Assembly (NCBI RefSeq): GCF_007097245.1
Contig: NZ_VJZT01000008.1
Coordinates: 1 to 64,000 of the forward strand
Origin: Flavobacterium restrictum
GTDB lineage: Bacteria; Bacteroidota; Bacteroidia; Flavobacteriales; Flavobacteriaceae
Direction: 5' to 3'
Length of the DNA: 64,000 nucleotides
Shown one piece after another: positions 1-64,000 of the stretch. Within the stretch, counting starts at the first letter, position 1. Each line of letters starts with the position of its first letter. Below the pieces are notes generated by a model. The model saw only the letters and a program-made list of their open reading frames with translations, had not been told where the DNA came from and made no database searches. The position numbers were made by a program, and so were the translations under genes.

Positions 1-47
1 TAAAACAAGAAAAATATTGTTAAATATATAAATAAAAAACAAAAAAA

Positions 48-69
48 GTCGGAAGATTATTCTTCCGAC
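48..69 (-). terminator. hairpin, terminator-like on the minus strand
   Basis: Perfect 9-bp inverted repeat (GTCGGAAGA / TCTTCCGAC) with a 4-nt loop. Read on the minus strand it is followed by seven T, as in an intrinsic terminator; on the plus strand the T tract is missing. No minus-strand gene lies to its right nearby, so it may be bidirectional for a gene ending left of the window, or a leftover of rearrangement. Confidence 0.6.
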
Positions 70-73
70 CATT

Positions 74-352
74 ACTAGAATTTATGTTCGCTTTTTTCCT
101 TTTCATATAAAGTGTAAACATTACGCTTGGGACACTTTGACAAAATCATTCGTTAGACAATATTCTGCCATGACTGAATATGGCGGTTGGGGTTTAAGAC
201 TCGGACTATTTGGAAAAGGTACAGCGTTTAACGTTTCTGGAGACAAAGGACTTCAACTAGAGTTCACGAACAATAAGAAATTGCTTATTGGCACAAATAA
301 ACCGGAACAGCTTATAGAGACATTGAGTAAAATAGGACAATTAAAACAATGA
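74..352 (+). pseudogene. 3' remnant of a conserved PH-like membrane-associated protein gene
   Basis: The frame is open from about position 32 and ends with TGA after 352. Its readable part (YVRFFPFH..., then EYGGWGLR, LFGKGTAFNVSG and KLLIGTNKPEQL) resembles, from memory, the C-terminal half of small Bacteroidota membrane proteins with a bacterial PH-like domain, usually about 150-180 residues. The N-terminal half, normally carrying membrane helices, is absent: the similarity starts just after a terminator-like hairpin at 48-69 with no plausible ATG. The first Met is at 170 and a TTG lies at 137, both inside the conserved part. I read it as a 5'-truncated gene remnant. A short functional protein from TTG 137 (71 aa) is less likely. 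Confidence 0.55.
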
Positions 353-410
353 TAAAAGGTCGCAAGTTGCTTGTAGGCATTATCAAAACAAAAAAATATT
401 TAAATTATTT

Positions 411-431
411 AAAATGTATTTTTTACACTTA
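411..431. promoter_or_regulatory. imperfect arabinose-type operator upstream of GH127
   Basis: AAAATGT-N7-ACACTTA. The right half is identical to the perfect 21-bp palindromes before araB (4767-4787) and GH97 (18040-18060); the left half matches 5 of 7. It lies 83 nt upstream of the GH127 start. The nearest -7-like element, around 465-472, has one extra spacer base. Confidence 0.5.
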
Positions 432-514
432 TTTTATTTAACTTGCACCTTACAAAAAAATAATACGTTTTGTTACAACAAGAAATCTTTAGCTAATTAC
501 ACTAAATTCAACCA

Positions 515-2479
515 ATGACATTTTTTAATTTTAAAAAAAACCTGCTGTATCTGGTCGTTTTAGTTTCCTTTTCGGGGAATACAAACGCACAGAAAACGAT
601 TCCTAAAAAATCAGGTTATTCCATTACACCCGTCAATATTCAGAATGTAAAATTAACAGATGCTTTTTGGTTGCCAATAATAAAAAAAGTACAAGAAAAA
701 ACCATCGAATACGCCATTCATAAATGTGAGGAAGAAGGGCGTCTGGACAATTTCTTGATTGCGGGCGGGAAGATGAAAGGAACCGTAAAAGGACAAATGC
801 CTTTTGATGATACCGATGTGTACAAAATTATAGAAGGAGCCTCGAATACCTTAATCAGCGAACCCAACCCAAAGCTAGAAAAACTATTGGATTCGCTTAT
901 TGGAATCATCAAAATAGGTCAGGAAAAAGATGGGTATTTAACCACTTGGAGAACCATTAATCCAGCCAAACCGCCAGCACCATGGGTTCCTGTTATCGAG
1001 GGAAAGCGTTGGGAGTCCTTGCAAATCAGTCATGAGCTGTACAACTCCGGCCACATGATCGAAGCAGCAGTGGTGCATTATGAAGCCACTGGTAAGCGGA
1101 ACTTCCTAGATATTGCCATCAAAAATGCCGATATGTTAGTGCGTACTTTTGGCGACAAGCCCAATCAAGTTCACGGCGTTCCCGGACATCAAATTGTAGA
1201 AACGGGCTTGGTAAATCTCTACCGAATTACGAACAATAAAGCCTACTTGGATTTGGCCAAATACTACCTTGACAACAGAGGAAACCCCAAAAACCATAAA
1301 CTTTATGGTGCGTATTCGCAAGACGAAATTCCCGTTATTCAACAAAAAGAAGCCGTGGGTCATGCCGTGCGAGCCGTATATATGTACTCCGGAATGACCG
1401 ATATTGCTGCAATATACAACGACAAAGCATACCTCGATGCCGTAAATAAAGTATGGACTAACGTTGTTACTAAAAAAATGTACCTCACAGGAGGCATTGG
1501 TTCACGACCTGACGGAGAAGCCTTTGGTGAGAACTATGAATTACCCAATCTTACCGCTTACAACGAAACGTGTGCTGCCATTGGCGATGTGTATTGGAAT
1601 CACAGACTGCACAATTTAACTGGAAATTCTAATTATTTTGATGTCATTGAACGCTCTTTATACAACGGATTAATTTCTGGATTGTCATTAGACGGAAAAC
1701 AATTTTTCTATCCCAATGCACTAGAATCAGATGGGGTTTTCAAATCCAACAGAGGTTCTTGCACTCGCCAATCTTGGTTTGATTGTTCGTGTTGCCCTAC
1801 AAATTTGATTCGGTTTATTCCTTCCATTCCCGGATTGATTTATTCAACAAACAGAGACGTGCTGTATGTAAATTTATACGCTTCCAATACCGCAAAAATA
1901 ACATTGGACAAAACCGATGTAGTACTTTCGCAACAAACTAATTATCCATGGGACGGCAAAGTGACTCTTACCGTTTTACCAAAAAAAGAAAGTGAATTTA
2001 CCATCAAATTAAGAGTTCCGGGTTGGGCTAGAAATCAAGTGTTGCCAGGCGATTTATACCATTATAAAAGTGCCGCTTCCGCAAAAGTTACGCTGACTAT
2101 AAACGGAAAACCTTTCGAATACAAAGAAAATAACGGATACATCACCATCAGCCGAAAATGGAAAAAAGGAGAAATCATAGAAATGAAACTCCCAATGGAA
2201 GTAAAAGAAGTAGTGACCAATACCAAAGTAGAAAGCAACAAAGGAAAAGTAGCGCTAGAATACGGGCCAATTGTGTACGCTATTGAAGAAATTGACAATG
2301 CAACCAACTTTGATAAAATCACTGTGGATGCCAATGACACTTTCAAAGTAACCAAAGAAGCAGCCCTTTTAGAAGGTGTAAATACCATTCAAACCAATAA
2401 ATTAAAAGCCATTCCGTATTATTCTTGGTCAAATAGAGGTGTTGGAAAAATGAAGGTTTGGATTGATTATAAGGAGTAA
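515..2479 (+). CDS. GH127 beta-L-arabinofuranosidase, periplasmic
   Basis: 654 residues with a signal peptide (hydrophobic 10-20, likely cleavage after NAQ near residue 26). The rest is the DUF1680/GH127 (alpha/alpha)6 barrel plus C-terminal beta domains. The family uses a zinc-bound cysteine nucleophile with a Glu and three Cys ligands. The matching residues are visible as E351 and C353 (NETC motif) and the adjacent pair C426-C427 (SCCP motif), the same spacing as E338/C340/C417/C418 in the Bifidobacterium enzyme HypBA1. It would remove beta-linked L-arabinofuranose from glycan or glycoprotein side chains. GH127 also includes other specificities, so the exact substrate is inferred from the following GH51 and araBDA genes. 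A probable arabinose operator half-site lies at 411-431. Family assignment is firm. Confidence 0.88.
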   Translation: MTFFNFKKNLLYLVVLVSFSGNTNAQKTIPKKSGYSITPVNIQNVKLTDAFWLPIIKKVQEKTIEYAIHKCEEEGRLDNFLIAGGKMKGTVKGQMPFDDTDVYKIIEGASNTLISEPNPKLEKLLDSLIGIIKIGQEKDGYLTTWRTINPAKPPAPWVPVIEGKRWESLQISHELYNSGHMIEAAVVHYEATGKRNFLDIAIKNADMLVRTFGDKPNQVHGVPGHQIVETGLVNLYRITNNKAYLDLAKYYLDNRGNPKNHKLYGAYSQDEIPVIQQKEAVGHAVRAVYMYSGMTDIAAIYNDKAYLDAVNKVWTNVVTKKMYLTGGIGSRPDGEAFGENYELPNLTAYNETCAAIGDVYWNHRLHNLTGNSNYFDVIERSLYNGLISGLSLDGKQFFYPNALESDGVFKSNRGSCTRQSWFDCSCCPTNLIRFIPSIPGLIYSTNRDVLYVNLYASNTAKITLDKTDVVLSQQTNYPWDGKVTLTVLPKKESEFTIKLRVPGWARNQVLPGDLYHYKSAASAKVTLTINGKPFEYKENNGYITISRKWKKGEIIEMKLPMEVKEVVTNTKVESNKGKVALEYGPIVYAIEEIDNATNFDKITVDANDTFKVTKEAALLEGVNTIQTNKLKAIPYYSWSNRGVGKMKVWIDYKE

Positions 2480-2521
2480 AAAAGAGAATGACAGTAAGGA
2501 GAAACAGGTGTTTTTGAATAG

Positions 2522-2645
2522 CCTCCAGCTTTAGGAGGAGGAATAAAAATAAATATCAAATTGGCATTAGCCAAAAGGCATATAATTTTGGCTAAAGCCA
2601 ATGAATACAATTGCAAATTTCAAACCCTCCAGCTAAAGCAGGAGG
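2522..2645. repeat. compound palindromic intergenic repeat
   Basis: Three stem-loops fill the gap between the GH127 and GH51 genes. Outer elements at 2522-2538 and 2626-2645 share the pattern CCTCCAGCT...GGAGG. Between them, 2561-2576 and 2586-2601 form a 16-bp inverted repeat with one mismatch (TTGGC-ATTAGCCAAAA / TTTTGGCTAAAGCCAA). It has the look of a dispersed REP/MITE-like element, and similar 'ctccagctaaag / tggctaaagcca' units are familiar from Flavobacterium intergenic DNA. No protein is encoded. Confidence 0.65.
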
Positions 2646-2680
2646 CAATTAAAAAAATGAAACCTTAAACAAATAGGACA

Positions 2681-4666
2681 ATGAAACCAAATATAATAAC
2701 CAAAATTACCCTTTGTGGGCTTTTACTAAATGGTATTTATACCCAGGCACAAAAAACAAATCTCGAAGTAAATACCACCAAAACCATTACCAAAATTCAG
2801 CCTACCATGTATGGCGTATTTTTTGAAGACATCAACTTTGCTGCCGATGGTGGTTTATATGCTGAAATGGTCAAAAACCGTTCATTCGAATTTGAAACAC
2901 CGCTTATGGGTTGGACACAACCCAACAGCGACACGCATTCGTTCAACAAACAATCCGGTATTGCCACGACCATCAAAGTATTGGAAAACAAAACCAATCC
3001 AAATTTTTGCCGCGTGCTTATCAATGATGACAAAGGATTTGAAATGATAAATGAAGGATTCCGTGGTATGGGAATCAAGAAAGATGCCCAATACAATCTT
3101 TCGCTAAAAGCCGCCAACCCAAGTGGAAGCATCAAAAAAATCATCATTCAGTTTATTGATAAAAACAAAAAAGTGTTAGGCGAAACCAGCATTACACCTA
3201 CGGCAAAAGAGTGGCAAAACTATACCGCCGATTTTACAGCAACACAAACCGAAGCAAAAGCACAATTAAAAATTACTTTTCAAGGAACCGGGACGATTGA
3301 TTTGGATATGATTTCTTTGTTTCCAGAAGACACTTGGAACCATCGAAAAAACGGTTTACGCAAAGACATCGTGCAATTATTGTATGACATGAAACCCGGA
3401 TTCTTGCGTTTTCCTGGAGGCTGTATCGTTGAGGGAAGAACCTTGGCACAACGCTACCAATGGAAAAAAACAGTGGGTGATGTGGACAAAAGAGAAACAT
3501 TAATCAACCGTTGGAATACCGAATTTGCACACAAACCTGCTCCCGATTATTTCCAAACCTTTGGATTAGGGTTTTATGAATATTTTCAACTTTCCGAAGA
3601 TATTGGGGCAGCTCCGCTTCCTATCTTGAGTTGCGCTATGGCCTGTCAGTTCAACACAGGTGAATTGGTTCCGTTGGCCGAATTAGACCCTTATGTACAA
3701 GATGCTTTGGATTTAATTGAATTTGCAAACGGTAGCATCACTACTCCTTGGGGCAAAGTTCGTGCTGATATGGGACACCCAAAACCCTTTAATTTAAAAC
3801 ATATTGGAGTTGGAAACGAACAATGGGGTCCACAATACATTGAAAGATTCAAGGTTTTTGAAAAAGCTATAAAAGATAAATACCCAAATATGATCATTGT
3901 ATCTGGCGCAGGACCATTCCCTGATGGCGATTATTTTGATTACGGAATGCAAGAACTCAAAAAACTAAATGCCGAAATTGTGGACGAACATTATTATAAA
4001 AATCCAAAATGGTTTAGAGATAATGTAACGCGTTATGATAATTACGATCGTAAAGGTCCTAAAGTATTTGCTGGAGAATATGCTGCCCAAAGTGTGGCAA
4101 TTGCCAGTCCAGACAACAAAAATAATTGGGAATGTGCGTTCTCTGAAGCTGCTTTTATGACGGGTCTGGAACGCAATGCCGAAGTAGTTTATCTTACCTC
4201 CTACGCTCCTTTGATGGCGCATGCCGAAGCTTGGCAATGGACACCCGATATGATATGGTTCAACAACCTCGAAGCCTACGGATCGGCCAATTATCAGGTG
4301 CAAAAATTATTTTCTACCAACAAAGGAACCGATTTATTAGCCATTACCAAAGACGGAAAACCCGTAATTGGGCAAAACGATTTGTTTGCATCGGCGGTTA
4401 AAGAAGGTACTACCAAAGAAGTAATTGTAAAAATAGTCAACACTTCATCAAAAACGCAAGCCATTACAGTTGATTTAAAAGGAAGCAAATTACAATCAAA
4501 AGGAACTGTTATTACACTAACAAGCCCTAATCTGGAAGATGAAAATTCGTTTGCTGCACCTAAAAAAATTAGCCCAATAGAAAGCGAGTATCTGTTAAAA
4601 AATAACGTTGCAGCATTGCAACTTCCAGCTTATTCCGTAACGGTTTTGAAGTTGAAAATGAAATAA
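2681..4666 (+). CDS. GH51 alpha-L-arabinofuranosidase with N-terminal carbohydrate-binding-like domain
   Basis: 661 residues, signal peptide ending near TQAQ (residues 21-24). Segments in order: start of the catalytic unit (GVFFEDINFAADGGLYAE, 45-62), an inserted galactose-binding/CBM4-like beta sandwich at about 75-215, the (beta/alpha)8 barrel at about 220-530, and a C-terminal beta domain. Acid/base E380 is in GNEQWGP and nucleophile E466 in AGEYAA; DEHYY at 435-439 is also typical. The enzyme releases alpha-1,2/1,3/1,5-linked L-arabinofuranose from arabinan or arabinoxylan oligosaccharides in the periplasm. It follows GH127 after a 201-nt gap holding a compound repeat and precedes araB on the same strand. 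GH51 also contains endoglucanases, but motif spacing and neighbours favour the arabinofuranosidase. Confidence 0.9.
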   Translation: MKPNIITKITLCGLLLNGIYTQAQKTNLEVNTTKTITKIQPTMYGVFFEDINFAADGGLYAEMVKNRSFEFETPLMGWTQPNSDTHSFNKQSGIATTIKVLENKTNPNFCRVLINDDKGFEMINEGFRGMGIKKDAQYNLSLKAANPSGSIKKIIIQFIDKNKKVLGETSITPTAKEWQNYTADFTATQTEAKAQLKITFQGTGTIDLDMISLFPEDTWNHRKNGLRKDIVQLLYDMKPGFLRFPGGCIVEGRTLAQRYQWKKTVGDVDKRETLINRWNTEFAHKPAPDYFQTFGLGFYEYFQLSEDIGAAPLPILSCAMACQFNTGELVPLAELDPYVQDALDLIEFANGSITTPWGKVRADMGHPKPFNLKHIGVGNEQWGPQYIERFKVFEKAIKDKYPNMIIVSGAGPFPDGDYFDYGMQELKKLNAEIVDEHYYKNPKWFRDNVTRYDNYDRKGPKVFAGEYAAQSVAIASPDNKNNWECAFSEAAFMTGLERNAEVVYLTSYAPLMAHAEAWQWTPDMIWFNNLEAYGSANYQVQKLFSTNKGTDLLAITKDGKPVIGQNDLFASAVKEGTTKEVIVKIVNTSSKTQAITVDLKGSKLQSKGTVITLTSPNLEDENSFAAPKKISPIESEYLLKNNVAALQLPAYSVTVLKLKMK

Positions 4667-4766
4667 TCGCAATAGAATAAGTTTGTTGCTAACATTTACT
4701 TTTGGTTTCGCTACCAAACAACTGTTTTTATGCTATTTTAATAAAAATTTTAAGGCTAAATTAAAT

Positions 4767-4787
4767 TAAGTGTTTTTTATACACTTA
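4767..4787. promoter_or_regulatory. arabinose-type operator upstream of araB
   Basis: Perfect palindrome TAAGTGT-N7-ACACTTA, 15 nt upstream of the araB -7 element (4802-4809), so it covers the -33 region, a position suited to repression. The identical half-sites recur at 18040-18060, and an imperfect copy at 411-431. Bacteroides AraR is known to control arabinose genes through a palindromic operator; that this is the same motif is inference. Confidence 0.72.
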
Positions 4788-4801
4788 TAAAATAAATATA
4801 C

Positions 4802-4809
4802 TATATTTG
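4802..4809 (+). promoter_or_regulatory. araBD promoter -7 element
   Basis: TATATTTG matches the Bacteroidota -7 consensus TAnnTTTG and lies 24 nt upstream of the araB ATG. No clear -33 TTTG was seen; that region is occupied by the palindrome. Confidence 0.65.
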
Positions 4810-4833
4810 TACTTATATTAAAACGATTTCGGG

Positions 4834-6522
4834 ATGAAAAATTATGTTATAGGATTAGATTACGGAACAGATTCTGTTCGAGCAATGCTAATAGACACAG
4901 AAAATGGACAAGAAATAGCATCGAACGTATGCCAATACAAGCGTTGGGCAACCAAGGAATATTGCAACGCCTCTATAAACCAGTTTCGTCAGCACCCACT
5001 CGATCATATCGAAGGTTTAGAAAGTACCATAAAATATGTGGTTGAAAACAGTAAAGTTTCACCTTCGCAAATAAAAGGGATTTGTGTAGATACAACCGGA
5101 TCCTCTCCAGTTCCTGTTGCTCAAGACGGAACACCATTGGCATTGACCAAGGGTTTTGAACACAATCCAAACGCAATGATGATCCTCTGGAAAGACCATA
5201 CTGCTATCAATGAAGCGAACGAAATTAACGAGCTTTCAGCCAATTGGGGTGGCGAAAATTTCACCAAATACGTGGGTGGAATCTATTCCTCCGAATGGTT
5301 TTGGGCAAAAATTCTACACATTGCCAGACAAGACGAAGCCGTAAAAAATGCCGCTTACACTTGGATGGAACATTGCGATTTGATGACCTATTTATTAATT
5401 GATTCCAAAGATTTAAAAACATTCAAAAGAAGTCGTTGCGCAGCGGGACACAAAGCCATGTGGCACGAAGACTGGAATGGTTTGCCTCCTGAAGAATTCC
5501 TAGGACAATTGCATCCTTACTTAGCTGCTCTTCGTGGTCGCTTGTATGACGAAACCTATACATCCGATCTTGTTGCAGGTACGTTGAACCAAGAATGGGC
5601 AACCCGTCTAGGACTTACGACCGATACGATAATTGCAGTAGGAACTTTCGATGCGCATTCTGGTGCTGTAGGTGCCAAAATTGAAGAAAATACTTTGGTT
5701 CGCGTAATGGGAACCTCAACCTGTGATATTATTGTTGACTCCAAGGAATCTATTGGTCCCAAAACAGTTCGTGGCATTTGCGGACAAGTTGATGGCTCCG
5801 TAATCCCTGATTTTATTGGTCTAGAGGCAGGACAATCTGCTTTTGGCGATTTATTGGCTTGGTACAAAGAGTTACTTTTATGGCCAACCGATCATTTATT
5901 AGCCACTTCTACCCTTTTGACAGACGAACAAAAAGCAGCATTAAAAGCCGAAATCAGTGATAATTTAATCATTGAATTAACCGCCGAAGCCGAAAAAATT
6001 CCATTGTCCGAAAGCGTACCAATCGCTTTAGACTGGATCAACGGAAGACGAACTCCAGATGCCAATCAAGGAATAAAAAGTGCCATTTCGAATTTATCAT
6101 TAGGGACAAAAGCGCCACATTTATTCAAGTCATTGGTGAACGCCATTTGTTTTGGATCCAAAAAAATAGTGGATCGCTTTGAAGAAGAAGGCGTAAAAAT
6201 CAATAGCGTTATCGGAATTGGTGGTGTGGCTAGAAAATCGCCTTACATCATGCAAACCCTTGCCAATGTGCTTAATAAGCCTATCAAAATTGCCGCTTCA
6301 GACCAAACACCCGCATTGGGAGCAGCCATTTATGCTGCTGTTGCCGCAGGAATTTATCCTACGGTAATCGAAGCTAGTCAAAAAATGGGAAGCGATTTTG
6401 ATGGTGAATATTTCCCGCAATTAGACAAAGTAGCGGCATACAACAAGTTGCTTTTGGCCTACGACCAGTTAAGCACATTTGCCGATCCGTCACTAAAAAA
6501 ACAACAGGAACAGTATGTATAA
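4834..6522 (+). CDS. araB: ribulokinase
   Basis: 562-residue FGGY-family carbohydrate kinase, the usual length for AraB. The N-terminal phosphate-binding loop is GLDYGTDSVRA (residues 7-17), where ribulokinases have GTDS. The C-terminal FGGY domain contains the glycine-rich nucleotide-binding segment GIGGVARKSPY and QTPALGAAIYA. It phosphorylates L-ribulose to L-ribulose-5-phosphate with ATP in the cytoplasm, the second step of the isomerase pathway. It has its own promoter with the palindromic operator and overlaps araD by 8 nt, so the two are translationally coupled. No signal peptide. The assignment is supported by both family motifs and the araD/araA neighbours. Confidence 0.95.
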   Translation: MKNYVIGLDYGTDSVRAMLIDTENGQEIASNVCQYKRWATKEYCNASINQFRQHPLDHIEGLESTIKYVVENSKVSPSQIKGICVDTTGSSPVPVAQDGTPLALTKGFEHNPNAMMILWKDHTAINEANEINELSANWGGENFTKYVGGIYSSEWFWAKILHIARQDEAVKNAAYTWMEHCDLMTYLLIDSKDLKTFKRSRCAAGHKAMWHEDWNGLPPEEFLGQLHPYLAALRGRLYDETYTSDLVAGTLNQEWATRLGLTTDTIIAVGTFDAHSGAVGAKIEENTLVRVMGTSTCDIIVDSKESIGPKTVRGICGQVDGSVIPDFIGLEAGQSAFGDLLAWYKELLLWPTDHLLATSTLLTDEQKAALKAEISDNLIIELTAEAEKIPLSESVPIALDWINGRRTPDANQGIKSAISNLSLGTKAPHLFKSLVNAICFGSKKIVDRFEEEGVKINSVIGIGGVARKSPYIMQTLANVLNKPIKIAASDQTPALGAAIYAAVAAGIYPTVIEASQKMGSDFDGEYFPQLDKVAAYNKLLLAYDQLSTFADPSLKKQQEQYV

Positions 6523-7207
6523 GGATTTAAAACAAGAATGCTACGAAGCCAATATGCAATTAAATGCGCTGAATTTGGTGGTTTATACTTTTGGAAACGT
6601 AAGTGCGGTTGACCGAGTAAATGGTGTTTTTGCCATCAAACCAAGCGGCGTTCCTTACGAAGATTTAAAACCAGAGGATATTGTCATCGTTGATTTTGAC
6701 AACAACACTATCGAAGGCAGTATGCGTCCCTCATCAGATACCAAAACGCATGCTTACTTGTATAAAAATTGGCCAAACATTGGCGGTGTTGCGCATACGC
6801 ACGCCACGTATTCCGTAGCATGGGCGCAATCGCAAAGAGATATTCCTATTTTTGGAACCACACATGCCGATCATTTAACGGCTGATATTCCGTGTGCTGC
6901 GCCAATGGCAGACGCCCTTATCGAAGGCAATTACGAACACAATACTGGAATTCAAATCTTGGATTGTTTCAAAGAAAAAAACCTTTCCTACGAAGAAGTA
7001 GAAATGATTTTGATAGGCAATCACGGGCCATTTGCTTGGGGAAAGAATGCTGCCAAAGCGGTTTATAACAGTAAAGTACTCGAAGTCGTAGCCGAAATGG
7101 CGTACTTGACTTTGCAAATAAACCCAAATGCACCCCGATTAAAAGATTCTTTAATCAAAAAACATTACCAGCGCAAGCACGGTAAGGATTCGTATTATGG
7201 GCAGTAA
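6515..7207 (+). CDS. araD: L-ribulose-5-phosphate 4-epimerase
   Basis: 230-residue class II aldolase/adducin-fold protein, the same size as E. coli AraD. Zinc ligands H94 and H96 (HTHATYS) and H170 (GNHGPFAWG) are present, with catalytic D75 (SSDTKTH), D119 (HADH) and the C-terminal Y228 (YYGQ). Each lies one position before its E. coli counterpart. It converts L-ribulose-5-phosphate to D-xylulose-5-phosphate for the pentose phosphate pathway. The start ATG at 6515 lies inside the end of araB. Downstream, araA does not follow directly: about 4.6 kb of secreted-protein genes intervene. Confidence 0.95.
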   Translation: MYKDLKQECYEANMQLNALNLVVYTFGNVSAVDRVNGVFAIKPSGVPYEDLKPEDIVIVDFDNNTIEGSMRPSSDTKTHAYLYKNWPNIGGVAHTHATYSVAWAQSQRDIPIFGTTHADHLTADIPCAAPMADALIEGNYEHNTGIQILDCFKEKNLSYEEVEMILIGNHGPFAWGKNAAKAVYNSKVLEVVAEMAYLTLQINPNAPRLKDSLIKKHYQRKHGKDSYYGQ

Positions 7208-7272
7208 CGATTTTAGATTGCAGATTTTAGAATAAAGAAAATAGAGTTAAAAAAATAGAATAAATAGACGGT

Positions 7273-7827
7273 TTGAAACAAACTCAAAATCAGGACAAAT
7301 TGAATGTAAGAAAAATAATCTCTTTGCTAACACTGCTTTTTGTTTGGCAATTTCAAGCACAAGAAACTAATAAATTAAAAATAAAATCAATTGATTATGG
7401 TGCAATTGGAATTTATACAAATTTAGATAAAAATGGTGCTAGAGGTTACTGTTCCAATATTGAGTTGGTATCAAATTATCAAAGAAGCCTGTATTCGGTT
7501 AACTATACTTTAGGTTTTGGAATCACGGAAAAAGACAATAAAATACACGATTTACAGGGTTTCATGTCGGTAGATGCATTGTATGGCAGGATAATTAAAG
7601 TTTCTAGAACAATCGTTTTTGAACCTTATTTAGGATTAGGTTACATCATTCAAAGCAATACAGCTGATGCAGGAGGTAAAAGTGCTATTGGATTTCCAAT
7701 AAGAGCAAAATTCTTATTTCAAGCAAGTAAAAAATTTGCTATTGGTTTAAACCCAAATGCTACTGTAAATAATGTTCATACGATATATTCAGCAAATGTT
7801 ATTTTAAGATTTGGATTTTTAAATTAA
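7273..7827 (+). CDS. small secreted protein, probable outer-membrane beta-barrel
   Basis: 184 residues from a TTG at 7273. No ATG is available before the signal peptide, and TTG 7300 (reading NVRKIISLLTLLFVW...) is an equally good start. The hydrophobic stretch ends at FQAQ, a typical Flavobacterium signal cleavage context. The mature part alternates polar and hydrophobic residues with many G/Y/F, suggesting beta strands (for example YTLGFGITE, FEPYLGLGYIIQS, NVILRFGFLN) and ends in an aromatic-rich strand, as small outer-membrane barrels do. I do not recognise a specific family. It is the first of the secreted-protein genes between araD and araA and looks AT-richer than the ara genes. Function unknown. 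Confidence 0.6.
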   Translation: MKQTQNQDKLNVRKIISLLTLLFVWQFQAQETNKLKIKSIDYGAIGIYTNLDKNGARGYCSNIELVSNYQRSLYSVNYTLGFGITEKDNKIHDLQGFMSVDALYGRIIKVSRTIVFEPYLGLGYIIQSNTADAGGKSAIGFPIRAKFLFQASKKFAIGLNPNATVNNVHTIYSANVILRFGFLN

Positions 7828-7906
7828 ATCTAAATCTTAAAATAAAATCAAAAAAATAGTTTACAAGAAAAATAACTAATGAGTAAAAGTTTCTAAAACA
7901 TTTCTT

Positions 7907-8482
7907 ATGAGAAAATTACTTTTTTTATTCGCAACAATTACGTTATTAATCTCTTGCAACAAAGACGATGACAAATCTACAAATCCAATAGATCAACTCC
8001 CACCAGCCACACAAACGGGTGCAAATACTGCGGGCTGTTTAGTAGACGGAAAAGCTTTTTTGCCTAAAGGAACAGGTTTAGGAGGACCTGTTTTAAGTTG
8101 TTTTTATTATCAAAGCCAAACTGGTTATCGTTTTGGATTAAGCATTAACTATAAAACATTTGATTTCATAAAATCTATTCAATTTAGTACCAATACAATT
8201 CAATTAATAGAAAACAAAACGTATAATTTAACAGCAGAATCTAAAGACATAAACAATAATTATTATATTTCAAACTTTGGAGAATATTATATCCTGACAA
8301 ATACAGGAGCAGGAGATGTAAACTATTCAACAACAAATGTAGCAACAGGAGAACTTAAAATTACAAAGCTAGATATGCAACGATTCATCATATCGGGTAC
8401 ATTTTGGTATGATGCTGTAAATGCCAATAATGAGAAAGTACAAGTTAGGGAAGGTAGATTCGATGTGCATTATTCAAATTAA
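7907..8482 (+). CDS. lipoprotein of DUF6252 type
   Basis: 191 residues. The N terminus has a short basic start, a hydrophobic run and a lipobox (LISC, Cys17), followed by NKDDDK. Acidic residues just after the lipidated cysteine resemble the surface-export signal described for Bacteroidota lipoproteins, so it may face outward. The mature segment LPPATQTGANTAGCLVDGKAF is the signature I associate with DUF6252 proteins, a beta-rich family of unknown function common in Flavobacteriia. It lies 79 nt after the small barrel-like gene and 20 nt before the T9SS hydrolase gene, suggesting co-transcription. No catalytic residues are evident. Confidence 0.7.
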   Translation: MRKLLFLFATITLLISCNKDDDKSTNPIDQLPPATQTGANTAGCLVDGKAFLPKGTGLGGPVLSCFYYQSQTGYRFGLSINYKTFDFIKSIQFSTNTIQLIENKTYNLTAESKDINNNYYISNFGEYYILTNTGAGDVNYSTTNVATGELKITKLDMQRFIISGTFWYDAVNANNEKVQVREGRFDVHYSN

Positions 8483-8502
8483 TAATTATCAAATCCTATA
8501 AA

Positions 8503-9585
8503 ATGGAACAAAATATATTTCGTGTCAAGGTCGTATTAGTAAATGTAATCTGTTTATTAACAACTCTTTTCGTTTCTTCCCAAACCACTCTGCCACCCAC
8601 TTGGATCGGACCAACTCCTGGCGAAATAACAATTGACGGTCAAAATGATCAAATAAACACAGAATTTGCAACAAAAATAAATCTTGCTTTCCAGTTGCTT
8701 GAAAAAAATAGAGTCCCTAATGGATTACTCAAAGATTATGCTTTTGAGTTTGCAGAACTTTCGGCATATAACGGTGTAGTTACAGACACAAATTATGTAA
8801 CACCTGTAGCCCTAAAAACAATATATAATACATTAATGATGTCTAGGATTCATGCAAACGCAAGCCAATTTATTACTCCACAAGATTATGAACAGCGTTG
8901 GTTAAATAACAGAACAGCTACTGTTATTACTTTAAGTGGCTTACTTTTTAATTATTCTCAATTCAAGACAAATGCTACAACAACTGGGAAATTAGATATT
9001 GTAAATAACCAATATAAAGATAAATACACTAATGGAATTTGGCAGAATCCATATGACAGTAAATTAGCATTTGCTATAGCACCTAGTGTACGAACATATA
9101 AAGGATACAATTTTTCTGTAAGATTCCCACAAAATTTGTGGATTACAAATACAACTCAAACCATACAATCATTACAAATAGATACCGATGATGGATTAGG
9201 ATTTAGAAATATAACCTTTGGGCAAAATATTGCTGTGGCTTACACCAATACAGGAATTAAACATTGGCTTTATAGAATGATTTTAAGTGATGGAAAAATA
9301 TTAAATAGCCATTCTAAAATATTTGTTGAAGAAGGAGTGCTTACATCAGGGCAACCTACCGCCACTAATCCTGTTTATGGGAGGGTTGACATTACTGCAA
9401 CAACAGCATTTGAAGGCAGTTATGGTTCTGCTAAAGTGGAAATTGATTATGCTTCAGCTGACCATAAAATAAGAAAACCACTAATAGTTGCAGAAGGTTT
9501 TGATCCAGGGGTTATGATTGCTCCTGAGGAAGAATACGGTTTTACTAGTATTAAAGATTTTAAAAAATACAATTTTGGAATCTAA
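8503..9585 (+). pseudogene. N-terminal part of a frameshifted T9SS-secreted alpha/beta hydrolase
   Basis: 360 codons from ATG 8503. The signal peptide ends around VSSQTTLPP (residues 24-32). A helical region (about 40-140) and a beta-rich region (about 190-320) follow, leading into KPLIVAEGFDPG (about 326-337), the first strand of the hydrolase fold, after which the frame stops in YNFGI. The reading frame plainly continues in the next frame with SNSVQLKSIL...YDIIYVDWNNG, the second strand of the same domain. One extra base (or two missing) near the runs at 9550-9575 explains it. Either the gene is broken or the assembly has an error; a programmed shift is unlikely because no slippery site with a downstream structure stands out. 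Confidence 0.7.
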
Positions 9586-11773
9586 TAGTGTACAACTAAA
9601 ATCCATACTTACAGATATAAACACCAAACAATATGATATCATTTATGTAGATTGGAACAATGGGGTAGATTACATTCAAAAAAATGCTTATGTCTTACAG
9701 GAAGTCATAAAATGGGTAAATGAGCAAAAAATAATTAGTGGCAGTATCACTCCCAATGTCGTTTGGGGACAGAGTATGGGAGGACTTATTGCTCGCTATG
9801 CCTTAAAAAATATGGAGGATTCAGGTATTCCACATCAGACTAATCTCTATATAAGTCATGATGCTCCACAACAAGGAGCAAACATCCCTATGGGGTATCA
9901 ATATTTTAGCCGTCATGCTTTACATCAATATGTACAAGCGCCATTAGCTTTTTTGGGAGGAGAAATTATTTTGCCATTATTTACTGATGGAGTTACTCCA
10001 CTAGATTATTTAATGTTACAAAATACACCCGCAGCTCGACAAATGCTTATTAATTATATAGACGTAGACTATTCTATAAACAATACAAAACACAACTCTT
10101 GGCAAACTGAGCTAAAAACAAAAGGGTATCCTAGTATTCGAAAAATTGCTATAAGTAATGGAAATCATTGTGCAATTCCACAAAACGCAACTGCGGGTTC
10201 ACAATTACTATCTTTTGATGGAAACTATAGTACTGGTTGGTTAACAGATATGGTTCTAACTATTTTCCCGGGTGTAAATGAAACAATATTTAAAACATTA
10301 GCTGTTTTTACAAATGAACCTGAATTTTTAATAGGTATTCTTCCTGGAGGTAATAAATTAAAGTTAGATTTTAAGGTAAATTCTTTGCCAAATTCTAGTA
10401 TTAATCAGTTGTATAAGGGGAAAATTACTTACACTAAAAAACTATTATGGGTACTTCCTATTAATGTTACTATTACTGATAAGAGCATAAATTCACCTTC
10501 GAATACCTTGCCTTTTGATTATTATCCTGGTGGGGCGTTTGATACTGGTATACGAAATTCAAGTTCTGCAACCGGAACAAATTTTTGGCAACAAGCATTA
10601 GTAAAGTATAAAATGAGTATAGCAACAGAGCCAACTTTCTCGTTTGTTCCTTCTACAAGTGCATTAGACATCAGTAAAGGAAATATAATTCTGATTGATG
10701 GAGATTATTTAATGAAATATAATTCACAAACACCTCCTGTTACACCAAAAGATAGTCCTTTTCAGAATTTCACTACTTCATTTCAAAATTCATTCGTTGT
10801 AGCACAAGATAATTATTCTAGCACAAATGAACATCATATATATCTAAATAATAAAAATGCAGATTGGTTAGCAAAAGAAATAGACAACATGCCCAATAAC
10901 AATCAAATTTTTAACTGTTCTTATTTCTGTTCTGGGAATACCCCTATTTCGATAACAGGAAACACAAGCATAAACAACTCTATATCTGGATGTGGCAGTA
11001 GTATCTATTCCATCCCAAATGTTGTCGATATTTATCGTTGGACAGTTACCGAAAATTCAAATTATGTAACACTCACTGGCGACACAACAAATACAGCTAC
11101 CTTAACGGCAGTTTCAGGCTTTAGCGGAAACAGCACTTTATCTCTAACTTATGGTTCTGAAATCTGTGGGTATGCAACAATCACAAAAAGAATTTGGATA
11201 GGACAACCTACATTCAATGTTCAAAAAGTTATTGACAGCTGTGGTGCTTATCGTTTCACAACACTGACAATTACAAACACAGACACTTCACATACGTATG
11301 ATTATTCATTTTTTGATTTACCAACAGGAGTAACTTATAGTAGCACATCCTATAATACTTTTCTGTTCAAAATAGCAAACACTTATACCCAAAATTATTT
11401 TACTTATGGTGTCAAAGCTATTTTAGGTTGCTCAAGTAGTTCTTATCATAATTACACTACACTTGGAAGTTGCCCAACAACTACGAGTACGTTACGAACT
11501 GCCACAACTACAGATACCACCACCATATATGATGTCTATCCAAATCCTACAAGTGATATTTTGAATATTTCATTAATAGATGAAAGCAATGCTCCTGTAA
11601 CAACTTCAAAAATTACAGCAACATTATATGATTTGAATGGCAAAGAAAAACAAAGTGCTACAGTCAATAACAATATTGCATCTCTAAATGTTAACCATCT
11701 CAAAAAAGGAATATATGTATTAAAAATAAATATTGATGGGCAAATAGAAACTCATCAGGTAATTATAGAATAG
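9518..11773 (+). pseudogene. C-terminal part of the frameshifted T9SS-secreted alpha/beta hydrolase (lipase/esterase-like)
   Basis: 751-codon frame whose first 20 or so codons are spurious; real similarity starts near 9575. The hydrolase core shows the nucleophile elbow GQSMGG (S86 of this frame) and then ISHDAPQQGAN. The order of elements resembles PGAP1/DUF676-type lipases. A PKD/Ig-like segment follows (about 495-570), and the last 80 residues carry a T9SS type A sorting domain (VYPNPTSDILNIS ... LKKGIYVLKINIDG), so the protein would be exported across the outer membrane and cleaved. It overlaps the 8503-9585 frame in another phase and is its natural continuation. The substrate cannot be deduced. 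araA follows after 35 nt with no visible promoter of its own. Confidence 0.7.
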
Positions 11774-11808
11774 AAAAATAATAGAAGTAAACAATAAAAC
11801 AAAAAACA

Positions 11809-13323
11809 ATGATAGATATCTCTCAAAAAGAAATTTGGTTTGTAGTAGGAAGCCAAGAATTGTACGGCGAAGAAACACTGCGTAAAGTAGCCGAGCATTC
11901 GCAAATAATAGCCAAAGGGTTAGACGCTTCATCACACATTCCTGTAAAATTAGTATACAAAGATGTCGTAAAATCGCCTGCGCAAATTACCAATGTGTGT
12001 TTAGAAGCCAATTCTAATAAAAACTGTATTGGTATCATCGCTTGGATGCATACGTTCTCTCCAGCCAAAATGTGGATTGGTGGTTTGAGTATTCTAAAAA
12101 AACCGTTGTGTCACTTACATACGCAGTTCAATGCCGAAATTCCATGGGCTTCTATGGATATGGATTTTATGAATTTGAATCAATCGGCGCACGGAGATAG
12201 AGAGTTTGGTTTTATCATGTCTAGAATGCGCAAAAAACGCAAAGTAGTAGTAGGGCATTGGGAGGACGAACGCGTACAAAAAAAATTAGGCATTTGGTCC
12301 AGAGTTGTTTTAGGTTGGAATGAGTTTCAAAACCTAAAAGTAGCCCGATTTGGAGACAACATGCGTGAAGTTGCTGTAACCGAAGGAGATAAAGTCGAAG
12401 CCCAAATCCGTTTTGGTTTTTCGGTAAATGGTTTCGACTCTTCGGATATCACTAAAAAAATTGATGCCGTTTCAGTTGCCGATACGAATGCTTTGGTAAG
12501 CGTTTATGAAGCCTCGTACACATTGGCTCCAGCCTTACAAGAAGGAGGCGAAAAGAGAGCGTCATTGCTAGAAGCTGCCCGAATAGAATTGGGTTTAAGA
12601 GCATTCCTTGAAGAAGGTGGTTTTGGTGCTTTTACGGATACTTTTGAAAATTTAGGATCTCTAAAACAATTGCCAGGAATTGCTGTACAACGCCTTATGG
12701 CCGATGGATACGGTTTTGGTGGTGAAGGCGACTGGAAAACAGCGGCTTTAGTCCGTGCGATGAAAGTCATGAATGTAGGACTCGAGAACCAAGGCGGAAC
12801 TTCTTTCATGGAAGATTACACCTATCATTTCACGCCTCAAAAATCATACGTTTTGGGCTCTCACATGCTGGAAATTTGTTCTTCTATTGCCGATGCAAAA
12901 CCGTCTTGCGAAGTACATCCGTTAGGCATTGGTGGAAAAGAAGATCCTGTTCGTTTGGTTTTTAATGTCGCGGCAGGAAATGCCATCAACGCATCATTAG
13001 TGGATATGGGGAACCGTTTTAGACTCATTGTAAACGAAGTAGAAGCCGTAAAACCAATGGCTGATTTGCCTAAACTTCCTGTAGCCCGTGTGTTATGGGA
13101 TTGCAAACCAGACCTAGATATTGCTGCAACAACTTGGATATTAGCGGGTGGCGCACACCACACTGTTTACAGCCAAGTCATTACTACTGAATATATGGAA
13201 GATTTTGCCGATATTGCAGGTATCGAATTACTTGTTATTGATGAAAAAACAACCCTTAGAGATTTTAAAGACAAAATCAATGCTAACGAAGCGTATTTTC
13301 ATTTGTTCCAAAACGGTTTATAA
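11809..13323 (+). CDS. araA: L-arabinose isomerase
   Basis: 504 residues, close to the 500 of E. coli AraA. Metal-binding and catalytic positions are present: E306 (GGEGDWK), E335 ([10 protein letters not shown]), H352 (GSHMLE) and H450/H451 (GGAHHTVYS). N-terminal [15 protein letters not shown] is diagnostic. It interconverts L-arabinose and L-ribulose in the cytoplasm with Mn2+, the first step of the pathway completed by araB and araD upstream. It is separated from araD by the secreted-protein genes at 7273-11773, and the 35-nt gap before it holds no -7 element I can see. Expression may rely on read-through from the araB promoter. Confidence 0.96.
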
Positions 13324-13431
13324 AAGAGTGAAGAGTGCGTAGTGAAAATCGTAAACAGAGTTCAGCTTATATATTTTTGCAATAACTTTTGACTTTATGA
13401 CTTTAACAATAACTAAAAAAATAACTAAATT

Positions 13432-14619
13432 ATGAATGTAATAAAACGTTGTATTTATGGGATTTCCATTATGAGTTTGACCAGTATGAATGTGCAATGC
13501 AAAAGCGATAAAAAAACAGAAACACCTGCTACAACTCTGGAAGCCAAGGCTACCGATTCGGTTTCTATTGCAAAAACTCCTTATGGCAAAACGGCCAAAG
13601 GCGAACAAGTGGATCGTTTTACCTTGAAAAATCACCACGGAATGGAGGTCAACATCCTTACTTACGGCGGTATTATTGCTTCGCTAAAAGTGCCTAACAA
13701 AGCCGGTGTTTCGGAGGAAGTGGTTATTGGTTTCAATTCGTTGGAACAATACACGAAGGCAAATCCCTATTTTGGAGCCCTTATTGGACGGTATGGTAAC
13801 CGAATTGCAAAGGGCAAATTTACATTAGACGGAAAAGAATATTCATTAGCAATCAACAATGCTCCCAATGCGCTGCATGGCGGACCAGAAGGTTTTCACA
13901 GAGTAATTTGGACTGCCGAGGAAGCCAAAGGTGGCAATGCTGCTTCCTTAAAATTGAAATATGTGAGCAAAGACATGGAAGAAGGTTATCCCGGAAACCT
14001 AACCGTTTTTGTGACCTACACGCTCAACAAGAACAATACTTTGGACGTGCAATATGAAGCTACAACCGACAAAAAAACGGTGGTAAACTTAACACAACAT
14101 TCGTATTTTAACTTGTCAGCTGATTTTACAAAGCCAATTTTGGATCATGAAGTTACTATTGATGCCGACAAATTAATTCCTGTAGATGCCACTTTGATTC
14201 CTACAGGTCAATTAACGGATGTAACCAATACGCCTTTTGATTTTAGAAAAGCCAAAAAAGTAGGAACTGCCATCGAGGCCAATGATGATCAGTTAAAAAA
14301 AGGATTGGGTTACGACCACTGCTGGGTTTTGAACAACCAAGGCAAAGGAGACCGTTTTGCTGCCTCGGCGTATGATGCGGGAAGCGGACGTTTACTAGAA
14401 GTGTATACGGATCAACCCGGAATTCAATTTTACACTGGAAATTTCCTTGACGGAACACTCCCAATGCGAACTGGCGGAACGTATGCACACCGAACCGGTT
14501 TTTGTTTAGAAACACAACATTACCCCGATTCTCCCAATCAAAAAGCGTTTCCAACAACGGTTTTGAATCCTGGAGAAAACTATAAAACAAAAACTACATT
14601 TAAATTCTCTGTGAAATAA
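13432..14619 (+). CDS. galM: aldose 1-epimerase (mutarotase), exported
   Basis: 395 residues of the GalM family. N-terminal residues 1-23 are a hydrophobic export signal ending in VQC; the cysteine could be lipidated, although Q at -1 is a poor lipobox. Catalytic residues: H149 (NALHGG), general acid H223 (LTQHSYFNL) and general base E360 (CLETQHYPDSPN); N123-R124 (YGNRIAKG) are also conserved. It equilibrates alpha and beta anomers of aldoses such as L-arabinose or galactose. It is last in the arabinose run, 108 nt after araA, and is followed by a strong terminator. A periplasmic or membrane location fits anomer conversion of sugars released by the GH127 and GH51 enzymes. Confidence 0.9.
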   Translation: MNVIKRCIYGISIMSLTSMNVQCKSDKKTETPATTLEAKATDSVSIAKTPYGKTAKGEQVDRFTLKNHHGMEVNILTYGGIIASLKVPNKAGVSEEVVIGFNSLEQYTKANPYFGALIGRYGNRIAKGKFTLDGKEYSLAINNAPNALHGGPEGFHRVIWTAEEAKGGNAASLKLKYVSKDMEEGYPGNLTVFVTYTLNKNNTLDVQYEATTDKKTVVNLTQHSYFNLSADFTKPILDHEVTIDADKLIPVDATLIPTGQLTDVTNTPFDFRKAKKVGTAIEANDDQLKKGLGYDHCWVLNNQGKGDRFAASAYDAGSGRLLEVYTDQPGIQFYTGNFLDGTLPMRTGGTYAHRTGFCLETQHYPDSPNQKAFPTTVLNPGENYKTKTTFKFSVK

Positions 14620-14708
14620 TTAAAAAAAACAACTAACTATTATAGATTAGTTTTTCTACCCATAAATAAGATGATTGGTTATTGTTTGTAATTATGGAAT
14701 TAGTTAGT

Positions 14709-14740
14709 AACCCCGAAAATTGTATTTTCGGGGTTTTTTT
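14709..14740 (+). terminator. intrinsic terminator after galM
   Basis: Perfect 12-bp stem (AACCCCGAAAAT / ATTTTCGGGGTT) with a TGT loop, running into a T tract. Ends the arabinose operon. Confidence 0.92.
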
Positions 14741-14768
14741 TGTTTAAAGGATTGATATAGTTTCTTTT

Positions 14769-15153
14769 TTATGTTACTGAAATTGTGTTTTCATTAGTAT
14801 CGATACAAAATTTTGTTCCTTCTAAAAAATCAAGACCAAGAAGTCCGTTGTAATCAGAAAAAATTCCGTGAGCAATAAAATCATAAACTTGAATTTCAAA
14901 TTTCTGTTTTTCAATTCCTAATGACGTGAAACTATCAATTTCAAAAACTTCGGTTTCTATAATTCCGTTAGCAGTTTCTATTTCGACCGATACTATCCTT
15001 TAAATCGTGACCAAGTAAATACAATGCGTTACTATCAATTGTTGTATTTGTTGCTCCTGTATCAAGAATCATTTTTAATTCATACTTTTTGTCAATCTCA
15101 ATGTTTACCAATATTAATCCACTTTCGAGTTCTCTTTTAAATTTGTAAATCAT
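14769..15153 (-). pseudogene. retropepsin-like aspartic protease, frameshifted
   Basis: From the ATG at 15153 the frame reads 61 codons, including MILDTGATNTTID (the DTGA active-site motif, with TNTTID after it), then stops in GRNRNC. The homologous continuation is in another frame: VEIETANGIIETEVFEIDSF...HGIFSDYNGLLGLDFLEG..., ending at a TAA at 14769-14771. Together they would give a protein of about 127 residues, normal for small clan AA retropepsin-like proteins. The break lies near 14985-14995. It overlaps the upstream gene by 4 nt (ATGA), so the pair was a coupled two-gene unit. Either an inactivated gene or a sequence error. Confidence 0.7.
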
Positions 15154-15410
15154 TTTTTTGTGATTCGATTAAAAATTCCAGTAATTTTACGAGTTGGTCT
15201 AAATGTACCAGTATAAATCAATGTTATCTTGTCAAAATTTGATGTTTTATCTCGTCCAATATAACAAACTTCTTTTTTGTCTTTGCTATGGTACAATGGA
15301 ATTCCTGATATTACATCAAGTTTACTTTCGTCCATATTTGGATTGCCAAGCAAAACCCACTCATCTGGATATAGACTCTTAATTTCAGATATGTTTATTA
15401 ATTGTGTCAT
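15150..15410 (-). CDS. hypothetical protein, partner of the retropepsin-like gene
   Basis: 86 residues starting MTQLINISEIKSLYPDEWVLLGNP. No signal peptide or membrane segment. The segment EWVLLGNPNMDESKLDVISGIPLYHSKDKKEV is typical of small soluble proteins that precede retropepsin-like genes in Bacteroidota and cyanobacteria; from memory they have no known function. It is translationally coupled to the downstream frameshifted protease gene. A probable -7 element on the minus strand (CAAATTTA at 15433-15440 on the plus strand) lies 23 nt upstream. Confidence 0.65.
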   Translation of the reverse strand: MTQLINISEIKSLYPDEWVLLGNPNMDESKLDVISGIPLYHSKDKKEVCYIGRDKTSNFDKITLIYTGTFRPTRKITGIFNRITKK

Positions 15411-15432
15411 TTTAATTGGATTTAATAATACT

Positions 15433-15440
15433 CAAATTTA
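15433..15440 (-). promoter_or_regulatory. probable -7 element for the 15410-14769 minus-strand unit
   Basis: Minus-strand sequence TAAATTTG matches TAnnTTTG, 23 nt before the start codon at 15410. The -33 element is unclear. Confidence 0.4.
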
Positions 15441-15682
15441 CAATTTATTTTAATTTAATCGAATTCAAATTTTAGATATTATATGACTTGAATTCTCTGT
15501 ATTACGGGTTATTTTTGCCAACAATTGAACCTGGCTCAGATTAAAGTTTATCAACAGACTACCAATTGAATTTTGTCAGGTAATAAATATAGGGTAAATT
15601 AGCGTTTAAACTAGAAACAAATCGAACAAGAACTTCGTTATTCAAGTGTTTTTATCTTGCATGCCTGTATATAATTTATTAA

Positions 15683-15991
15683 ATGATGGACATAGAAAAT
15701 ATAATATCGGGAGTTATTAAACGTGGTCAATTAAGAAGAATACAAGTTGTTTTACACAAAAACTGGAACGTAGAAAACAGATTTATAAATCGAAATTGGA
15801 AGGAAGAAATAGACTATATAAAAAAAGGGAGAGGTGGATTATTACCAATTACTATTTCCGTTGCGTTTATTAATGAAGATTGTAATATCGAAACTACAAA
15901 AGACAACATCATAAAAACAAAACAAATCATTGAAAACACCCTGAAATTTCAGCTACTAAAACACAATTACAACTTATCAAAACCAAGATAA
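15683..15991 (+). CDS. hypothetical small protein
   Basis: 102 residues, basic, no signal peptide. It contains a tryptophan- and arginine-rich stretch (VLHKNWNVENRFINRNW) and a C-terminal Lys-rich tail. I do not recognise a family. It stands alone between two minus-strand units. A genuine gene is plausible because nothing lies on the opposite strand here and base composition resembles the coding neighbours, but no RBS or clear promoter supports it. Confidence 0.4.
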   Translation: MMDIENIISGVIKRGQLRRIQVVLHKNWNVENRFINRNWKEEIDYIKKGRGGLLPITISVAFINEDCNIETTKDNIIKTKQIIENTLKFQLLKHNYNLSKPR

Positions 15992-16055
15992 TAATCCATA
16001 GTTTTAAAAGTAATTTAGTCTAAAATTATTCTTTGGGAAGTTTCAATTTCTAATC

Positions 16056-16091
16056 AAAAAAAAACTCGAAAGCACAAACTAACGAGGTTTT
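16056..16091 (-). terminator. weak terminator downstream of GH97
   Basis: On the minus strand AACCTCG...CGAGTT forms a short stem (one bulged base) followed by nine T. It lies 25 nt past the GH97 stop codon. Confidence 0.42.
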
Positions 16092-16116
16092 TAATCAGTT
16101 AAAATCTTTCTACAAA

Positions 16117-18036
16117 TTAAATTTTCACGACAAATCCGTCATGTGGTTTTAGGGTCACTTTTAGTTTGGTGTTTTTTGAAACAGTAAGTTGTTGCCATCC
16201 TTTTTCGTTTTCGGAAATGAGGAATCCTTTGGAATTGGTTACAAATGACAAATCAATTTCGATTTCTTTGGGAGTGTTTTCGCCATTGATTCCTACGATG
16301 TGCCAAACGTTGTCTTTTTTTCGTGCCATAATAATATACTTTCCAGGATAACCGTCAATGAATTTAGAATCGTCCCAATTGGTTGGAATGTCTTTGAGAT
16401 AATCGACAACGTATTGTGGCATTTTGGCCATTCCTTCGGGGATTTCGGCAATGTGTTGCACACCCGATAGGAATAAAACGGGTAAGGCAAGCTCAAAAGC
16501 TGGCGTGGTTTTACGAGTGATATTTGGGATTGAATCGAGTACCATTGGGGTAAAATCCATTGGGTCAAAAACATTTCGGGCAAAGGGTAACATCGCACAA
16601 TGGGAAGGGGCTAAATCCGCAATGTCTTGAAAAAAGGTTATGTACTCGTATCCTTTTACGGCTTCGGTGGAAACTAAATTGGGATAGGTACGTTGCCAAC
16701 CTCTTGGTAATGTAGCACCGTGGAAATTTACCATCAATTTATGAGTTGCGGCATCGACCAACATGTCGTGGTAATACCCAATCATGGATTGTCCGTCGCC
16801 ACCAAAAAAATCAACTTTGACGCCTGCAATTCCCATTTCGGTGAGTTTTGAGAATTCCCTATCTCTATCGGCATGGGTTATCAATTTGCTCTTTGGATGG
16901 TACTCGGTACTGTTCCAAGAACCTGATGAATTGTACCAAACCAGTAGTTTTACGTTTTTCCCTTTGGCGTAAGCGGCCAAGTCTTTCATTTTATCATATC
17001 CAATTCGGGTGTCCCAATCGGCATCGACCAAGCAATACGGCCAATTCATATTGGCAGCATAATCGATGAATTTATGGGTAGTTTCATAGTTTACCGACTC
17101 ATCTTTTAGCAAAACCCAACTCCAAGAGGACAGTCCGCTTTTTATAAAAGAAGTATCCATAGGAATTGCAGGCGTGGCAAGATCGGTTCCCAAGGTACTC
17201 TCGGTGATGGTTTTTAAGGAGCCTACAGTGATGATGCGCCATGGGGTGAACCAAGGCAAAGTAGATTCTGGATTCAAGGCACCGTTAGGAAAAACCTCTT
17301 CTTTTTGAGGAAAAGTAACTTGCATGGCTTTTGAAACGTCATTATAAACCAGTCGGCTGCCGCAATAATTCCTGGGTAATCCAACCTCCGAAACCAAAAG
17401 CCACGTGTCATTGGTATGGAACAAAGCGGGATAAACCCAGCCTTCGCCAATAGCGGGCTTCGTGTTTACGGGAACACCCATAGCGTAATGCTCTTCATAG
17501 GACGGGTTGGTTTCTTTCCATCCTGTTTTGGCTTTAGACATGGGTTGCAACCACGCTTTGGCGGAAGCATCAAAATTATAACTGGTTTTTTCTAGGATAA
17601 TTTTCTTGATTTCGGGAGATGTTTCTGGAAAATGATACCGAAATCCTATGCCGTCATTCGAAATTTGAAAAATGATATTCATTGCTTTCCCTTGACTATT
17701 TTTTAGACTTACAGTATATTGATTGGCTTGGTAGCCAATGTTTTTGCGTTTGCCTTGTAGCATGGCATAATTGTCGGTTATTGGTTTTGCTTTTGAAACG
17801 GCAACTATTTTTAAATTAGTATAAAAATTGCCGTCTTCGCGAATGATTCCAAGTTCCGAAGCATTGACTACGAGTTTGTCGTTGTAAAATACTTTGTAAT
17901 TTGGGCTCTTTTTGGCGTTCAAATAGAATGCAACTTTTATGGTTTTATCAGCGTTAACAAAGGAATAATTGGTGGGTTTTCCAGCAAATAAATGCAATGA
18001 AACGACCAATAAAAAGAGGTTACATAATTTTTTCAT
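16117..18036 (-). CDS. GH97 retaining glycosidase (alpha-galactosidase / beta-L-arabinopyranosidase type)
   Basis: 639 residues, signal peptide ending near LFAGK. Three-part GH97 layout: N-terminal beta sandwich (about 22-270), barrel (about 290-560) and C-terminal beta domain. The catalytic set is the retaining one: D409 (GVKVDFFGGDG) as nucleophile and E464 (KGYEYI) as acid/base. Their 55-residue spacing equals D415/E470 of the Bacteroides retaining alpha-galactosidase BtGal97b. The SusB-type base pair is missing: the position that carries HEAVRPTG in inverting enzymes reads HGATLPRG. Characterised members of this branch cleave alpha-galactosides and beta-L-arabinopyranosides. The arabinose-type palindrome lies directly upstream, over the likely transcription start, so I favour a role in releasing L-arabinopyranose or galactose during arabinan/arabinogalactan use, not starch. 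Confidence 0.85.
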   Translation of the reverse strand: MKKLCNLFLLVVSLHLFAGKPTNYSFVNADKTIKVAFYLNAKKSPNYKVFYNDKLVVNASELGIIREDGNFYTNLKIVAVSKAKPITDNYAMLQGKRKNIGYQANQYTVSLKNSQGKAMNIIFQISNDGIGFRYHFPETSPEIKKIILEKTSYNFDASAKAWLQPMSKAKTGWKETNPSYEEHYAMGVPVNTKPAIGEGWVYPALFHTNDTWLLVSEVGLPRNYCGSRLVYNDVSKAMQVTFPQKEEVFPNGALNPESTLPWFTPWRIITVGSLKTITESTLGTDLATPAIPMDTSFIKSGLSSWSWVLLKDESVNYETTHKFIDYAANMNWPYCLVDADWDTRIGYDKMKDLAAYAKGKNVKLLVWYNSSGSWNSTEYHPKSKLITHADRDREFSKLTEMGIAGVKVDFFGGDGQSMIGYYHDMLVDAATHKLMVNFHGATLPRGWQRTYPNLVSTEAVKGYEYITFFQDIADLAPSHCAMLPFARNVFDPMDFTPMVLDSIPNITRKTTPAFELALPVLFLSGVQHIAEIPEGMAKMPQYVVDYLKDIPTNWDDSKFIDGYPGKYIIMARKKDNVWHIVGINGENTPKEIEIDLSFVTNSKGFLISENEKGWQQLTVSKNTKLKVTLKPHDGFVVKI

Positions 18037-18039
18037 AGT

Positions 18040-18060
18040 TAAGTGTTTATTTTACACTTA
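18040..18060. promoter_or_regulatory. arabinose-type operator upstream of GH97
   Basis: TAAGTGT-N7-ACACTTA, half-sites identical to the araB operator at 4767-4787. It sits between the minus-strand -7 element (18069-18076) and the GH97 ATG (18036), overlapping the expected transcription start: a repressor position. Confidence 0.72.
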
Positions 18061-18068
18061 CAATAATA

Positions 18069-18076
18069 CAAAAATA
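18069..18076 (-). promoter_or_regulatory. GH97 promoter -7 element
   Basis: Minus-strand TATTTTTG matches TAnnTTTG, 32 nt before the GH97 start codon. Confidence 0.55.
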
Positions 18077-18151
18077 AAAGCAGATACATTAAGTTTACTA
18101 CAAAATATAATATAACTGCAATCCAGCTTGATTTTTTGTTTAAAAAATAAA

Positions 18152-18185
18152 AAAGCAGCAGTAAACGATTGCCTACTGCTGCTTT
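18152..18185 (-). terminator. terminator of the first sus operon
   Basis: Perfect 12-bp stem (AAAGCAGCAGTA / TACTGCTGCTTT) with a 10-nt loop and a T-rich tail on the minus strand, 20 nt beyond the amylase stop codon. Confidence 0.88.
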
Positions 18186-18205
18186 GTATTGGAGAAAATA
18201 AAAAA

Positions 18206-21106
18206 TTATTTTTTTATGAACTTCATCATTTTTATGGTAGTATCCTCTTGGATTACTTTGACAAAATACAAGCCTTGGGGCAAGTCGTTTATCAGGTACG
18301 AATACTCTTGGGTAGTAGCCGTAAAAGTTTTGACTAATTGTCCTGTGAGCGAATACACTTGAACTTTGCTCGCATTCAGGGATAATTTAAAATAAGTTGC
18401 GGCAGGATTTGGATACAATTTTAATTCTTGAATACCATCAAAAACGGTGGTGCCTAACGTGCTGGCTTGGTTGCCATAAATTCTAAAATCGCCAGCAGGA
18501 ATGCTAATTACCGCATTCACATCTGTAATATCAAGAGGCGAATTATCCATTAAATTGTACCATTTTCCAGCATACGGAAAACCAGTTACCACGTTTTGAG
18601 TGGTTACATTAAAATTGGCCAAAATCAAAACGTCCTTCAGTTGTGTGGATGACAAATTGCTATTGGTTATTTTTATATTAGGATACAAATTGCTCACACT
18701 GGGCATGGTTACCGTTCCTAGAAAAACGGGCTCGGTGGTTTTAAGTACAATTATTTTGGCCCAATCTGTATAAATTTTGCCCCTACTCACATCCGTCAAC
18801 CAGTTGTTTACCCATTGTGGTTGTGGCTTGGTGTCTAATTTACAATTGCCTGAAATGGTAGCAGAGTCGTCATTTACAGTGCCATTATTACAGGTGAATA
18901 TGGATTTATCCCAACCCAATTCACCAAAATGCCAAATCATTTTAGGTCCAGGAACCAACAAGGACACTGCACCAATTGCTGACATTCTAGAGAGTGCCGT
19001 AGCCAATGTTTTGACATTATGAGCTGTATTTGTACTGTTGCCATATTGCAAATTTTTGTACATTAAACGCTCTTCGTCATGACTTTCGGCGTAGCCCATT
19101 AATCTGTTTTTGGTAAATCCTCTCGAAGCACTATTCATTCTCGAAATGTTGCTGGTATAGCCCATGGACAATTCATTGTACTGGCTGTTCATGATTCCCC
19201 ACAACATAATTCCTTTGCTTGGTGTTTCGGTAATTTTATAATTTGCCCATTGTTGCTCTTCGGTGTCGCCACCTAAATGTTCAAAAATGGTATAATGTGT
19301 AGGATCTAAACTCCAAGAATAATCGGCATAGGATTTTAGTACCGCCACACGATCTGCTTGATAGGATCCGGTACAAGCCTCTTGTCCACCCGCAACTGTT
19401 GACGGGCAGTTTTGAGTAAATCCTTTGGTTAAATCCCAACGGAAACCATCAATTTTGAACTCTTCAACCCATTGTTTAATAACACGCTTTACATAGTTTT
19501 GAGTGCGAGGTTGCTGATGATTCAAATCTTCACCCACACTGTAACTGTGCATAGCAACGGTATTAAAATAGGGATTCTCTGTAGATGGTGAACCCCAACC
19601 ATCTCCATCAGGATCATTCATCCACATTCTGACCATTGGATTTCGTCCAAAAGCATGGTTTAAAGCCACATCCAAAATGACGGCAATCCCATTTTGATGG
19701 CACAAATCAATGAACTCTTTTAACTTATCGGCGGTGCCGTAAAACTTATCTAAAGCCAAATGAAAAGAGGTATTATAGCCCCAACTTTCGTTGCCTTCGT
19801 ATTCCATTATTGGCATTAACTGAATCGCATTGACTTTTAAATTTTTGAAATAATCAATTTTATCAATCAAACTCTGAAAATTTCTGTTGGCATCAAAATC
19901 TCTAATGAGTACTTCATATACAACCAGTTTTTCTTTTTCAGGTTTCACAAAATTAGTAGTTGCCGCGCTCCAAGCATACGGCGTTTGTCCCGTTTTTAAA
20001 ACAGTTACTTCACGTTCTTGCCCGCTAGGATAAGCAGGTAAGTTAGGATAGGTTGCTGCAGGAATACCCGAATCATCATAAGGAGATAAGACCAAAGTAG
20101 AATAAGGATCGGCGGTTTTTACTAATGATGGCGTACCCGCAATTGGGGTGGCATCGACTACCCAGTATTGATAGGAATAGCTTGTTCCATCAACTAAACC
20201 GGTTAATTCTAACCAAAATTTAGTAGAATTAGGTGTTGCATCTTTCTTCATGGCATAGCTATCATTGGGTTGCCAATTGTTGAAACTTCCCGCCACGTAA
20301 ACAAAATCTTTGAAAGGTGCGTCTAATACTAACGTTGCTTTGGTTGCATCCAAAGGATCATAATTGATTCCGTCTAGCAAGCCAGCAGGCATCGTCTCGA
20401 TTAGTGTGGTTGGACTAACAACAACATTGAATTTTTTAGAAATTAGTGTTGTCCCTTGGGTAACTACTAACTCATAATTTTGATTGGTCGTGATGTTATT
20501 TTGAGTAAATGAATAACTGACCGTACTTGTATTTGTATTTATGGAAACGCCATTGGCTTTCAAATTATAACTGGCGGCTCCATTGGTATTTGTTGCTGTA
20601 ATTGTTGTACTAGCTCCCGAAGCGAGTATTGTAGTACTGTTTTGTAATGGCGCTGTCAAAGTCACTTGAAAAATGCCCACCTCGGCAAATAAATCTTGTG
20701 ATTTTTTATCGCCAGTACCGTTTTTGGCTTTAATCAAAAACCCAATTTTACCAATTCCTGTTGCATTGTAATACGTGGTTGGTGTAATGGTTTTGCTGTA
20801 CGTATCAGTGGTGGCATCGTAGGTAAATTTACTCGCCTCATCCGAAACTGTCCAAGAACCATTAAGGGGAGTTCCCTTGGGCGTAGTATCATTAGTATCA
20901 AAAGCCCACGCCCATAAATAAAGGGAATGATCCGAAACACCCCAAGAAGATTCCGTTATGGAATTGCCATTTATGGTAATGGTTATTGCTGCAGTTTCCT
21001 CAAAAGTCGCTGGGGTTACACTATAGGTAACCTTTTGCAACAACTGTCCCGATGCTGAAATACAAAACAGGAATAGGAACAGGAATAAGTGTACGATTTT
21101 TTTCAT
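18206..21106 (-). CDS. secreted multidomain GH13 alpha-amylase with T9SS sorting domain
   Basis: 966 residues. Signal peptide 1-20; N-terminal beta domain (about 25-150); an Ig-like segment (155-230); a CBM48/E-set starch-related domain (VYVAGSFNNWQPND, about 265-340); GH13 barrel about 395-760; C-terminal amylase domain; and an 80-residue T9SS type A tail (YPNPAATYFKLSL ... LPQGLYFVKV). GH13 regions are intact: I DVALNHAFG (479-487), II GFRWDLTKG with nucleophile D558, III FEHLGG with acid/base E609, and IV ESHDEE with D677. It should hydrolyse starch outside the cell or at its surface. Last gene of the susCDE operon, separated from susE by a terminator-like hairpin that may lower its expression. 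Confidence 0.92.
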   Translation of the reverse strand: MKKIVHLFLFLFLFCISASGQLLQKVTYSVTPATFEETAAITITINGNSITESSWGVSDHSLYLWAWAFDTNDTTPKGTPLNGSWTVSDEASKFTYDATTDTYSKTITPTTYYNATGIGKIGFLIKAKNGTGDKKSQDLFAEVGIFQVTLTAPLQNSTTILASGASTTITATNTNGAASYNLKANGVSINTNTSTVSYSFTQNNITTNQNYELVVTQGTTLISKKFNVVVSPTTLIETMPAGLLDGINYDPLDATKATLVLDAPFKDFVYVAGSFNNWQPNDSYAMKKDATPNSTKFWLELTGLVDGTSYSYQYWVVDATPIAGTPSLVKTADPYSTLVLSPYDDSGIPAATYPNLPAYPSGQEREVTVLKTGQTPYAWSAATTNFVKPEKEKLVVYEVLIRDFDANRNFQSLIDKIDYFKNLKVNAIQLMPIMEYEGNESWGYNTSFHLALDKFYGTADKLKEFIDLCHQNGIAVILDVALNHAFGRNPMVRMWMNDPDGDGWGSPSTENPYFNTVAMHSYSVGEDLNHQQPRTQNYVKRVIKQWVEEFKIDGFRWDLTKGFTQNCPSTVAGGQEACTGSYQADRVAVLKSYADYSWSLDPTHYTIFEHLGGDTEEQQWANYKITETPSKGIMLWGIMNSQYNELSMGYTSNISRMNSASRGFTKNRLMGYAESHDEERLMYKNLQYGNSTNTAHNVKTLATALSRMSAIGAVSLLVPGPKMIWHFGELGWDKSIFTCNNGTVNDDSATISGNCKLDTKPQPQWVNNWLTDVSRGKIYTDWAKIIVLKTTEPVFLGTVTMPSVSNLYPNIKITNSNLSSTQLKDVLILANFNVTTQNVVTGFPYAGKWYNLMDNSPLDITDVNAVISIPAGDFRIYGNQASTLGTTVFDGIQELKLYPNPAATYFKLSLNASKVQVYSLTGQLVKTFTATTQEYSYLINDLPQGLYFVKVIQEDTTIKMMKFIKK

Positions 21107-21134
21107 GGTATTTGGATTTTAAATGAAAATGAAA

Positions 21135-21161
21135 AAAGGGCTATTAAAAAAATAGCCCTTT
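21135..21161 (-). terminator. intra-operon hairpin between susE and the amylase
   Basis: Perfect 11-bp stem (AAAGGGCTATT / AATAGCCCTTT) with a 5-nt loop and six T on the minus strand. It lies between the susE stop (21182) and the amylase start (21106). It should act as a partial terminator or an mRNA end stabiliser. Confidence 0.8.
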
Positions 21162-21181
21162 CAATAACGATTTATAAAAAT

Positions 21182-22348
21182 CTAATTTGGATTTAATGTC
21201 ACGGTATAAGTATAGTTTCTTGCTTTACTTACATCAATGGCAAGGTCGTATTTTTGTTTGGTTCCATCATTAGTCCCTGGAACAGTAATATCTCCTGCAG
21301 TACCTGTTACTTCGGTCAATACATTAGGTGTTGTACTACTCCCTAAAATAGAAACTAATGTAGTTGTGGCACCCGGTGGAACAGATGCAGGTGTACCTAC
21401 CAAATCTCCAATCCAATCATTAGATTTGAATTTGAATTTTCTTCCTTTAAACAATTCGATTGTAATTTTCCAACTATTTTTGTTGCCTTCATCTGTCATA
21501 GGAACTGCATTTGCTGAACCCGGATTATTACGAACTCCTAATCCAAAAACACCAAAAGCTTTGATACTTTTTACTGAATATTTTAAAGCTCCAGTTGTCA
21601 AATCAGCTTTTACTTGATAGTCTCCGGCTTTGTCAATTACGATACTTGTTGTACCGCCTTGCACCAGAATACCTCCTGCACCACCATAAATTATTGGCGC
21701 AGCAAAACTACCACACGCATCTGGTTGATAGAATTTATAGCTACCTGCTTCAAGATACATATACCCTTCGTAATCATTGAATTTATCAAATCTTGAGGCT
21801 GCAATTTGAGGAGCAGCTGCTGGAGTGGCACCATCTTTTACAAAACCTAACAAAGGCAAATTAGTAGAATATCCTGTAACTGCAACAGTAATTGGGTTAG
21901 AGTATTGAATAAAAGCATTTCCTACCACTTTACCCACAGTAGATTTTACTCGAATATCAATGTTCATTACGCCACAATTGTAGGTTGGCAATTGGTTGAT
22001 TAACGTATTGAACTCTTTTATAGTCAAGGTACAGGTTGTTTCAGGAGCTAATGCTAAACCAATACCTGTATACGTTACTGGATTAACATAATTAGGATCT
22101 TTATCATGATCCGAGATAATCACTTCGTATGTAGAAGCCGCAGCAACACCATTGTCAGCTCTGTCCCAAACCATATTGTTGTACACAAGTGCATCATTTG
22201 CCTGAAGCAATACCGTAGGAGGAGGAGTTGTTGAAGCATCTTTCAACTCAAAACCATTTGCGGTTGGTATTGGTTCTTTGTCATTGGTACAAGAACCTAA
22301 TGCAATAAGCAAAAATGCAAAAACGGTTGTTTTTAATATATTTTTCAT
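21182..22348 (-). CDS. SusE-like starch-binding outer-membrane lipoprotein
   Basis: 388 residues with a lipoprotein signal (LIALGSC, Cys20) followed by TNDKEP. The N-terminal Ig-like SusE domain (about 35-170) is followed by two beta-sandwich modules of the SusE/SusF carbohydrate-binding type. The last (about 268-388) contains VFGLGVRNNPG, KFKFKSNDWIGDL and the closing strand NYTYTVTLNPN. The protein would sit on the cell surface next to SusC/SusD and hold alpha-glucan chains. It lies 16 nt below susD. The assignment rests on gene order, the lipobox and module style more than on individual binding residues, so ligand specificity is inferred. Confidence 0.85.
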   Translation of the reverse strand: MKNILKTTVFAFLLIALGSCTNDKEPIPTANGFELKDASTTPPPTVLLQANDALVYNNMVWDRADNGVAAASTYEVIISDHDKDPNYVNPVTYTGIGLALAPETTCTLTIKEFNTLINQLPTYNCGVMNIDIRVKSTVGKVVGNAFIQYSNPITVAVTGYSTNLPLLGFVKDGATPAAAPQIAASRFDKFNDYEGYMYLEAGSYKFYQPDACGSFAAPIIYGGAGGILVQGGTTSIVIDKAGDYQVKADLTTGALKYSVKSIKAFGVFGLGVRNNPGSANAVPMTDEGNKNSWKITIELFKGRKFKFKSNDWIGDLVGTPASVPPGATTTLVSILGSSTTPNVLTEVTGTAGDITVPGTNDGTKQKYDLAIDVSKARNYTYTVTLNPN

Positions 22349-22364
22349 TGATAATAGTTAAATA

Positions 22365-23960
22365 TTAATATCCTGTATTTTGAGTCAAATTGGGATTAGA
22401 TTGAATCGCTTTTAAAGGAATTGGGAATAAGTTATACGATTCTGGTATAGCAGTTCCGTTTTTCACACCACCTTTCCAAGGCCATAAATACGATCCACCT
22501 GTAAATTTTTCAAAACGAATTAAATCCGTTCTACGATGTCCTTCAAAATTTAATTCTCTTGCTCTTTCGTCAAGAATATAATCTAACGTTAACTGCCCCA
22601 AAGTTATAGTAGCTGCGTGAGATCTAATTCTAATGGCATTTACATATTGTAATGCTTCGGCAGTAGTTCCTCCACCGCCTCTTAATACAGACTCGGCATA
22701 CATTAAGTACACATCGGCTAATCTAAACAAAGGGAAATCGGTTCCTGAAAAATAAGTTGGGCTTGAGGTTCCTGCGAAATTTGAGTTTCTAAATTTGGTT
22801 GAAGGATATCCATCCGTCCACGTTTTGTAGTTTGTCATTTCAAAACTATGTCTTTTGGCAGGATCTACATCATTGGCGTTAGACCAGAACAAGTGTGCTC
22901 TATCATCAGAGGAAGCGTCTAATTGATCGGCACTGTTTCCAAATAAACCATACCAAGCTTTGGTTGCTCTATGTCCTCCCCAGCCGTCAGTTGCTCCATA
23001 ATCGCTCAACTGCATCGATGCTGAATTCAAACTTCCAAGTACTAAATAGGTTGTGTTCCCGTAACTTTGGCTAATTAATGGATCTGCAATCAAGGCGTAA
23101 ATAATTTCGTTTTTGGCAGCTGTTTTATCATTATCGGCACAAAACAAACTTTGGAAATTAGGTGCTAATGAATAGCCACCTTCGTCAATTACTTTTTTAG
23201 AATACTTCAAAGCATCGGCATAACGGGCTGTTCCTGTGTATACTTTGGCGTTCAAATACAATTTAGCCAATAACATTCTACCACAAGCTTTATTGGCTTG
23301 ACCATACCCATTGGTAACTGGTAATTTGTCCTCAATATCTAGTAATTCTTTTTCAACAAAATCAAACAATTCTTGTCTAGTCGATTCTTTTTTAAGTACC
23401 GTACTTCCCAAATCAGCTTCGGTCAACAAAACTCCTTTTCCAAAACAATCAATCAAATAATAGTAGGCCAAAGCACGTAAAAAACGCATTTCGGAGATTA
23501 CTTGATCTTTACCACTAATGTTATAGGTATTCATTTGCGCAATAACTTGATTGGCTTGAGGCACGGTGTAATACACACGATTGTACATGTAGCGCATGAA
23601 CTTATTGTTCTCATCCCAGTTTGCAGTAGTAGTCAATTGGTCAAGACCATTATCACCCCAACGGTTTTTCATATCATCTGCAGAGAAATCTTGCAAGTTG
23701 ATAATTCCTCTCAAGAATGGAGATTCTCCTGCATCATCGCCAGGCGTATCGGTGCTTGCAGGTCCAGAAGCACCTGACAAAGCAAAGGATCCGTATACTT
23801 TGGAAATTAATCCCGCAAGTCCTGGTTGCTCTACTAACAATTGAGCCAAACTCTTGTCTTGTCCTTTAGGCTCTGTATCTAGATCCCCAGTACAACTTAT
23901 CGTTAGGAATAAAACTAGCATTATCCCTAATCCTATTTTATTAATTTTAAAATTTTTCAT
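22365..23960 (-). CDS. SusD/RagB-family starch-binding lipoprotein
   Basis: 531 residues from the ATG at 23960. An upstream in-frame ATG at 23990 would overlap susC and put extra residues before the lipoprotein signal, so I reject it. Lipobox TISC with Cys23, then TGDLDTEP. The SusD fold is recognised by TPR-like helices carrying MRFLRALAYYYLIDCFG and KLYLNAKVYTG, and by the C-terminal signature YILDERARELNFEGHRRTDLIRFEKF ending NPNLTQNTGY. It caps the partner SusC and delivers bound oligosaccharides. The start is 19 nt after the susC stop codon. Confidence 0.93.
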   Translation of the reverse strand: MKNFKINKIGLGIMLVLFLTISCTGDLDTEPKGQDKSLAQLLVEQPGLAGLISKVYGSFALSGASGPASTDTPGDDAGESPFLRGIINLQDFSADDMKNRWGDNGLDQLTTTANWDENNKFMRYMYNRVYYTVPQANQVIAQMNTYNISGKDQVISEMRFLRALAYYYLIDCFGKGVLLTEADLGSTVLKKESTRQELFDFVEKELLDIEDKLPVTNGYGQANKACGRMLLAKLYLNAKVYTGTARYADALKYSKKVIDEGGYSLAPNFQSLFCADNDKTAAKNEIIYALIADPLISQSYGNTTYLVLGSLNSASMQLSDYGATDGWGGHRATKAWYGLFGNSADQLDASSDDRAHLFWSNANDVDPAKRHSFEMTNYKTWTDGYPSTKFRNSNFAGTSSPTYFSGTDFPLFRLADVYLMYAESVLRGGGGTTAEALQYVNAIRIRSHAATITLGQLTLDYILDERARELNFEGHRRTDLIRFEKFTGGSYLWPWKGGVKNGTAIPESYNLFPIPLKAIQSNPNLTQNTGY

Positions 23961-23979
23961 ACTATTATTTTTATAAAAA

Positions 23980-26900
23980 TTAAAAATCAAGACTTACTCC
24001 AAAAGTATACGTAATAGGTCTTGGATAAAAATTACCATCAATTGCATTGAAGCTCTCTGGGTCTTGACCAGAATAGTTGGTTATGATAAACGCATTATTA
24101 ACAGATCCGCTTACTCGTAAAGAAGATTTATTAATAAATTTAGCAAATTTATACGATAATGAAATGTTGTCGCAACGCAAGAAAGTAGCGTCTTCTAACA
24201 AGTAATCACTAAATTGTTCGTTTCCAATAAAATTATCAAAAATAGGATTGGCAGTACCGTCATAAAAATTCAAAACATTGTTTAATGAATTTCCGTTTTG
24301 TGGTATTGCGCTTTGAATACTTCCGTTACTAGCTACTTTACGGTTATACACTTGTCCGCCTAATTGTCCTCTAAAGTTAGCTGCTAAATCCCAGTTTTTA
24401 TAATTAATACTGGTATTGAAACCAAAAGTCCAGTTGGGACGCAATGATTTGTAATATTTATCAGCATTTGTAATAACGCCATCGCCATTAAAATCTGTGT
24501 AAGCACCTACTATAGGTTGTCCTTTGGCATCATAAATTTGTTGGAATACCCAAGCCGAATATGGTTGGTATCCTACTGGATTGTAGGCCAAATAAACACC
24601 TGTTCCTCCTACGGTACTTCCTGTATCAGGAGTTACTGTAAGCTCTTTCAAATTAGAAATTTTGCTGTAGTTGTAAGCTATATTACCCCCAAAGTTCAGG
24701 TTAAAATCATCGCTTGAAACGGCTTTTACGTTCAATGACAATTCAAGACCATCACCTTCCATAGAACCAACATTTTTTATAAATTCACTACCCCCTGTTC
24801 CTCCTGCTGCAAAGGGAACATTTGCTAACAAATCAGTTGTTTTTCTATGATATACATCAAATGCTCCAGATAAAATACTTCCTGTAAACAATTCAAAATC
24901 CAAACCTAAATTATAAGTAGTTGTTTTTTCCCAAGTCAAATCAGCATTGTACGGTAGCGGTGTGTAGGTAGTTATATTTGGCAAATATTGACTAGTGACA
25001 TTTCCTGGTGTAAAAAGTGGTCTTGACGGAAAATAACGATTTGGGATGTTAGATTGTCCTGTTCTACCCCAACCCAATCTTAATTTTAAATCCTGGAAAA
25101 GTTTAGAATCTTTCAAGAAGGCTTCTTCTTTTATTTTCCAAGCTCCACCTACAGCAGGAAAGATTCCCCATCTGTTTTCAGGAGTAAACAAAGACGAAGC
25201 ATCTGTTCTAAGAGTCGCTGTAAACAAATACTTTCCTAACAAATCAACATTGGTTCTACCAAAGAAGGCTTGCAAATTCAAAGGCGAATAATACCTGTTG
25301 TTTGGGTTATTAGCATTGATATTAGGCTCTCTAAGTCCAGTATCAATGTTGTTTCTAAATTGTTCTGAATACCCATCTGTTCTAAAATCTTGGTACGAAT
25401 ACCCCGCTTGCGCATCAAATTTAGTTACAAAACCAGTGTAGGTTTTAGAATAGGCTAAATAGGCATCCATTGTTTTGTTTGTAGACGTTTGATTCTCTAG
25501 GTAGCTCATTCCTGGATTGAACAAATAATTGCTCGTATGATCTGTACCTTGATTGAAAGTATAAGTCGCCAAAGCATTGTTTGCAAACGACTCTCTAATT
25601 CTAGATTGAGACGCATCTAAACCTAAATTCACTACCGCTCTTAAGTCACGTAAAAAAGGCAATTTATAATCAAATTCTACATTTCCTAAAAAACGAACGG
25701 CTCTTTCTGGTCTTTTTCTTTGTTCCAATAAAGCAAGTGGATTAGTAGAACCAACCATTAAATCTCTATTTCCGTTTAACAAAGTAGATTGGTAATACCC
25801 ATCAAATTTATTATTGAATGAATCTCCGTAAACGGGTTTGGTTGGATCCATACTTAACGCACCACCTAAAGCACCATCTTCGTCAATTGTATTTTTGTTT
25901 GTATAGGTTCCTTTGGCATTGATATCAATTTTTAAATCGTCATGCAACAATTTAGGCGTCATTTTAAAAGAGTAACTCAAACGCTCGTAATCACTATTTC
26001 GAACCAAACCTTGTGTTTTATTATACCCAACAGAAGCTCTAAAAGGTATTTTTTTGTACAAATTAGCTCTTGCGCTAAAATTGTGATCCGTTGAGATAGA
26101 CGTTCTCAAAATAACATCTTGCCAATCGGTATTGCTTAAAATTCTACCTTCAATTTCTGGTGTAGCTAGATTATCAACAGCATCAGTAGTTGGATCATCT
26201 ATTCCAAGCTGATTGGTTTTTGTTGGGTGGTATTGTTGGATGAATTTTGTAAAATCCACACCATTCATAACATTTAATTTTTTACCCACTTGTCCTATAG
26301 AAACATTGGCCGAATAATTAAATTGTGGCGCTCCAGTTGTTCCTTTTTTGGTTGTAATCAAGATCACACCATTCGAAGCTCTTACCCCATAAATAGCTGT
26401 TGCAGACGCATCTTTCAAGATAGAAAAACTCTCTACATCATTAGGATTTATTAAGGTAAAAGGATTGCTAACTCCTGCTGGATTATTATCCCCTATAGGA
26501 ACTCCATCAATAATAATTAAAGGATTGTTAGACGCATTCAACGACGCGCCACCACGAATTCTAATATTAGGAGAAGCATCCGGTTGACCACCACTATTAG
26601 TAATTCGAACCCCAGCGGCTTTTCCTGCTAGTAATTGATCCGTAGATACAATCGCTCCTTTATTAAAATCTTTGGCAGTTACCAGGGCAACTGACCCTGT
26701 TGCATCTTTTTTCTTTGCCGATCCGTATCCTACTTGAATAACAACTTCTTGCAATTGATTGGATTCCTCGGTAAGACTTACGGTAAGACTTTTTTGAGAA
26801 TCATAACTAACTGATGCACTTTTGTAACCTATAAAAGAGAAAATAATTTTATCCCCTTTCTTAACATTAGGCAACTTATAGTTTCCATCAAAATCTGTCG

Positions 26901-27057
26901 AAACACCATTGCTGGTGCCTTGCACATTTACATTTACCCCTGGAATTGGCTGTTTTGTCACTGCATCAACAACAGTTCCGCTAACTACATTTTGAGCTAG
27001 CATGCTCATAGGCAGGAGTAGTAATAAAAATAACAACTTTTTATAAATTGTTTTCAT
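23980..27057 (-). CDS. SusC/RagA-family TonB-linked outer-membrane transporter (starch locus 1)
   Basis: 1025 residues. Signal peptide ending MLAQ (19-22); carboxypeptidase-D-like regulatory domain (VSGTVVDAVTKQPIPGVNVNVQGT, about 25-100); plug domain (VQVGYGSAKKKDATGSVA ... NIRIRGGASL ... IIIDGVPIG, about 107-225); then the 22-strand barrel ending YTFGVSLDF with a terminal Phe. There is no STN domain, unlike the second SusC in this window, so control is not through FecR. It imports malto-oligosaccharides with TonB energy and works with the SusD below. A -7 element (27121-27128) and the LacI-type site (27173-27182) lie upstream. Confidence 0.95.
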   Translation of the reverse strand: MKTIYKKLLFLLLLLPMSMLAQNVVSGTVVDAVTKQPIPGVNVNVQGTSNGVSTDFDGNYKLPNVKKGDKIIFSFIGYKSASVSYDSQKSLTVSLTEESNQLQEVVIQVGYGSAKKKDATGSVALVTAKDFNKGAIVSTDQLLAGKAAGVRITNSGGQPDASPNIRIRGGASLNASNNPLIIIDGVPIGDNNPAGVSNPFTLINPNDVESFSILKDASATAIYGVRASNGVILITTKKGTTGAPQFNYSANVSIGQVGKKLNVMNGVDFTKFIQQYHPTKTNQLGIDDPTTDAVDNLATPEIEGRILSNTDWQDVILRTSISTDHNFSARANLYKKIPFRASVGYNKTQGLVRNSDYERLSYSFKMTPKLLHDDLKIDINAKGTYTNKNTIDEDGALGGALSMDPTKPVYGDSFNNKFDGYYQSTLLNGNRDLMVGSTNPLALLEQRKRPERAVRFLGNVEFDYKLPFLRDLRAVVNLGLDASQSRIRESFANNALATYTFNQGTDHTSNYLFNPGMSYLENQTSTNKTMDAYLAYSKTYTGFVTKFDAQAGYSYQDFRTDGYSEQFRNNIDTGLREPNINANNPNNRYYSPLNLQAFFGRTNVDLLGKYLFTATLRTDASSLFTPENRWGIFPAVGGAWKIKEEAFLKDSKLFQDLKLRLGWGRTGQSNIPNRYFPSRPLFTPGNVTSQYLPNITTYTPLPYNADLTWEKTTTYNLGLDFELFTGSILSGAFDVYHRKTTDLLANVPFAAGGTGGSEFIKNVGSMEGDGLELSLNVKAVSSDDFNLNFGGNIAYNYSKISNLKELTVTPDTGSTVGGTGVYLAYNPVGYQPYSAWVFQQIYDAKGQPIVGAYTDFNGDGVITNADKYYKSLRPNWTFGFNTSINYKNWDLAANFRGQLGGQVYNRKVASNGSIQSAIPQNGNSLNNVLNFYDGTANPIFDNFIGNEQFSDYLLEDATFLRCDNISLSYKFAKFINKSSLRVSGSVNNAFIITNYSGQDPESFNAIDGNFYPRPITYTFGVSLDF

Positions 27058-27120
27058 ACTTTTTGTTTAAATTAATTTGAGTTTGGTAGTACTGTAACTT
27101 GATTCTTTTACTTCGAATTT

Positions 27121-27128
27121 CAAAATTA
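27121..27128 (-). promoter_or_regulatory. susC promoter -7 element
   Basis: Minus-strand TAATTTTG fits TAnnTTTG. A TTG at a suitable -33 distance is present (CAA at 27147-27149 on the plus strand). 64 nt upstream of the susC start. Confidence 0.58.
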
Positions 27129-27172
27129 AGTAAATATTAACAACATCAACATGACATATATCATAATGACTT

Positions 27173-27182
27173 ACGAAAACGT
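27173..27182. promoter_or_regulatory. LacI-type operator in the susC/lacI intergenic region
   Basis: Palindrome ACG-AAAA-CGT. The same 10-mer, in either orientation, occurs at 28344-28353 and 46974-46983. Its centre is about 50 nt upstream of the susC -7 element and about 115 nt before the regulator start. Confidence 0.6.
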
Positions 27183-27252
27183 GATAGTGTTGAAAACTTT
27201 GAAGTTTATTTATAATTTGTTAATGAAAAATGCAATAAATAAAAAATAATCC

Positions 27253-27260
27253 TATCTTTA
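27253..27260 (+). promoter_or_regulatory. probable -7 element of the LacI-type regulator
   Basis: TATCTTTA, 7 of 8 fit to TAnnTTTG, 31 nt upstream of the ATG at 27292. Confidence 0.42.
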
Positions 27261-27291
27261 TTGAAGAATAACATTTTCACACCCCACGATC

Positions 27292-28314
27292 ATGAAAAAG
27301 AAAGTTACCTTAAAACAAATTGCAAAAGAACTCGATGTATCCATTTCCACCGTTTCAAAATCACTCCGAAATAGCCTAGAAATTGGCGAAGAAACCAGAC
27401 TAAAAGTGCAGGCTTTCGCCAAATTTTACAACTACAAACCTAATAATATTGCGCTGAGTTTAAAAAACCGAAAAACAAAAACCATTGGGATTATAATTCC
27501 GGAAATTGTACACTATTTTTTCTCAACCGTTATCAATGGCATCGAACAAATTGCCAACGAGAAAGGCTACAGTGTTATCATTTGTTTATCCAATGATTCC
27601 TTTGACAAAGAAGTTTTGAATATGGAAATGCTAGCCAATGGAAGCATCGACGGTTTTATCATGTCACTATCCAAAGAAACCCAATACAAAGCCGATTTTC
27701 ATCATATTACCGAAGTAATTAATCAAGGAATGCCCGTAGTCATGTTTGACCGAATCACCAACGAAGTGCTGTGTGACAAAGTAATCATAGACGATAAAAC
27801 GGCCGCCTACGAAGCCGTTCAAAGTTTAATTGACAAAGGCCGAAAAAAAATAGCACTCGTAACCACCGTAGATTATGTGAGCGTAGGAAAACTGCGTACT
27901 GACGGTTATATCAAAGCGCTTTTGGACAACGGAATTCCCTTTAATGAAAACCTAATCATCAAAATCGAAGATGTAGATACCTGCGAAATCACCATTGGCA
28001 AATTAATGGAAGACAAAGCCATTGATGCTGTTTTTGCAGTAAACGAACTTTTTGCCGTAACCATCATTAAAACAGCCCATAAAATAGGATTAAAAGTGCC
28101 TGATGATTTGGCTGTAATCGCCTTTACGGACGGAATTATTTCTAAATATTCCACACCAACCATTACAACTGTCAGTCAAAGCGGTTCTAAAATGGGAAAA
28201 AAAGCCGCCAAAATGCTAATCGATCGCTTGGAATCGGAGGAGGAAGATGGCGAAGAAAACTACAAAACCGAAGTCATTGAAACACATCTTATAGAGCGAG
28301 AATCAACAAATTAG
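27292..28314 (+). CDS. LacI/GalR-family transcriptional regulator of the maltodextrin locus
   Basis: 340 residues. The N-terminal helix-turn-helix VTLKQIAKELDVSISTVSKSL (residues 5-25) and hinge helix (KPNNIALSLKNRKT) are typical LacI, followed by a periplasmic-binding-protein-like sensor domain (TIGIIIPEIVHYFFSTVINGIE onward). It lies divergent to susCDE and directly before the MFS/pgmB/GH65 operon. The palindrome ACG-AAAA-CGT in both control regions is a natural candidate operator, with a third copy before the GH3 gene. Site position about 50 nt upstream of the -7 boxes suggests activation more than blockage. The effector is probably maltose or a related product (inference). Confidence 0.9.
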   Translation: MKKKVTLKQIAKELDVSISTVSKSLRNSLEIGEETRLKVQAFAKFYNYKPNNIALSLKNRKTKTIGIIIPEIVHYFFSTVINGIEQIANEKGYSVIICLSNDSFDKEVLNMEMLANGSIDGFIMSLSKETQYKADFHHITEVINQGMPVVMFDRITNEVLCDKVIIDDKTAAYEAVQSLIDKGRKKIALVTTVDYVSVGKLRTDGYIKALLDNGIPFNENLIIKIEDVDTCEITIGKLMEDKAIDAVFAVNELFAVTIIKTAHKIGLKVPDDLAVIAFTDGIISKYSTPTITTVSQSGSKMGKKAAKMLIDRLESEEEDGEENYKTEVIETHLIERESTN

Positions 28315-28821
28315 CCCAAAAGGAAACAACTTATTAACAAAAAACGTTTTCGTTATTTTAAAAATTTCTAAAATTAAAACCTTTAGAAAAAAGAATTATA
28401 TTTACACCAACTCAAAACTTTTTCTTTTACTTCGAAAAATAAGAAGCGTTTTGAAAAGTACACCAACCTATAAACCAATGCGTTTACTAGGTTTATTGTT
28501 TTTTGGATTCAATCCAAATAAATCTCATTCTCCAAAACACCTACTTATATACAATTCCATTAAAATTAGTTTCTGTACCAAAGCGTACGGCAGCCGATTT
28601 TAAAAAAAAGGCTCCAACTGTCTCCCAAATAAGCAGATTTAAAAATCTACTGCATTATTTACCAGACCGTTTCAGTATTTTTGTGAGTATAAAAAACAAA
28701 AAAATACCGCAGGCAAAGTAAAAATGCACGCGCTATTTTGAGAAATAAATAAATGGTTCGCCATTCATTTTTTGGGATAAACATCGTGTTTGTCTGTATT
28801 AATTTTTAAAAAGTATCAAAA
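28315..28821 (+). other. 507-nt control region before the MFS-pgmB-GH65 operon
   Basis: No convincing gene. It contains the ACG-AAAA-CGT palindrome at 28344-28353 and a -7-like TATATTTA at 28397-28404 about 49 nt beyond it. A second perfect -7 match, TATTTTTG, lies at 28676-28683. If the first is used, the 5' leader would exceed 400 nt, which is unusually long and could be regulatory. A short hairpin is possible around 28633-28653 (GCAGATTT...). Confidence 0.5.
28344..28353. promoter_or_regulatory. LacI-type operator upstream of the maltose operon
   Basis: ACG-TTTT-CGT, the reverse complement of the copy at 27173-27182, 30 nt after the regulator gene ends and about 49 nt upstream of the -7-like TATATTTA. 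Confidence 0.6.
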
Positions 28822-30150
28822 ATGGAAAAACCAAAATTGAGTTTTTGGCAAATTTGGAATTTAAGTTTTGGTTTCTTGGGAGTGCAAATAGGATACTCCT
28901 TGCAAAACGGAAACACGAGTAGAATTCTTGAAGCATTAGGAGCTGATGTGCATAGCATTGGTTATTTTTGGCTAGCAGCCCCAATGGCTGGATTAATTGT
29001 GCAACCCATAATTGGTTTATCAAGCGACAAAACTTGGACAAGACTTGGACGACGAATCCCTTTTATCTTTTTTGGTGCCATCGTTTCGGCAACGGCTATG
29101 TTCTTTATGCCCAATGCCGAATATTTTGCGTACTTATTACCCCCATTATTTTTTGGTGGATTGATGTTGTTATTAATGGACACCTCGTTCAATGTAACCA
29201 TGCAACCTTTTAGAGCATTGGTTGGAGACATGGTCAATGACGAGCAACGTAATTTAGGGTACTCGCTACAAAGTGCTTTAATTAATTTTGGAGCCGTTTT
29301 TGGTTCTTTATTGCCCTGGATTTTAGCCAAAGCGGGTATTGCAAATGTACCCGAAGCTGGCGAAAAAGTAGCCGCATCGGTAATTTGGTCCTTCTATATT
29401 GGGGGTGCCATATTATTGATAACCGTTCTTTGGACTGTTTTTAAAACCAAAGAATACTCCCCAAAAGACCATACCGCATACAACAACATTGTACTAGATG
29501 CCGAAGTAAAAAAAGAAAAAACAAGTATTTTCAAGTTAATAGCAAATGCACCAACTATTTTTTGGCAGTTGGGAATTGTACAATTCTTTTCTTGGTTTGC
29601 TTTATTCTTGATGTGGGTATATACCACCAGAGCAATTGCGGATCAGGTTTGGGGCCCAGAAGCATTAGATGCAAAATCAATTGGTTTTAACGAAGCTGGA
29701 GATTGGACAGGCGTATTATTTGCTTTTTATAGCGCCGTTGCTGCTCTTTTTTCTTTGTTAATCCCAACTATAGCCAAGTCAATTGGTCGCAAAAAAACAT
29801 ATAGTTTCTCGCTACTATTAGGTGGTTTAGGACTTATCTCCATGTTTTTGATTCACGATAAAAACATGTTACTCCTTTCTATGATAGGTGTAGGTTTTGC
29901 TTGGGCAGCAATTTTGGCCATGCCATACGCTATGCTTTCTGGCTCATTACCCGCCGATAAAATGGGGGTTTATATGGGACTTTTTAACGCCACAATTACG
30001 TTGCCACAAATAGCCGCTGGGTTATTAGGAAGTACGTTAATTGCTTTTTTTGGAGGATTTCCAATGGCAATTATTGTCATTGCTGGAGTCTCCATGTTGC
30101 TCGCAGGTATAGGAGTTGTTTTCATAAAAGAAAAATCAACTAGTAAATAA
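28822..30150 (+). CDS. MFS sugar transporter (maltose/maltodextrin type, SLC45-like)
   Basis: 442 residues with about twelve hydrophobic segments. The N-terminal MEKPKLSFWQIWNLSFGFLGVQIGYSLQ and the loop motif SDKTWTRLGRRIPF (after helix 2) are typical of the sucrose/maltose SLC45-like branch of the major facilitator superfamily. It should carry maltose or short maltodextrins through the inner membrane, probably with protons. It is the first gene of the operon with beta-phosphoglucomutase (17 nt downstream) and GH65 maltose phosphorylase, which act on the imported disaccharide. Located after the LacI-type operator. Substrate inferred from context; family assignment is solid. Confidence 0.88.
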   Translation: MEKPKLSFWQIWNLSFGFLGVQIGYSLQNGNTSRILEALGADVHSIGYFWLAAPMAGLIVQPIIGLSSDKTWTRLGRRIPFIFFGAIVSATAMFFMPNAEYFAYLLPPLFFGGLMLLLMDTSFNVTMQPFRALVGDMVNDEQRNLGYSLQSALINFGAVFGSLLPWILAKAGIANVPEAGEKVAASVIWSFYIGGAILLITVLWTVFKTKEYSPKDHTAYNNIVLDAEVKKEKTSIFKLIANAPTIFWQLGIVQFFSWFALFLMWVYTTRAIADQVWGPEALDAKSIGFNEAGDWTGVLFAFYSAVAALFSLLIPTIAKSIGRKKTYSFSLLLGGLGLISMFLIHDKNMLLLSMIGVGFAWAAILAMPYAMLSGSLPADKMGVYMGLFNATITLPQIAAGLLGSTLIAFFGGFPMAIIVIAGVSMLLAGIGVVFIKEKSTSK

Positions 30151-30166
30151 TTATTTTAAATTAAAA

Positions 30167-30826
30167 ATGGAAAAGGTTAAAGCATTTATATTCGATTTAG
30201 ACGGGGTAATAGTAGACACGGCAAAATATCATTTTTTAGCTTGGAAAAAAATTGCCAACAAATTGAATATTGATTTTACTCACGAACACAACGAGTTGCT
30301 CAAAGGAGTAAGCCGCGTTCGTTCACTAGATATTATACTAGAATTAGGCAACATCAATGCCTCGCAAGAAGATAAAGACAAATGGTTGGTTCAAAAAAAC
30401 GAAGACTATTTATCCTATTTGGTCGATATGGATCAAAGTGAAATTCTGCCAGGAGTACTGCCTGTTTTAGACTATTTGAAACTAAAAAAACAACCCATTG
30501 CATTGGGTTCAGCCAGTAAAAACGCCAGGCCTATTCTAGCCAAAACAGGAATTCTAGATTATTTTGATGCCATTGTAGACGGCAATGACGTTTCGAATGC
30601 GAAACCCGATCCCGAAGTTTTCTTGATAGCGGCTCAATTATTACATACCGCACCGCAAGATGCTATTGTTTTTGAGGATTCAGTGGCAGGTGTTCAAGCG
30701 GCTAATATTGGGAATATGACCAGTATTGGTATTGGAGACACGGCCACTTTGAACGAAGCCCAATTTATATTTAAAGATTTTACACATATTGAAACTAGTT
30801 TTCTAGACCAATTAATCCAGAAGTAA
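30167..30826 (+). CDS. pgmB: beta-phosphoglucomutase
   Basis: 219-residue HAD-superfamily protein of normal PgmB length. Nucleophile D10 and acid/base D12 lie in FDLDGVIVDTA; the second motif is GSASKNAR (S115 to K118), the third K146 in NAKPDPE, and Mg2+ ligands E170-D171 in VFEDSVAGV. The helical cap (about 16-88) includes HFLAWKKIA. It converts beta-glucose-1-phosphate, made by the neighbouring GH65 phosphorylase, to glucose-6-phosphate. It lies between the transporter and the phosphorylase, with a 72-nt gap to the latter. Confidence 0.94.
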   Translation: MEKVKAFIFDLDGVIVDTAKYHFLAWKKIANKLNIDFTHEHNELLKGVSRVRSLDIILELGNINASQEDKDKWLVQKNEDYLSYLVDMDQSEILPGVLPVLDYLKLKKQPIALGSASKNARPILAKTGILDYFDAIVDGNDVSNAKPDPEVFLIAAQLLHTAPQDAIVFEDSVAGVQAANIGNMTSIGIGDTATLNEAQFIFKDFTHIETSFLDQLIQK

Positions 30827-30898
30827 TCCCGAAATGAAAGCTGTAGCTCGCTACTGTTTGCATGAAAATAACCATTGAAAAATTAATAAAAAAAACAA

Positions 30899-33205
30899 AT
30901 GAACCAAGATTATATACAACCAAACGATTGGTCCATCATTGAAGAAGGATTTGATGTAGATAGAGTTAAATCCTCCGAAAGCCTTTTCAGCATAGGAAAT
31001 GGAGCGATGGGACAACGTGCTAATTTTGAAGAAAATTACTCTGGACATACCTTTCAAGGAAGCTATATCGCTGGAATTTATTATCCAGATAAAACCAAAG
31101 TGGGTTGGTGGAAAAATGGCTACCCAAAATATTTTGCCAAAGTCCTCAATGCTCCCAATTGGATTGGAATTGACATCGAGATTAATGGCGAAAACTTTGA
31201 CCTTAATTCCTGTACCGAAGTGAGCAATTTCCGCAGAGAATTGAACATGAAGGAAGGATGGTACAACCGCTCCTTTACCGCTGTACTTAAAAATAAAACC
31301 GAAATTGCTGTTAACGTTCGTCGTTTTCTTTCGATAGAATTAGACGAAGTGGGCTACATCAATTACGAAATTACACCTTTAAACAAAGATGCCAAAATTG
31401 TCTACAAACCGTATGTAGACGCTGGTGTTACCAATGAAGATACCAACTGGGAAGAAAAATTCTGGGAACCGCTTGACGTAAAAAAATCAGGAAACGAGGG
31501 ATTTGTAACCGCACAAACCTTCAAAACGCATTTCAAAGTAACTACTTTTATGCACAATAGCATCTTGACGAATGGCGAACTTACCCATATTTCGCCGTCG
31601 ACTATTGATGCACTTTCGGATAAAATCCAGTTTTCCTATGATACTATTGTTGCCAAAGGAGAAAAATCGTCCATCCAAAAAATAGGTGGTTATACCGTTT
31701 CTTTAAACCACGAAAACACGGTAACTGCCGCCGAAAAAATAATTCAAGTGGCCTTACACAAAGGATACGACCAGTTGCTAGAAGAGCACATTGCTGCTTG
31801 GGCCAAAATTTGGGAAATGTCAGACATTACCATCACTGGCGATGTAAAGGCACAACAAGGCATTCGTTTTAATATTTTTCAATTAAACCAAACCTATCTT
31901 GGTAAAGATTCCCGTTTAAACATTGGACCAAAAGGATTTACTGGCGAAAAATATGGTGGATCAACCTACTGGGATACCGAGGCGTATTGCATTCCGTTTT
32001 ATATGGCGACCAAAGACCAGCAAGTGGCTCGAAACTTATTAACCTACCGTTTCAACCAATTAGACAAAGCTATCGAAAATGCCAAGGACAATTTAGGTTT
32101 TAAAAACGGAGCAGCTTTGTACCCAATGGTAACAATGAATGGCGAAGAATGCCACAACGAATGGGAAATCACACACGAAGAAATTCATAGAAACGGCGCC
32201 ATCGCTTTTGCCATCTTCAATTACTACCGCTTTACGGGAGATTACTCCTATATCCCTGAAAAAGGATTGGAAGTATTAATAGGAATTGCTCGTTTTTGGC
32301 ATCAAAGAGCTTCTTTTTCTAAAGAAAAAGACCAGTATGTAATCCTAGGAGTTACTGGCCCTAACGAATACGAAAACAACATCAACAATAATTTCTACAC
32401 GAATTATATTGCTAAATGGTGTATTGATTATGCCTACGAACAAATTCAAAAAGTATCTCTAGAATACCCATTGGATCACAAACGCATTATCGAAAAAGTG
32501 GCGCTATCTGAAACCGAATTGCACGAATGGAAATCCGTATCCCAAAACATGTACTTCCCTAAATCAGCTGAATTGGGTATTTACTTGCAACAAGATGGCT
32601 TCCTAGACAAAGACCTCGTTCCAGTAAAAGACCTCGATCGCTCCCAACGTCCTATTAATCAAAAATGGTCTTGGGATCGCGTGTTGCGCTCACCTTACAT
32701 CAAGCAAGCCGATGTGCTGCAATGTTTCTACTTTTTTGAAAATCATTTTTCGAAAGAAGAACTAGAACGTAATTTTGACTTTTACGAATCCTTTACCGTG
32801 CATGAAAGTTCGCTTTCGCCATGCGTACACTCCATTCAAGCCGCCAAATTAGACAAAATGGATATGGCCTACACATTCTACTTGAGAACTTCCCGCTTGG
32901 ATCTTGATGATTACAATAAAGAAGTCGAAGAGGGATGCCACATTACTTCAATGGCCGGAACTTGGATGAGCATTGTAGAAGGCTTTGGGGGTATGAGAGT
33001 CAAAAACGACAGCTTACACTTTTCCCCAAAAATACCAAAAGAATGGGAAGGCTATTCGTTTAAAATCAATTTTAGAAATCAAATTTTAAAAATTGCAGTC
33101 ACTCATAACGAAACCCAATTTTCATTAGAAGGCGATAAAGAAATAACCGTTTTTGTAAATGAAAAACCCATCGAAGTGCAACCCAATCAAATGGTAACCG
33201 CTTAA
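30899..33205 (+). CDS. GH65 maltose phosphorylase
   Basis: 768 residues, cytoplasmic (no signal peptide), the usual length for GH65 phosphorylases. N-terminal beta sandwich (about 1-270), linker helices, (alpha/alpha)6 barrel (about 315-690) and C-terminal jelly-roll piece. GFTGEKYGGSTYWDTEAY (346-363) is a family signature, and the block MNGEECHNEWEITHEEIHRN (413-432) includes the general acid. Maltose plus phosphate gives glucose and beta-glucose-1-phosphate, which pgmB upstream consumes. Related GH65 enzymes act on trehalose, kojibiose or nigerose; the surrounding starch genes make maltose most likely. A strong hairpin follows the stop codon. Confidence 0.92.
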   Translation: MNQDYIQPNDWSIIEEGFDVDRVKSSESLFSIGNGAMGQRANFEENYSGHTFQGSYIAGIYYPDKTKVGWWKNGYPKYFAKVLNAPNWIGIDIEINGENFDLNSCTEVSNFRRELNMKEGWYNRSFTAVLKNKTEIAVNVRRFLSIELDEVGYINYEITPLNKDAKIVYKPYVDAGVTNEDTNWEEKFWEPLDVKKSGNEGFVTAQTFKTHFKVTTFMHNSILTNGELTHISPSTIDALSDKIQFSYDTIVAKGEKSSIQKIGGYTVSLNHENTVTAAEKIIQVALHKGYDQLLEEHIAAWAKIWEMSDITITGDVKAQQGIRFNIFQLNQTYLGKDSRLNIGPKGFTGEKYGGSTYWDTEAYCIPFYMATKDQQVARNLLTYRFNQLDKAIENAKDNLGFKNGAALYPMVTMNGEECHNEWEITHEEIHRNGAIAFAIFNYYRFTGDYSYIPEKGLEVLIGIARFWHQRASFSKEKDQYVILGVTGPNEYENNINNNFYTNYIAKWCIDYAYEQIQKVSLEYPLDHKRIIEKVALSETELHEWKSVSQNMYFPKSAELGIYLQQDGFLDKDLVPVKDLDRSQRPINQKWSWDRVLRSPYIKQADVLQCFYFFENHFSKEELERNFDFYESFTVHESSLSPCVHSIQAAKLDKMDMAYTFYLRTSRLDLDDYNKEVEEGCHITSMAGTWMSIVEGFGGMRVKNDSLHFSPKIPKEWEGYSFKINFRNQILKIAVTHNETQFSLEGDKEITVFVNEKPIEVQPNQMVTA

Positions 33206-33211
33206 AACCAC

Positions 33212-33244
33212 AAACCCTTTCAAAACACTACTTTGAAAGGGTTT
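33212..33244 (+). terminator. hairpin between GH65 and the periplasmic GH13
   Basis: Perfect 13-bp stem (AAACCCTTTCAAA / TTTGAAAGGGTTT) with a 7-nt loop, right after the GH65 stop codon. The T tail is short, so it is probably a leaky terminator or an mRNA stabiliser separating the cytoplasmic and exported modules of the operon. Confidence 0.72.
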
Positions 33245-33259
33245 TAAAATTACATCAAA

Positions 33260-35098
33260 ATGAAAAAAATAGCACTCTTACTCGTTTTAGTTTCCAACTG
33301 CCTTTTGGCTCAAATCCAAAGAGTCGAACCCCCATTTTGGTACGCAGGAATGCACAATCCTGAACTTCAAATTTTATTCTATGGGAAAAATATTGCCCAA
33401 AACGACGTTTCCGTTTCTCACAATATTCCTATTCTGGAGGTCAAAAGAACCGAAAACCCCAATTACCTCTTTGTCACCATTGACACCCAAAAAGCAACAG
33501 CACAAGAACTCCTTTTTACTTTTTCTAAAGATAAAAAAGTGGCTTTTACCCAAAAATATGCCTTAAAACAACGAAGACCCAATTCAGCTCAACGCAAAAG
33601 TTACGATGCCTCGGATATGATTTACCTCATCATGTCTGATCGTTTTGCTAACGGAAATCCCAAAAATGATAGCAACCCAACGGTCATCGAAAAAGCCAAC
33701 CGCAGCAACCCAGGTGGCAGACATGGCGGCGATATTGCAGGAATGATTCAAAATTTAGATTACCTGAAAGAGTTGGGTGTAACCACATTATGGCCAACAC
33801 CACTTTGCGAAGACAATGACAAAGCCTACTCCTACCACACTTACGGCCAATCCGATGTGTATAAAATAGATCCCCGTTTTGGAACCAATGAGGAATATGT
33901 ACAACTATCCGCACAATTGCACCAGCGTGACATGAAACTTATCATGGATTATGTGACCAATCACTGGGGAATACAACACTGGATGATGAATGATTTACCA
34001 ACCAAGGATTGGATCAATCAATTTGAAACGTACACTGGAACCACGCATAAAAGAACAACCGTACACGATATAAACGCTTCCAAAATTGATTACGAAACCT
34101 GTTTCAACGGTTGGTTTGTGCCCTCAATGCCTGATTTAAACCAAACCAATCCATTGGTTCTAAACTACCTGACTCAAAACGCCATTTGGTGGATTGAATA
34201 CGCCAATGTAGATGGTTTTAGAGTAGATACGTATTCCTATTGCGACAAAGACGGCATTGCAAAATGGACAAAAGCAATAACAAACGAGTATCCTAATTTT
34301 AATATTGTTGGCGAAATTTGGATGCAAGACCAAGCACAAATGGCCTTTTGGCAAAAAAACAGTAAGATTGGAGCTATTCAAAACTTCAATTCGAATTTAC
34401 CTAGCGTTATGGATTTTGTTTTGCTAACCGCTTTACAAAGTGTTTTTAACGAAAATGAAGCTACTTGGGACAAAGGCATGATGAAAATCTACGACAATTT
34501 AGCCAATGATTTTTTATATCCAAATCCAAACAGCTTACTCATTTTTGCCGAAAATCATGATACCGATCGTTTCAACGAAACCTACAAAAACGATTTCAAA
34601 AAATACCAAATGGCCATGACACTGGTAGCTACACTTCGTGGAATTCCGCAATTGTATTACGGCTCCGAGATAGGAATGGCGGGTAATAAGAGTAAAGGTG
34701 GCGACGCAGCTATACGCCAAGATTTTCCTGGTGGCTGGAAAGGCGATACCAACAATGCGTTTTTAAAATCAGGTAGAACACCAGAGCAAGCCCAGTATTT
34801 TGACTTCACAGCAAAACTTTTTCAATGGCGAAAAACCAATGAAGCCGTACATTTTGGAAAAACCACACACTATATTCCTGAAAATAATGTGTATGTCTAT
34901 TTTCGATATACCGCTCAAAAAACGGTTATGGTGGTAGTCAACAACAGCGATAAAAACCAAACTGTAAAAACCAAACGATTTCAAGAAAACATTCAAAATT
35001 TCAATACAGGAACCGATGTCCTCACCGGAAAATCCGTCGATTTGAAAACCGATATGAATATTGATAGCAAATCGGTTTTACTATTAGAATTGAACTAA
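33260..35098 (+). CDS. periplasmic GH13 neopullulanase/cyclomaltodextrinase-like enzyme (SusA type)
   Basis: 612 residues, signal peptide ending LLAQ. N-terminal domain of the cyclomaltodextrinase type (RVEPPFWYAGMHNPELQILFYG, about 21-105), then the GH13 barrel. Region I is DYVTNHWG (230-237), II GFRVDTYSY with nucleophile D323, III VGEIWM with acid/base E352, and IV AENHDTDRF with D434. A C-terminal beta domain starts about 540. It degrades imported maltodextrins in the periplasm, as SusA does. First of three exported hydrolases in the operon, 18 nt before the GH31 gene. Confidence 0.92.
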   Translation: MKKIALLLVLVSNCLLAQIQRVEPPFWYAGMHNPELQILFYGKNIAQNDVSVSHNIPILEVKRTENPNYLFVTIDTQKATAQELLFTFSKDKKVAFTQKYALKQRRPNSAQRKSYDASDMIYLIMSDRFANGNPKNDSNPTVIEKANRSNPGGRHGGDIAGMIQNLDYLKELGVTTLWPTPLCEDNDKAYSYHTYGQSDVYKIDPRFGTNEEYVQLSAQLHQRDMKLIMDYVTNHWGIQHWMMNDLPTKDWINQFETYTGTTHKRTTVHDINASKIDYETCFNGWFVPSMPDLNQTNPLVLNYLTQNAIWWIEYANVDGFRVDTYSYCDKDGIAKWTKAITNEYPNFNIVGEIWMQDQAQMAFWQKNSKIGAIQNFNSNLPSVMDFVLLTALQSVFNENEATWDKGMMKIYDNLANDFLYPNPNSLLIFAENHDTDRFNETYKNDFKKYQMAMTLVATLRGIPQLYYGSEIGMAGNKSKGGDAAIRQDFPGGWKGDTNNAFLKSGRTPEQAQYFDFTAKLFQWRKTNEAVHFGKTTHYIPENNVYVYFRYTAQKTVMVVVNNSDKNQTVKTKRFQENIQNFNTGTDVLTGKSVDLKTDMNIDSKSVLLLELN

Positions 35099-35116
35099 AC
35101 GACTTTCCCAAACAAC

Positions 35117-37486
35117 ATGAAACAGTTATTCATCTATTTGCTAGCCACCGGTTTTGCTTTTGCACAAAACGCCAATCGCAACTACCTGAGCTATACAAAA
35201 ACCAACAGCACATTAGAAATAAAAACGACTGATGGGTTGTATTTGCTAAAACCGTATTCCGAGAACACTATCGAAACCACGTTTATTCCAAACGGAGAAC
35301 TATTCGATAAGGAGTCGCATGCCGTGGTTTTGATGCCTCAAAAAAACATTTCAAAAGTCACCGAAACCACAAAAACAATTGCGCTTTCGACCAAAGGAAT
35401 CCGTGTTATAATTGATAAAAAACCATTTAAAATTTCGTATTCGTACAAAAACAAATTGCTCCTTTCTGAAAAAAATGGCTATTCCAAAAATGAAAATACC
35501 CAAACCATAGATTTCAATCTTGACCCAACCGAAACCTTGTATGGTGGTGGCTCGAGAGCGTTAGGAATGAATCGGCGTGGCAATAGATTGCAATTGTACA
35601 ATCGGGCACAATTTGGGTATTCTAACCACGCTCCGCTGCTCAATTTTTGCATTCCACTAGTTTTATCTTCAAAAATGTATGCCGTTCATTTTGACAATCC
35701 CGCTACTGGCTATTTGGATTTAGACAGTCAAAAAAACAACACATTAGCCTATGAAACTAGTTCTGGACGAAAAACCTACCAAGTCATTGCAGCCGATTCT
35801 TGGACAGATTTGATTTCAAATTATACTGCTCTAACAGGCAAACAACCCTTGCCAGCACGATGGACATTAGGTAATTTCTCTAGTCGTTTTGGGTATCACA
35901 GCCAAGAAGAAGTCGAAAAAACCATCGAAAAATTCAAAAACGATTCCATTCCAGTTGACGCAATTATTATTGATTTATACTGGTTTGGCAAAACAATTCA
36001 AGGCACATTGGGCAATTTGGACTGGGACAAGGAACGTTTTCCAGACCCAACAAAAATGATCGCCCATTTGAATGCGAAAGACATCAAAACCGTACTCATA
36101 ACCGAGCCTTTTGTTTTAACAACTTCGAGCAAATGGCAAGAAGCCGTAGCCCAAAAAGTCTTGGCAACGGATGCTAGCGGAAATCCTTTTACGTATGATT
36201 TCTATTTTGGCAACACCGGAATAATCGACGTATTCAAACCCGAAGGCAAACAATGGTTTTGGTCCATTTACAAAAATTTAATTAACCAGGGCGTTGGTGG
36301 TTTGTGGGGCGATCTAGGCGAGCCCGAAGCATTCCCATCACAAGGCATTACTGCCAAAGGAAAAGCCGATGACGTCCATAATATTTACGGACACAACTGG
36401 GCAAAACTAGTGGCAGAAGGCTACCAAAAAGAGTTTCCCAACACACGCCCTTTCATCTTGATGCGCTCTGGGTACTCGGGTTCGCAGCGTTTTGGTATGA
36501 TTCCGTGGTCGGGTGATGTGAGCCGTTCTTGGGAAGGATTGCAATCGCAACCCGAAATTGCATTGCAAATGGGCATGCAAGGAATGGGATATATGCACTC
36601 GGATTTGGGTGGTTTTGCTGGCGATTATTTTGACAATGAATTGTACATTCGGTGGTTGCAATATGGCGTTTTCCAACCCATATTTCGTCCACATGCTGGC
36701 GAAGCTGTAGCATCAGAACCTGTTTATAAGGATATTGTCACCAAGGCAAAAGCCAAAAAAGAAATCGAATTGCGGTACCAAATGCTGCCATACAACTATA
36801 CTTTGGCATTCGAAAACAATCAAAAAGGAACACCATTAATGCGTCCGCTGCTGTTTGAAGAACCGCAAAATCAAGCCTTACTAAATGTTTCCGAAACCTA
36901 TTTTTGGGGAAATGACTTTTTGGTACATCCCATCACTTCGCCAGGAAGTACTGAAGCGGTTGTTTATTTTCCAAAAAACAACAATTGGTTCGACTTTTAT
37001 ACCGACGAAAAAAAGCAAGCAGGAACAACGGCAACTGTAGCGGTCGTTGCGGATCACATTCCCGTTTTTGTGCGTGGTGGCGCTTTCATTCCAAGGATTG
37101 CAACTATTCAAAACACATCAAAATATGCGTTGACAAATTTTGATTTGCATTTTTATTTTGATGAAAAAACACCCAAAAGCGAAGGACAATTGTACAATGA
37201 CAACGGGACAACGCCTAATGCTTATGAAAAAGGAGCTTTTGAAATCCTCAAATTCAATCAAGTTGCAACTGAAAAAGACCTCACCATAAACGTGACGACA
37301 ACAACAGGAAAAGCATTCCAATCTGCCGAAAAGAGGATGACTTTACTCGTTCATAATTTGAATGGAAAAGCCAAAAAAGTGCTCGTTGACGGAAAAAATG
37401 CTTCTTTCCAAACCAAAGAAAAAACAATCGAAATTACAGTGGTTTTGCAACAAGGAAAACCCAATACAATACACGTACAATTTTAA
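35117..37486 (+). CDS. GH31 alpha-glucosidase, periplasmic
   Basis: 789 residues, signal peptide ending FAFAQ (13-17). N-terminal beta sandwich with YGGGSRALGMNRRG, then the barrel. Nucleophile D399 lies in the GH31 signature GLWGDLGEPEAF and acid/base D467 in PWSGDVSRSWEGL; HSDLGGF follows. Proximal and distal C-terminal beta domains complete the usual GH31 architecture. It should release glucose from the non-reducing ends of maltodextrins. Sits tightly between two GH13 genes (18 and 10 nt gaps). GH31 also has alpha-xylosidases and transglucosidases, but the starch context favours alpha-glucosidase. Confidence 0.92.
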   Translation: MKQLFIYLLATGFAFAQNANRNYLSYTKTNSTLEIKTTDGLYLLKPYSENTIETTFIPNGELFDKESHAVVLMPQKNISKVTETTKTIALSTKGIRVIIDKKPFKISYSYKNKLLLSEKNGYSKNENTQTIDFNLDPTETLYGGGSRALGMNRRGNRLQLYNRAQFGYSNHAPLLNFCIPLVLSSKMYAVHFDNPATGYLDLDSQKNNTLAYETSSGRKTYQVIAADSWTDLISNYTALTGKQPLPARWTLGNFSSRFGYHSQEEVEKTIEKFKNDSIPVDAIIIDLYWFGKTIQGTLGNLDWDKERFPDPTKMIAHLNAKDIKTVLITEPFVLTTSSKWQEAVAQKVLATDASGNPFTYDFYFGNTGIIDVFKPEGKQWFWSIYKNLINQGVGGLWGDLGEPEAFPSQGITAKGKADDVHNIYGHNWAKLVAEGYQKEFPNTRPFILMRSGYSGSQRFGMIPWSGDVSRSWEGLQSQPEIALQMGMQGMGYMHSDLGGFAGDYFDNELYIRWLQYGVFQPIFRPHAGEAVASEPVYKDIVTKAKAKKEIELRYQMLPYNYTLAFENNQKGTPLMRPLLFEEPQNQALLNVSETYFWGNDFLVHPITSPGSTEAVVYFPKNNNWFDFYTDEKKQAGTTATVAVVADHIPVFVRGGAFIPRIATIQNTSKYALTNFDLHFYFDEKTPKSEGQLYNDNGTTPNAYEKGAFEILKFNQVATEKDLTINVTTTTGKAFQSAEKRMTLLVHNLNGKAKKVLVDGKNASFQTKEKTIEITVVLQQGKPNTIHVQF

Positions 37487-37496
37487 TAAAAACGCC

Positions 37497-39161
37497 ATGA
37501 AAAAAATTATTATTTATAGCTTGATTACATTTTCGCTAGTGCTATCCAGTTGTTCCTCAACCAAAAAAACAAGTATGAAAGAACCGCAAAAAACACCATT
37601 TGTTTGGGAAGGAGCTAATTTATATTTCTTGATGACGGATCGTTTTAACAATGGAGATCCAAGTACGGATGTAAACTTTGGTCGAGACAAAACTGCTGGA
37701 AAATTACGTGGTTTTGAAGGTGGCGACATCAAAGGAATCATTCAAAAAATAGACGATGGCTATTTTGAAAAATTAGGAATCAATGCCATTTGGCTGACCC
37801 CAATTGTGGAGCAAATTCACGACGGAGTTGATGAAGGAACTGGCTTAAGCTATGGCTTTCATGGCTATTGGGCAAGAGATTGGACGGCATTGGATCCTAA
37901 TTTTGGAACCAAAAAAGACCTCGCAGAATTAGTTACCAAAGCCCACGCCAAAGGCATCCGAATTGTACTCGATGGCGTCATCAACCATACTGGGCCAGTA
38001 ACGCCACTTGATACCGTTTGGCCAGAAAACTGGGTGCGCACCGGGCCACAATGCGATTACAAAAATTTTATGAATACAACCGCTTGTACCTTGGTTGCCA
38101 ATCTTCCTGATGTAAAAACCGAAAGCACTATTGAAGTAACAATTCCACCTTTTTTGGCCGAAAAATGGAAATCAGAAGGGCGTTATGATACTGAAATGGC
38201 ATCCTTAAATGCTTTTTTTACCCGCACTGGCTATCCAAGAACACCCAAGTATTACATCATCAAATGGTTGACGGATTACATCACTGAATTTGGAATTGAT
38301 GGCTACCGAGCCGATACTGTAAAACATACCGAAGAAGATGTTTGGGCTGATTTTAAAACCCAATGTAATTATGCTTTTGAAACTTGGAAGAAAAACAATC
38401 CCGAAAAAGTACTCGATAACAATGCTTTTTACACCATCGCCGAAGTATATAATTACGGCATAAGCGGCGGACAACTTTTTGACTTTGGAGACAAAAAAGT
38501 AAATTATTATCAAAACGGATTCAACAACATGATTAATTTTGAATTCAAATGGGATGCTCAAAAAGACTATGAATTTTTGTTCTCCAAATATTCCTCAAAA
38601 TTAAATAATGAGCTCAAAGGATACAGCGTCCTAAACTATTTGTCCTCTCACGACGACGGTGCTCCATTTGACCCCAAACGTGTCAAAAGTATTGAAAGCG
38701 GGACTAAATTATTGCTTTCGCCTGGACTTTCTCAAACCTATTATGGCGATGAATCGGGGCGTTCACTTGTCGTTCAAGGAACACAAGGCGATGCAACTTT
38801 ACGTTCGTTTATGAATTGGGATTCCATCAAAACCAATCCCGAAACCCAAAAAATAGTAGCGCATTGGCAAAAATTAGGACAATTTAGACACAATCATCCG
38901 TGTATTGGTGCGGGAATTCACACTCAAATTACGGCACAACCCTACACCTTTAGCCGAACGTTTACCAAAGACGGTTTTATAGACAAAGTAATTGTTGGTT
39001 TGGATATGCCTATTGGCAAAAAAGAACTTGCGGTAGCTTCCATTTTCAGCAACGGAACTACGTTAAGAGAAACCTATTCTGGCAAAGAAGTAGTTGTTGC
39101 TAATGGCAAAGTAGTAGTTGATTCGCCATTTGCCTTTGTATTATTGGAATTAAAAAACTAG
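37497..39161 (+). CDS. lipoprotein GH13 alpha-amylase
   Basis: I start at ATG 37497 (554 residues) because this gives a clean lipoprotein signal (LVLSSC, Cys19); a longer in-frame start at 37362 would lie inside the GH31 gene and is rejected. Catalytic regions: I DGVINHTGP (159-167), II GYRADTVKH with nucleophile D273, III AEVYNYG with acid/base E316, IV SSHDDG with D386. Residues after Cys19 are SSTKKTS with no acidic export signal, so the protein may stay on the periplasmic face instead of the surface. Last gene of the maltose operon; a terminator follows at 39216. Confidence 0.9.
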   Translation: MKKIIIYSLITFSLVLSSCSSTKKTSMKEPQKTPFVWEGANLYFLMTDRFNNGDPSTDVNFGRDKTAGKLRGFEGGDIKGIIQKIDDGYFEKLGINAIWLTPIVEQIHDGVDEGTGLSYGFHGYWARDWTALDPNFGTKKDLAELVTKAHAKGIRIVLDGVINHTGPVTPLDTVWPENWVRTGPQCDYKNFMNTTACTLVANLPDVKTESTIEVTIPPFLAEKWKSEGRYDTEMASLNAFFTRTGYPRTPKYYIIKWLTDYITEFGIDGYRADTVKHTEEDVWADFKTQCNYAFETWKKNNPEKVLDNNAFYTIAEVYNYGISGGQLFDFGDKKVNYYQNGFNNMINFEFKWDAQKDYEFLFSKYSSKLNNELKGYSVLNYLSSHDDGAPFDPKRVKSIESGTKLLLSPGLSQTYYGDESGRSLVVQGTQGDATLRSFMNWDSIKTNPETQKIVAHWQKLGQFRHNHPCIGAGIHTQITAQPYTFSRTFTKDGFIDKVIVGLDMPIGKKELAVASIFSNGTTLRETYSGKEVVVANGKVVVDSPFAFVLLELKN

Positions 39162-39215
39162 CAAATCGAACCGCTTAGTGAATCAATTGTTCGTTGATTG
39201 AAATTATAAAAACGC

Positions 39216-39247
39216 AAAACGTCTTTACAAATAAAGGCGTTTTTTTT
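39216..39247 (+). terminator. terminator of the maltose operon
   Basis: 11-bp stem (AAAACGTCTTT / AAAGGCGTTTT, one G-T pair) with a 6-nt loop and a run of T, just before the GDPD promoter. Confidence 0.82.
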
Positions 39248-39252
39248 ATGTT

Positions 39253-39260
39253 TATATTTG
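39253..39260 (+). promoter_or_regulatory. GDPD promoter -7 element
   Basis: TATATTTG, a perfect TAnnTTTG. It decides the GDPD start: an in-frame TTG at 39258 lies inside this box, so translation must begin at ATG 39276, leaving a leader of only about 10 nt. Confidence 0.62.
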
Positions 39261-39275
39261 CCAAAAAAAAGCACT

Positions 39276-39953
39276 ATGCTCAAAATAGGTCACCGAGGAG
39301 CAAAGGGTTACGAACCCGAAAACACAATTGCGTCCTTTCAAAAAGCAATCGACATGCAGGTTGACGGCATCGAACTAGACGTGCATTTGAGTGCAGATGG
39401 TCACTTGATGGTGCTGCACGACGATACGATTGACCGAACTACAAACGGAAAAGGAGCTGTAAATACCCTATCTTTGCTGGAATTAAAAACTTTTAGAATT
39501 GCTGGAATTCACGAAATTCCAACTCTTACAGAAGTATTGGATTTGGTAAATCAAAACGTATTAGTCAATATTGAGCTAAAAAGTTATGAAACTGCCGAAA
39601 AAGTGATCACAACTATCGAACAATACATCTTGGATAAAAACGGGGATTACAGCCATTTTTTAGTTTCTAGTTTCGATTGGAACGCGTTGCAACAGATTCG
39701 GTTTTTGAATGCAAAAATTCCCATTGGAATCCTAACCGAAACCAATTTAGACCTTGCTTTTTCAGTTGCCAAATTTATGAAAGCCGAGGCAATTCATCCT
39801 TATTTTCATTTGTTAACCAAAGAAAATACGGCTCAAATTCAAGAAAAAGGAATTCAGGTTTTTCCATGGACAATCAATACACTTGAAGACATTCAAAAAA
39901 TAAAATCATTCAACGTAAACGGAATCATCACGGATTTCCCAGATAGAATATGA
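39276..39953 (+). CDS. glycerophosphodiester phosphodiesterase
   Basis: 225 residues from ATG 39276; an upstream TTG falls in the promoter. GDPD-fold motifs: H6-R7 (IGHRGAKGYEPENT), metal ligands E33 and D35 (GIELDVHLSADG) and H48 (LHDDTIDRTT), plus C-terminal WTINTLEDIQ and GIITDFPDRI. It hydrolyses glycerophosphodiesters to glycerol-3-phosphate and alcohols. No signal peptide, so cytoplasmic (UgpQ-like). It overlaps the next gene by 4 nt (ATGA). Confidence 0.9.
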   Translation: MLKIGHRGAKGYEPENTIASFQKAIDMQVDGIELDVHLSADGHLMVLHDDTIDRTTNGKGAVNTLSLLELKTFRIAGIHEIPTLTEVLDLVNQNVLVNIELKSYETAEKVITTIEQYILDKNGDYSHFLVSSFDWNALQQIRFLNAKIPIGILTETNLDLAFSVAKFMKAEAIHPYFHLLTKENTAQIQEKGIQVFPWTINTLEDIQKIKSFNVNGIITDFPDRI

Positions 39954-41158
39954 ATCAAAATTTTGACATTATAATCGTTGGTGGCGGTGCGGCGGGTTTT
40001 TTTACGGCCATAAATTGTGTGGAGAAAAACCCAAAACTAAAAGTAGCCATTCTAGAACGAGGTGCAGAGGTGCTGGGCAAAGTTCGCATTTCGGGTGGCG
40101 GGCGTTGCAATGTGACCCACGCCTGTTTTGAACCCAATGAATTAGTAAAATTTTATCCTCGTGGAGAAAAGGAATTGCGAGGTTCGTTTCATCAGTTTTG
40201 CTCTGGTGACACCATTGAGTGGTTTGAAAATCACGGCGTGGAACTCAAAATCGAAGCTGACGGACGTATGTTTCCCATCTCTAATTCCTCCCAAACGATT
40301 ATTGATTGTTTTCTAGCGGCTACAAAAAAACTGGGAATTGCAGTATTGACAGGGCAAAGCGTACAATCTATTTTCAGGAAAGAGGCATTTTGGAAAATCG
40401 AAACCCAATCCGAAAACTACCTTACCGAAAAACTAATTCTCGCAACAGGAAGCAATCCCAAAATTTGGGACTTGCTACACACCTTTGGTCACGCCATAGT
40501 CCCGCCAGTTCCTTCCCTATTTACCTTCAATATCAAAGATGCCCGAATCAAAGAATTACCTGGAGTTGCAGCCCCAGTTAAGGTAAAAGTAAAAGACACA
40601 AAACTCGCATCAACGGGGCCATTATTAATCACACATTGGGGAATGAGCGGCCCTGCGATTTTGAAATTATCGGCTTGGGGAGCTCGGATTTTGCATGACA
40701 AAAACTATCAGTTTACCATTTATGTCAATTGGCTCAATGACAGTACTCCAGAAGATGCCGAAAAAATCCTGAAAGAAACCAAGCAAGATCATGCCAAAAA
40801 AATGGTTTCCAAAAACGCTCTTTTTGGATTAACAAACCGTTTGTGGGAGAGTTTGGTTTTGGCGTCCAGCATTACTCCCGAAACAAAATGGGCGGATTTG
40901 TCTAAAACGCAACTGCAAAATTTAGTGCAGCAATTAACCAATGGCACGTTTCAAGTCAATGGCAAAAGCACCTTCAAAGAAGAATTTGTAACCGCTGGCG
41001 GAATTGATTTAAAAGAAATCAACTTCAAAACCATGAAAAGTAAATTACATGAAAACCTTTATTTTGCTGGCGAAATAGTAAATATTGACGCCATCACAGG
41101 GGGCTTTAATTTCCAGAATGCCTGGACAAGTGGGTTTATTGTGGCGAATAGTATTTAA
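39950..41158 (+). CDS. HI0933/YhiN-family FAD-binding oxidoreductase
   Basis: 402 residues. The N-terminal Rossmann motif is IIIVGGGAAGFFTAI (8-22), followed by the family signature ISGGGRCNVTHACFEP and C-terminal GGIDLKEINFKTMKSKLHENLYFAGEIVNIDAITGGFNFQNAWTSG, where FAD is bound again. Proteins of this family are often annotated as aminoacetone oxidase or as BaiN-like; the physiological substrate is uncertain. Coupled to GDPD by a 4-nt overlap. Its last four bases also overlap the convergent tspO gene. Confidence 0.88.
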   Translation: MNQNFDIIIVGGGAAGFFTAINCVEKNPKLKVAILERGAEVLGKVRISGGGRCNVTHACFEPNELVKFYPRGEKELRGSFHQFCSGDTIEWFENHGVELKIEADGRMFPISNSSQTIIDCFLAATKKLGIAVLTGQSVQSIFRKEAFWKIETQSENYLTEKLILATGSNPKIWDLLHTFGHAIVPPVPSLFTFNIKDARIKELPGVAAPVKVKVKDTKLASTGPLLITHWGMSGPAILKLSAWGARILHDKNYQFTIYVNWLNDSTPEDAEKILKETKQDHAKKMVSKNALFGLTNRLWESLVLASSITPETKWADLSKTQLQNLVQQLTNGTFQVNGKSTFKEEFVTAGGIDLKEINFKTMKSKLHENLYFAGEIVNIDAITGGFNFQNAWTSGFIVANSI

Positions 41159-41631
41159 GGATTCAACCACCAAATACTCGCATTCAAAACCGCTGCAAAA
41201 CTTACCCAAGCCAAATATGGCAGGAATAAATATCCTGAAATTTTATTAATTTTGGCAAACTGAACATAGGTTTCGTAAATCAGTAACCACAAAATGATTA
41301 TTTCTAAACCAGCCAACATTGGGTTGTGCAATCCAAAGAAAAGATACGACCAAAGCGCATTCAAAGCCAACTGAATGGCGAAAAAAAGCAGCGCTTTTTT
41401 GACGATTTCTTTCTCATAATCAATCCTATTCCATACCAATCCTGCAGCAATTCCCATCAGGATATATAGCATACTCCAAACGGGTGCAAAAATCCAATTG
41501 GGCGGATTAAAACTCGGTTTTATAAGCGTTGGATACCAAGTTGTTATTGCGGATCTAGTAACCATTCCAGAAAAATATCCTATGACAAGACACGTGATTA
41601 CGACGGTCAAAATTCGAGTGATTTTGTTCAT
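41155..41631 (-). CDS. tspO: TspO/MBR-family membrane protein
   Basis: 158 residues from ATG 41631; the in-frame start at 41667 would add 12 non-conserved residues. Five hydrophobic helices typical of the tryptophan-rich sensory protein/peripheral benzodiazepine receptor family, with WYPTLIKPSFNPPNWIFAPVWSMLYILMG (loop 1 and helix 2), LNALWSYLFFGLHNP and the C-terminal AWVSFAAVLNASIWWLN. The protein binds tetrapyrroles or related ligands in the inner membrane in other bacteria; its role here is unknown. Tail-to-tail 4-nt overlap with the flavoprotein gene. Divergent from mvaD. Confidence 0.9.
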   Translation of the reverse strand: MNKITRILTVVITCLVIGYFSGMVTRSAITTWYPTLIKPSFNPPNWIFAPVWSMLYILMGIAAGLVWNRIDYEKEIVKKALLFFAIQLALNALWSYLFFGLHNPMLAGLEIIILWLLIYETYVQFAKINKISGYLFLPYLAWVSFAAVLNASIWWLNP

Positions 41632-41720
41632 TTTTATGTTTTTATAAAGTAAGCCAAATTTAGTCAAATCTTTCTATAGATTCCCCTCATAAATCAACAA
41701 ACGAATACATAAGAAAGAAG

Positions 41721-41728
41721 TATCTTTG
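41721..41728 (+). promoter_or_regulatory. mvaD promoter -7 element
   Basis: TATCTTTG, a perfect TAnnTTTG, 17 nt before the mvaD ATG. Confidence 0.62.
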
Positions 41729-41745
41729 CAAAAAATGTTTCATTT

Positions 41746-42858
41746 ATGGTTTCAGCAAACGATTTTATTCCGTTACCCTACACCCACACGATTGAAAGTG
41801 GCCATTTCCAGTGGAGTGCTCCCAGCAATATTGCATTAGTAAAATATTGGGGGAAAAAAGAAAATCACCCGAGCCTGAAAGGCGAACTGGCGAAGCAAAT
41901 TCCAGCAAATCCATCGGTTAGTTTTACCTTGAATACTTGTAAAACGATTACCAAATTGGCTTTCGCCAAAAAAAAGAACGACACTAATTTTTCATTCGAT
42001 TTGCTTTTTGAAGGAAAACCAAAAGAAGATTTCAAGCCAAAGATTCAAAAATTCCTGGAGCGAATTGCCCTTTATTTGCCCTTTATAAACGACTATCATT
42101 TTACAATTGATACCCAAAACACGTTTCCGCACAGTTCTGGAATTGCATCATCGGCATCTGGAATGGCGGCTTTGGCAATGAATTTAATGAGTCTAGAAAA
42201 AGCCTTAAATCCCGCAATGACCGAGGATTATTTTTATAGTAAAGCCTCGTTTTTGGCACGTTTAGGTTCCGGAAGCGCTTGCCGAAGCGTAAAAGGAAGC
42301 CTTGTTGTGTGGGGGAATCAAGCCAATATCAACGGAAGTTCGGATTTGTATGGCGTAGCCTATCCGCAGGCGATTCACGACAATTTCAAGAATTTTCAAG
42401 ATACGATTTTGCTAGTTGACAAAGGCGAAAAACAAGTCTCGAGCACCCTTGGACACGACTTGATGCACGACCACCCTTTTGCCGAAAGGCGGTTTGCACA
42501 AGCACACGAAAATCTAGACCAACTCATTCCGATTTTCGAAAGTGGCAATCTCAACGAATTTATAAAAATTGTAGAGAGCGAAGCCTTGACGCTGCATGCT
42601 ATGATGATGACCTCGATGCCGTATTTTATTTTGATGAAACCAAACACATTAGAAATCATAAATACCATTTGGAAATTTAGAAATGAGACTCAAATTCCTG
42701 TTTGTTTTACTCTTGATGCAGGTGCCAATGTACACGTTTTGTACCCCGAAAATGTCAAAGAAAAAGTCTTGCAATTTATTAAACACGAATTAGTTGGCTA
42801 TTGCCAAAATGGTCAGTATCTTTGCGATGAAATAGGGAATGGGGCGGAAAGAATTTAA
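41746..42858 (+). CDS. mvaD: diphosphomevalonate decarboxylase
   Basis: 370-residue GHMP-superfamily enzyme. SNIALVKYWGKKE (27-39) is the MvaD signature, the phosphate loop is FPHSSGIASSASGMAALAMN (127-146), and catalytic Asp lies in FTLDAGANVHVLYP near the C terminus. It converts mevalonate-5-diphosphate to isopentenyl diphosphate with ATP. The mevalonate kinase-like gene and a UbiA prenyltransferase follow, so this is an isoprenoid cluster, although a toxin-antitoxin pair intervenes. Isoprenoid synthesis by mevalonate is usual in Flavobacteriia. Confidence 0.93.
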   Translation: MVSANDFIPLPYTHTIESGHFQWSAPSNIALVKYWGKKENHPSLKGELAKQIPANPSVSFTLNTCKTITKLAFAKKKNDTNFSFDLLFEGKPKEDFKPKIQKFLERIALYLPFINDYHFTIDTQNTFPHSSGIASSASGMAALAMNLMSLEKALNPAMTEDYFYSKASFLARLGSGSACRSVKGSLVVWGNQANINGSSDLYGVAYPQAIHDNFKNFQDTILLVDKGEKQVSSTLGHDLMHDHPFAERRFAQAHENLDQLIPIFESGNLNEFIKIVESEALTLHAMMMTSMPYFILMKPNTLEIINTIWKFRNETQIPVCFTLDAGANVHVLYPENVKEKVLQFIKHELVGYCQNGQYLCDEIGNGAERI

Positions 42859-42879
42859 TATATTTCTAAAAAGGCAAAT

Positions 42880-43098
42880 ATGAACATTCAACTAGAAAAA
42901 TCAAAATTGATGAAATTGTTGGAAGAAACCAACGATGAGTCTATACTTGCATCCATCAAAAAAATATTCATCACCCAAAAAAAGGATTTTTGGGATGAAT
43001 TGACTGAAGAACAAAAATTTGAAATTGAAGAAGGGGAAAGGCAAATAGAGAGAGGGGAATTCGTGCTCTATGAAGATTTGATGAAAAAATACAGATAA
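42880..43098 (+). CDS. probable antitoxin of a RelE/ParE-type module
   Basis: 72 residues, acidic, mostly helical: IQLEKSKLMKLLEETNDESILASIKKIF, then KDFWDELTEEQKFEIEEGERQIERGEFVLYEDLMKKYR. The short helix followed by 'WDEL...QKxEIEEGxxQIExGEF' is typical of Bacteroidota antitoxin-like partners of RelE/ParE toxins. Its last base is the first base of the toxin ATG (1-nt overlap), so expression is coupled. It begins 21 nt after mvaD. The DNA-binding part is not obvious. Confidence 0.75.
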   Translation: MNIQLEKSKLMKLLEETNDESILASIKKIFITQKKDFWDELTEEQKFEIEEGERQIERGEFVLYEDLMKKYR

Positions 43099-43400
43099 TG
43101 AAAAGAGAAATCATCTTTTCAAAAAATGCTGAAAAAAGTTTAATTGATTTGTTGGAACATTTAGAATTAAAATGGTCTATAAAAGTTAGAGAAAAATTCA
43201 TTTTAAAACTAGATAAGTTAATTCACTTAATTCAAAATGAACCTGAAATTTTTCCAAAATCTCAAATTAACAAAAACCAACACAGATGTGTTTTGTCAAA
43301 ACAATCAACTATTTATTATCGATTTAATTCAAAAAAAATTAGAATATTGTCTCTTTTTGATACGCAACAAAACCCAATAAAAATTAACAAAATAAAATAA
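43098..43400 (+). CDS. RelE/ParE-family toxin
   Basis: 100 residues, strongly basic. IIFSKNAEKSLIDLLEHLELKWSIKVREKFILKLDKLIHLIQNEPEIFPKS is the helical first half of the RelE/ParE fold, and RCVLSKQSTIYYRFNSKKIRILSLFDTQQNP gives the closing beta strands, with basic/aromatic residues. RelE members cut mRNA on the ribosome and ParE members poison gyrase; I cannot say which applies. Follows its antitoxin with 1-nt overlap and precedes the mevalonate kinase gene by 13 nt. Confidence 0.8.
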   Translation: MKREIIFSKNAEKSLIDLLEHLELKWSIKVREKFILKLDKLIHLIQNEPEIFPKSQINKNQHRCVLSKQSTIYYRFNSKKIRILSLFDTQQNPIKINKIK

Positions 43401-43413
43401 GTTCAAAACAACT

Positions 43414-44352
43414 ATGAAAGGACCTTTATTTTACTCAAAAATATTACTTTTTGGAGAATACGGAATTATTCAAGATTCGAAAGGCTTGTCTATTCCTTAT
43501 AATTTTTATAACGGCGCTTTAAAAAAAGAAGCCAATCCGTCTCCAGAAGCAATCGAATCTAATGGGCATTTGAAACGTTTTGTTGCCTATCTAGAAAAGT
43601 TGCAAAACGAACAACCGGATTTGGTTTCCTTTGATTTAGCAACCTTACAAGACGATGTTGCCACGGGAATGTTCTTTGACTCCAGCATTCCGCAAGGTTA
43701 TGGCGTAGGGAGTAGCGGTGCTCTGGTAGCGGCTATTTACGACAAATATGCACATGACAAAATTACGGTTCTCGAGAATTTGACGCGTGAAAAACTATTG
43801 ACTTTGAAAACGATTTTTTCGCAAATGGAGAGTTTTTTTCACGGCAAAAGTTCGGGATTAGATCCTTTGAACAGCTATTTGAGTATTCCTATCTTGATTA
43901 ATTCAAAAGACAATATTGAAGCTACAGGAATTCCAACACAAAGTTTTGACGGCAAAGGAGCCGTGTTTTTGTTAGATTCAGGAATTGTTGGCGAAACGGC
44001 GCCTATGGTCAATATTTTTATGGAAAGCCTGAAAGACAAAGGGTTTCGAACCATGTTGAAAAATCAATTTGTAAAACATACCGATGCTTGTGTGGAGAAT
44101 TTCCTTGGTGGCGATATGAAGGCCTTGTTTATGAATACCAAGAAATTATCGAAAGTAGTTTTGAGCAACTTCAAACCGATGATTCCCGAGCAATTTCATG
44201 GCATTTGGCAAAAAGGGATTGACACCAATGACTATTATTTGAAACTATGTGGCTCTGGTGGTGGCGGTTATATGCTGGGTTTTACCCAAGATTTAGAACG
44301 TGCAAAAGCCTCCTTAAAGGATTACAAATTAGAAGTCGTATATCAGTTTTAA
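43414..44352 (+). CDS. mevalonate kinase-like GHMP kinase
   Basis: 312 residues. The N-terminal strand is FYSKILLFGEYGIIQDSKGLSIPYNF, the phosphate-binding loop IPQGYGVGSSGALVAAIYDKYA (near 94-115), and the C-terminal motif LKLCGSGGGGYMLGFTQD (near 277-294); these are the three GHMP motifs. HGKSSGLDPLNSYLSIP supplies the catalytic Asp region of mevalonate kinases. It phosphorylates mevalonate with ATP. Located between the toxin-antitoxin pair and the UbiA gene, in the same direction as mvaD. Phosphomevalonate kinase is not in the window. Confidence 0.85.
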   Translation: MKGPLFYSKILLFGEYGIIQDSKGLSIPYNFYNGALKKEANPSPEAIESNGHLKRFVAYLEKLQNEQPDLVSFDLATLQDDVATGMFFDSSIPQGYGVGSSGALVAAIYDKYAHDKITVLENLTREKLLTLKTIFSQMESFFHGKSSGLDPLNSYLSIPILINSKDNIEATGIPTQSFDGKGAVFLLDSGIVGETAPMVNIFMESLKDKGFRTMLKNQFVKHTDACVENFLGGDMKALFMNTKKLSKVVLSNFKPMIPEQFHGIWQKGIDTNDYYLKLCGSGGGGYMLGFTQDLERAKASLKDYKLEVVYQF

Positions 44353-44386
44353 AAAAAAATCCCACTTTAAACCATAAACGCAACTC

Positions 44387-45343
44387 ATGTTTAGCAGAAA
44401 AAACAAACTTCTTGTAATGAAAATTGTCAGTTTGTTCTCTGTGGTTAGAGGCTATAATATTCCCATTATTATTTTGGCGCAATATCTTTCGGCGGTGTTT
44501 ATTCTTGCTCCGGAGAAAAGAGCGTTGGCCATTTTACTCGATTTTAATTTATTTATACTCGTTTTTGCATCGGCATTGACGATTGCTTCGGGCTATATTA
44601 TCAATAACTTTTATGACAGCCAGAAAGATTTAATCAACCGTCCTAACAAATCCATGTTGGATCGCTTGGTGAGTCAAAAAACAAAGTTGAGCGTTTATTT
44701 TACGCTAAATTTCGTAGTTGCTCTTATGGCTTTGTTCATTTCTTGGCGGGCTTTTTTATTCTTTTCGGTTTATATTTTCTTGATTTGGTTTTATTCTCAT
44801 AAAATAAAAAAAATTCCAATTGTTGGGAATTTAACGTCGGCTTTGTTGGCGGTATTGCCGTTTTTTGCTATTTTGTTGTACTATTACAATTCGATTTCGT
44901 TTAATGAAATCGAAAATCACAAGGGGCATTTTGCGGTAATTTTTGCACATGCGACCTTCCTTTTTTTGTTGCTACTCATTCGCGAAATGATCAAAGATTT
45001 AGAAAACATTAAAGGTGATTTGGCTAATAATTACCAAACAATTCCCATCCTTTATGGCGAAATAGTTGCTAAAAAAAGCATCACAGTTTTGACTTTTCTC
45101 ACCATTATTCCGGTCTATATTTTGATCGAAATATACGATGTGGGGTATATGGACATTTATTTTTATGGTTGCTTGATAGTGCTCATTTTCTTTGTACTTT
45201 ATTTATGGCAATCCAACACGAAAGAACAATTCTTGTTGCTTCATAATGTGCTCAAATTTCTAATTGTTTCAGGCGTTTTTTGCATCGTACTCATTAATCC
45301 TAGTGTGTTGTGGCATGGCAAAAATATGCTGTTGAAAATTTAA
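44387..45343 (+). CDS. UbiA-family prenyltransferase (geranylgeranylglycerol-phosphate synthase-like)
   Basis: 318 residues with eight to nine hydrophobic segments. The first Asp-rich motif is NNFYDSQKDLINRPNK with N73, D77 and D81; the second region is REMIKDLENIKGDLANNYQTIPILYG. Flavobacterial proteins of this type are generally annotated as geranylgeranylglycerol-phosphate geranylgeranyltransferases, but substrate choice cannot be read from sequence alone. ATG at 44417 (MKIVSLFSVVRGYN) is an alternative start, ten residues shorter. It uses prenyl diphosphates that the adjacent mevalonate genes help to make. Confidence 0.85.
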   Translation: MFSRKNKLLVMKIVSLFSVVRGYNIPIIILAQYLSAVFILAPEKRALAILLDFNLFILVFASALTIASGYIINNFYDSQKDLINRPNKSMLDRLVSQKTKLSVYFTLNFVVALMALFISWRAFLFFSVYIFLIWFYSHKIKKIPIVGNLTSALLAVLPFFAILLYYYNSISFNEIENHKGHFAVIFAHATFLFLLLLIREMIKDLENIKGDLANNYQTIPILYGEIVAKKSITVLTFLTIIPVYILIEIYDVGYMDIYFYGCLIVLIFFVLYLWQSNTKEQFLLLHNVLKFLIVSGVFCIVLINPSVLWHGKNMLLKI

Positions 45344-45353
45344 TTCCACCCTA

Positions 45354-45427
45354 GCCCTGACAGGAACGGCATCCTTGTGGGCGGGGGTTCCGCCTACAAG
45401 ATACAGTGAATGGCAGGAAACAGCTCC
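45354..45427. repeat. structured dispersed element (possible ncRNA) between ubiA-like gene and pseudouridine synthase
   Basis: About 75 nt with a strong central stem: 45374-45384 (CTTGTGGGCGG) pairs with 45390-45400 (CCGCCTACAAG), 11 bp with one G-T pair and a 5-nt loop. Flanks read AGCCCTGACAGGAACGGCATC and GATACAGTGAATGGCAGGAAACAGCTCC; CCTG and CAGG arms could close an outer helix. From memory this block closely resembles a highly repeated intergenic element in Flavobacterium genomes in which the flanks are conserved and the central stem varies. It encodes no protein. Confidence 0.6.
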
Positions 45428-45508
45428 AAAGACACGGCATAACAACCAACTTTACAGTTGATTACGGTTTTCTAATTCCCAAAAATCGTTTCTCAATGAT
45501 ATAAATAG

Positions 45509-45516
45509 TATCTTTG
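45509..45516 (+). promoter_or_regulatory. -7 element of the pseudouridine synthase gene
   Basis: TATCTTTG, perfect TAnnTTTG, 18 nt upstream of ATG 45535. Confidence 0.6.
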
Positions 45517-45534
45517 CACAAATTATAGAATATT

Positions 45535-46440
45535 ATGAATAATAAGGAAGGCAATAACAGAGGGAATGGCGCTAGACCAACAAGTTCTAGACCAAGTTCG
45601 AATAAGCCAAAACCTGCGATGCAAAAAAGGGCACAAGGGCCAAAAAAAGTAAAAACAATCGTTAAAGTTGCTGACACCACTGATAAAGTGGAGAAAAAAC
45701 CCAATCAAGCTCCCAAAAGACCTAAGGTAAAAGACGAAATTCGTTTGAATAAATACATCTCAAATTCTGGGGCTTGCTCAAGACGTGATGCCGATATTTA
45801 CATTCAATCTGGTACAGTAAAAGTAAATGGAATCCCTGTTACAGAGATGGGGTATATGGTAAAACCCGGCGATGTTGTCAATTTTGACGGATCCGTTTTG
45901 ACTCCAGAGAAAAAAGTATACATTTTATTAAACAAGCCTAAAAATTTCACTACTGCACTTGACGAAGGACAAGAATTTAGAAATGTATTGGAATTAGTAA
46001 AAGGTTCTACCACAGCAAAAATTGCTGCTGTGGGTAGAATGGACAAGAATACAACCGGTTTATTGTTGTTTACCAATGATACCGATATGATTCGAAAATT
46101 TACTTTACCAAGTCAAAAATCTTCTAAAATTTACCAAGTTTCGCTAGACAAAAACTTAAAATTTGAAGATTTAGAAAAAATAAACAAAGGTTTGGTTCTG
46201 GACGGACACCGCGTATTTGTTGAAGATGTTAGTTATATTGAAGGCGAATCAAAAAGCGAAATTGGTCTTAAACTTCGGTCTTCGAATGTAAAAGTGGTTC
46301 GCGCCATTTTTGAACATTTCAGTTATGATGTCTTGCGAATAGACCGCGTTTCATTTGCAGGATTGACCAAAAAGAATCTACCAAGAGGAAACTGGCGATT
46401 GCTTACTGACCAAGAAATTATCAATCTCAAAAACGTATAA
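45535..46440 (+). CDS. rRNA pseudouridine synthase, RsuA/RluB family
   Basis: 301 residues. A low-complexity basic N-terminal tail (1-65, rich in N, K, P, S) as often seen in Bacteroidota; S4 RNA-binding domain RLNKYISNSGACSRRDADIYIQSGTVKVNG (70-99); catalytic domain with GRMDKNTTGLLLFTND, D170 being the nucleophilic Asp. It isomerises a uridine in ribosomal RNA, either 16S or 23S; which of RsuA or RluB it matches is not resolved. Single gene with its own promoter and terminator. Confidence 0.92.
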   Translation: MNNKEGNNRGNGARPTSSRPSSNKPKPAMQKRAQGPKKVKTIVKVADTTDKVEKKPNQAPKRPKVKDEIRLNKYISNSGACSRRDADIYIQSGTVKVNGIPVTEMGYMVKPGDVVNFDGSVLTPEKKVYILLNKPKNFTTALDEGQEFRNVLELVKGSTTAKIAAVGRMDKNTTGLLLFTNDTDMIRKFTLPSQKSSKIYQVSLDKNLKFEDLEKINKGLVLDGHRVFVEDVSYIEGESKSEIGLKLRSSNVKVVRAIFEHFSYDVLRIDRVSFAGLTKKNLPRGNWRLLTDQEIINLKNV

Positions 46441-46462
46441 GTCTTTTTAAAATTAGCTATAT

Positions 46463-46500
46463 AAATCCCAATCCATTAGTATTTGAATTGGGATTTTTTT
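46463..46500 (+). terminator. terminator after the pseudouridine synthase gene
   Basis: 10-bp stem (AAATCCCAAT / ATTGGGATTT) followed by a T run. Confidence 0.85.
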
Positions 46501-46512
46501 ATAAAAAATACT

Positions 46513-46875
46513 ATGACACCAGAAAAATTACAATCAATTGCCTTCAAATGGTTTGATGCCTTTAACAACCACAATCTGGACCAACTCTTGTCCTTGTATG
46601 ATGACGATGCGGAACATTATAGCCCAAAACTAAAAATACAACAACCCCAAACACATGGCCTTATCACTGGAAAACAAGCGCTACGAGAATGGTGGCAAGA
46701 AGCATTCGAGCGTTTGCCAAGTTTAAATTACAAAGTCAAATCGCTTACCGCAAATGGGGATCGGGTTTTTATGGAATACATTCGGACAGTAGCAGATCAA
46801 GACGATATGCTCGTTGCCGAAGTACTCGTTGTGAAAGATGATAAAATTATCGCATCACGAGTGTATCACGGTTAG
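46513..46875 (+). CDS. SnoaL-like/NTF2-fold protein
   Basis: 120 residues from ATG 46513; the longer frame back to 46483 begins inside the upstream terminator and is rejected. Typical SnoaL-like polyketide-cyclase-family pattern: SIAFKWFDAFNNHNLDQLLSLYDDDAEHYSPK, then GKQALREWWQEAFERLPSLNYKV and strands GDRVFMEYIRTV and LVAEVLVVKDDKIIASRVYHG. These cone-shaped dimers bind or isomerise small molecules; the function here is unknown. Single gene with a terminator after it. Confidence 0.8.
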   Translation: MTPEKLQSIAFKWFDAFNNHNLDQLLSLYDDDAEHYSPKLKIQQPQTHGLITGKQALREWWQEAFERLPSLNYKVKSLTANGDRVFMEYIRTVADQDDMLVAEVLVVKDDKIIASRVYHG

Positions 46876-46908
46876 AAAAATTACATTTTGGTTCAAAAAC
46901 AATCTATC

Positions 46909-46944
46909 AAATCCTATTTTGTACCTTCAAAATGGGATTTTTTA
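46909..46944 (+). terminator. terminator after the SnoaL-like gene
   Basis: 13-bp stem (AAATCCTATTTTG / CAAAATGGGATTT, one T-G pair), 6-nt loop, T tail. Confidence 0.82.
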
Positions 46945-46973
46945 TGCCAAAAAAACAAAACAAATTTCAGAAA

Positions 46974-46983
46974 ACGAAAACGT
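46974..46983. promoter_or_regulatory. LacI-type operator upstream of GH3
   Basis: ACG-AAAA-CGT, identical to the site in the susC/lacI intergenic region, 62 nt upstream of a -7-like TACTTTTA (47045-47052) and 104 nt before the GH3 start. Confidence 0.52.
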
Positions 46984-47086
46984 TAAAGCTGACTTATTTA
47001 ACCTAAAACGAAGTCCTAATTAGGGGCGACTAGATTATATACTATACTTTTAAAAGCTATTAAAAAATAATTCGAAAAAACGAAAA

Positions 47087-49345
47087 ATGAAAAAGAATAT
47101 CCTATTACTAATTCCCTTCCTACTTTTTTCAAGTGGGTCTTGGAGCCAAAATACAAAGGCAGAAATCAATAAAAAAGTATCCGATTTAGTGTCTAAAATG
47201 ACTTTGGAAGAAAAAATTGGTCAAATGACTCAAATAACGATTACCAACTTTGAAATCAAAGGAAAACCGGGTGTTCTAGATACCGAAAAACTAAAAGAGG
47301 GTATTCAAAACTATCATGTTGGATCGATTTTGAACGTGCCAAATCCCGGTGCTGCAACGACCAAAAAATGGAATGAAGTCTTGACAAGCATTAGCAACGA
47401 AGCCAATAAAACCAGACTCAAAATCCCAGTTTTATATGGCATTGATGCCATTCACGGATCAAGTTATACGGCAGGTGCCACATTATTTCCACAACAAATA
47501 GGCATGGCAGCCACGTTCAATACCGAAATTGTAAAAAAAGGAGCCGAAATATCCGCTTACGAAACCAGAGCTTCCTCAATTCCTTGGGTTTTTTCTCCGG
47601 ATTTAGATTTACCTAGAAACCCAGCTTGGTCTCGTACTTGGGAATCTTTTGGTGAAGATGTCTATTTATCGGCACAAATGGGAACGGCAATGGTTAATGG
47701 CTTTGAAGGCAATGACATAGGGTCAAAATACCACGTAGCTTCCTGCATGAAACATTTTATAGGATACGGAAGCACCACCACGGGCAAGGACAGAACTCCA
47801 AGTATTATTCCAGAACGCATTTTAAGACAATTTGATTTGACGATTTACCAAGCAGCCATCAAGGCGGGAGCCAAAAGTGTTATGGTGAGTTCAGGCGAAA
47901 TAAATGGAACTCCTGTTCATGCCAGTAAATACTTGATTACCGATGTACTCAAAAAAGAACTGGGTTTTGAAGGCGTAGTTGTTACGGATTGGAAAGATAT
48001 TATCTACTTATACACCCGTCATAAAGTGGCCGAAAACAATCGGGATGCCGTACGAATTTCGGTTATGGCAGGAATCGATATGAGCATGGTGCCAGAAGAC
48101 TATACTTTTTACACGGATTTATTGGATTTAGTAAACAAAGGCGAAGTGCCTATGTCCCGTATTGACGATGCTGTTTCTAGAATTCTCAAAATGAAATTCG
48201 AACTTAACTTGTTTCAAAACACGGTTGCTAATGTAAAGGATTATCCTAAATTTGGCTCCCCAGAATTCATTGCTGTAGCCTACAATGCCGCTGCCGAATC
48301 GATTACGTTACTCAAGAACAATGCTGCTGTTTTGCCTTTACAAAAAAACGAAAAAATACTCGTAACAGGTCCAACAGCCAATAGCATGAAATACCTAAAT
48401 GGAGGCTGGTCCTACAACTGGCAAGGAGAAAATTCCGATACCTATGCTGCCGATAAAATGACTATTCTTGAAGCATTGCAAAATAAAATTGGTGCCCAAA
48501 ACGTACTCTATACTCCAGGTGCGGATTTAGCCAATTATGATGATGCCGCTATAGAAAAAGCAGTAGCATTAGCCAAAGACGCATCGAAAATCGTGTTGTG
48601 TTTGGGCGAAAAAAACTATACCGAAACGCCAGGCGACATTAGCAACTTATACATTACACCGTCACAAACGAAATTGGCTTTGGCACTTGCCAAACTCAAC
48701 AAACCCATTATTCTAGTTTTGAACGAAGGAAGACCACGCTTAATTAGTGATTTTGAAGACCAAATGAATGCCGTAATTCAGTGCTATTTGCCAGGTAACG
48801 AAGGCGCAAGAGCATTGGCTGACATCTTGTATGGCGACGTAAATCCAAGTGGACGATTGCCGTATAATTATCCAAGATATCCCAATTCATTAGAAAAATA
48901 CAACCGCAAATACACCGAGAGTCTGGGCGATGAGGAGCAAAATAACGATGCCAAATACGAAAAAAGTTATTCGCCACAATATGAATTTGGCTCTGGATTG
49001 TCCTATACTACTTTTGAGTATTCGGATTTAAAAATTGACAAACCAGCCATTACTAATACGGATACCGTTACGGTAACCATTACCCTAAAAAATACTGGAA
49101 AAGTAATAGGTAAGGAAGCTGTTTTACTCTACCTAACGGATGAAGTGGCAAGCATTACTCCTGAAGTAAAAGCATTAAAAGGGTTTCAAAAAATAGAACT
49201 CGCTCCCAACGAAAGCAAAACACTAACATTTACTTTAACTCAAAAAGACTTGCAATTTGTCAACAATGATTTGAAATGGATTTCTGAAAAAGGGAAATTT
49301 AAAGTTCAAATAGGAAACCAAGCGCAAGAATTTATGTTAAACTAA
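47087..49345 (+). CDS. GH3 glycosidase (beta-glucosidase-like)
   Basis: 752 residues, signal peptide ending SGSWSQ (16-21). GH3 N-terminal barrel with YGIDAIHG (117-124), KHFIGYG (222-228) and nucleophile D301 in FEGVVVTDWKDI; a C-terminal alpha/beta sandwich with LCLGEKNYTETPGD and a fibronectin-III-like end. Members mostly cleave beta-glucosides or beta-xylosides. Alone between two terminators, adjacent to the second alpha-glucan locus on the other strand, and preceded by the same ACG-AAAA-CGT palindrome as the maltodextrin genes, which suggests shared control. Why a nominal beta-glucosidase would be co-controlled with starch genes is unclear. Confidence 0.88.
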   Translation: MKKNILLLIPFLLFSSGSWSQNTKAEINKKVSDLVSKMTLEEKIGQMTQITITNFEIKGKPGVLDTEKLKEGIQNYHVGSILNVPNPGAATTKKWNEVLTSISNEANKTRLKIPVLYGIDAIHGSSYTAGATLFPQQIGMAATFNTEIVKKGAEISAYETRASSIPWVFSPDLDLPRNPAWSRTWESFGEDVYLSAQMGTAMVNGFEGNDIGSKYHVASCMKHFIGYGSTTTGKDRTPSIIPERILRQFDLTIYQAAIKAGAKSVMVSSGEINGTPVHASKYLITDVLKKELGFEGVVVTDWKDIIYLYTRHKVAENNRDAVRISVMAGIDMSMVPEDYTFYTDLLDLVNKGEVPMSRIDDAVSRILKMKFELNLFQNTVANVKDYPKFGSPEFIAVAYNAAAESITLLKNNAAVLPLQKNEKILVTGPTANSMKYLNGGWSYNWQGENSDTYAADKMTILEALQNKIGAQNVLYTPGADLANYDDAAIEKAVALAKDASKIVLCLGEKNYTETPGDISNLYITPSQTKLALALAKLNKPIILVLNEGRPRLISDFEDQMNAVIQCYLPGNEGARALADILYGDVNPSGRLPYNYPRYPNSLEKYNRKYTESLGDEEQNNDAKYEKSYSPQYEFGSGLSYTTFEYSDLKIDKPAITNTDTVTVTITLKNTGKVIGKEAVLLYLTDEVASITPEVKALKGFQKIELAPNESKTLTFTLTQKDLQFVNNDLKWISEKGKFKVQIGNQAQEFMLN

Positions 49346-49363
49346 ATTGCGTTTAAGATTTCA

Positions 49364-49405
49364 AAAAAAGCTGCTATCATTTTCAAAATGAAGAGCAGCT
49401 TTTTT
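49364..49405 (+). terminator. terminator after GH3
   Basis: 12-bp stem (AAAAAAGCTGCT / AGCAGCTTTTTT) with an 18-nt loop and T tail. Confidence 0.85.
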
Positions 49406-49552
49406 GTTTTTATTATAAATACGAAGTGGCAAAAGACAATTCTTTAAATTCAAAATGTATTGTTTTAAATGACAATTATCGTGGCAGAACTAGATTTTTT
49501 AAGTCCTAATAAATTATTTTACTATTCTTCATTTGCGTATGGTAAAAAAGAA

Positions 49553-49583
49553 AAAGAGACTGTCTTTTTGGAACAGTCTCTTT
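49553..49583 (-). terminator. terminator at the end of the second alpha-glucan operon
   Basis: 11-bp stem (AAAGAGACTGT / ACAGTCTCTTT); on the minus strand it is followed by a T-rich tract. It lies 115 nt beyond the GH13 stop codon. Confidence 0.72.
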
Positions 49584-49697
49584 CTTTTCAAGGTGCAACT
49601 ACTGTAGCTTGTTTTAACTAGTTACACTTGCAGCAGTAAGCAGTAGCATTTTGAGCTACAATTTTTTTATTGCATTTCCGTTCTAGTATTATTTAAT

Positions 49698-51719
49698 TTA
49701 TTGCACTATAATTTTTTGACTTAAAGTAGTATCTCCCACTAATTTTACTATGTATATTCCGGGTTTAAATGTGTTTGAAAGAGCGCCTTCACCCCTTACT
49801 TTTTGCTCATACACCATTTTTCCTTGTATGTCGTACACCGTAATCAAGCTGGATTCTCCCTCTTTTAAACCAGTTAATTTTAGGCTTATTTTTCCGTTAG
49901 TGGTTGGATTACAATATGCCACCATAGTTACCTTTTCTTCTTCAATTTGAATGCTTTTTGCATTCGACAATCGAGAAGTTGCCGTTCCCGCTGCGACTGG
50001 AGATAATTGCCATTGTGCACTATAAAAACTATCTTGAGATCCTGAATATTGAGCAAATCCAGTTTGTGCTTCTACATTAACAATACTGGCAGATTGCCAT
50101 TTATTTCTAATTCTAAACCAGGTACCATCAATGTATTCCGGTGTCCATTGCGCACTAGACCAACCAGCGGTTATACCGCCACATTGCACTGAACCAGTTT
50201 GGTTTTCTATGTGCATGAATTCGCCTGTACCAAGGTTTTTGAACTGCGTGTAGCGACCATCAACCATTACTTTTTCCCAACGGTAATTGTTGTTTGCTAC
50301 TGTTGCTCCATAGCCTACATTGGCGCCAGCATCATAAAGGTAGGTTCCTTTCCATCTGTTTTTAATGGTGAAATAATATTGGTTTGTAACCACGATATAC
50401 TGGTACGCATTCAAAGTCATTGTTGCGCCCGAAGTCAAGTTAATAGTTGCTCCTGTATACACCTCCTTGTAGGCTCCTGCCAATGCTGCGGGCACGACAA
50501 AAGTAGATGCCGATCCCCGTAAGTTAGTAAGAACTACAACTTTCTCGCTACCAGATGTCTTGGTAAAAGCACACACATTAGTATTAGAATAATTAGTCAT
50601 TGTACCCCGTCTAATGGCTTCGCTGGTGTTTCTAAAATTTAGAATTTTGGTGAAATCATTTTTTGCGGTAGTATTGCTCCAATTGATTTTCACTGTTGTA
50701 TACGGCCACGGAATTACTTGGTTGAAATCAGCTTCTTGACCACTGGTTAAAAACGGAACGCCACGCATATAGGCGGATACTAGAAAATTAGCAATTACAC
50801 CGTCGTGTCCACCAAAAACATTCATAGCCGTTTCAGTAGTTTCCGAGTCATGGTTTGCGGTATACCGAACCATTTGTTGTGTGGCATTTGCCGATGTGTA
50901 TTCCGTATTAGTAACCGTTTGAAGTTGCGCTACCGAACTTCCAGTGTGAACCGCTTTTATAGCATCTCCGTACCACTTAAATCCAAAATTCATGTCGAAA
51001 CCAGAAGTGAAATTTTGGGCAAGAGTTCCCTCGGCAAAAAGTACTAATTTATGCGACGTAATGCCTCTTAAATTAGTGATGGCTTGCGACCAGAAAGCAG
51101 CTGGGGCACTATCGGCAAAGTCACAGCGATAGCCATCAATATTGGCGGCAAATATCCAATAGCGCATGGCATCAATCATCGCTGCTTTCATTGTTGTGCT
51201 ATTGAAATTTAAGGCAGCAACATCCGAATACGTGCTTAATTGTTGAATCACACCATTGACTTGAACATAATAATCAGGATGTTGGGTAATCCAGGCATGA
51301 TCCCAGGAAGTTTGATTGGCAACCCAATCCAAGATAACGGCCATTCCTCGGCTATGTGCGGCATCAACAAGGTTTCGTAAATCCGTTAGCGAACCGTATT
51401 CTGTTCCTACAGCTTTAAAATCTTTGATGCAGTATGGAGAATTAGAACTTTTAGAATCAGTGCCATACGGATAAATAGGCATTAGATATAAAACAGTAAT
51501 ACCAAGTGCTTTGATTCGATCTAAATCTGCAGTGACAGCAGCTAGATTTCCTGCGGCACTGTGCGGTCGAATGTGCACCTGATAAATACTGGCATCTCTA
51601 AGATCCGAAACTCCTGTGTAAGGTGTTCCGTATTGAGCCGGATCTTGAGCATAGACTGCAGTTCCTATAAACAACAAGAAAAACAGTGTTGCATGTACTA
51701 ATTTTTTCATTTTTTTCAT
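49698..51719 (-). CDS. secreted GH13 alpha-amylase-like protein with beta-trefoil-like repeats and T9SS tail
   Basis: 673 residues, signal peptide ending AVYAQ. GH13 barrel about 40-370 with nucleophile D200 (GYRCDFADS), acid/base E230 (LFAEGT) and D291 (TANHDSET). Region I reads DWVANQTSW (131-139): the histidine that is nearly universal in this motif (NH, present in the paralogue at 55677-57056) is Q here. After the amylase C-terminal domain come repeated segments with WKGTYLYD, NLGTGEFMHIEN and NKWQSASIVNVEA (about 450-575), resembling a ricin-type carbohydrate-binding trefoil. The end is a divergent T9SS tail (CNPTTNGKISLKL ... FKPGIYIVKLVGD). Probably starch-active outside the cell, but the Q substitution may change activity. 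Confidence 0.85.
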   Translation of the reverse strand: MKKMKKLVHATLFFLLFIGTAVYAQDPAQYGTPYTGVSDLRDASIYQVHIRPHSAAGNLAAVTADLDRIKALGITVLYLMPIYPYGTDSKSSNSPYCIKDFKAVGTEYGSLTDLRNLVDAAHSRGMAVILDWVANQTSWDHAWITQHPDYYVQVNGVIQQLSTYSDVAALNFNSTTMKAAMIDAMRYWIFAANIDGYRCDFADSAPAAFWSQAITNLRGITSHKLVLFAEGTLAQNFTSGFDMNFGFKWYGDAIKAVHTGSSVAQLQTVTNTEYTSANATQQMVRYTANHDSETTETAMNVFGGHDGVIANFLVSAYMRGVPFLTSGQEADFNQVIPWPYTTVKINWSNTTAKNDFTKILNFRNTSEAIRRGTMTNYSNTNVCAFTKTSGSEKVVVLTNLRGSASTFVVPAALAGAYKEVYTGATINLTSGATMTLNAYQYIVVTNQYYFTIKNRWKGTYLYDAGANVGYGATVANNNYRWEKVMVDGRYTQFKNLGTGEFMHIENQTGSVQCGGITAGWSSAQWTPEYIDGTWFRIRNKWQSASIVNVEAQTGFAQYSGSQDSFYSAQWQLSPVAAGTATSRLSNAKSIQIEEEKVTMVAYCNPTTNGKISLKLTGLKEGESSLITVYDIQGKMVYEQKVRGEGALSNTFKPGIYIVKLVGDTTLSQKIIVQ

Positions 51720-52022
51720 TTCATAATTGGGTTTAGTGGTTATTGTTTTTTGGGTTATTTAATAATGTTAATGCGGTTGAATTTGGGCACAAGAAAGCCT
51801 ATCCCCAGTTTTAGAGGATAAAAAAATCAGAAAAGAATTGTAAATTAAGTAAGTCGAAAGTTTTAATGTCGTAAAGTCAAAAGAAGCAATATTGCCAATA
51901 ATAGTTCAAAATCAATCTATTACTCCATTTTGTATAATTTTCAAAACACGTCATTATACGATGATTGTAAATTAAAATCCCCTTGACAAGCTGTTCACAG
52001 GGGATTTTTTTTTAGAAAAAAA
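51720..52022. other. 303-nt gap between the GH13 gene and the triple-domain protein
   Basis: Holds the hairpin at 51975-52007 and the leader of the GH13 gene. No TAnnTTTG match was found on the minus strand, and no ORF or repeat that I can support. Confidence 0.6.
51975..52007 (-). terminator. bidirectional terminator-like hairpin after the triple-domain gene
   Basis: 9-bp stem (AAATCCCCT / AGGGGATTT) with a 15-nt loop, T tract on the plus side and T-rich end on the minus side, 15 nt past the stop codon at 52023. Confidence 0.75.
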
Positions 52023-53246
52023 TTATTGTTTTACCACTTTCATCGTTTTGGTACCTGAAGCTGTGGTTACTTTGGCAAAATAAATACCGCTAGTTAATCC
52101 CGAGGCGTCAAGAGTCACTTTGCTGTTTTTGGGAGTAACGGTTTTAATTGTTCTTCCGGTGATATCAACAAGATGAATGCTTTCTATAGTCTCTTTGGAA
52201 CTGCTAAAAGTCCAATTACTTTGCGCTGGGTTAGGATACACGTTGAATGATGATGCGTCAAAAGTGGCAAGACCTAGCGTATTAGTGATAACATAAGCAA
52301 ATGTTGTTTTGTTAAAACTAATATTGAAGGTACCTGTTGAAGGAACAGTAATACCATCTGCATCGATTACAGCTGTACCAGAAGGAAAGTCAGTTCCACC
52401 CCAGTTGTAAGGCAAAGTCCAAGAGTGATCGCCACGAAATTTTAAAGCACCAGGAATTAAAGCCACATTATTGAGGGTATAATTGATTCCATCTGTAGTA
52501 GTCATATCGGTGTCAAAATCCCATTTACCAGGAGTTCCTCCTCCAAAGATGCTGATTACTTGAAATGTAAAACTGTAAGCAAGGGTTGTTTTGTTAAAAG
52601 TAATATTATAAAGACCAGCCGTTGGAATAGCAATGCCATTTGCCGCTACTACTGCCGTACCTGACGGAAAATCAGTTCCTCCCCAATCATAAGGTAAAAC
52701 CCAAGCATGATCTCCTCTAAATTTTAATGCTCCAGGAATTAACGCTACGTTTTTTATGCTGTAGATAACGCCATCTGTGGTAGTCATGTCCGTATCAGTA
52801 GTCCATTTTCCTGGGGTGGCGTCTCCAAAGATACTCACCACCTGAAATGTTGCGGCCTGAAGATTGATTGCATAAGCCAAAGTCGAAGTGTCAAACGTAA
52901 TATTGTAAGTCCCAGTTGTTGGGATTGTAATACCACTAGCCTGCACTACTGCTGTACCAGACGGAAAAGCAGTTCCTCCCCAGTCGTAAGGCAAATCCCA
53001 AGAATGGTTGCCACGAAATTTCAAAGCGCCAGGAATCAAAGCCACATTGGTAATTGTGTAAACAACTCCGTCAGTGGTGGTCATGTCGGTATCAGTAGTC
53101 CAAGATCCTGGGGTTGCGTCTCCAAAAATACTGACTACCAGAGCAGCTGTGTTTTGTTTTTGGATAGAAGAGAGCGGTTCTGTTTTTGCATTTGCAAAAG
53201 AAAATGTCAAAAGACACATAACGAATAATAGTACTTTTTTGTTCAT
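52023..53246 (-). CDS. secreted protein with three SusE/F-type starch-binding domains and a T9SS tail
   Basis: 407 residues, type I signal peptide (ending FANA). Three near-identical modules follow, at about 37-129, 136-228 and 230-322. Each has (V)SIFG..TPG.W.(T/F)DTDMTTTDG, VALIPGALKFRG(D/N)H(S/A)W.LPY(D/N)WGGT.FPSGTAV and a closing strand. The ALKFR...W core matches the last module of the SusE-like lipoprotein at 57181-58245 (AGALKFRLNDAWTINYG), so these are alpha-glucan-binding modules, with conserved Trp such as W83 and W89 as likely ligand stackers. Residues 330-407 are a T9SS type A sorting domain (VYPNPAQSNWTFSS ... LTSGIYFAKV). No catalytic domain. It probably tethers or concentrates starch for the amylases beside it. 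Confidence 0.85.
   Translation of the reverse strand: MNKKVLLFVMCLLTFSFANAKTEPLSSIQKQNTAALVVSIFGDATPGSWTTDTDMTTTDGVVYTITNVALIPGALKFRGNHSWDLPYDWGGTAFPSGTAVVQASGITIPTTGTYNITFDTSTLAYAINLQAATFQVVSIFGDATPGKWTTDTDMTTTDGVIYSIKNVALIPGALKFRGDHAWVLPYDWGGTDFPSGTAVVAANGIAIPTAGLYNITFNKTTLAYSFTFQVISIFGGGTPGKWDFDTDMTTTDGINYTLNNVALIPGALKFRGDHSWTLPYNWGGTDFPSGTAVIDADGITVPSTGTFNISFNKTTFAYVITNTLGLATFDASSFNVYPNPAQSNWTFSSSKETIESIHLVDITGRTIKTVTPKNSKVTLDASGLTSGIYFAKVTTASGTKTMKVVKQ
52281..53138 (-). repeat. three tandem ~280-bp coding repeats
   Basis: DNA of the three modules: 53138-52860, 52841-52563 and 52559-52281 (start-to-start distance about 297 and 282 bp). They share long near-identical stretches, implying fairly recent tandem duplication or ongoing gene conversion. 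Confidence 0.8.
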
Positions 53247-53293
53247 GGTTTTTGTTTTTTAATAATTAGTAATAGCAAAATTGTTTGGATTGT

Positions 53294-53329
53294 AAACCCA
53301 TTACAAAGTCTATGGCTTGTAATGGGTTT
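53294..53329 (-). terminator. hairpin downstream of the SusB-type GH97
   Basis: Perfect 13-bp stem (AAACCCATTACAA / TTGTAATGGGTTT) with a 10-nt loop, 14 nt past the GH97 stop. The T tail is weak, so it may be a leaky terminator or RNA stabiliser within the operon. Confidence 0.62.
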
Positions 53330-53342
53330 GTTTATTTTGAGA

Positions 53343-55641
<2,299 letters not shown>

Positions 55642-55676
55642 CTTTGTGACAAGGAATGCGAAATGGGTGCTAGAAT

Positions 55677-57056
55677 CTAATTTTTGAGAACGAGATATTG
55701 AAATGGCAAAACCATAACCTCGGTTGTAAAGGATGTTGCTGCTCCAGTGAAACCATCTTTCCAAGCGATTTTTGCTAATGGAGCTGGAAGAATATATTTG
55801 GCACTTACAGGGGTAAGGTTCGAAAGGACAAACACTTTTTCAGTTTCGGTTTCCATGGTAAATGCGCTAATGGCATCGCTACTAAAACCTTTGTAGGTTC
55901 CAGTTTTTAGGGCGTTACTGGTGTTTCTAAAAGCGATTATTTTTTTGTATTCTGCTAGCATATTGGCGTCGGCCGTAGTCCAATCGATGGGCGTTTTGGT
56001 AAAATAATCGATTCTTTTTTTGTATCCAATTTCTTGTCCGTTGTAAATCATAGGAACTGATTTCATGTAAGCAGCAACCACAAACGCCGCTATAGAACCT
56101 TGTTTGCCGCCAAACAACTCAAGTGGTGTACCGTCCGAGAGGTTCACGTCATGATTGGTCGTGTAGCGTACAATGCGTTGCGAGTTGTCATAATTAATAG
56201 CATATTCAGCTGCATTGGCGTCTTGCAATGTAGTAGCCGATTTGTTTTCGCCAAAGACTTTTTTCAAACCACCATAAAATCCGAAACCAAACGTATAATC
56301 GAAACCAGCGGCAAAGTGGCTCACTTTTGACCCTTCGGCAAGCATTAATAGGTTTTGATTTTTGATTTTTCGCAAAGCGGTAATGGCTTGTGACCAAAAA
56401 CTTTGCGGAACACCATCGGCATAATCGCATCTAAAACCGTCGATATTAGCGGTATATACCCAGTAGGACATGGCGTCAATCATGGCGTTTTTCATGTCTT
56501 GATTGTCAAAATTCAATTGAGCAACATCATTATAATTGGTTCCAGGAGGAATTATAATGTTCCCATTGGCATCTTTTTGATAGTATTCCGGGTGTGTGGT
56601 AATCCAAGCATTGTCCCAAGCGGTATGGTTAGCCACCCAATCCAGGATAACGGCCATGTTTTTTTTGTGCGCTTCTTCGACCAAAACTTGCAAATCAGCT
56701 AGAGTTCCAAATTCGGTACTTACCGCTTTGTAATCCTTAACAGAATAAGGAGAACCCAATCCACCCGCAGAGCGAACTTGACCCACAGGATAAATAGGCA
56801 TTAAATAAATAACATTTACGCCCAGTTCTTGAATCGCTGTCAATCGATCTTGAACCCCTTTCAGGTTCCCGGCTTGGCTAAAAGCACGAATGTTGACTTG
56901 ATAAATAATGGCATCTTCCTTTTTGGGCATTTTTTCAAAAGGGGTACCGTATTGTGTGTAGGCTGGATTGGTATTCGAATTATCATCCGATGCGCTACAG
57001 GAAACCAACGTCAGTGCGAAAAGGAGTAGGTAAACGATGTGTGTATGTACTTTCAT
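55677..57056 (-). CDS. lipoprotein GH13 alpha-amylase (SusG-like)
   Basis: 459 residues. Lipobox LTLVSC (Cys20), then SASDDNSN with acidic residues soon after the cysteine, as in surface-exposed Bacteroidota lipoproteins. GH13 regions: I DWVANHTAW (139-147, with the standard His), II GFRCDYADG with nucleophile D211, III LAEGSK with acid/base E241, IV TTNHDVN with D303. A short C-terminal beta domain ends at 459. It should cut starch at the cell surface and feed the SusCDE proteins encoded upstream. A hairpin at 57100-57131 separates it from susE. It is paralogous to the T9SS-tailed GH13 at 49698-51719. Confidence 0.92.
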   Translation of the reverse strand: MKVHTHIVYLLLFALTLVSCSASDDNSNTNPAYTQYGTPFEKMPKKEDAIIYQVNIRAFSQAGNLKGVQDRLTAIQELGVNVIYLMPIYPVGQVRSAGGLGSPYSVKDYKAVSTEFGTLADLQVLVEEAHKKNMAVILDWVANHTAWDNAWITTHPEYYQKDANGNIIIPPGTNYNDVAQLNFDNQDMKNAMIDAMSYWVYTANIDGFRCDYADGVPQSFWSQAITALRKIKNQNLLMLAEGSKVSHFAAGFDYTFGFGFYGGLKKVFGENKSATTLQDANAAEYAINYDNSQRIVRYTTNHDVNLSDGTPLELFGGKQGSIAAFVVAAYMKSVPMIYNGQEIGYKKRIDYFTKTPIDWTTADANMLAEYKKIIAFRNTSNALKTGTYKGFSSDAISAFTMETETEKVFVLSNLTPVSAKYILPAPLAKIAWKDGFTGAATSFTTEVMVLPFQYLVLKN

Positions 57057-57099
57057 TTGTTTTATTTTTTTGGACTAATTGTTCTTTGAAAAATGGTTA

Positions 57100-57131
57100 C
57101 ATCCCTCCGTCTTTTTCAATAAAGAGGGATG
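57100..57131 (-). terminator. intra-operon hairpin between susE and GH13 in locus 2
   Basis: 8-bp GC-rich stem (CATCCCTC / GAGGGATG) with a 16-nt loop, between the susE stop (57181) and the GH13 start (57056). It lacks a strong T run on the minus strand, so attenuation or RNA-end protection is more likely than full termination. Confidence 0.5.
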
Positions 57132-57180
57132 CTTTAAAAAAAATTAACTAACCATTTATGCTTAAAAACTAGTGTTGTAA

Positions 57181-58245
57181 TTAGATTTTTTTAACGGTAT
57201 AAATTGCAGTTGCAGGATATACTCCTGTAGTTGGGTCTTTCTCTTGAATAGAAAAAGTCACCTCATAGTTCCCCGCTTCGGCGACATCATAAGCACCTTG
57301 ATTGTCAAGATACATGATGCCGTCATTGTTGTTTTTGGCACCATAATTTATAGTCCAAGCATCATTCAATCTAAATTTTAGAGCACCGGCTAGCAATGCG
57401 CCTTTGAATTTCCAAATTTTGAGTTGGTGATCGTAGGTCATAGCGGTACTGCTATTCCAGCCGCCAGCCGTTGCTGTTCCTATTATGCCCCAAGCATAGG
57501 GCGTTGCCGTCCATTTTGAGGTGTTTAAATTCACCATCATTTGATAGGTTCCCGCTTTTGCAACAGCAAAATCAATGTTGCTTCCGTCAACCAGATTGCC
57601 ATTCGCATCGGCGCCATAAAACTGATTCCAATTGCGTTCGTTTGTGAATTTGAAACCCAACCCTTTTGAAGCAGGAAAAGTTACATATCCTTGGTAAATA
57701 CCGCTATCAACTGCGTCCAAGGCTGCTGCGGTCGCGGCATCCCAATCTTGGTAACTACCTGGCATATAAATGGCACCAAATACCACTTTTTTGGCAAAAG
57801 GAGTCACGGCTAATTCGATAGCTTCGGAGGTGATTTTTCGGTCCAAAGTAGCCACAACACGCACTAGAATTTTGCCTTCCACGTCAGCGGTTAGGCCTAG
57901 TTTAATAGCCATTTTATTCAAATCTGTTCCTAAAAAAGATTTGCTTAACACGTCCTCACCAGCTTCAACAGCAATAGCATTTGCCCAAGTCACATCAGTA
58001 GCTGTATCAAATAAAAGAGTATAGGCAACAGGTGCATTTATAGGAAAAACTACCGCTGGCCATGAGATAGTAGTCACGGCTTGGCTTGCAGTTTCGGATT
58101 TAAGTACGACTTTGCTTGGAGAAGCTTCAATAGGAGCCGTAAAGTTTACTTCTTTCAAAGTAGTGAGTTCAGCATTGTTTTCGCAGGAAGATCCCACAAA
58201 AACGAACGCGCAAATTACGAGTAACTTGTTGATGTATTTTTTCAT
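57181..58245 (-). CDS. SusE/F-like starch-binding lipoprotein (locus 2)
   Basis: 354 residues. Lipobox VGSSC (Cys21) then ENNAELT. N-terminal SusE domain (about 30-150), then two SusE/F carbohydrate-binding modules: IYMPGSYQDWDAATAAALD...KFTNERNWNQFYG (about 155-250) and WGIIGTATAGGWNSSTAMTYD...ALKFRLNDAWTINYG (about 252-354). Aromatic residues in these loops are likely to stack on alpha-glucan helices. Starts 13 nt after the susD stop. Its last module is the closest relative in this window of the triple modules at 52023-53246. Confidence 0.88.
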   Translation of the reverse strand: MKKYINKLLVICAFVFVGSSCENNAELTTLKEVNFTAPIEASPSKVVLKSETASQAVTTISWPAVVFPINAPVAYTLLFDTATDVTWANAIAVEAGEDVLSKSFLGTDLNKMAIKLGLTADVEGKILVRVVATLDRKITSEAIELAVTPFAKKVVFGAIYMPGSYQDWDAATAAALDAVDSGIYQGYVTFPASKGLGFKFTNERNWNQFYGADANGNLVDGSNIDFAVAKAGTYQMMVNLNTSKWTATPYAWGIIGTATAGGWNSSTAMTYDHQLKIWKFKGALLAGALKFRLNDAWTINYGAKNNNDGIMYLDNQGAYDVAEAGNYEVTFSIQEKDPTTGVYPATAIYTVKKI

Positions 58246-58258
58246 GATAGTGTGCTAT

Positions 58259-59752
58259 TTAGTAACCTGGATTTTGTTTGAGTCCTTTGTTGGCATCAAG
58301 TGCGGCCGTTGGAATTGGGTATAATTTTCGGTACTCGGCGGAGCTTCCTCTAAATTGATTTGGCAACAAAAAAGTATCAAATCGGATCATGTCTTGTCGT
58401 CTATGCCCTTCCCAACTTAATTCAAATCCTCTTTCGTTATAAATATCCGTAAGGGTTGGGTTTGCGGCTAATATGCCGAGTCCAGCACGTTGTCTCACTT
58501 GGTCTATAAATGGTTTTGCCGCGGTTGCATTGCCCAATCGAACATTGCATTCGGCAATCATTAATAGCACATCGGCATAGCGGTAAATAGGAAAATCATT
58601 AGACGCACCACCACCGTCCATTGGGGTAACTGGATAAAATTTTACATCACGAACACCTGCTTGAGGTGCTGCACCAGGATTGTCTAATGAGGCTACATCT
58701 ACCGTATAATTGACACCGCCTCCTTGATCGCCGTACAAGAATTGTTTTTTACGAATATCAGTAGCGTTGAATTTTTGGAAATAATCTTTGGGAACAATCG
58801 TACCATTCCATCCGCTGTATCCAAACAAGGTTTTTGCGTGTGGCCCATACAAACTACGCACCGAAAAGATGTTGCGAGAAACCACATTTGCTGTAGCAAA
58901 AATGGACAAAATAGTTTCGTCATCCGGAAGTACATCGCCAAAGAGTTCGTAATATTTATTTCCTAAAGGGCTAGAAGCATTAGCAGCACCTGAATGAAGC
59001 GAATATCCTCCTTGAGTCACTTTCTCGCAAGCGGCCAAGGCTTCTTGCCATTTTGGTGTACCAGTATACACACCAGCATTCAAATACACTTTGGCTAATA
59101 AAGTATAGCCTGCCCACTTGTTGAATCGTCCGTAGTAATTTCCGCCTTTGGTAACCGATAGTAACTCCACATTTTCTGTCAATTCTTTTACAACAAAAGC
59201 ATATACCTCTTGACGTGTTGCTTGTGGAATTTTGTCTACCGTAATTTCATTGTCCGTATAAAAAGGAACGTTCCCAAAATCATCAATTAATAAATAATAG
59301 AAAAAAGCGCGCAATACCTTTGCTTCGGCAATTTTTGAAGGTTCGGCATTTGATTTTTCTAATTGATTTACGGCTAAATTGGCATTAAAAATAGATTTGT
59401 ATAACCATTTCCAAGTGTTGTTAATGAAGGAATCCGTAGGCAACCATTCGTGTTTGTACAAACGGGCAAAATCCAATTCCCAGTCTCCTGTTGTTCTATG
59501 CGGAATCACTTGCTCATCCGAAGCAAAAGAGTTTAAGTCATACCAACCTCTATCAGCTCCAGCATATCCTACGCCATCCCAGTTGCCACCTACTTGAGCG
59601 TAAACGCTTGCTAATGCAACATCAGCTCCTTTTGCAGATCCATAAAAGTCATCTGCGGTGTATTTATCATACACATTTTCATCTATATTGGTACACCCAA
59701 TAAGCATCAAGAAACTTACGCTTCCTAATACCAGTATATTTTTGATTTTCAT
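58259..59752 (-). CDS. SusD/RagB-family lipoprotein (locus 2)
   Basis: 497 residues. Lipobox MLIGC (Cys20). SusD features: helix segment KVLRAFFYYLLIDDFGNVPFYTD, KVYLNAGVYTGTPKW, and the C-terminal signature DIYNERGFELSWEGHRRQDMIRFDTF, ending ANKGLKQNPGY. It forms the lid of the SusC channel encoded directly upstream (9-nt gap) and binds oligosaccharides before import. Confidence 0.93.
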   Translation of the reverse strand: MKIKNILVLGSVSFLMLIGCTNIDENVYDKYTADDFYGSAKGADVALASVYAQVGGNWDGVGYAGADRGWYDLNSFASDEQVIPHRTTGDWELDFARLYKHEWLPTDSFINNTWKWLYKSIFNANLAVNQLEKSNAEPSKIAEAKVLRAFFYYLLIDDFGNVPFYTDNEITVDKIPQATRQEVYAFVVKELTENVELLSVTKGGNYYGRFNKWAGYTLLAKVYLNAGVYTGTPKWQEALAACEKVTQGGYSLHSGAANASSPLGNKYYELFGDVLPDDETILSIFATANVVSRNIFSVRSLYGPHAKTLFGYSGWNGTIVPKDYFQKFNATDIRKKQFLYGDQGGGVNYTVDVASLDNPGAAPQAGVRDVKFYPVTPMDGGGASNDFPIYRYADVLLMIAECNVRLGNATAAKPFIDQVRQRAGLGILAANPTLTDIYNERGFELSWEGHRRQDMIRFDTFLLPNQFRGSSAEYRKLYPIPTAALDANKGLKQNPGY

Positions 59753-59761
59753 GTTGGTTTA

Positions 59762-62700
59762 CTATTTAAATTTTACATTTAGACTTATGGCAAAGCTTCT
59801 AGTGCGGGGATAAATTCCGTTATCGCCACCAGATCCATTGCCCCCACTCAAATTCAACTCAGGGTCAATTCCAGAATAAGGAGTAATCAATAGTAAATTA
59901 TTTCCGGTTACAGCAAGTCGAACTGATTCGATGTATTTCACTTTTTCGAAATGAAAATTATAACCCACCGTTACATTTTCTAATCGAAGAAAAGAACCAT
60001 CCTCAAGCCATAAATCAGATCCGTATTTAGACGTAAATAAACCTAAAGGAATGGCACTATCTAATACATTTGCTTTACCAATGTTTTCTAAATAACTCAA
60101 ACTAGAGTGCAAACCATTGTAAATTTTATTACCACCTGAACCTCTCCAAAGCATTGAAATATCTAGGTTTTTATGTTGGAAAGTGGGGTTAAAAGCATAC
60201 GTATAGGTTGGCAAAGCTGAACCTTTGATAAGGCGATCCGCACTAGTATTGCCTTGATCAATTACACCATCACCGTTGACATCTTGAACGGTTTCGGAAT
60301 TGGCGTTGTCTTTGCCCGTATGGTGCAAAATATTGAAAGTCCCAATGGGTTGTCCGGCTATTAAATACGAACTTGGTCCCCACGAAACATTATTGGTGTT
60401 CAAAGGAACGCCATTGATACTGCCGCTTAAGTTTAAAACCTCATTGCGCAAGAAGGAAACATTTCCTGCCAAGGTTAGTGTTGTATTTTCGGATTTTATA
60501 AGGTCGTAACCCAAGGCAATTTCGAGTCCATCGTTACGAAGACTTCCCACATTTGCTTTGATACTATTGTACGGAAACGGTGGTTGCGGGACGGTATAAT
60601 CAAATAATAAATTATCAGTAGTTGCGGTATAAGCGTCAACAGCACCGCGTAATCTTTTGTTAAAAAGAGCAAAATCAAGACCGATATTGGTTTGTTTTTT
60701 GGTTTCCCAACGCAAATCGGCATTGGCATTTTGAATCACATTAAAATTGGTAATTTGAGACCCTCCAAAATACGTTACGCCAGAACCACCCACTAACGAA
60801 ATAGAGTTTTGCGGCCCTAAACCTTGCTGATTTCCTGTAACACCGTAACCACCACGTAGTTTTAACTCGTCAAAAATAGTTTGGTTTGCCATAAAAGGCT
60901 CTTGGTCTATTTGCCAAGCAACCGATGCAGATGGAAAATCACCCCATTTATTATTAGCTCCAAACACCGAAGAACCATCTCTTCGCAAACTCGCCGTAAA
61001 CAAATAGCGGCTTAAAAAAGAGTAATTCACACGTCCTAGATACGAAACTAAAGTGCGATCATTTTTATAGGAACTAATATCACCCGGTTGCACTTTTGAC
61101 AAATCGCCCAGTTGCATGGCATTGTAAGTAGCAATATCATTGATAAATCCTCGAGCTTGCGCATAATTACCTTGGTACAACTGGTTTTGCCATTCGTACA
61201 AAGCTAATGCGTTGATACTGTGGTTTCCAAATGTTTTTTTGTACGAAAGACTGATGTTCATCAACCGTTCGTTTTGCTTGTTATTGTTAATGTTTGCAAA
61301 TCCTTTTTGGTCAATTGCAGCGGCATTAGTAGATTCGGCTGGAAGGTAAAATCCGTTGGTGCTGTTGGTTTTTCTCCAGCTCCCAAACCAGCCTGCCGTT
61401 ACGCCTTTGAACAAGTCTAAATCCGCTTTAAGACTCCCGAATAAATTGTCATATTGCCCCTCGTTAGTAACAGTTTGTGCCGCAGCATAAGGATTCAAGT
61501 ATTGAAAAACATTGGGATCCGTATAATACGTTCCATCGGTATTGTAAACGGGATCCGTAGGACGCATTACATAAGCATTTGTAATTAAATTTGAGGTAAA
61601 AGCCGCTCTACCAATGCTCCCAATACTATTTGTAGCATTGGTAACACCACTATTTAGATTGAAAGTCAATTTTAATTTATCGTCAATAGCCGATTGTGTA
61701 GCTTGAATGCGGCCAATGTATTTTTGATTGCTCGTATTGATCACAACACCATCTTGCAAAATGGCACTGATAGAAGCTCTATAACTAAATTTATCCGTGC
61801 CACCACCAAAGGATAAGGTGTGCGTTTGAGTAGCACCACCTTTGGTAAGAATACCGTACCAATCCGTATTGGAACCATGATTCGCAGAGGCTGGCACACC
61901 CACTAATTGCGCTTGTTGCCACCATTGATCAGCGTTGAGCATGTCTAATTTTTTAGGAATATAATCTACCGCCATAGAGGTCGAATATTCTACGGTTGTT
62001 TTTCCTGATTTGTTCTTTTTGGTACTTACAATGATAACTCCTGGTGCTCCTCTAGAACCATAAATTGCAGTTGCCGATGCATCCTTTAATACATCGATTG
62101 AGGCAATTTCGCTTGGAGGAATTTGGTTGAGTAAATCCATATTTCCTTGCACCCCATCAACCACTACAAGCGGATCATTTCCTCCAATTAATGACGAAAT
62201 TCCACGTATTCTAATGCTTGGTGCAGCGCCAGGCTCACTACCCGTTTGCGTAATGTTGACCCCAGCCAATTTTCCCGAAATTAATTGCAACGGATTTACA
62301 ACAGCACCTTGATTCATGTCCTTGGCAGCAATCGAGGAAACGGCACCTGTTACATCCTTTCTAGAGGCGGTTCCGTAACCCACAAGCACCACTTCCTTCA
62401 ACTCGGTCGTGTCTGGAAACAACTGAATAACAGTGATGTTTTGATTGACAGAAATCTTTTTTGGTTTATAACCCACATACGAAACAACCAGATTGGCTTC
62501 GCTGTTTTCAACTGTTATTTCAAAATTTCCATCTAGATCCGTAATGACGCTTTTCTTGGTCGCTTCTTCCATAATAGTGGCGCCAAGAAGCGGCATAGCA
62601 TTCTCGTCAGTTACTTTTCCTTTGATTGTTTTTTTTACAAAAAAGATCGTGTTTGTTTTTTCGACAAGCGGTTTTATCAAAATAACTTGCGTGTCTCTAA

Positions 62701-63025
62701 TTTTATAATCCGTAGCCGTTCCTTTGAATATTTTATTCAAAACGAGATCAATAGTTTCGTTTTTTACATTGATAGAAATTACTCGGTCTAGGTCAATGTC
62801 ATTGATTTTGTAAATGAATCGAAAATCGGTTTTTTGTTCAATCGTTTCTAGAACCGTTTCTACCGTAGTATTTTTTAATTCTAAATCAACTTTTGTTTTT
62901 TGGGCATACGTATTGGCTCTAATAGAGAAAATGGAGACCAAAAGGAGTAATGTCGTTAGTTTCAATTTTAGGTCATTTTGGAACAATGGAAATCGCATTC
63001 CACTGTTCTTTGGTTTTTTTTTCAT
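59762..63025 (-). CDS. SusC/RagA-family TonB-linked transporter with STN domain (locus 2)
   Basis: 1087 residues. Signal peptide ending RANTYAQ; an STN (secretin/TonB N-terminal) domain at about 43-112 (VDLELKNTTVETVLETIEQKTDFRFIYK); carboxypeptidase-D-like domain at about 131-200; plug with VLVGYGTASRKDVTGAVSS and SIRIRGISSLIGGNDPLVVVDGV; then the barrel ending SLNVKFK. The STN domain marks transporters that signal to a FecR anti-sigma factor, and a fecR gene lies 131 nt upstream on the same strand. The first SusC in this window (23980-27057) lacks STN. It imports alpha-glucan oligosaccharides, judging from the following amylase genes. Confidence 0.94.
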   Translation of the reverse strand: MKKKPKNSGMRFPLFQNDLKLKLTTLLLLVSIFSIRANTYAQKTKVDLELKNTTVETVLETIEQKTDFRFIYKINDIDLDRVISINVKNETIDLVLNKIFKGTATDYKIRDTQVILIKPLVEKTNTIFFVKKTIKGKVTDENAMPLLGATIMEEATKKSVITDLDGNFEITVENSEANLVVSYVGYKPKKISVNQNITVIQLFPDTTELKEVVLVGYGTASRKDVTGAVSSIAAKDMNQGAVVNPLQLISGKLAGVNITQTGSEPGAAPSIRIRGISSLIGGNDPLVVVDGVQGNMDLLNQIPPSEIASIDVLKDASATAIYGSRGAPGVIIVSTKKNKSGKTTVEYSTSMAVDYIPKKLDMLNADQWWQQAQLVGVPASANHGSNTDWYGILTKGGATQTHTLSFGGGTDKFSYRASISAILQDGVVINTSNQKYIGRIQATQSAIDDKLKLTFNLNSGVTNATNSIGSIGRAAFTSNLITNAYVMRPTDPVYNTDGTYYTDPNVFQYLNPYAAAQTVTNEGQYDNLFGSLKADLDLFKGVTAGWFGSWRKTNSTNGFYLPAESTNAAAIDQKGFANINNNKQNERLMNISLSYKKTFGNHSINALALYEWQNQLYQGNYAQARGFINDIATYNAMQLGDLSKVQPGDISSYKNDRTLVSYLGRVNYSFLSRYLFTASLRRDGSSVFGANNKWGDFPSASVAWQIDQEPFMANQTIFDELKLRGGYGVTGNQQGLGPQNSISLVGGSGVTYFGGSQITNFNVIQNANADLRWETKKQTNIGLDFALFNKRLRGAVDAYTATTDNLLFDYTVPQPPFPYNSIKANVGSLRNDGLEIALGYDLIKSENTTLTLAGNVSFLRNEVLNLSGSINGVPLNTNNVSWGPSSYLIAGQPIGTFNILHHTGKDNANSETVQDVNGDGVIDQGNTSADRLIKGSALPTYTYAFNPTFQHKNLDISMLWRGSGGNKIYNGLHSSLSYLENIGKANVLDSAIPLGLFTSKYGSDLWLEDGSFLRLENVTVGYNFHFEKVKYIESVRLAVTGNNLLLITPYSGIDPELNLSGGNGSGGDNGIYPRTRSFAISLNVKFK

Positions 63026-63156
63026 AATTTTGTAAATAGATTGTATTTAATCAGTTAGGTTCAATCACTTATTCAATCGGAAATTGTTCGCAGCTTTTTC
63101 CGATTTTTTTTTATTCCGCAATAGTTAATGGGTCATTTTTATTCTTTTTTTAATGG

Positions 63157-64000
63157 TTATTTAATTAGTATTTGATCGTTTTTAAAGGTGTAATTGAGTC
63201 CGTGAATTTCGTTAAAGTAACTCAAGACTTTTTCTATAGGCACATCATCAAAACTGGCATAAAATTTCTCGTTGTCCAGTTTATTATTGTGATTGGTAAT
63301 GGTCACGTTGTAGTGTCGCTCCAGTTTTTTGGAAATGTCTTTAAAGCTCATGTTTCTAAACGTTAATCGCCCTTCCATCCAGGAAGTATAGACGCTTGTC
63401 ACCACGGCTTTGGTATCAATTACGCCACCAATTTTAGTAAAACTTCCTTTGAATCCGGGTTTCAAAACCGTGTTTTTGGCGGCATCAAATACTTCGTTTT
63501 TTTGATACAATCCCACGGAACCTTCTACTAAAACCACATCTGTAGATGGATCTTCGGGATAGCTTGAAACGTTAAAATGGGTTCCCAAAACACGGACATT
63601 CAAGTTATCCGCATTAACAATAAAGGGGTGTTTTTTATCCTTTGTAACGTCAAAAAAAGCTTCTCCATCCAGAAAAACTTGTCGGTTTTCGCCAGCTATA
63701 AACCGCACAGGATAGCGCAAAGTGGTTCCCGAGTTGAGGTGTACTCGAGTCCCATCAGACAATTGCAATTCAAATCGTTTTCCGTAAGGAATTTTGATAG
63801 TATTGTAAACCAATTTTTCTAGAGCCGTTTGAGTGTCGTATGTTATTTTATTTCCGTTGTGATTAGCGACAACATTCCCTTCGGAATCTGTGACTTTGGA
63901 GGTGTTTCCTGAAATAATTTGGACATCGCCATTGGCCAATTGCAACGTGATTTGATCACTACTGGCAATAATCGCCTTGTTGTTTTGATCCTTCAAACGG
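63157..64000 (-). CDS. FecR-type anti-sigma factor, partial (5' end outside the window)
   Basis: About 280 C-terminal residues are visible; the frame remains open to the window edge, so the N-terminal cytoplasmic and membrane part is missing. The FecR domain is seen as YGKRFELQLSDGTRVHLNSGTTLRYPVRF, REVFLDGEAFF-like QVFLDGEAFFDVTKDKKHPFIV and VLGTHFNVSSYPED. A C-terminal DUF4974 segment follows (FKDISKKLERHYNVTI ... VPIEKVLSYFNEIHGLNYTF). Such proteins hold an ECF sigma factor until the STN domain of the partner SusC signals substrate. The sigma factor gene would be expected just outside the window. Confidence 0.93.
   Translation of the reverse strand, partial: RLKDQNNKAIIASSDQITLQLANGDVQIISGNTSKVTDSEGNVVANHNGNKITYDTQTALEKLVYNTIKIPYGKRFELQLSDGTRVHLNSGTTLRYPVRFIAGENRQVFLDGEAFFDVTKDKKHPFIVNADNLNVRVLGTHFNVSSYPEDPSTDVVLVEGSVGLYQKNEVFDAAKNTVLKPGFKGSFTKIGGVIDTKAVVTSVYTSWMEGRLTFRNMSFKDISKKLERHYNVTITNHNNKLDNEKFYASFDDVPIEKVLSYFNEIHGLNYTFKNDQILIK

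Follow-up and report, generated by a model that had tools for sequence, protein, structure and literature searches.

In the Sus model, glycans are captured by lipoproteins that lie beside SusCD. The functional principle, a non-catalytic protein of tandem X25 modules that is exported and carries a tag for attachment, has already been described in Sas20/Sca5, and mutation of Sas20 W481, the equivalent of Sca5 W661, eliminates binding of maltotriose and maltoheptaose (PMC9112005). FjDusE, a SusE/F homologue of Flavobacterium johnsoniae, binds alpha-glucans, its hold on dextran being tight and that on starch weak (PMC10316084). Phage display on starch has selected clones resembling SusF_SusE domains (PMC10076258). 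Among T9SS substrates, type A sorting domains lead to static anchoring (RemA) or release (AmyB), while some type B proteins ride the gliding machinery and others are static (PMC12618676); PorP-like proteins are binding partners of type B substrates (PMC9143113). T9SS-exported proteins built of SusE/F modules were not found described in a search of open-access literature.

The window, a stretch of 64,000 nucleotides from Flavobacterium restrictum, contains a minus-strand ORF (52023-53246, ATG start) encoding a protein of 407 aa. The start codon is supported, since its ATG is the same Met as the start in close relatives. The protein begins with a Sec signal peptide (residues 1-20, MNKKVLLFVMCLLTFSFANA; 53187..53246), continues with three tandem modules of about 92 aa of the X25 (SusE/F) type and ends in a T9SS C-terminal sorting domain of type A (residues 332-407, alternatively delimited as 336-407; 52026..52253), all encoded on the minus strand. 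Modules 1 (residues 37-127; 52866..53138) and 3 (residues 230-321; 52284..52559) are supported by the module profile and their site residues, module 1 also by PF16411, and module 2 (residues 136-227; 52566..52841) by the module profile and by the fold matches of a lone-module model (pLDDT 97.8). The full-length AlphaFold model has a pLDDT of 87, with low confidence in a short stretch after the signal peptide and in the linker near 325-330. Neither Pfam nor NCBIfam gave an enzyme domain, and nothing resembling a cohesin, a dockerin or another protein-docking domain was found in the protein.

The N-terminus, on inspection, has a hydrophobic segment with an AxA-type end (..LTFSFANA/KTEP, the slash marking the predicted cleavage site) and no lipobox, and the model places a helix at residues 3-18. 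The sorting domain matches TIGR04183 (E 8.4e-16, 57.7 bits against 23) and PF18962 (E 1.7e-14), and the fold of the tail matches T9SS CTDs (8gl6, Z 11.1; 8glk, Z 11.1; 8glj, Z 10.6). The genome encodes the T9SS translocon gene sprA (TIGR04189, 2806.7 bits). Judged by sequence, the protein is a predicted T9SS type A substrate. FspA is a T9SS substrate whose CTD (8glj) is the sequence in the PDB closest to that of the tail; it was considered as a family member and rejected, its closest genomic match being subtilase-like and without modules.

The modules are predicted to be SusE/F-type (X25) folds. The protein matches PF16411 (SusF_SusE) in Pfam with E 5.5e-8 and 33.7 bits, against a curated cut-off of 27.5, and the top three Foldseek matches of the full model are SusF (8e-7), the second X25 module of Sca5 (4e-5) and SusE with alpha-cyclodextrin (4e-4). 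The module 2 model alone superimposes on SusF with Z 11.7 and 2.3 Å over 89 residues, followed by the Sca5 X25 module (Z 9.1), SusE (Z 9.0) and a pullulanase X25 module (Z 7.9); the top 10 rows of this comparison are all starch enzymes, pullulanase and amylase included, or starch-binding domains. The Foldseek E-values of the lone module exceed 0.05, and it is therefore the Z-scores, Pfam and the Foldseek result of the full model that jointly support the SusE/F assignment. SusF and SusE were absent among the PDB sequence-search matches, the link to them having come from the fold comparison and Pfam. A module profile that included SusE domains matched BT3088, a dextran surface glycan-binding protein, with E 2.4e-7, and Sca5 weakly (E 0.5). 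Alphavirus E1 matches in the PDB phmmer search of the whole protein (E about 0.1) were set aside as chance.

Each module carries a predicted glucan-binding site, formed by W49, K76, R78, W83 and W89 in module 1, W148, K175, R177, W182 and W188 in module 2, and W242, K269, R271, W276 and W282 in module 3. The W-K-R-W-W set is thus kept at the sequence level in three of three modules; its retention in all three repeats, and the occurrence of orthologues elsewhere, rule out chance as the source of the three-module architecture. In the weak alignment given by the SusE-inclusive profile, the invariant Trp of KFRxxxxW (W83/W182/W276) is paired with Sca5 W661. The Sca5 numbering was counted along the alignment; it reproduces W620 and W661 as published (PMC9112005) and is consistent with the fold comparison, which pairs residue 1 of the module with Sca5 603. 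Sca5 W620 has no firm counterpart in the window modules because of an insertion. Starch-PUL copies have the site residues in every module (3/3, 4/4 and 5/5), with the exception of the first Trp of module 1 at three loci, which may reflect an alignment shift.

In a tree of modules, those of the window protein cluster only with the modules of its nearest relative and not position by position across species, a grouping which suggests duplication or homogenisation of the repeats within lineages. The same tree placed 175 of 176 T9SS-labelled modules, the label being a crude rule of motif and length, together with 13 SusE-labelled ones in a single group of 188, at low support (0.57). Given this support and this label, and since T9SS and SusE modules are not cleanly parted, no origin was read from the tree.

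The gene lies in a starch PUL whose minus-strand order is FecR, SusC, SusD, SusE, GH13, GH97, the three-module gene and a T9SS-tailed GH13. The FecR-type anti-sigma regulator (63157..63999; PF04773, E 6.9e-19) extends to the window edge. SusC (59762-63025) and SusD (58259-59752) were assigned from the ORF sequences and from the order common to relatives. The SusE lipoprotein (57181..58245) has a PF14292 domain (E 8.6e-13) and two X25-like modules, the last domain sharing 27-30% identity with the three window modules. The next gene encodes a GH13 alpha-amylase (55677..57056; PF00128, E 1.3e-35), a probable lipoprotein with an LVSC motif near its N-terminus. The immediate neighbours of the three-module gene are a GH97 enzyme upstream (53343..55592; PF10566, E 1.3e-103) and a GH13 alpha-amylase with a T9SS tail downstream (49698..51719; PF00128, E 4.1e-30; TIGR04183, E 9.7e-10). 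A promoter and terminator scan gave no signal above chance, so gene order is what suggests co-transcription of the three-module gene with the PUL. Elsewhere in the window are a second alpha-glucan PUL (16117-27057) with GH97, a T9SS-tailed GH13 (18206-21106) and a weakly SusE-like protein, and a series of genes for LacI, MFS, GH65, cyclomaltodextrinase, GH31 and GH13 proteins (27292-39161).

The preliminary description of this gene, made from the DNA alone, had proposed three tandem SusE/F-type modules behind a type I signal peptide, a T9SS sorting domain, the lack of a catalytic domain and a position between two starch enzymes, and all of these were borne out. Its term 'near-identical' is too strong for modules that share 68-78% pairwise identity in protein and 72-75% in DNA, and the scaffold role that it also entertained is rejected, no docking domain having been found. 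A surface or released starch tether appears to be the best reading of its suggestions on role.

The analysis shows the domain composition of the 407-aa protein, its predicted fold, the conservation of its site residues, the setting of its gene and the presence of sprA in the genome. We consider it probable that the protein is a non-catalytic, multivalent alpha-glucan-binding tether exported by T9SS, similar in action to SusE/F and to Sas20/Sca5. Its production would go along with that of the starch PUL; Sec would export it and T9SS would carry it across the outer membrane via PorV, after which it would be held at the cell surface, released, or both. Each X25 module, with its own aromatic site, would contribute to a multipoint grip on starch, amylopectin or glycogen, the ligands that we infer for it. 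Polymer held near the cell in this way would help cutting by the T9SS amylase and uptake of fragments by SusCDE, and this is where a physiological benefit would lie. Counting against an alpha-glucan tether are that related paralogues lie outside PULs, between ndk and bshC, so that modules of this group are not confined to starch PULs, that the nearest solved relative by sequence, BT3088, is a dextran binder, that Sca5 is matched only weakly in sequence, and that the Sca5 X25 modules bind as a pair and not singly (PMC9112005).

The design, which had been thought singular, recurs. A search with the 407-aa protein gave matches in 297 of 299 Flavobacterium genomes, many through the common T9SS tail alone; matches reaching the module region occur in at least 71 of the 299. 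A plasmid search gave no match. The loci that were compared are the best matches and not a random sample of Flavobacterium, and they fall mainly into three settings: the starch PUL beside GH97, a maltodextrin operon, and a conserved site at ndk-bshC that belongs to no PUL. The GH97-adjacent position is common to relatives, and carriers of the starch-PUL form include F. cellulosilyticum, F. franklandianum, Flavobacterium sp. AED and several metagenome-assembled genomes. In the maltodextrin operon, T9SS module proteins lie beside a GH13 amylase at 5 loci. Next to ndk and/or bshC there are 22 T9SS module proteins, and the BshC and Ndk identities were confirmed with NCBIfam in the copies tested. 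The T9SS relatives have from 2 to 10 modules, mostly 3. The W-K-R-W-W pattern is gone from the middle module in most three-module paralogues of the ndk-bshC and maltodextrin settings.

The F. restrictum genome itself has two further enzyme-free T9SS SusE/F-domain proteins. One is among the 22 of the ndk-bshC setting (L058:935-2161, contig C21). The other (L071:12898-13914, contig C61) has two SusF_SusE domains and a T9SS tail, and the PUL around it encodes T9SS-tailed GH31/CBM6/CBM35 and GH43/ricin/PA14 proteins. Giant proteins of more than 3000 aa also contain such modules, three in L069:1-10341 and one in L070:1482-10910, the latter with fn3 and Ig-like domains and a T9SS tail. Outside Flavobacterium, matches are mostly lipoprotein SusE; T9SS versions occur in four loci (L097, L098, L077 and L096), two of which (L097 and L098) represent the sporadic occurrence of the window-type architecture elsewhere in Bacteroidota. 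A combination of CBM4_9 and HYR with three SusE/F-like modules and a T9SS tail recurs in L077:637-2874, L096:364-2607 and L072:8700-11021.

In three relatives (L039, L040 and L043) GH97 of the starch PUL is followed by a protein of 721-817 aa with 4-5 modules, and the gene after that resembles PorP/SprF in size and sequence. Pfam gives the proteins at L039:9250-11415 (9250-12321 with the PorP/SprF-type gene) and L043:9812-12265 putative Ig, TSP3 and CHU_C (type B) domains; the one at L040:8849-11014 was assigned by similarity. The neighbouring gene matches PF11751 (PorP_SprF) at L039 and was assigned by similarity at L040 and L043. The layout of these pairs is like that of a surface adhesin, and they lend some weight to a reading in which the window protein is mainly a cell-surface adhesin to starch-bearing surfaces such as algal debris and granules, starch being a handhold and not chiefly a meal. 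The same may be said of the paralogues outside PULs with up to 10 modules; the ndk-bshC proteins have 3-10 modules, the middle one usually degenerate in three-module forms. We regard the adhesin reading as unlikely for the window protein, which has a type A and not a type B CTD, has no SprF gene adjacent and is placed among glucan enzymes. As a tentative and rather doubtful generalisation, Flavobacterium may have a class of enzyme-free starch-binding T9SS proteins that differ in number of modules and in sorting tag. Its starch PULs would then encode one of two forms, a tether of type A, static or released, or an adhesin of the type B/SprF kind, the latter possibly gliding and coupling starch capture to movement over surfaces.

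A released helper of the amylase, whose soluble modules loosen granules or hold substrate for the T9SS enzyme away from the cell, seems less likely again: the adjoining gene does encode a T9SS amylase and type A domains can give release, as that of AmyB does, but no amylase-docking domain was found and type A domains can also anchor, as in RemA (PMC12618676). Least likely of all is that alpha-1,4-glucan is not what the modules bind and that their ligand is, for instance, dextran, a different alpha-glucan or an exopolysaccharide made by the cell itself, as the kinship with dextran-binding BT3088 and the paralogues at ndk-bshC and in the GH31/GH43 PUL might hint, for the window copy is within a GH13/GH97 PUL and further relatives adjoin the amylase of the maltodextrin operon.

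The tether that we favour, and its relatives, suggest that in Flavobacterium SusE/F modules have been moved onto a second export route, on which the sorting tag would set where the grip is located: static, released or possibly moving. T9SS proteins of this kind offer a simple system for studying a possible coupling of glycan capture and gliding, and the ndk-bshC paralogues, away from PULs, form a conserved set.

Compared with known systems, the protein resembles SusF/SusE of Bacteroides thetaiotaomicron (PDB 4fe9, 4fem, 4fch) in its tandem modules of the same fold and its place in a starch PUL, and SusF also in having three modules. Unlike them it lacks the lipoprotein signal Cys and the N-terminal SusE/Ig domain (it has no PF14292 match, whereas the PUL's own SusE has one), it carries a T9SS type A tail, and its gene is not beside susD, that place being taken by the SusE gene at 57181-58245. 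By profile match, predicted fold and site residues it is a member of the X25 module family, but as a whole protein it is not a SusE/SusF lipoprotein. FjDusE (Fjoh_4432), from the F. johnsoniae dextran PUL, is likewise of the SusF_SusE superfamily with three beta-sandwich modules, but is a predicted lipoprotein with an Ig domain and a preference for dextran, and no T9SS tail has been reported for it (PMC10316084). RemA and AmyB of F. johnsoniae share the type of tail, type A and handled by PorV, and SprB shares its layout with the type B form of the relatives and their PorP/SprF genes, but none of the three is described as a SusE/F-module protein (PMC12618676). Sas20/Sca5 of the R. bromii amylosome (PDB 7rpy) differ in their Gram-positive host, in attachment by dockerin/cohesin and sortase and in X25 pairs that form one clamshell site, and they share with the window protein the absence of catalysis, the export, the tandem X25 modules and the position of the key Trp (PMC9112005).
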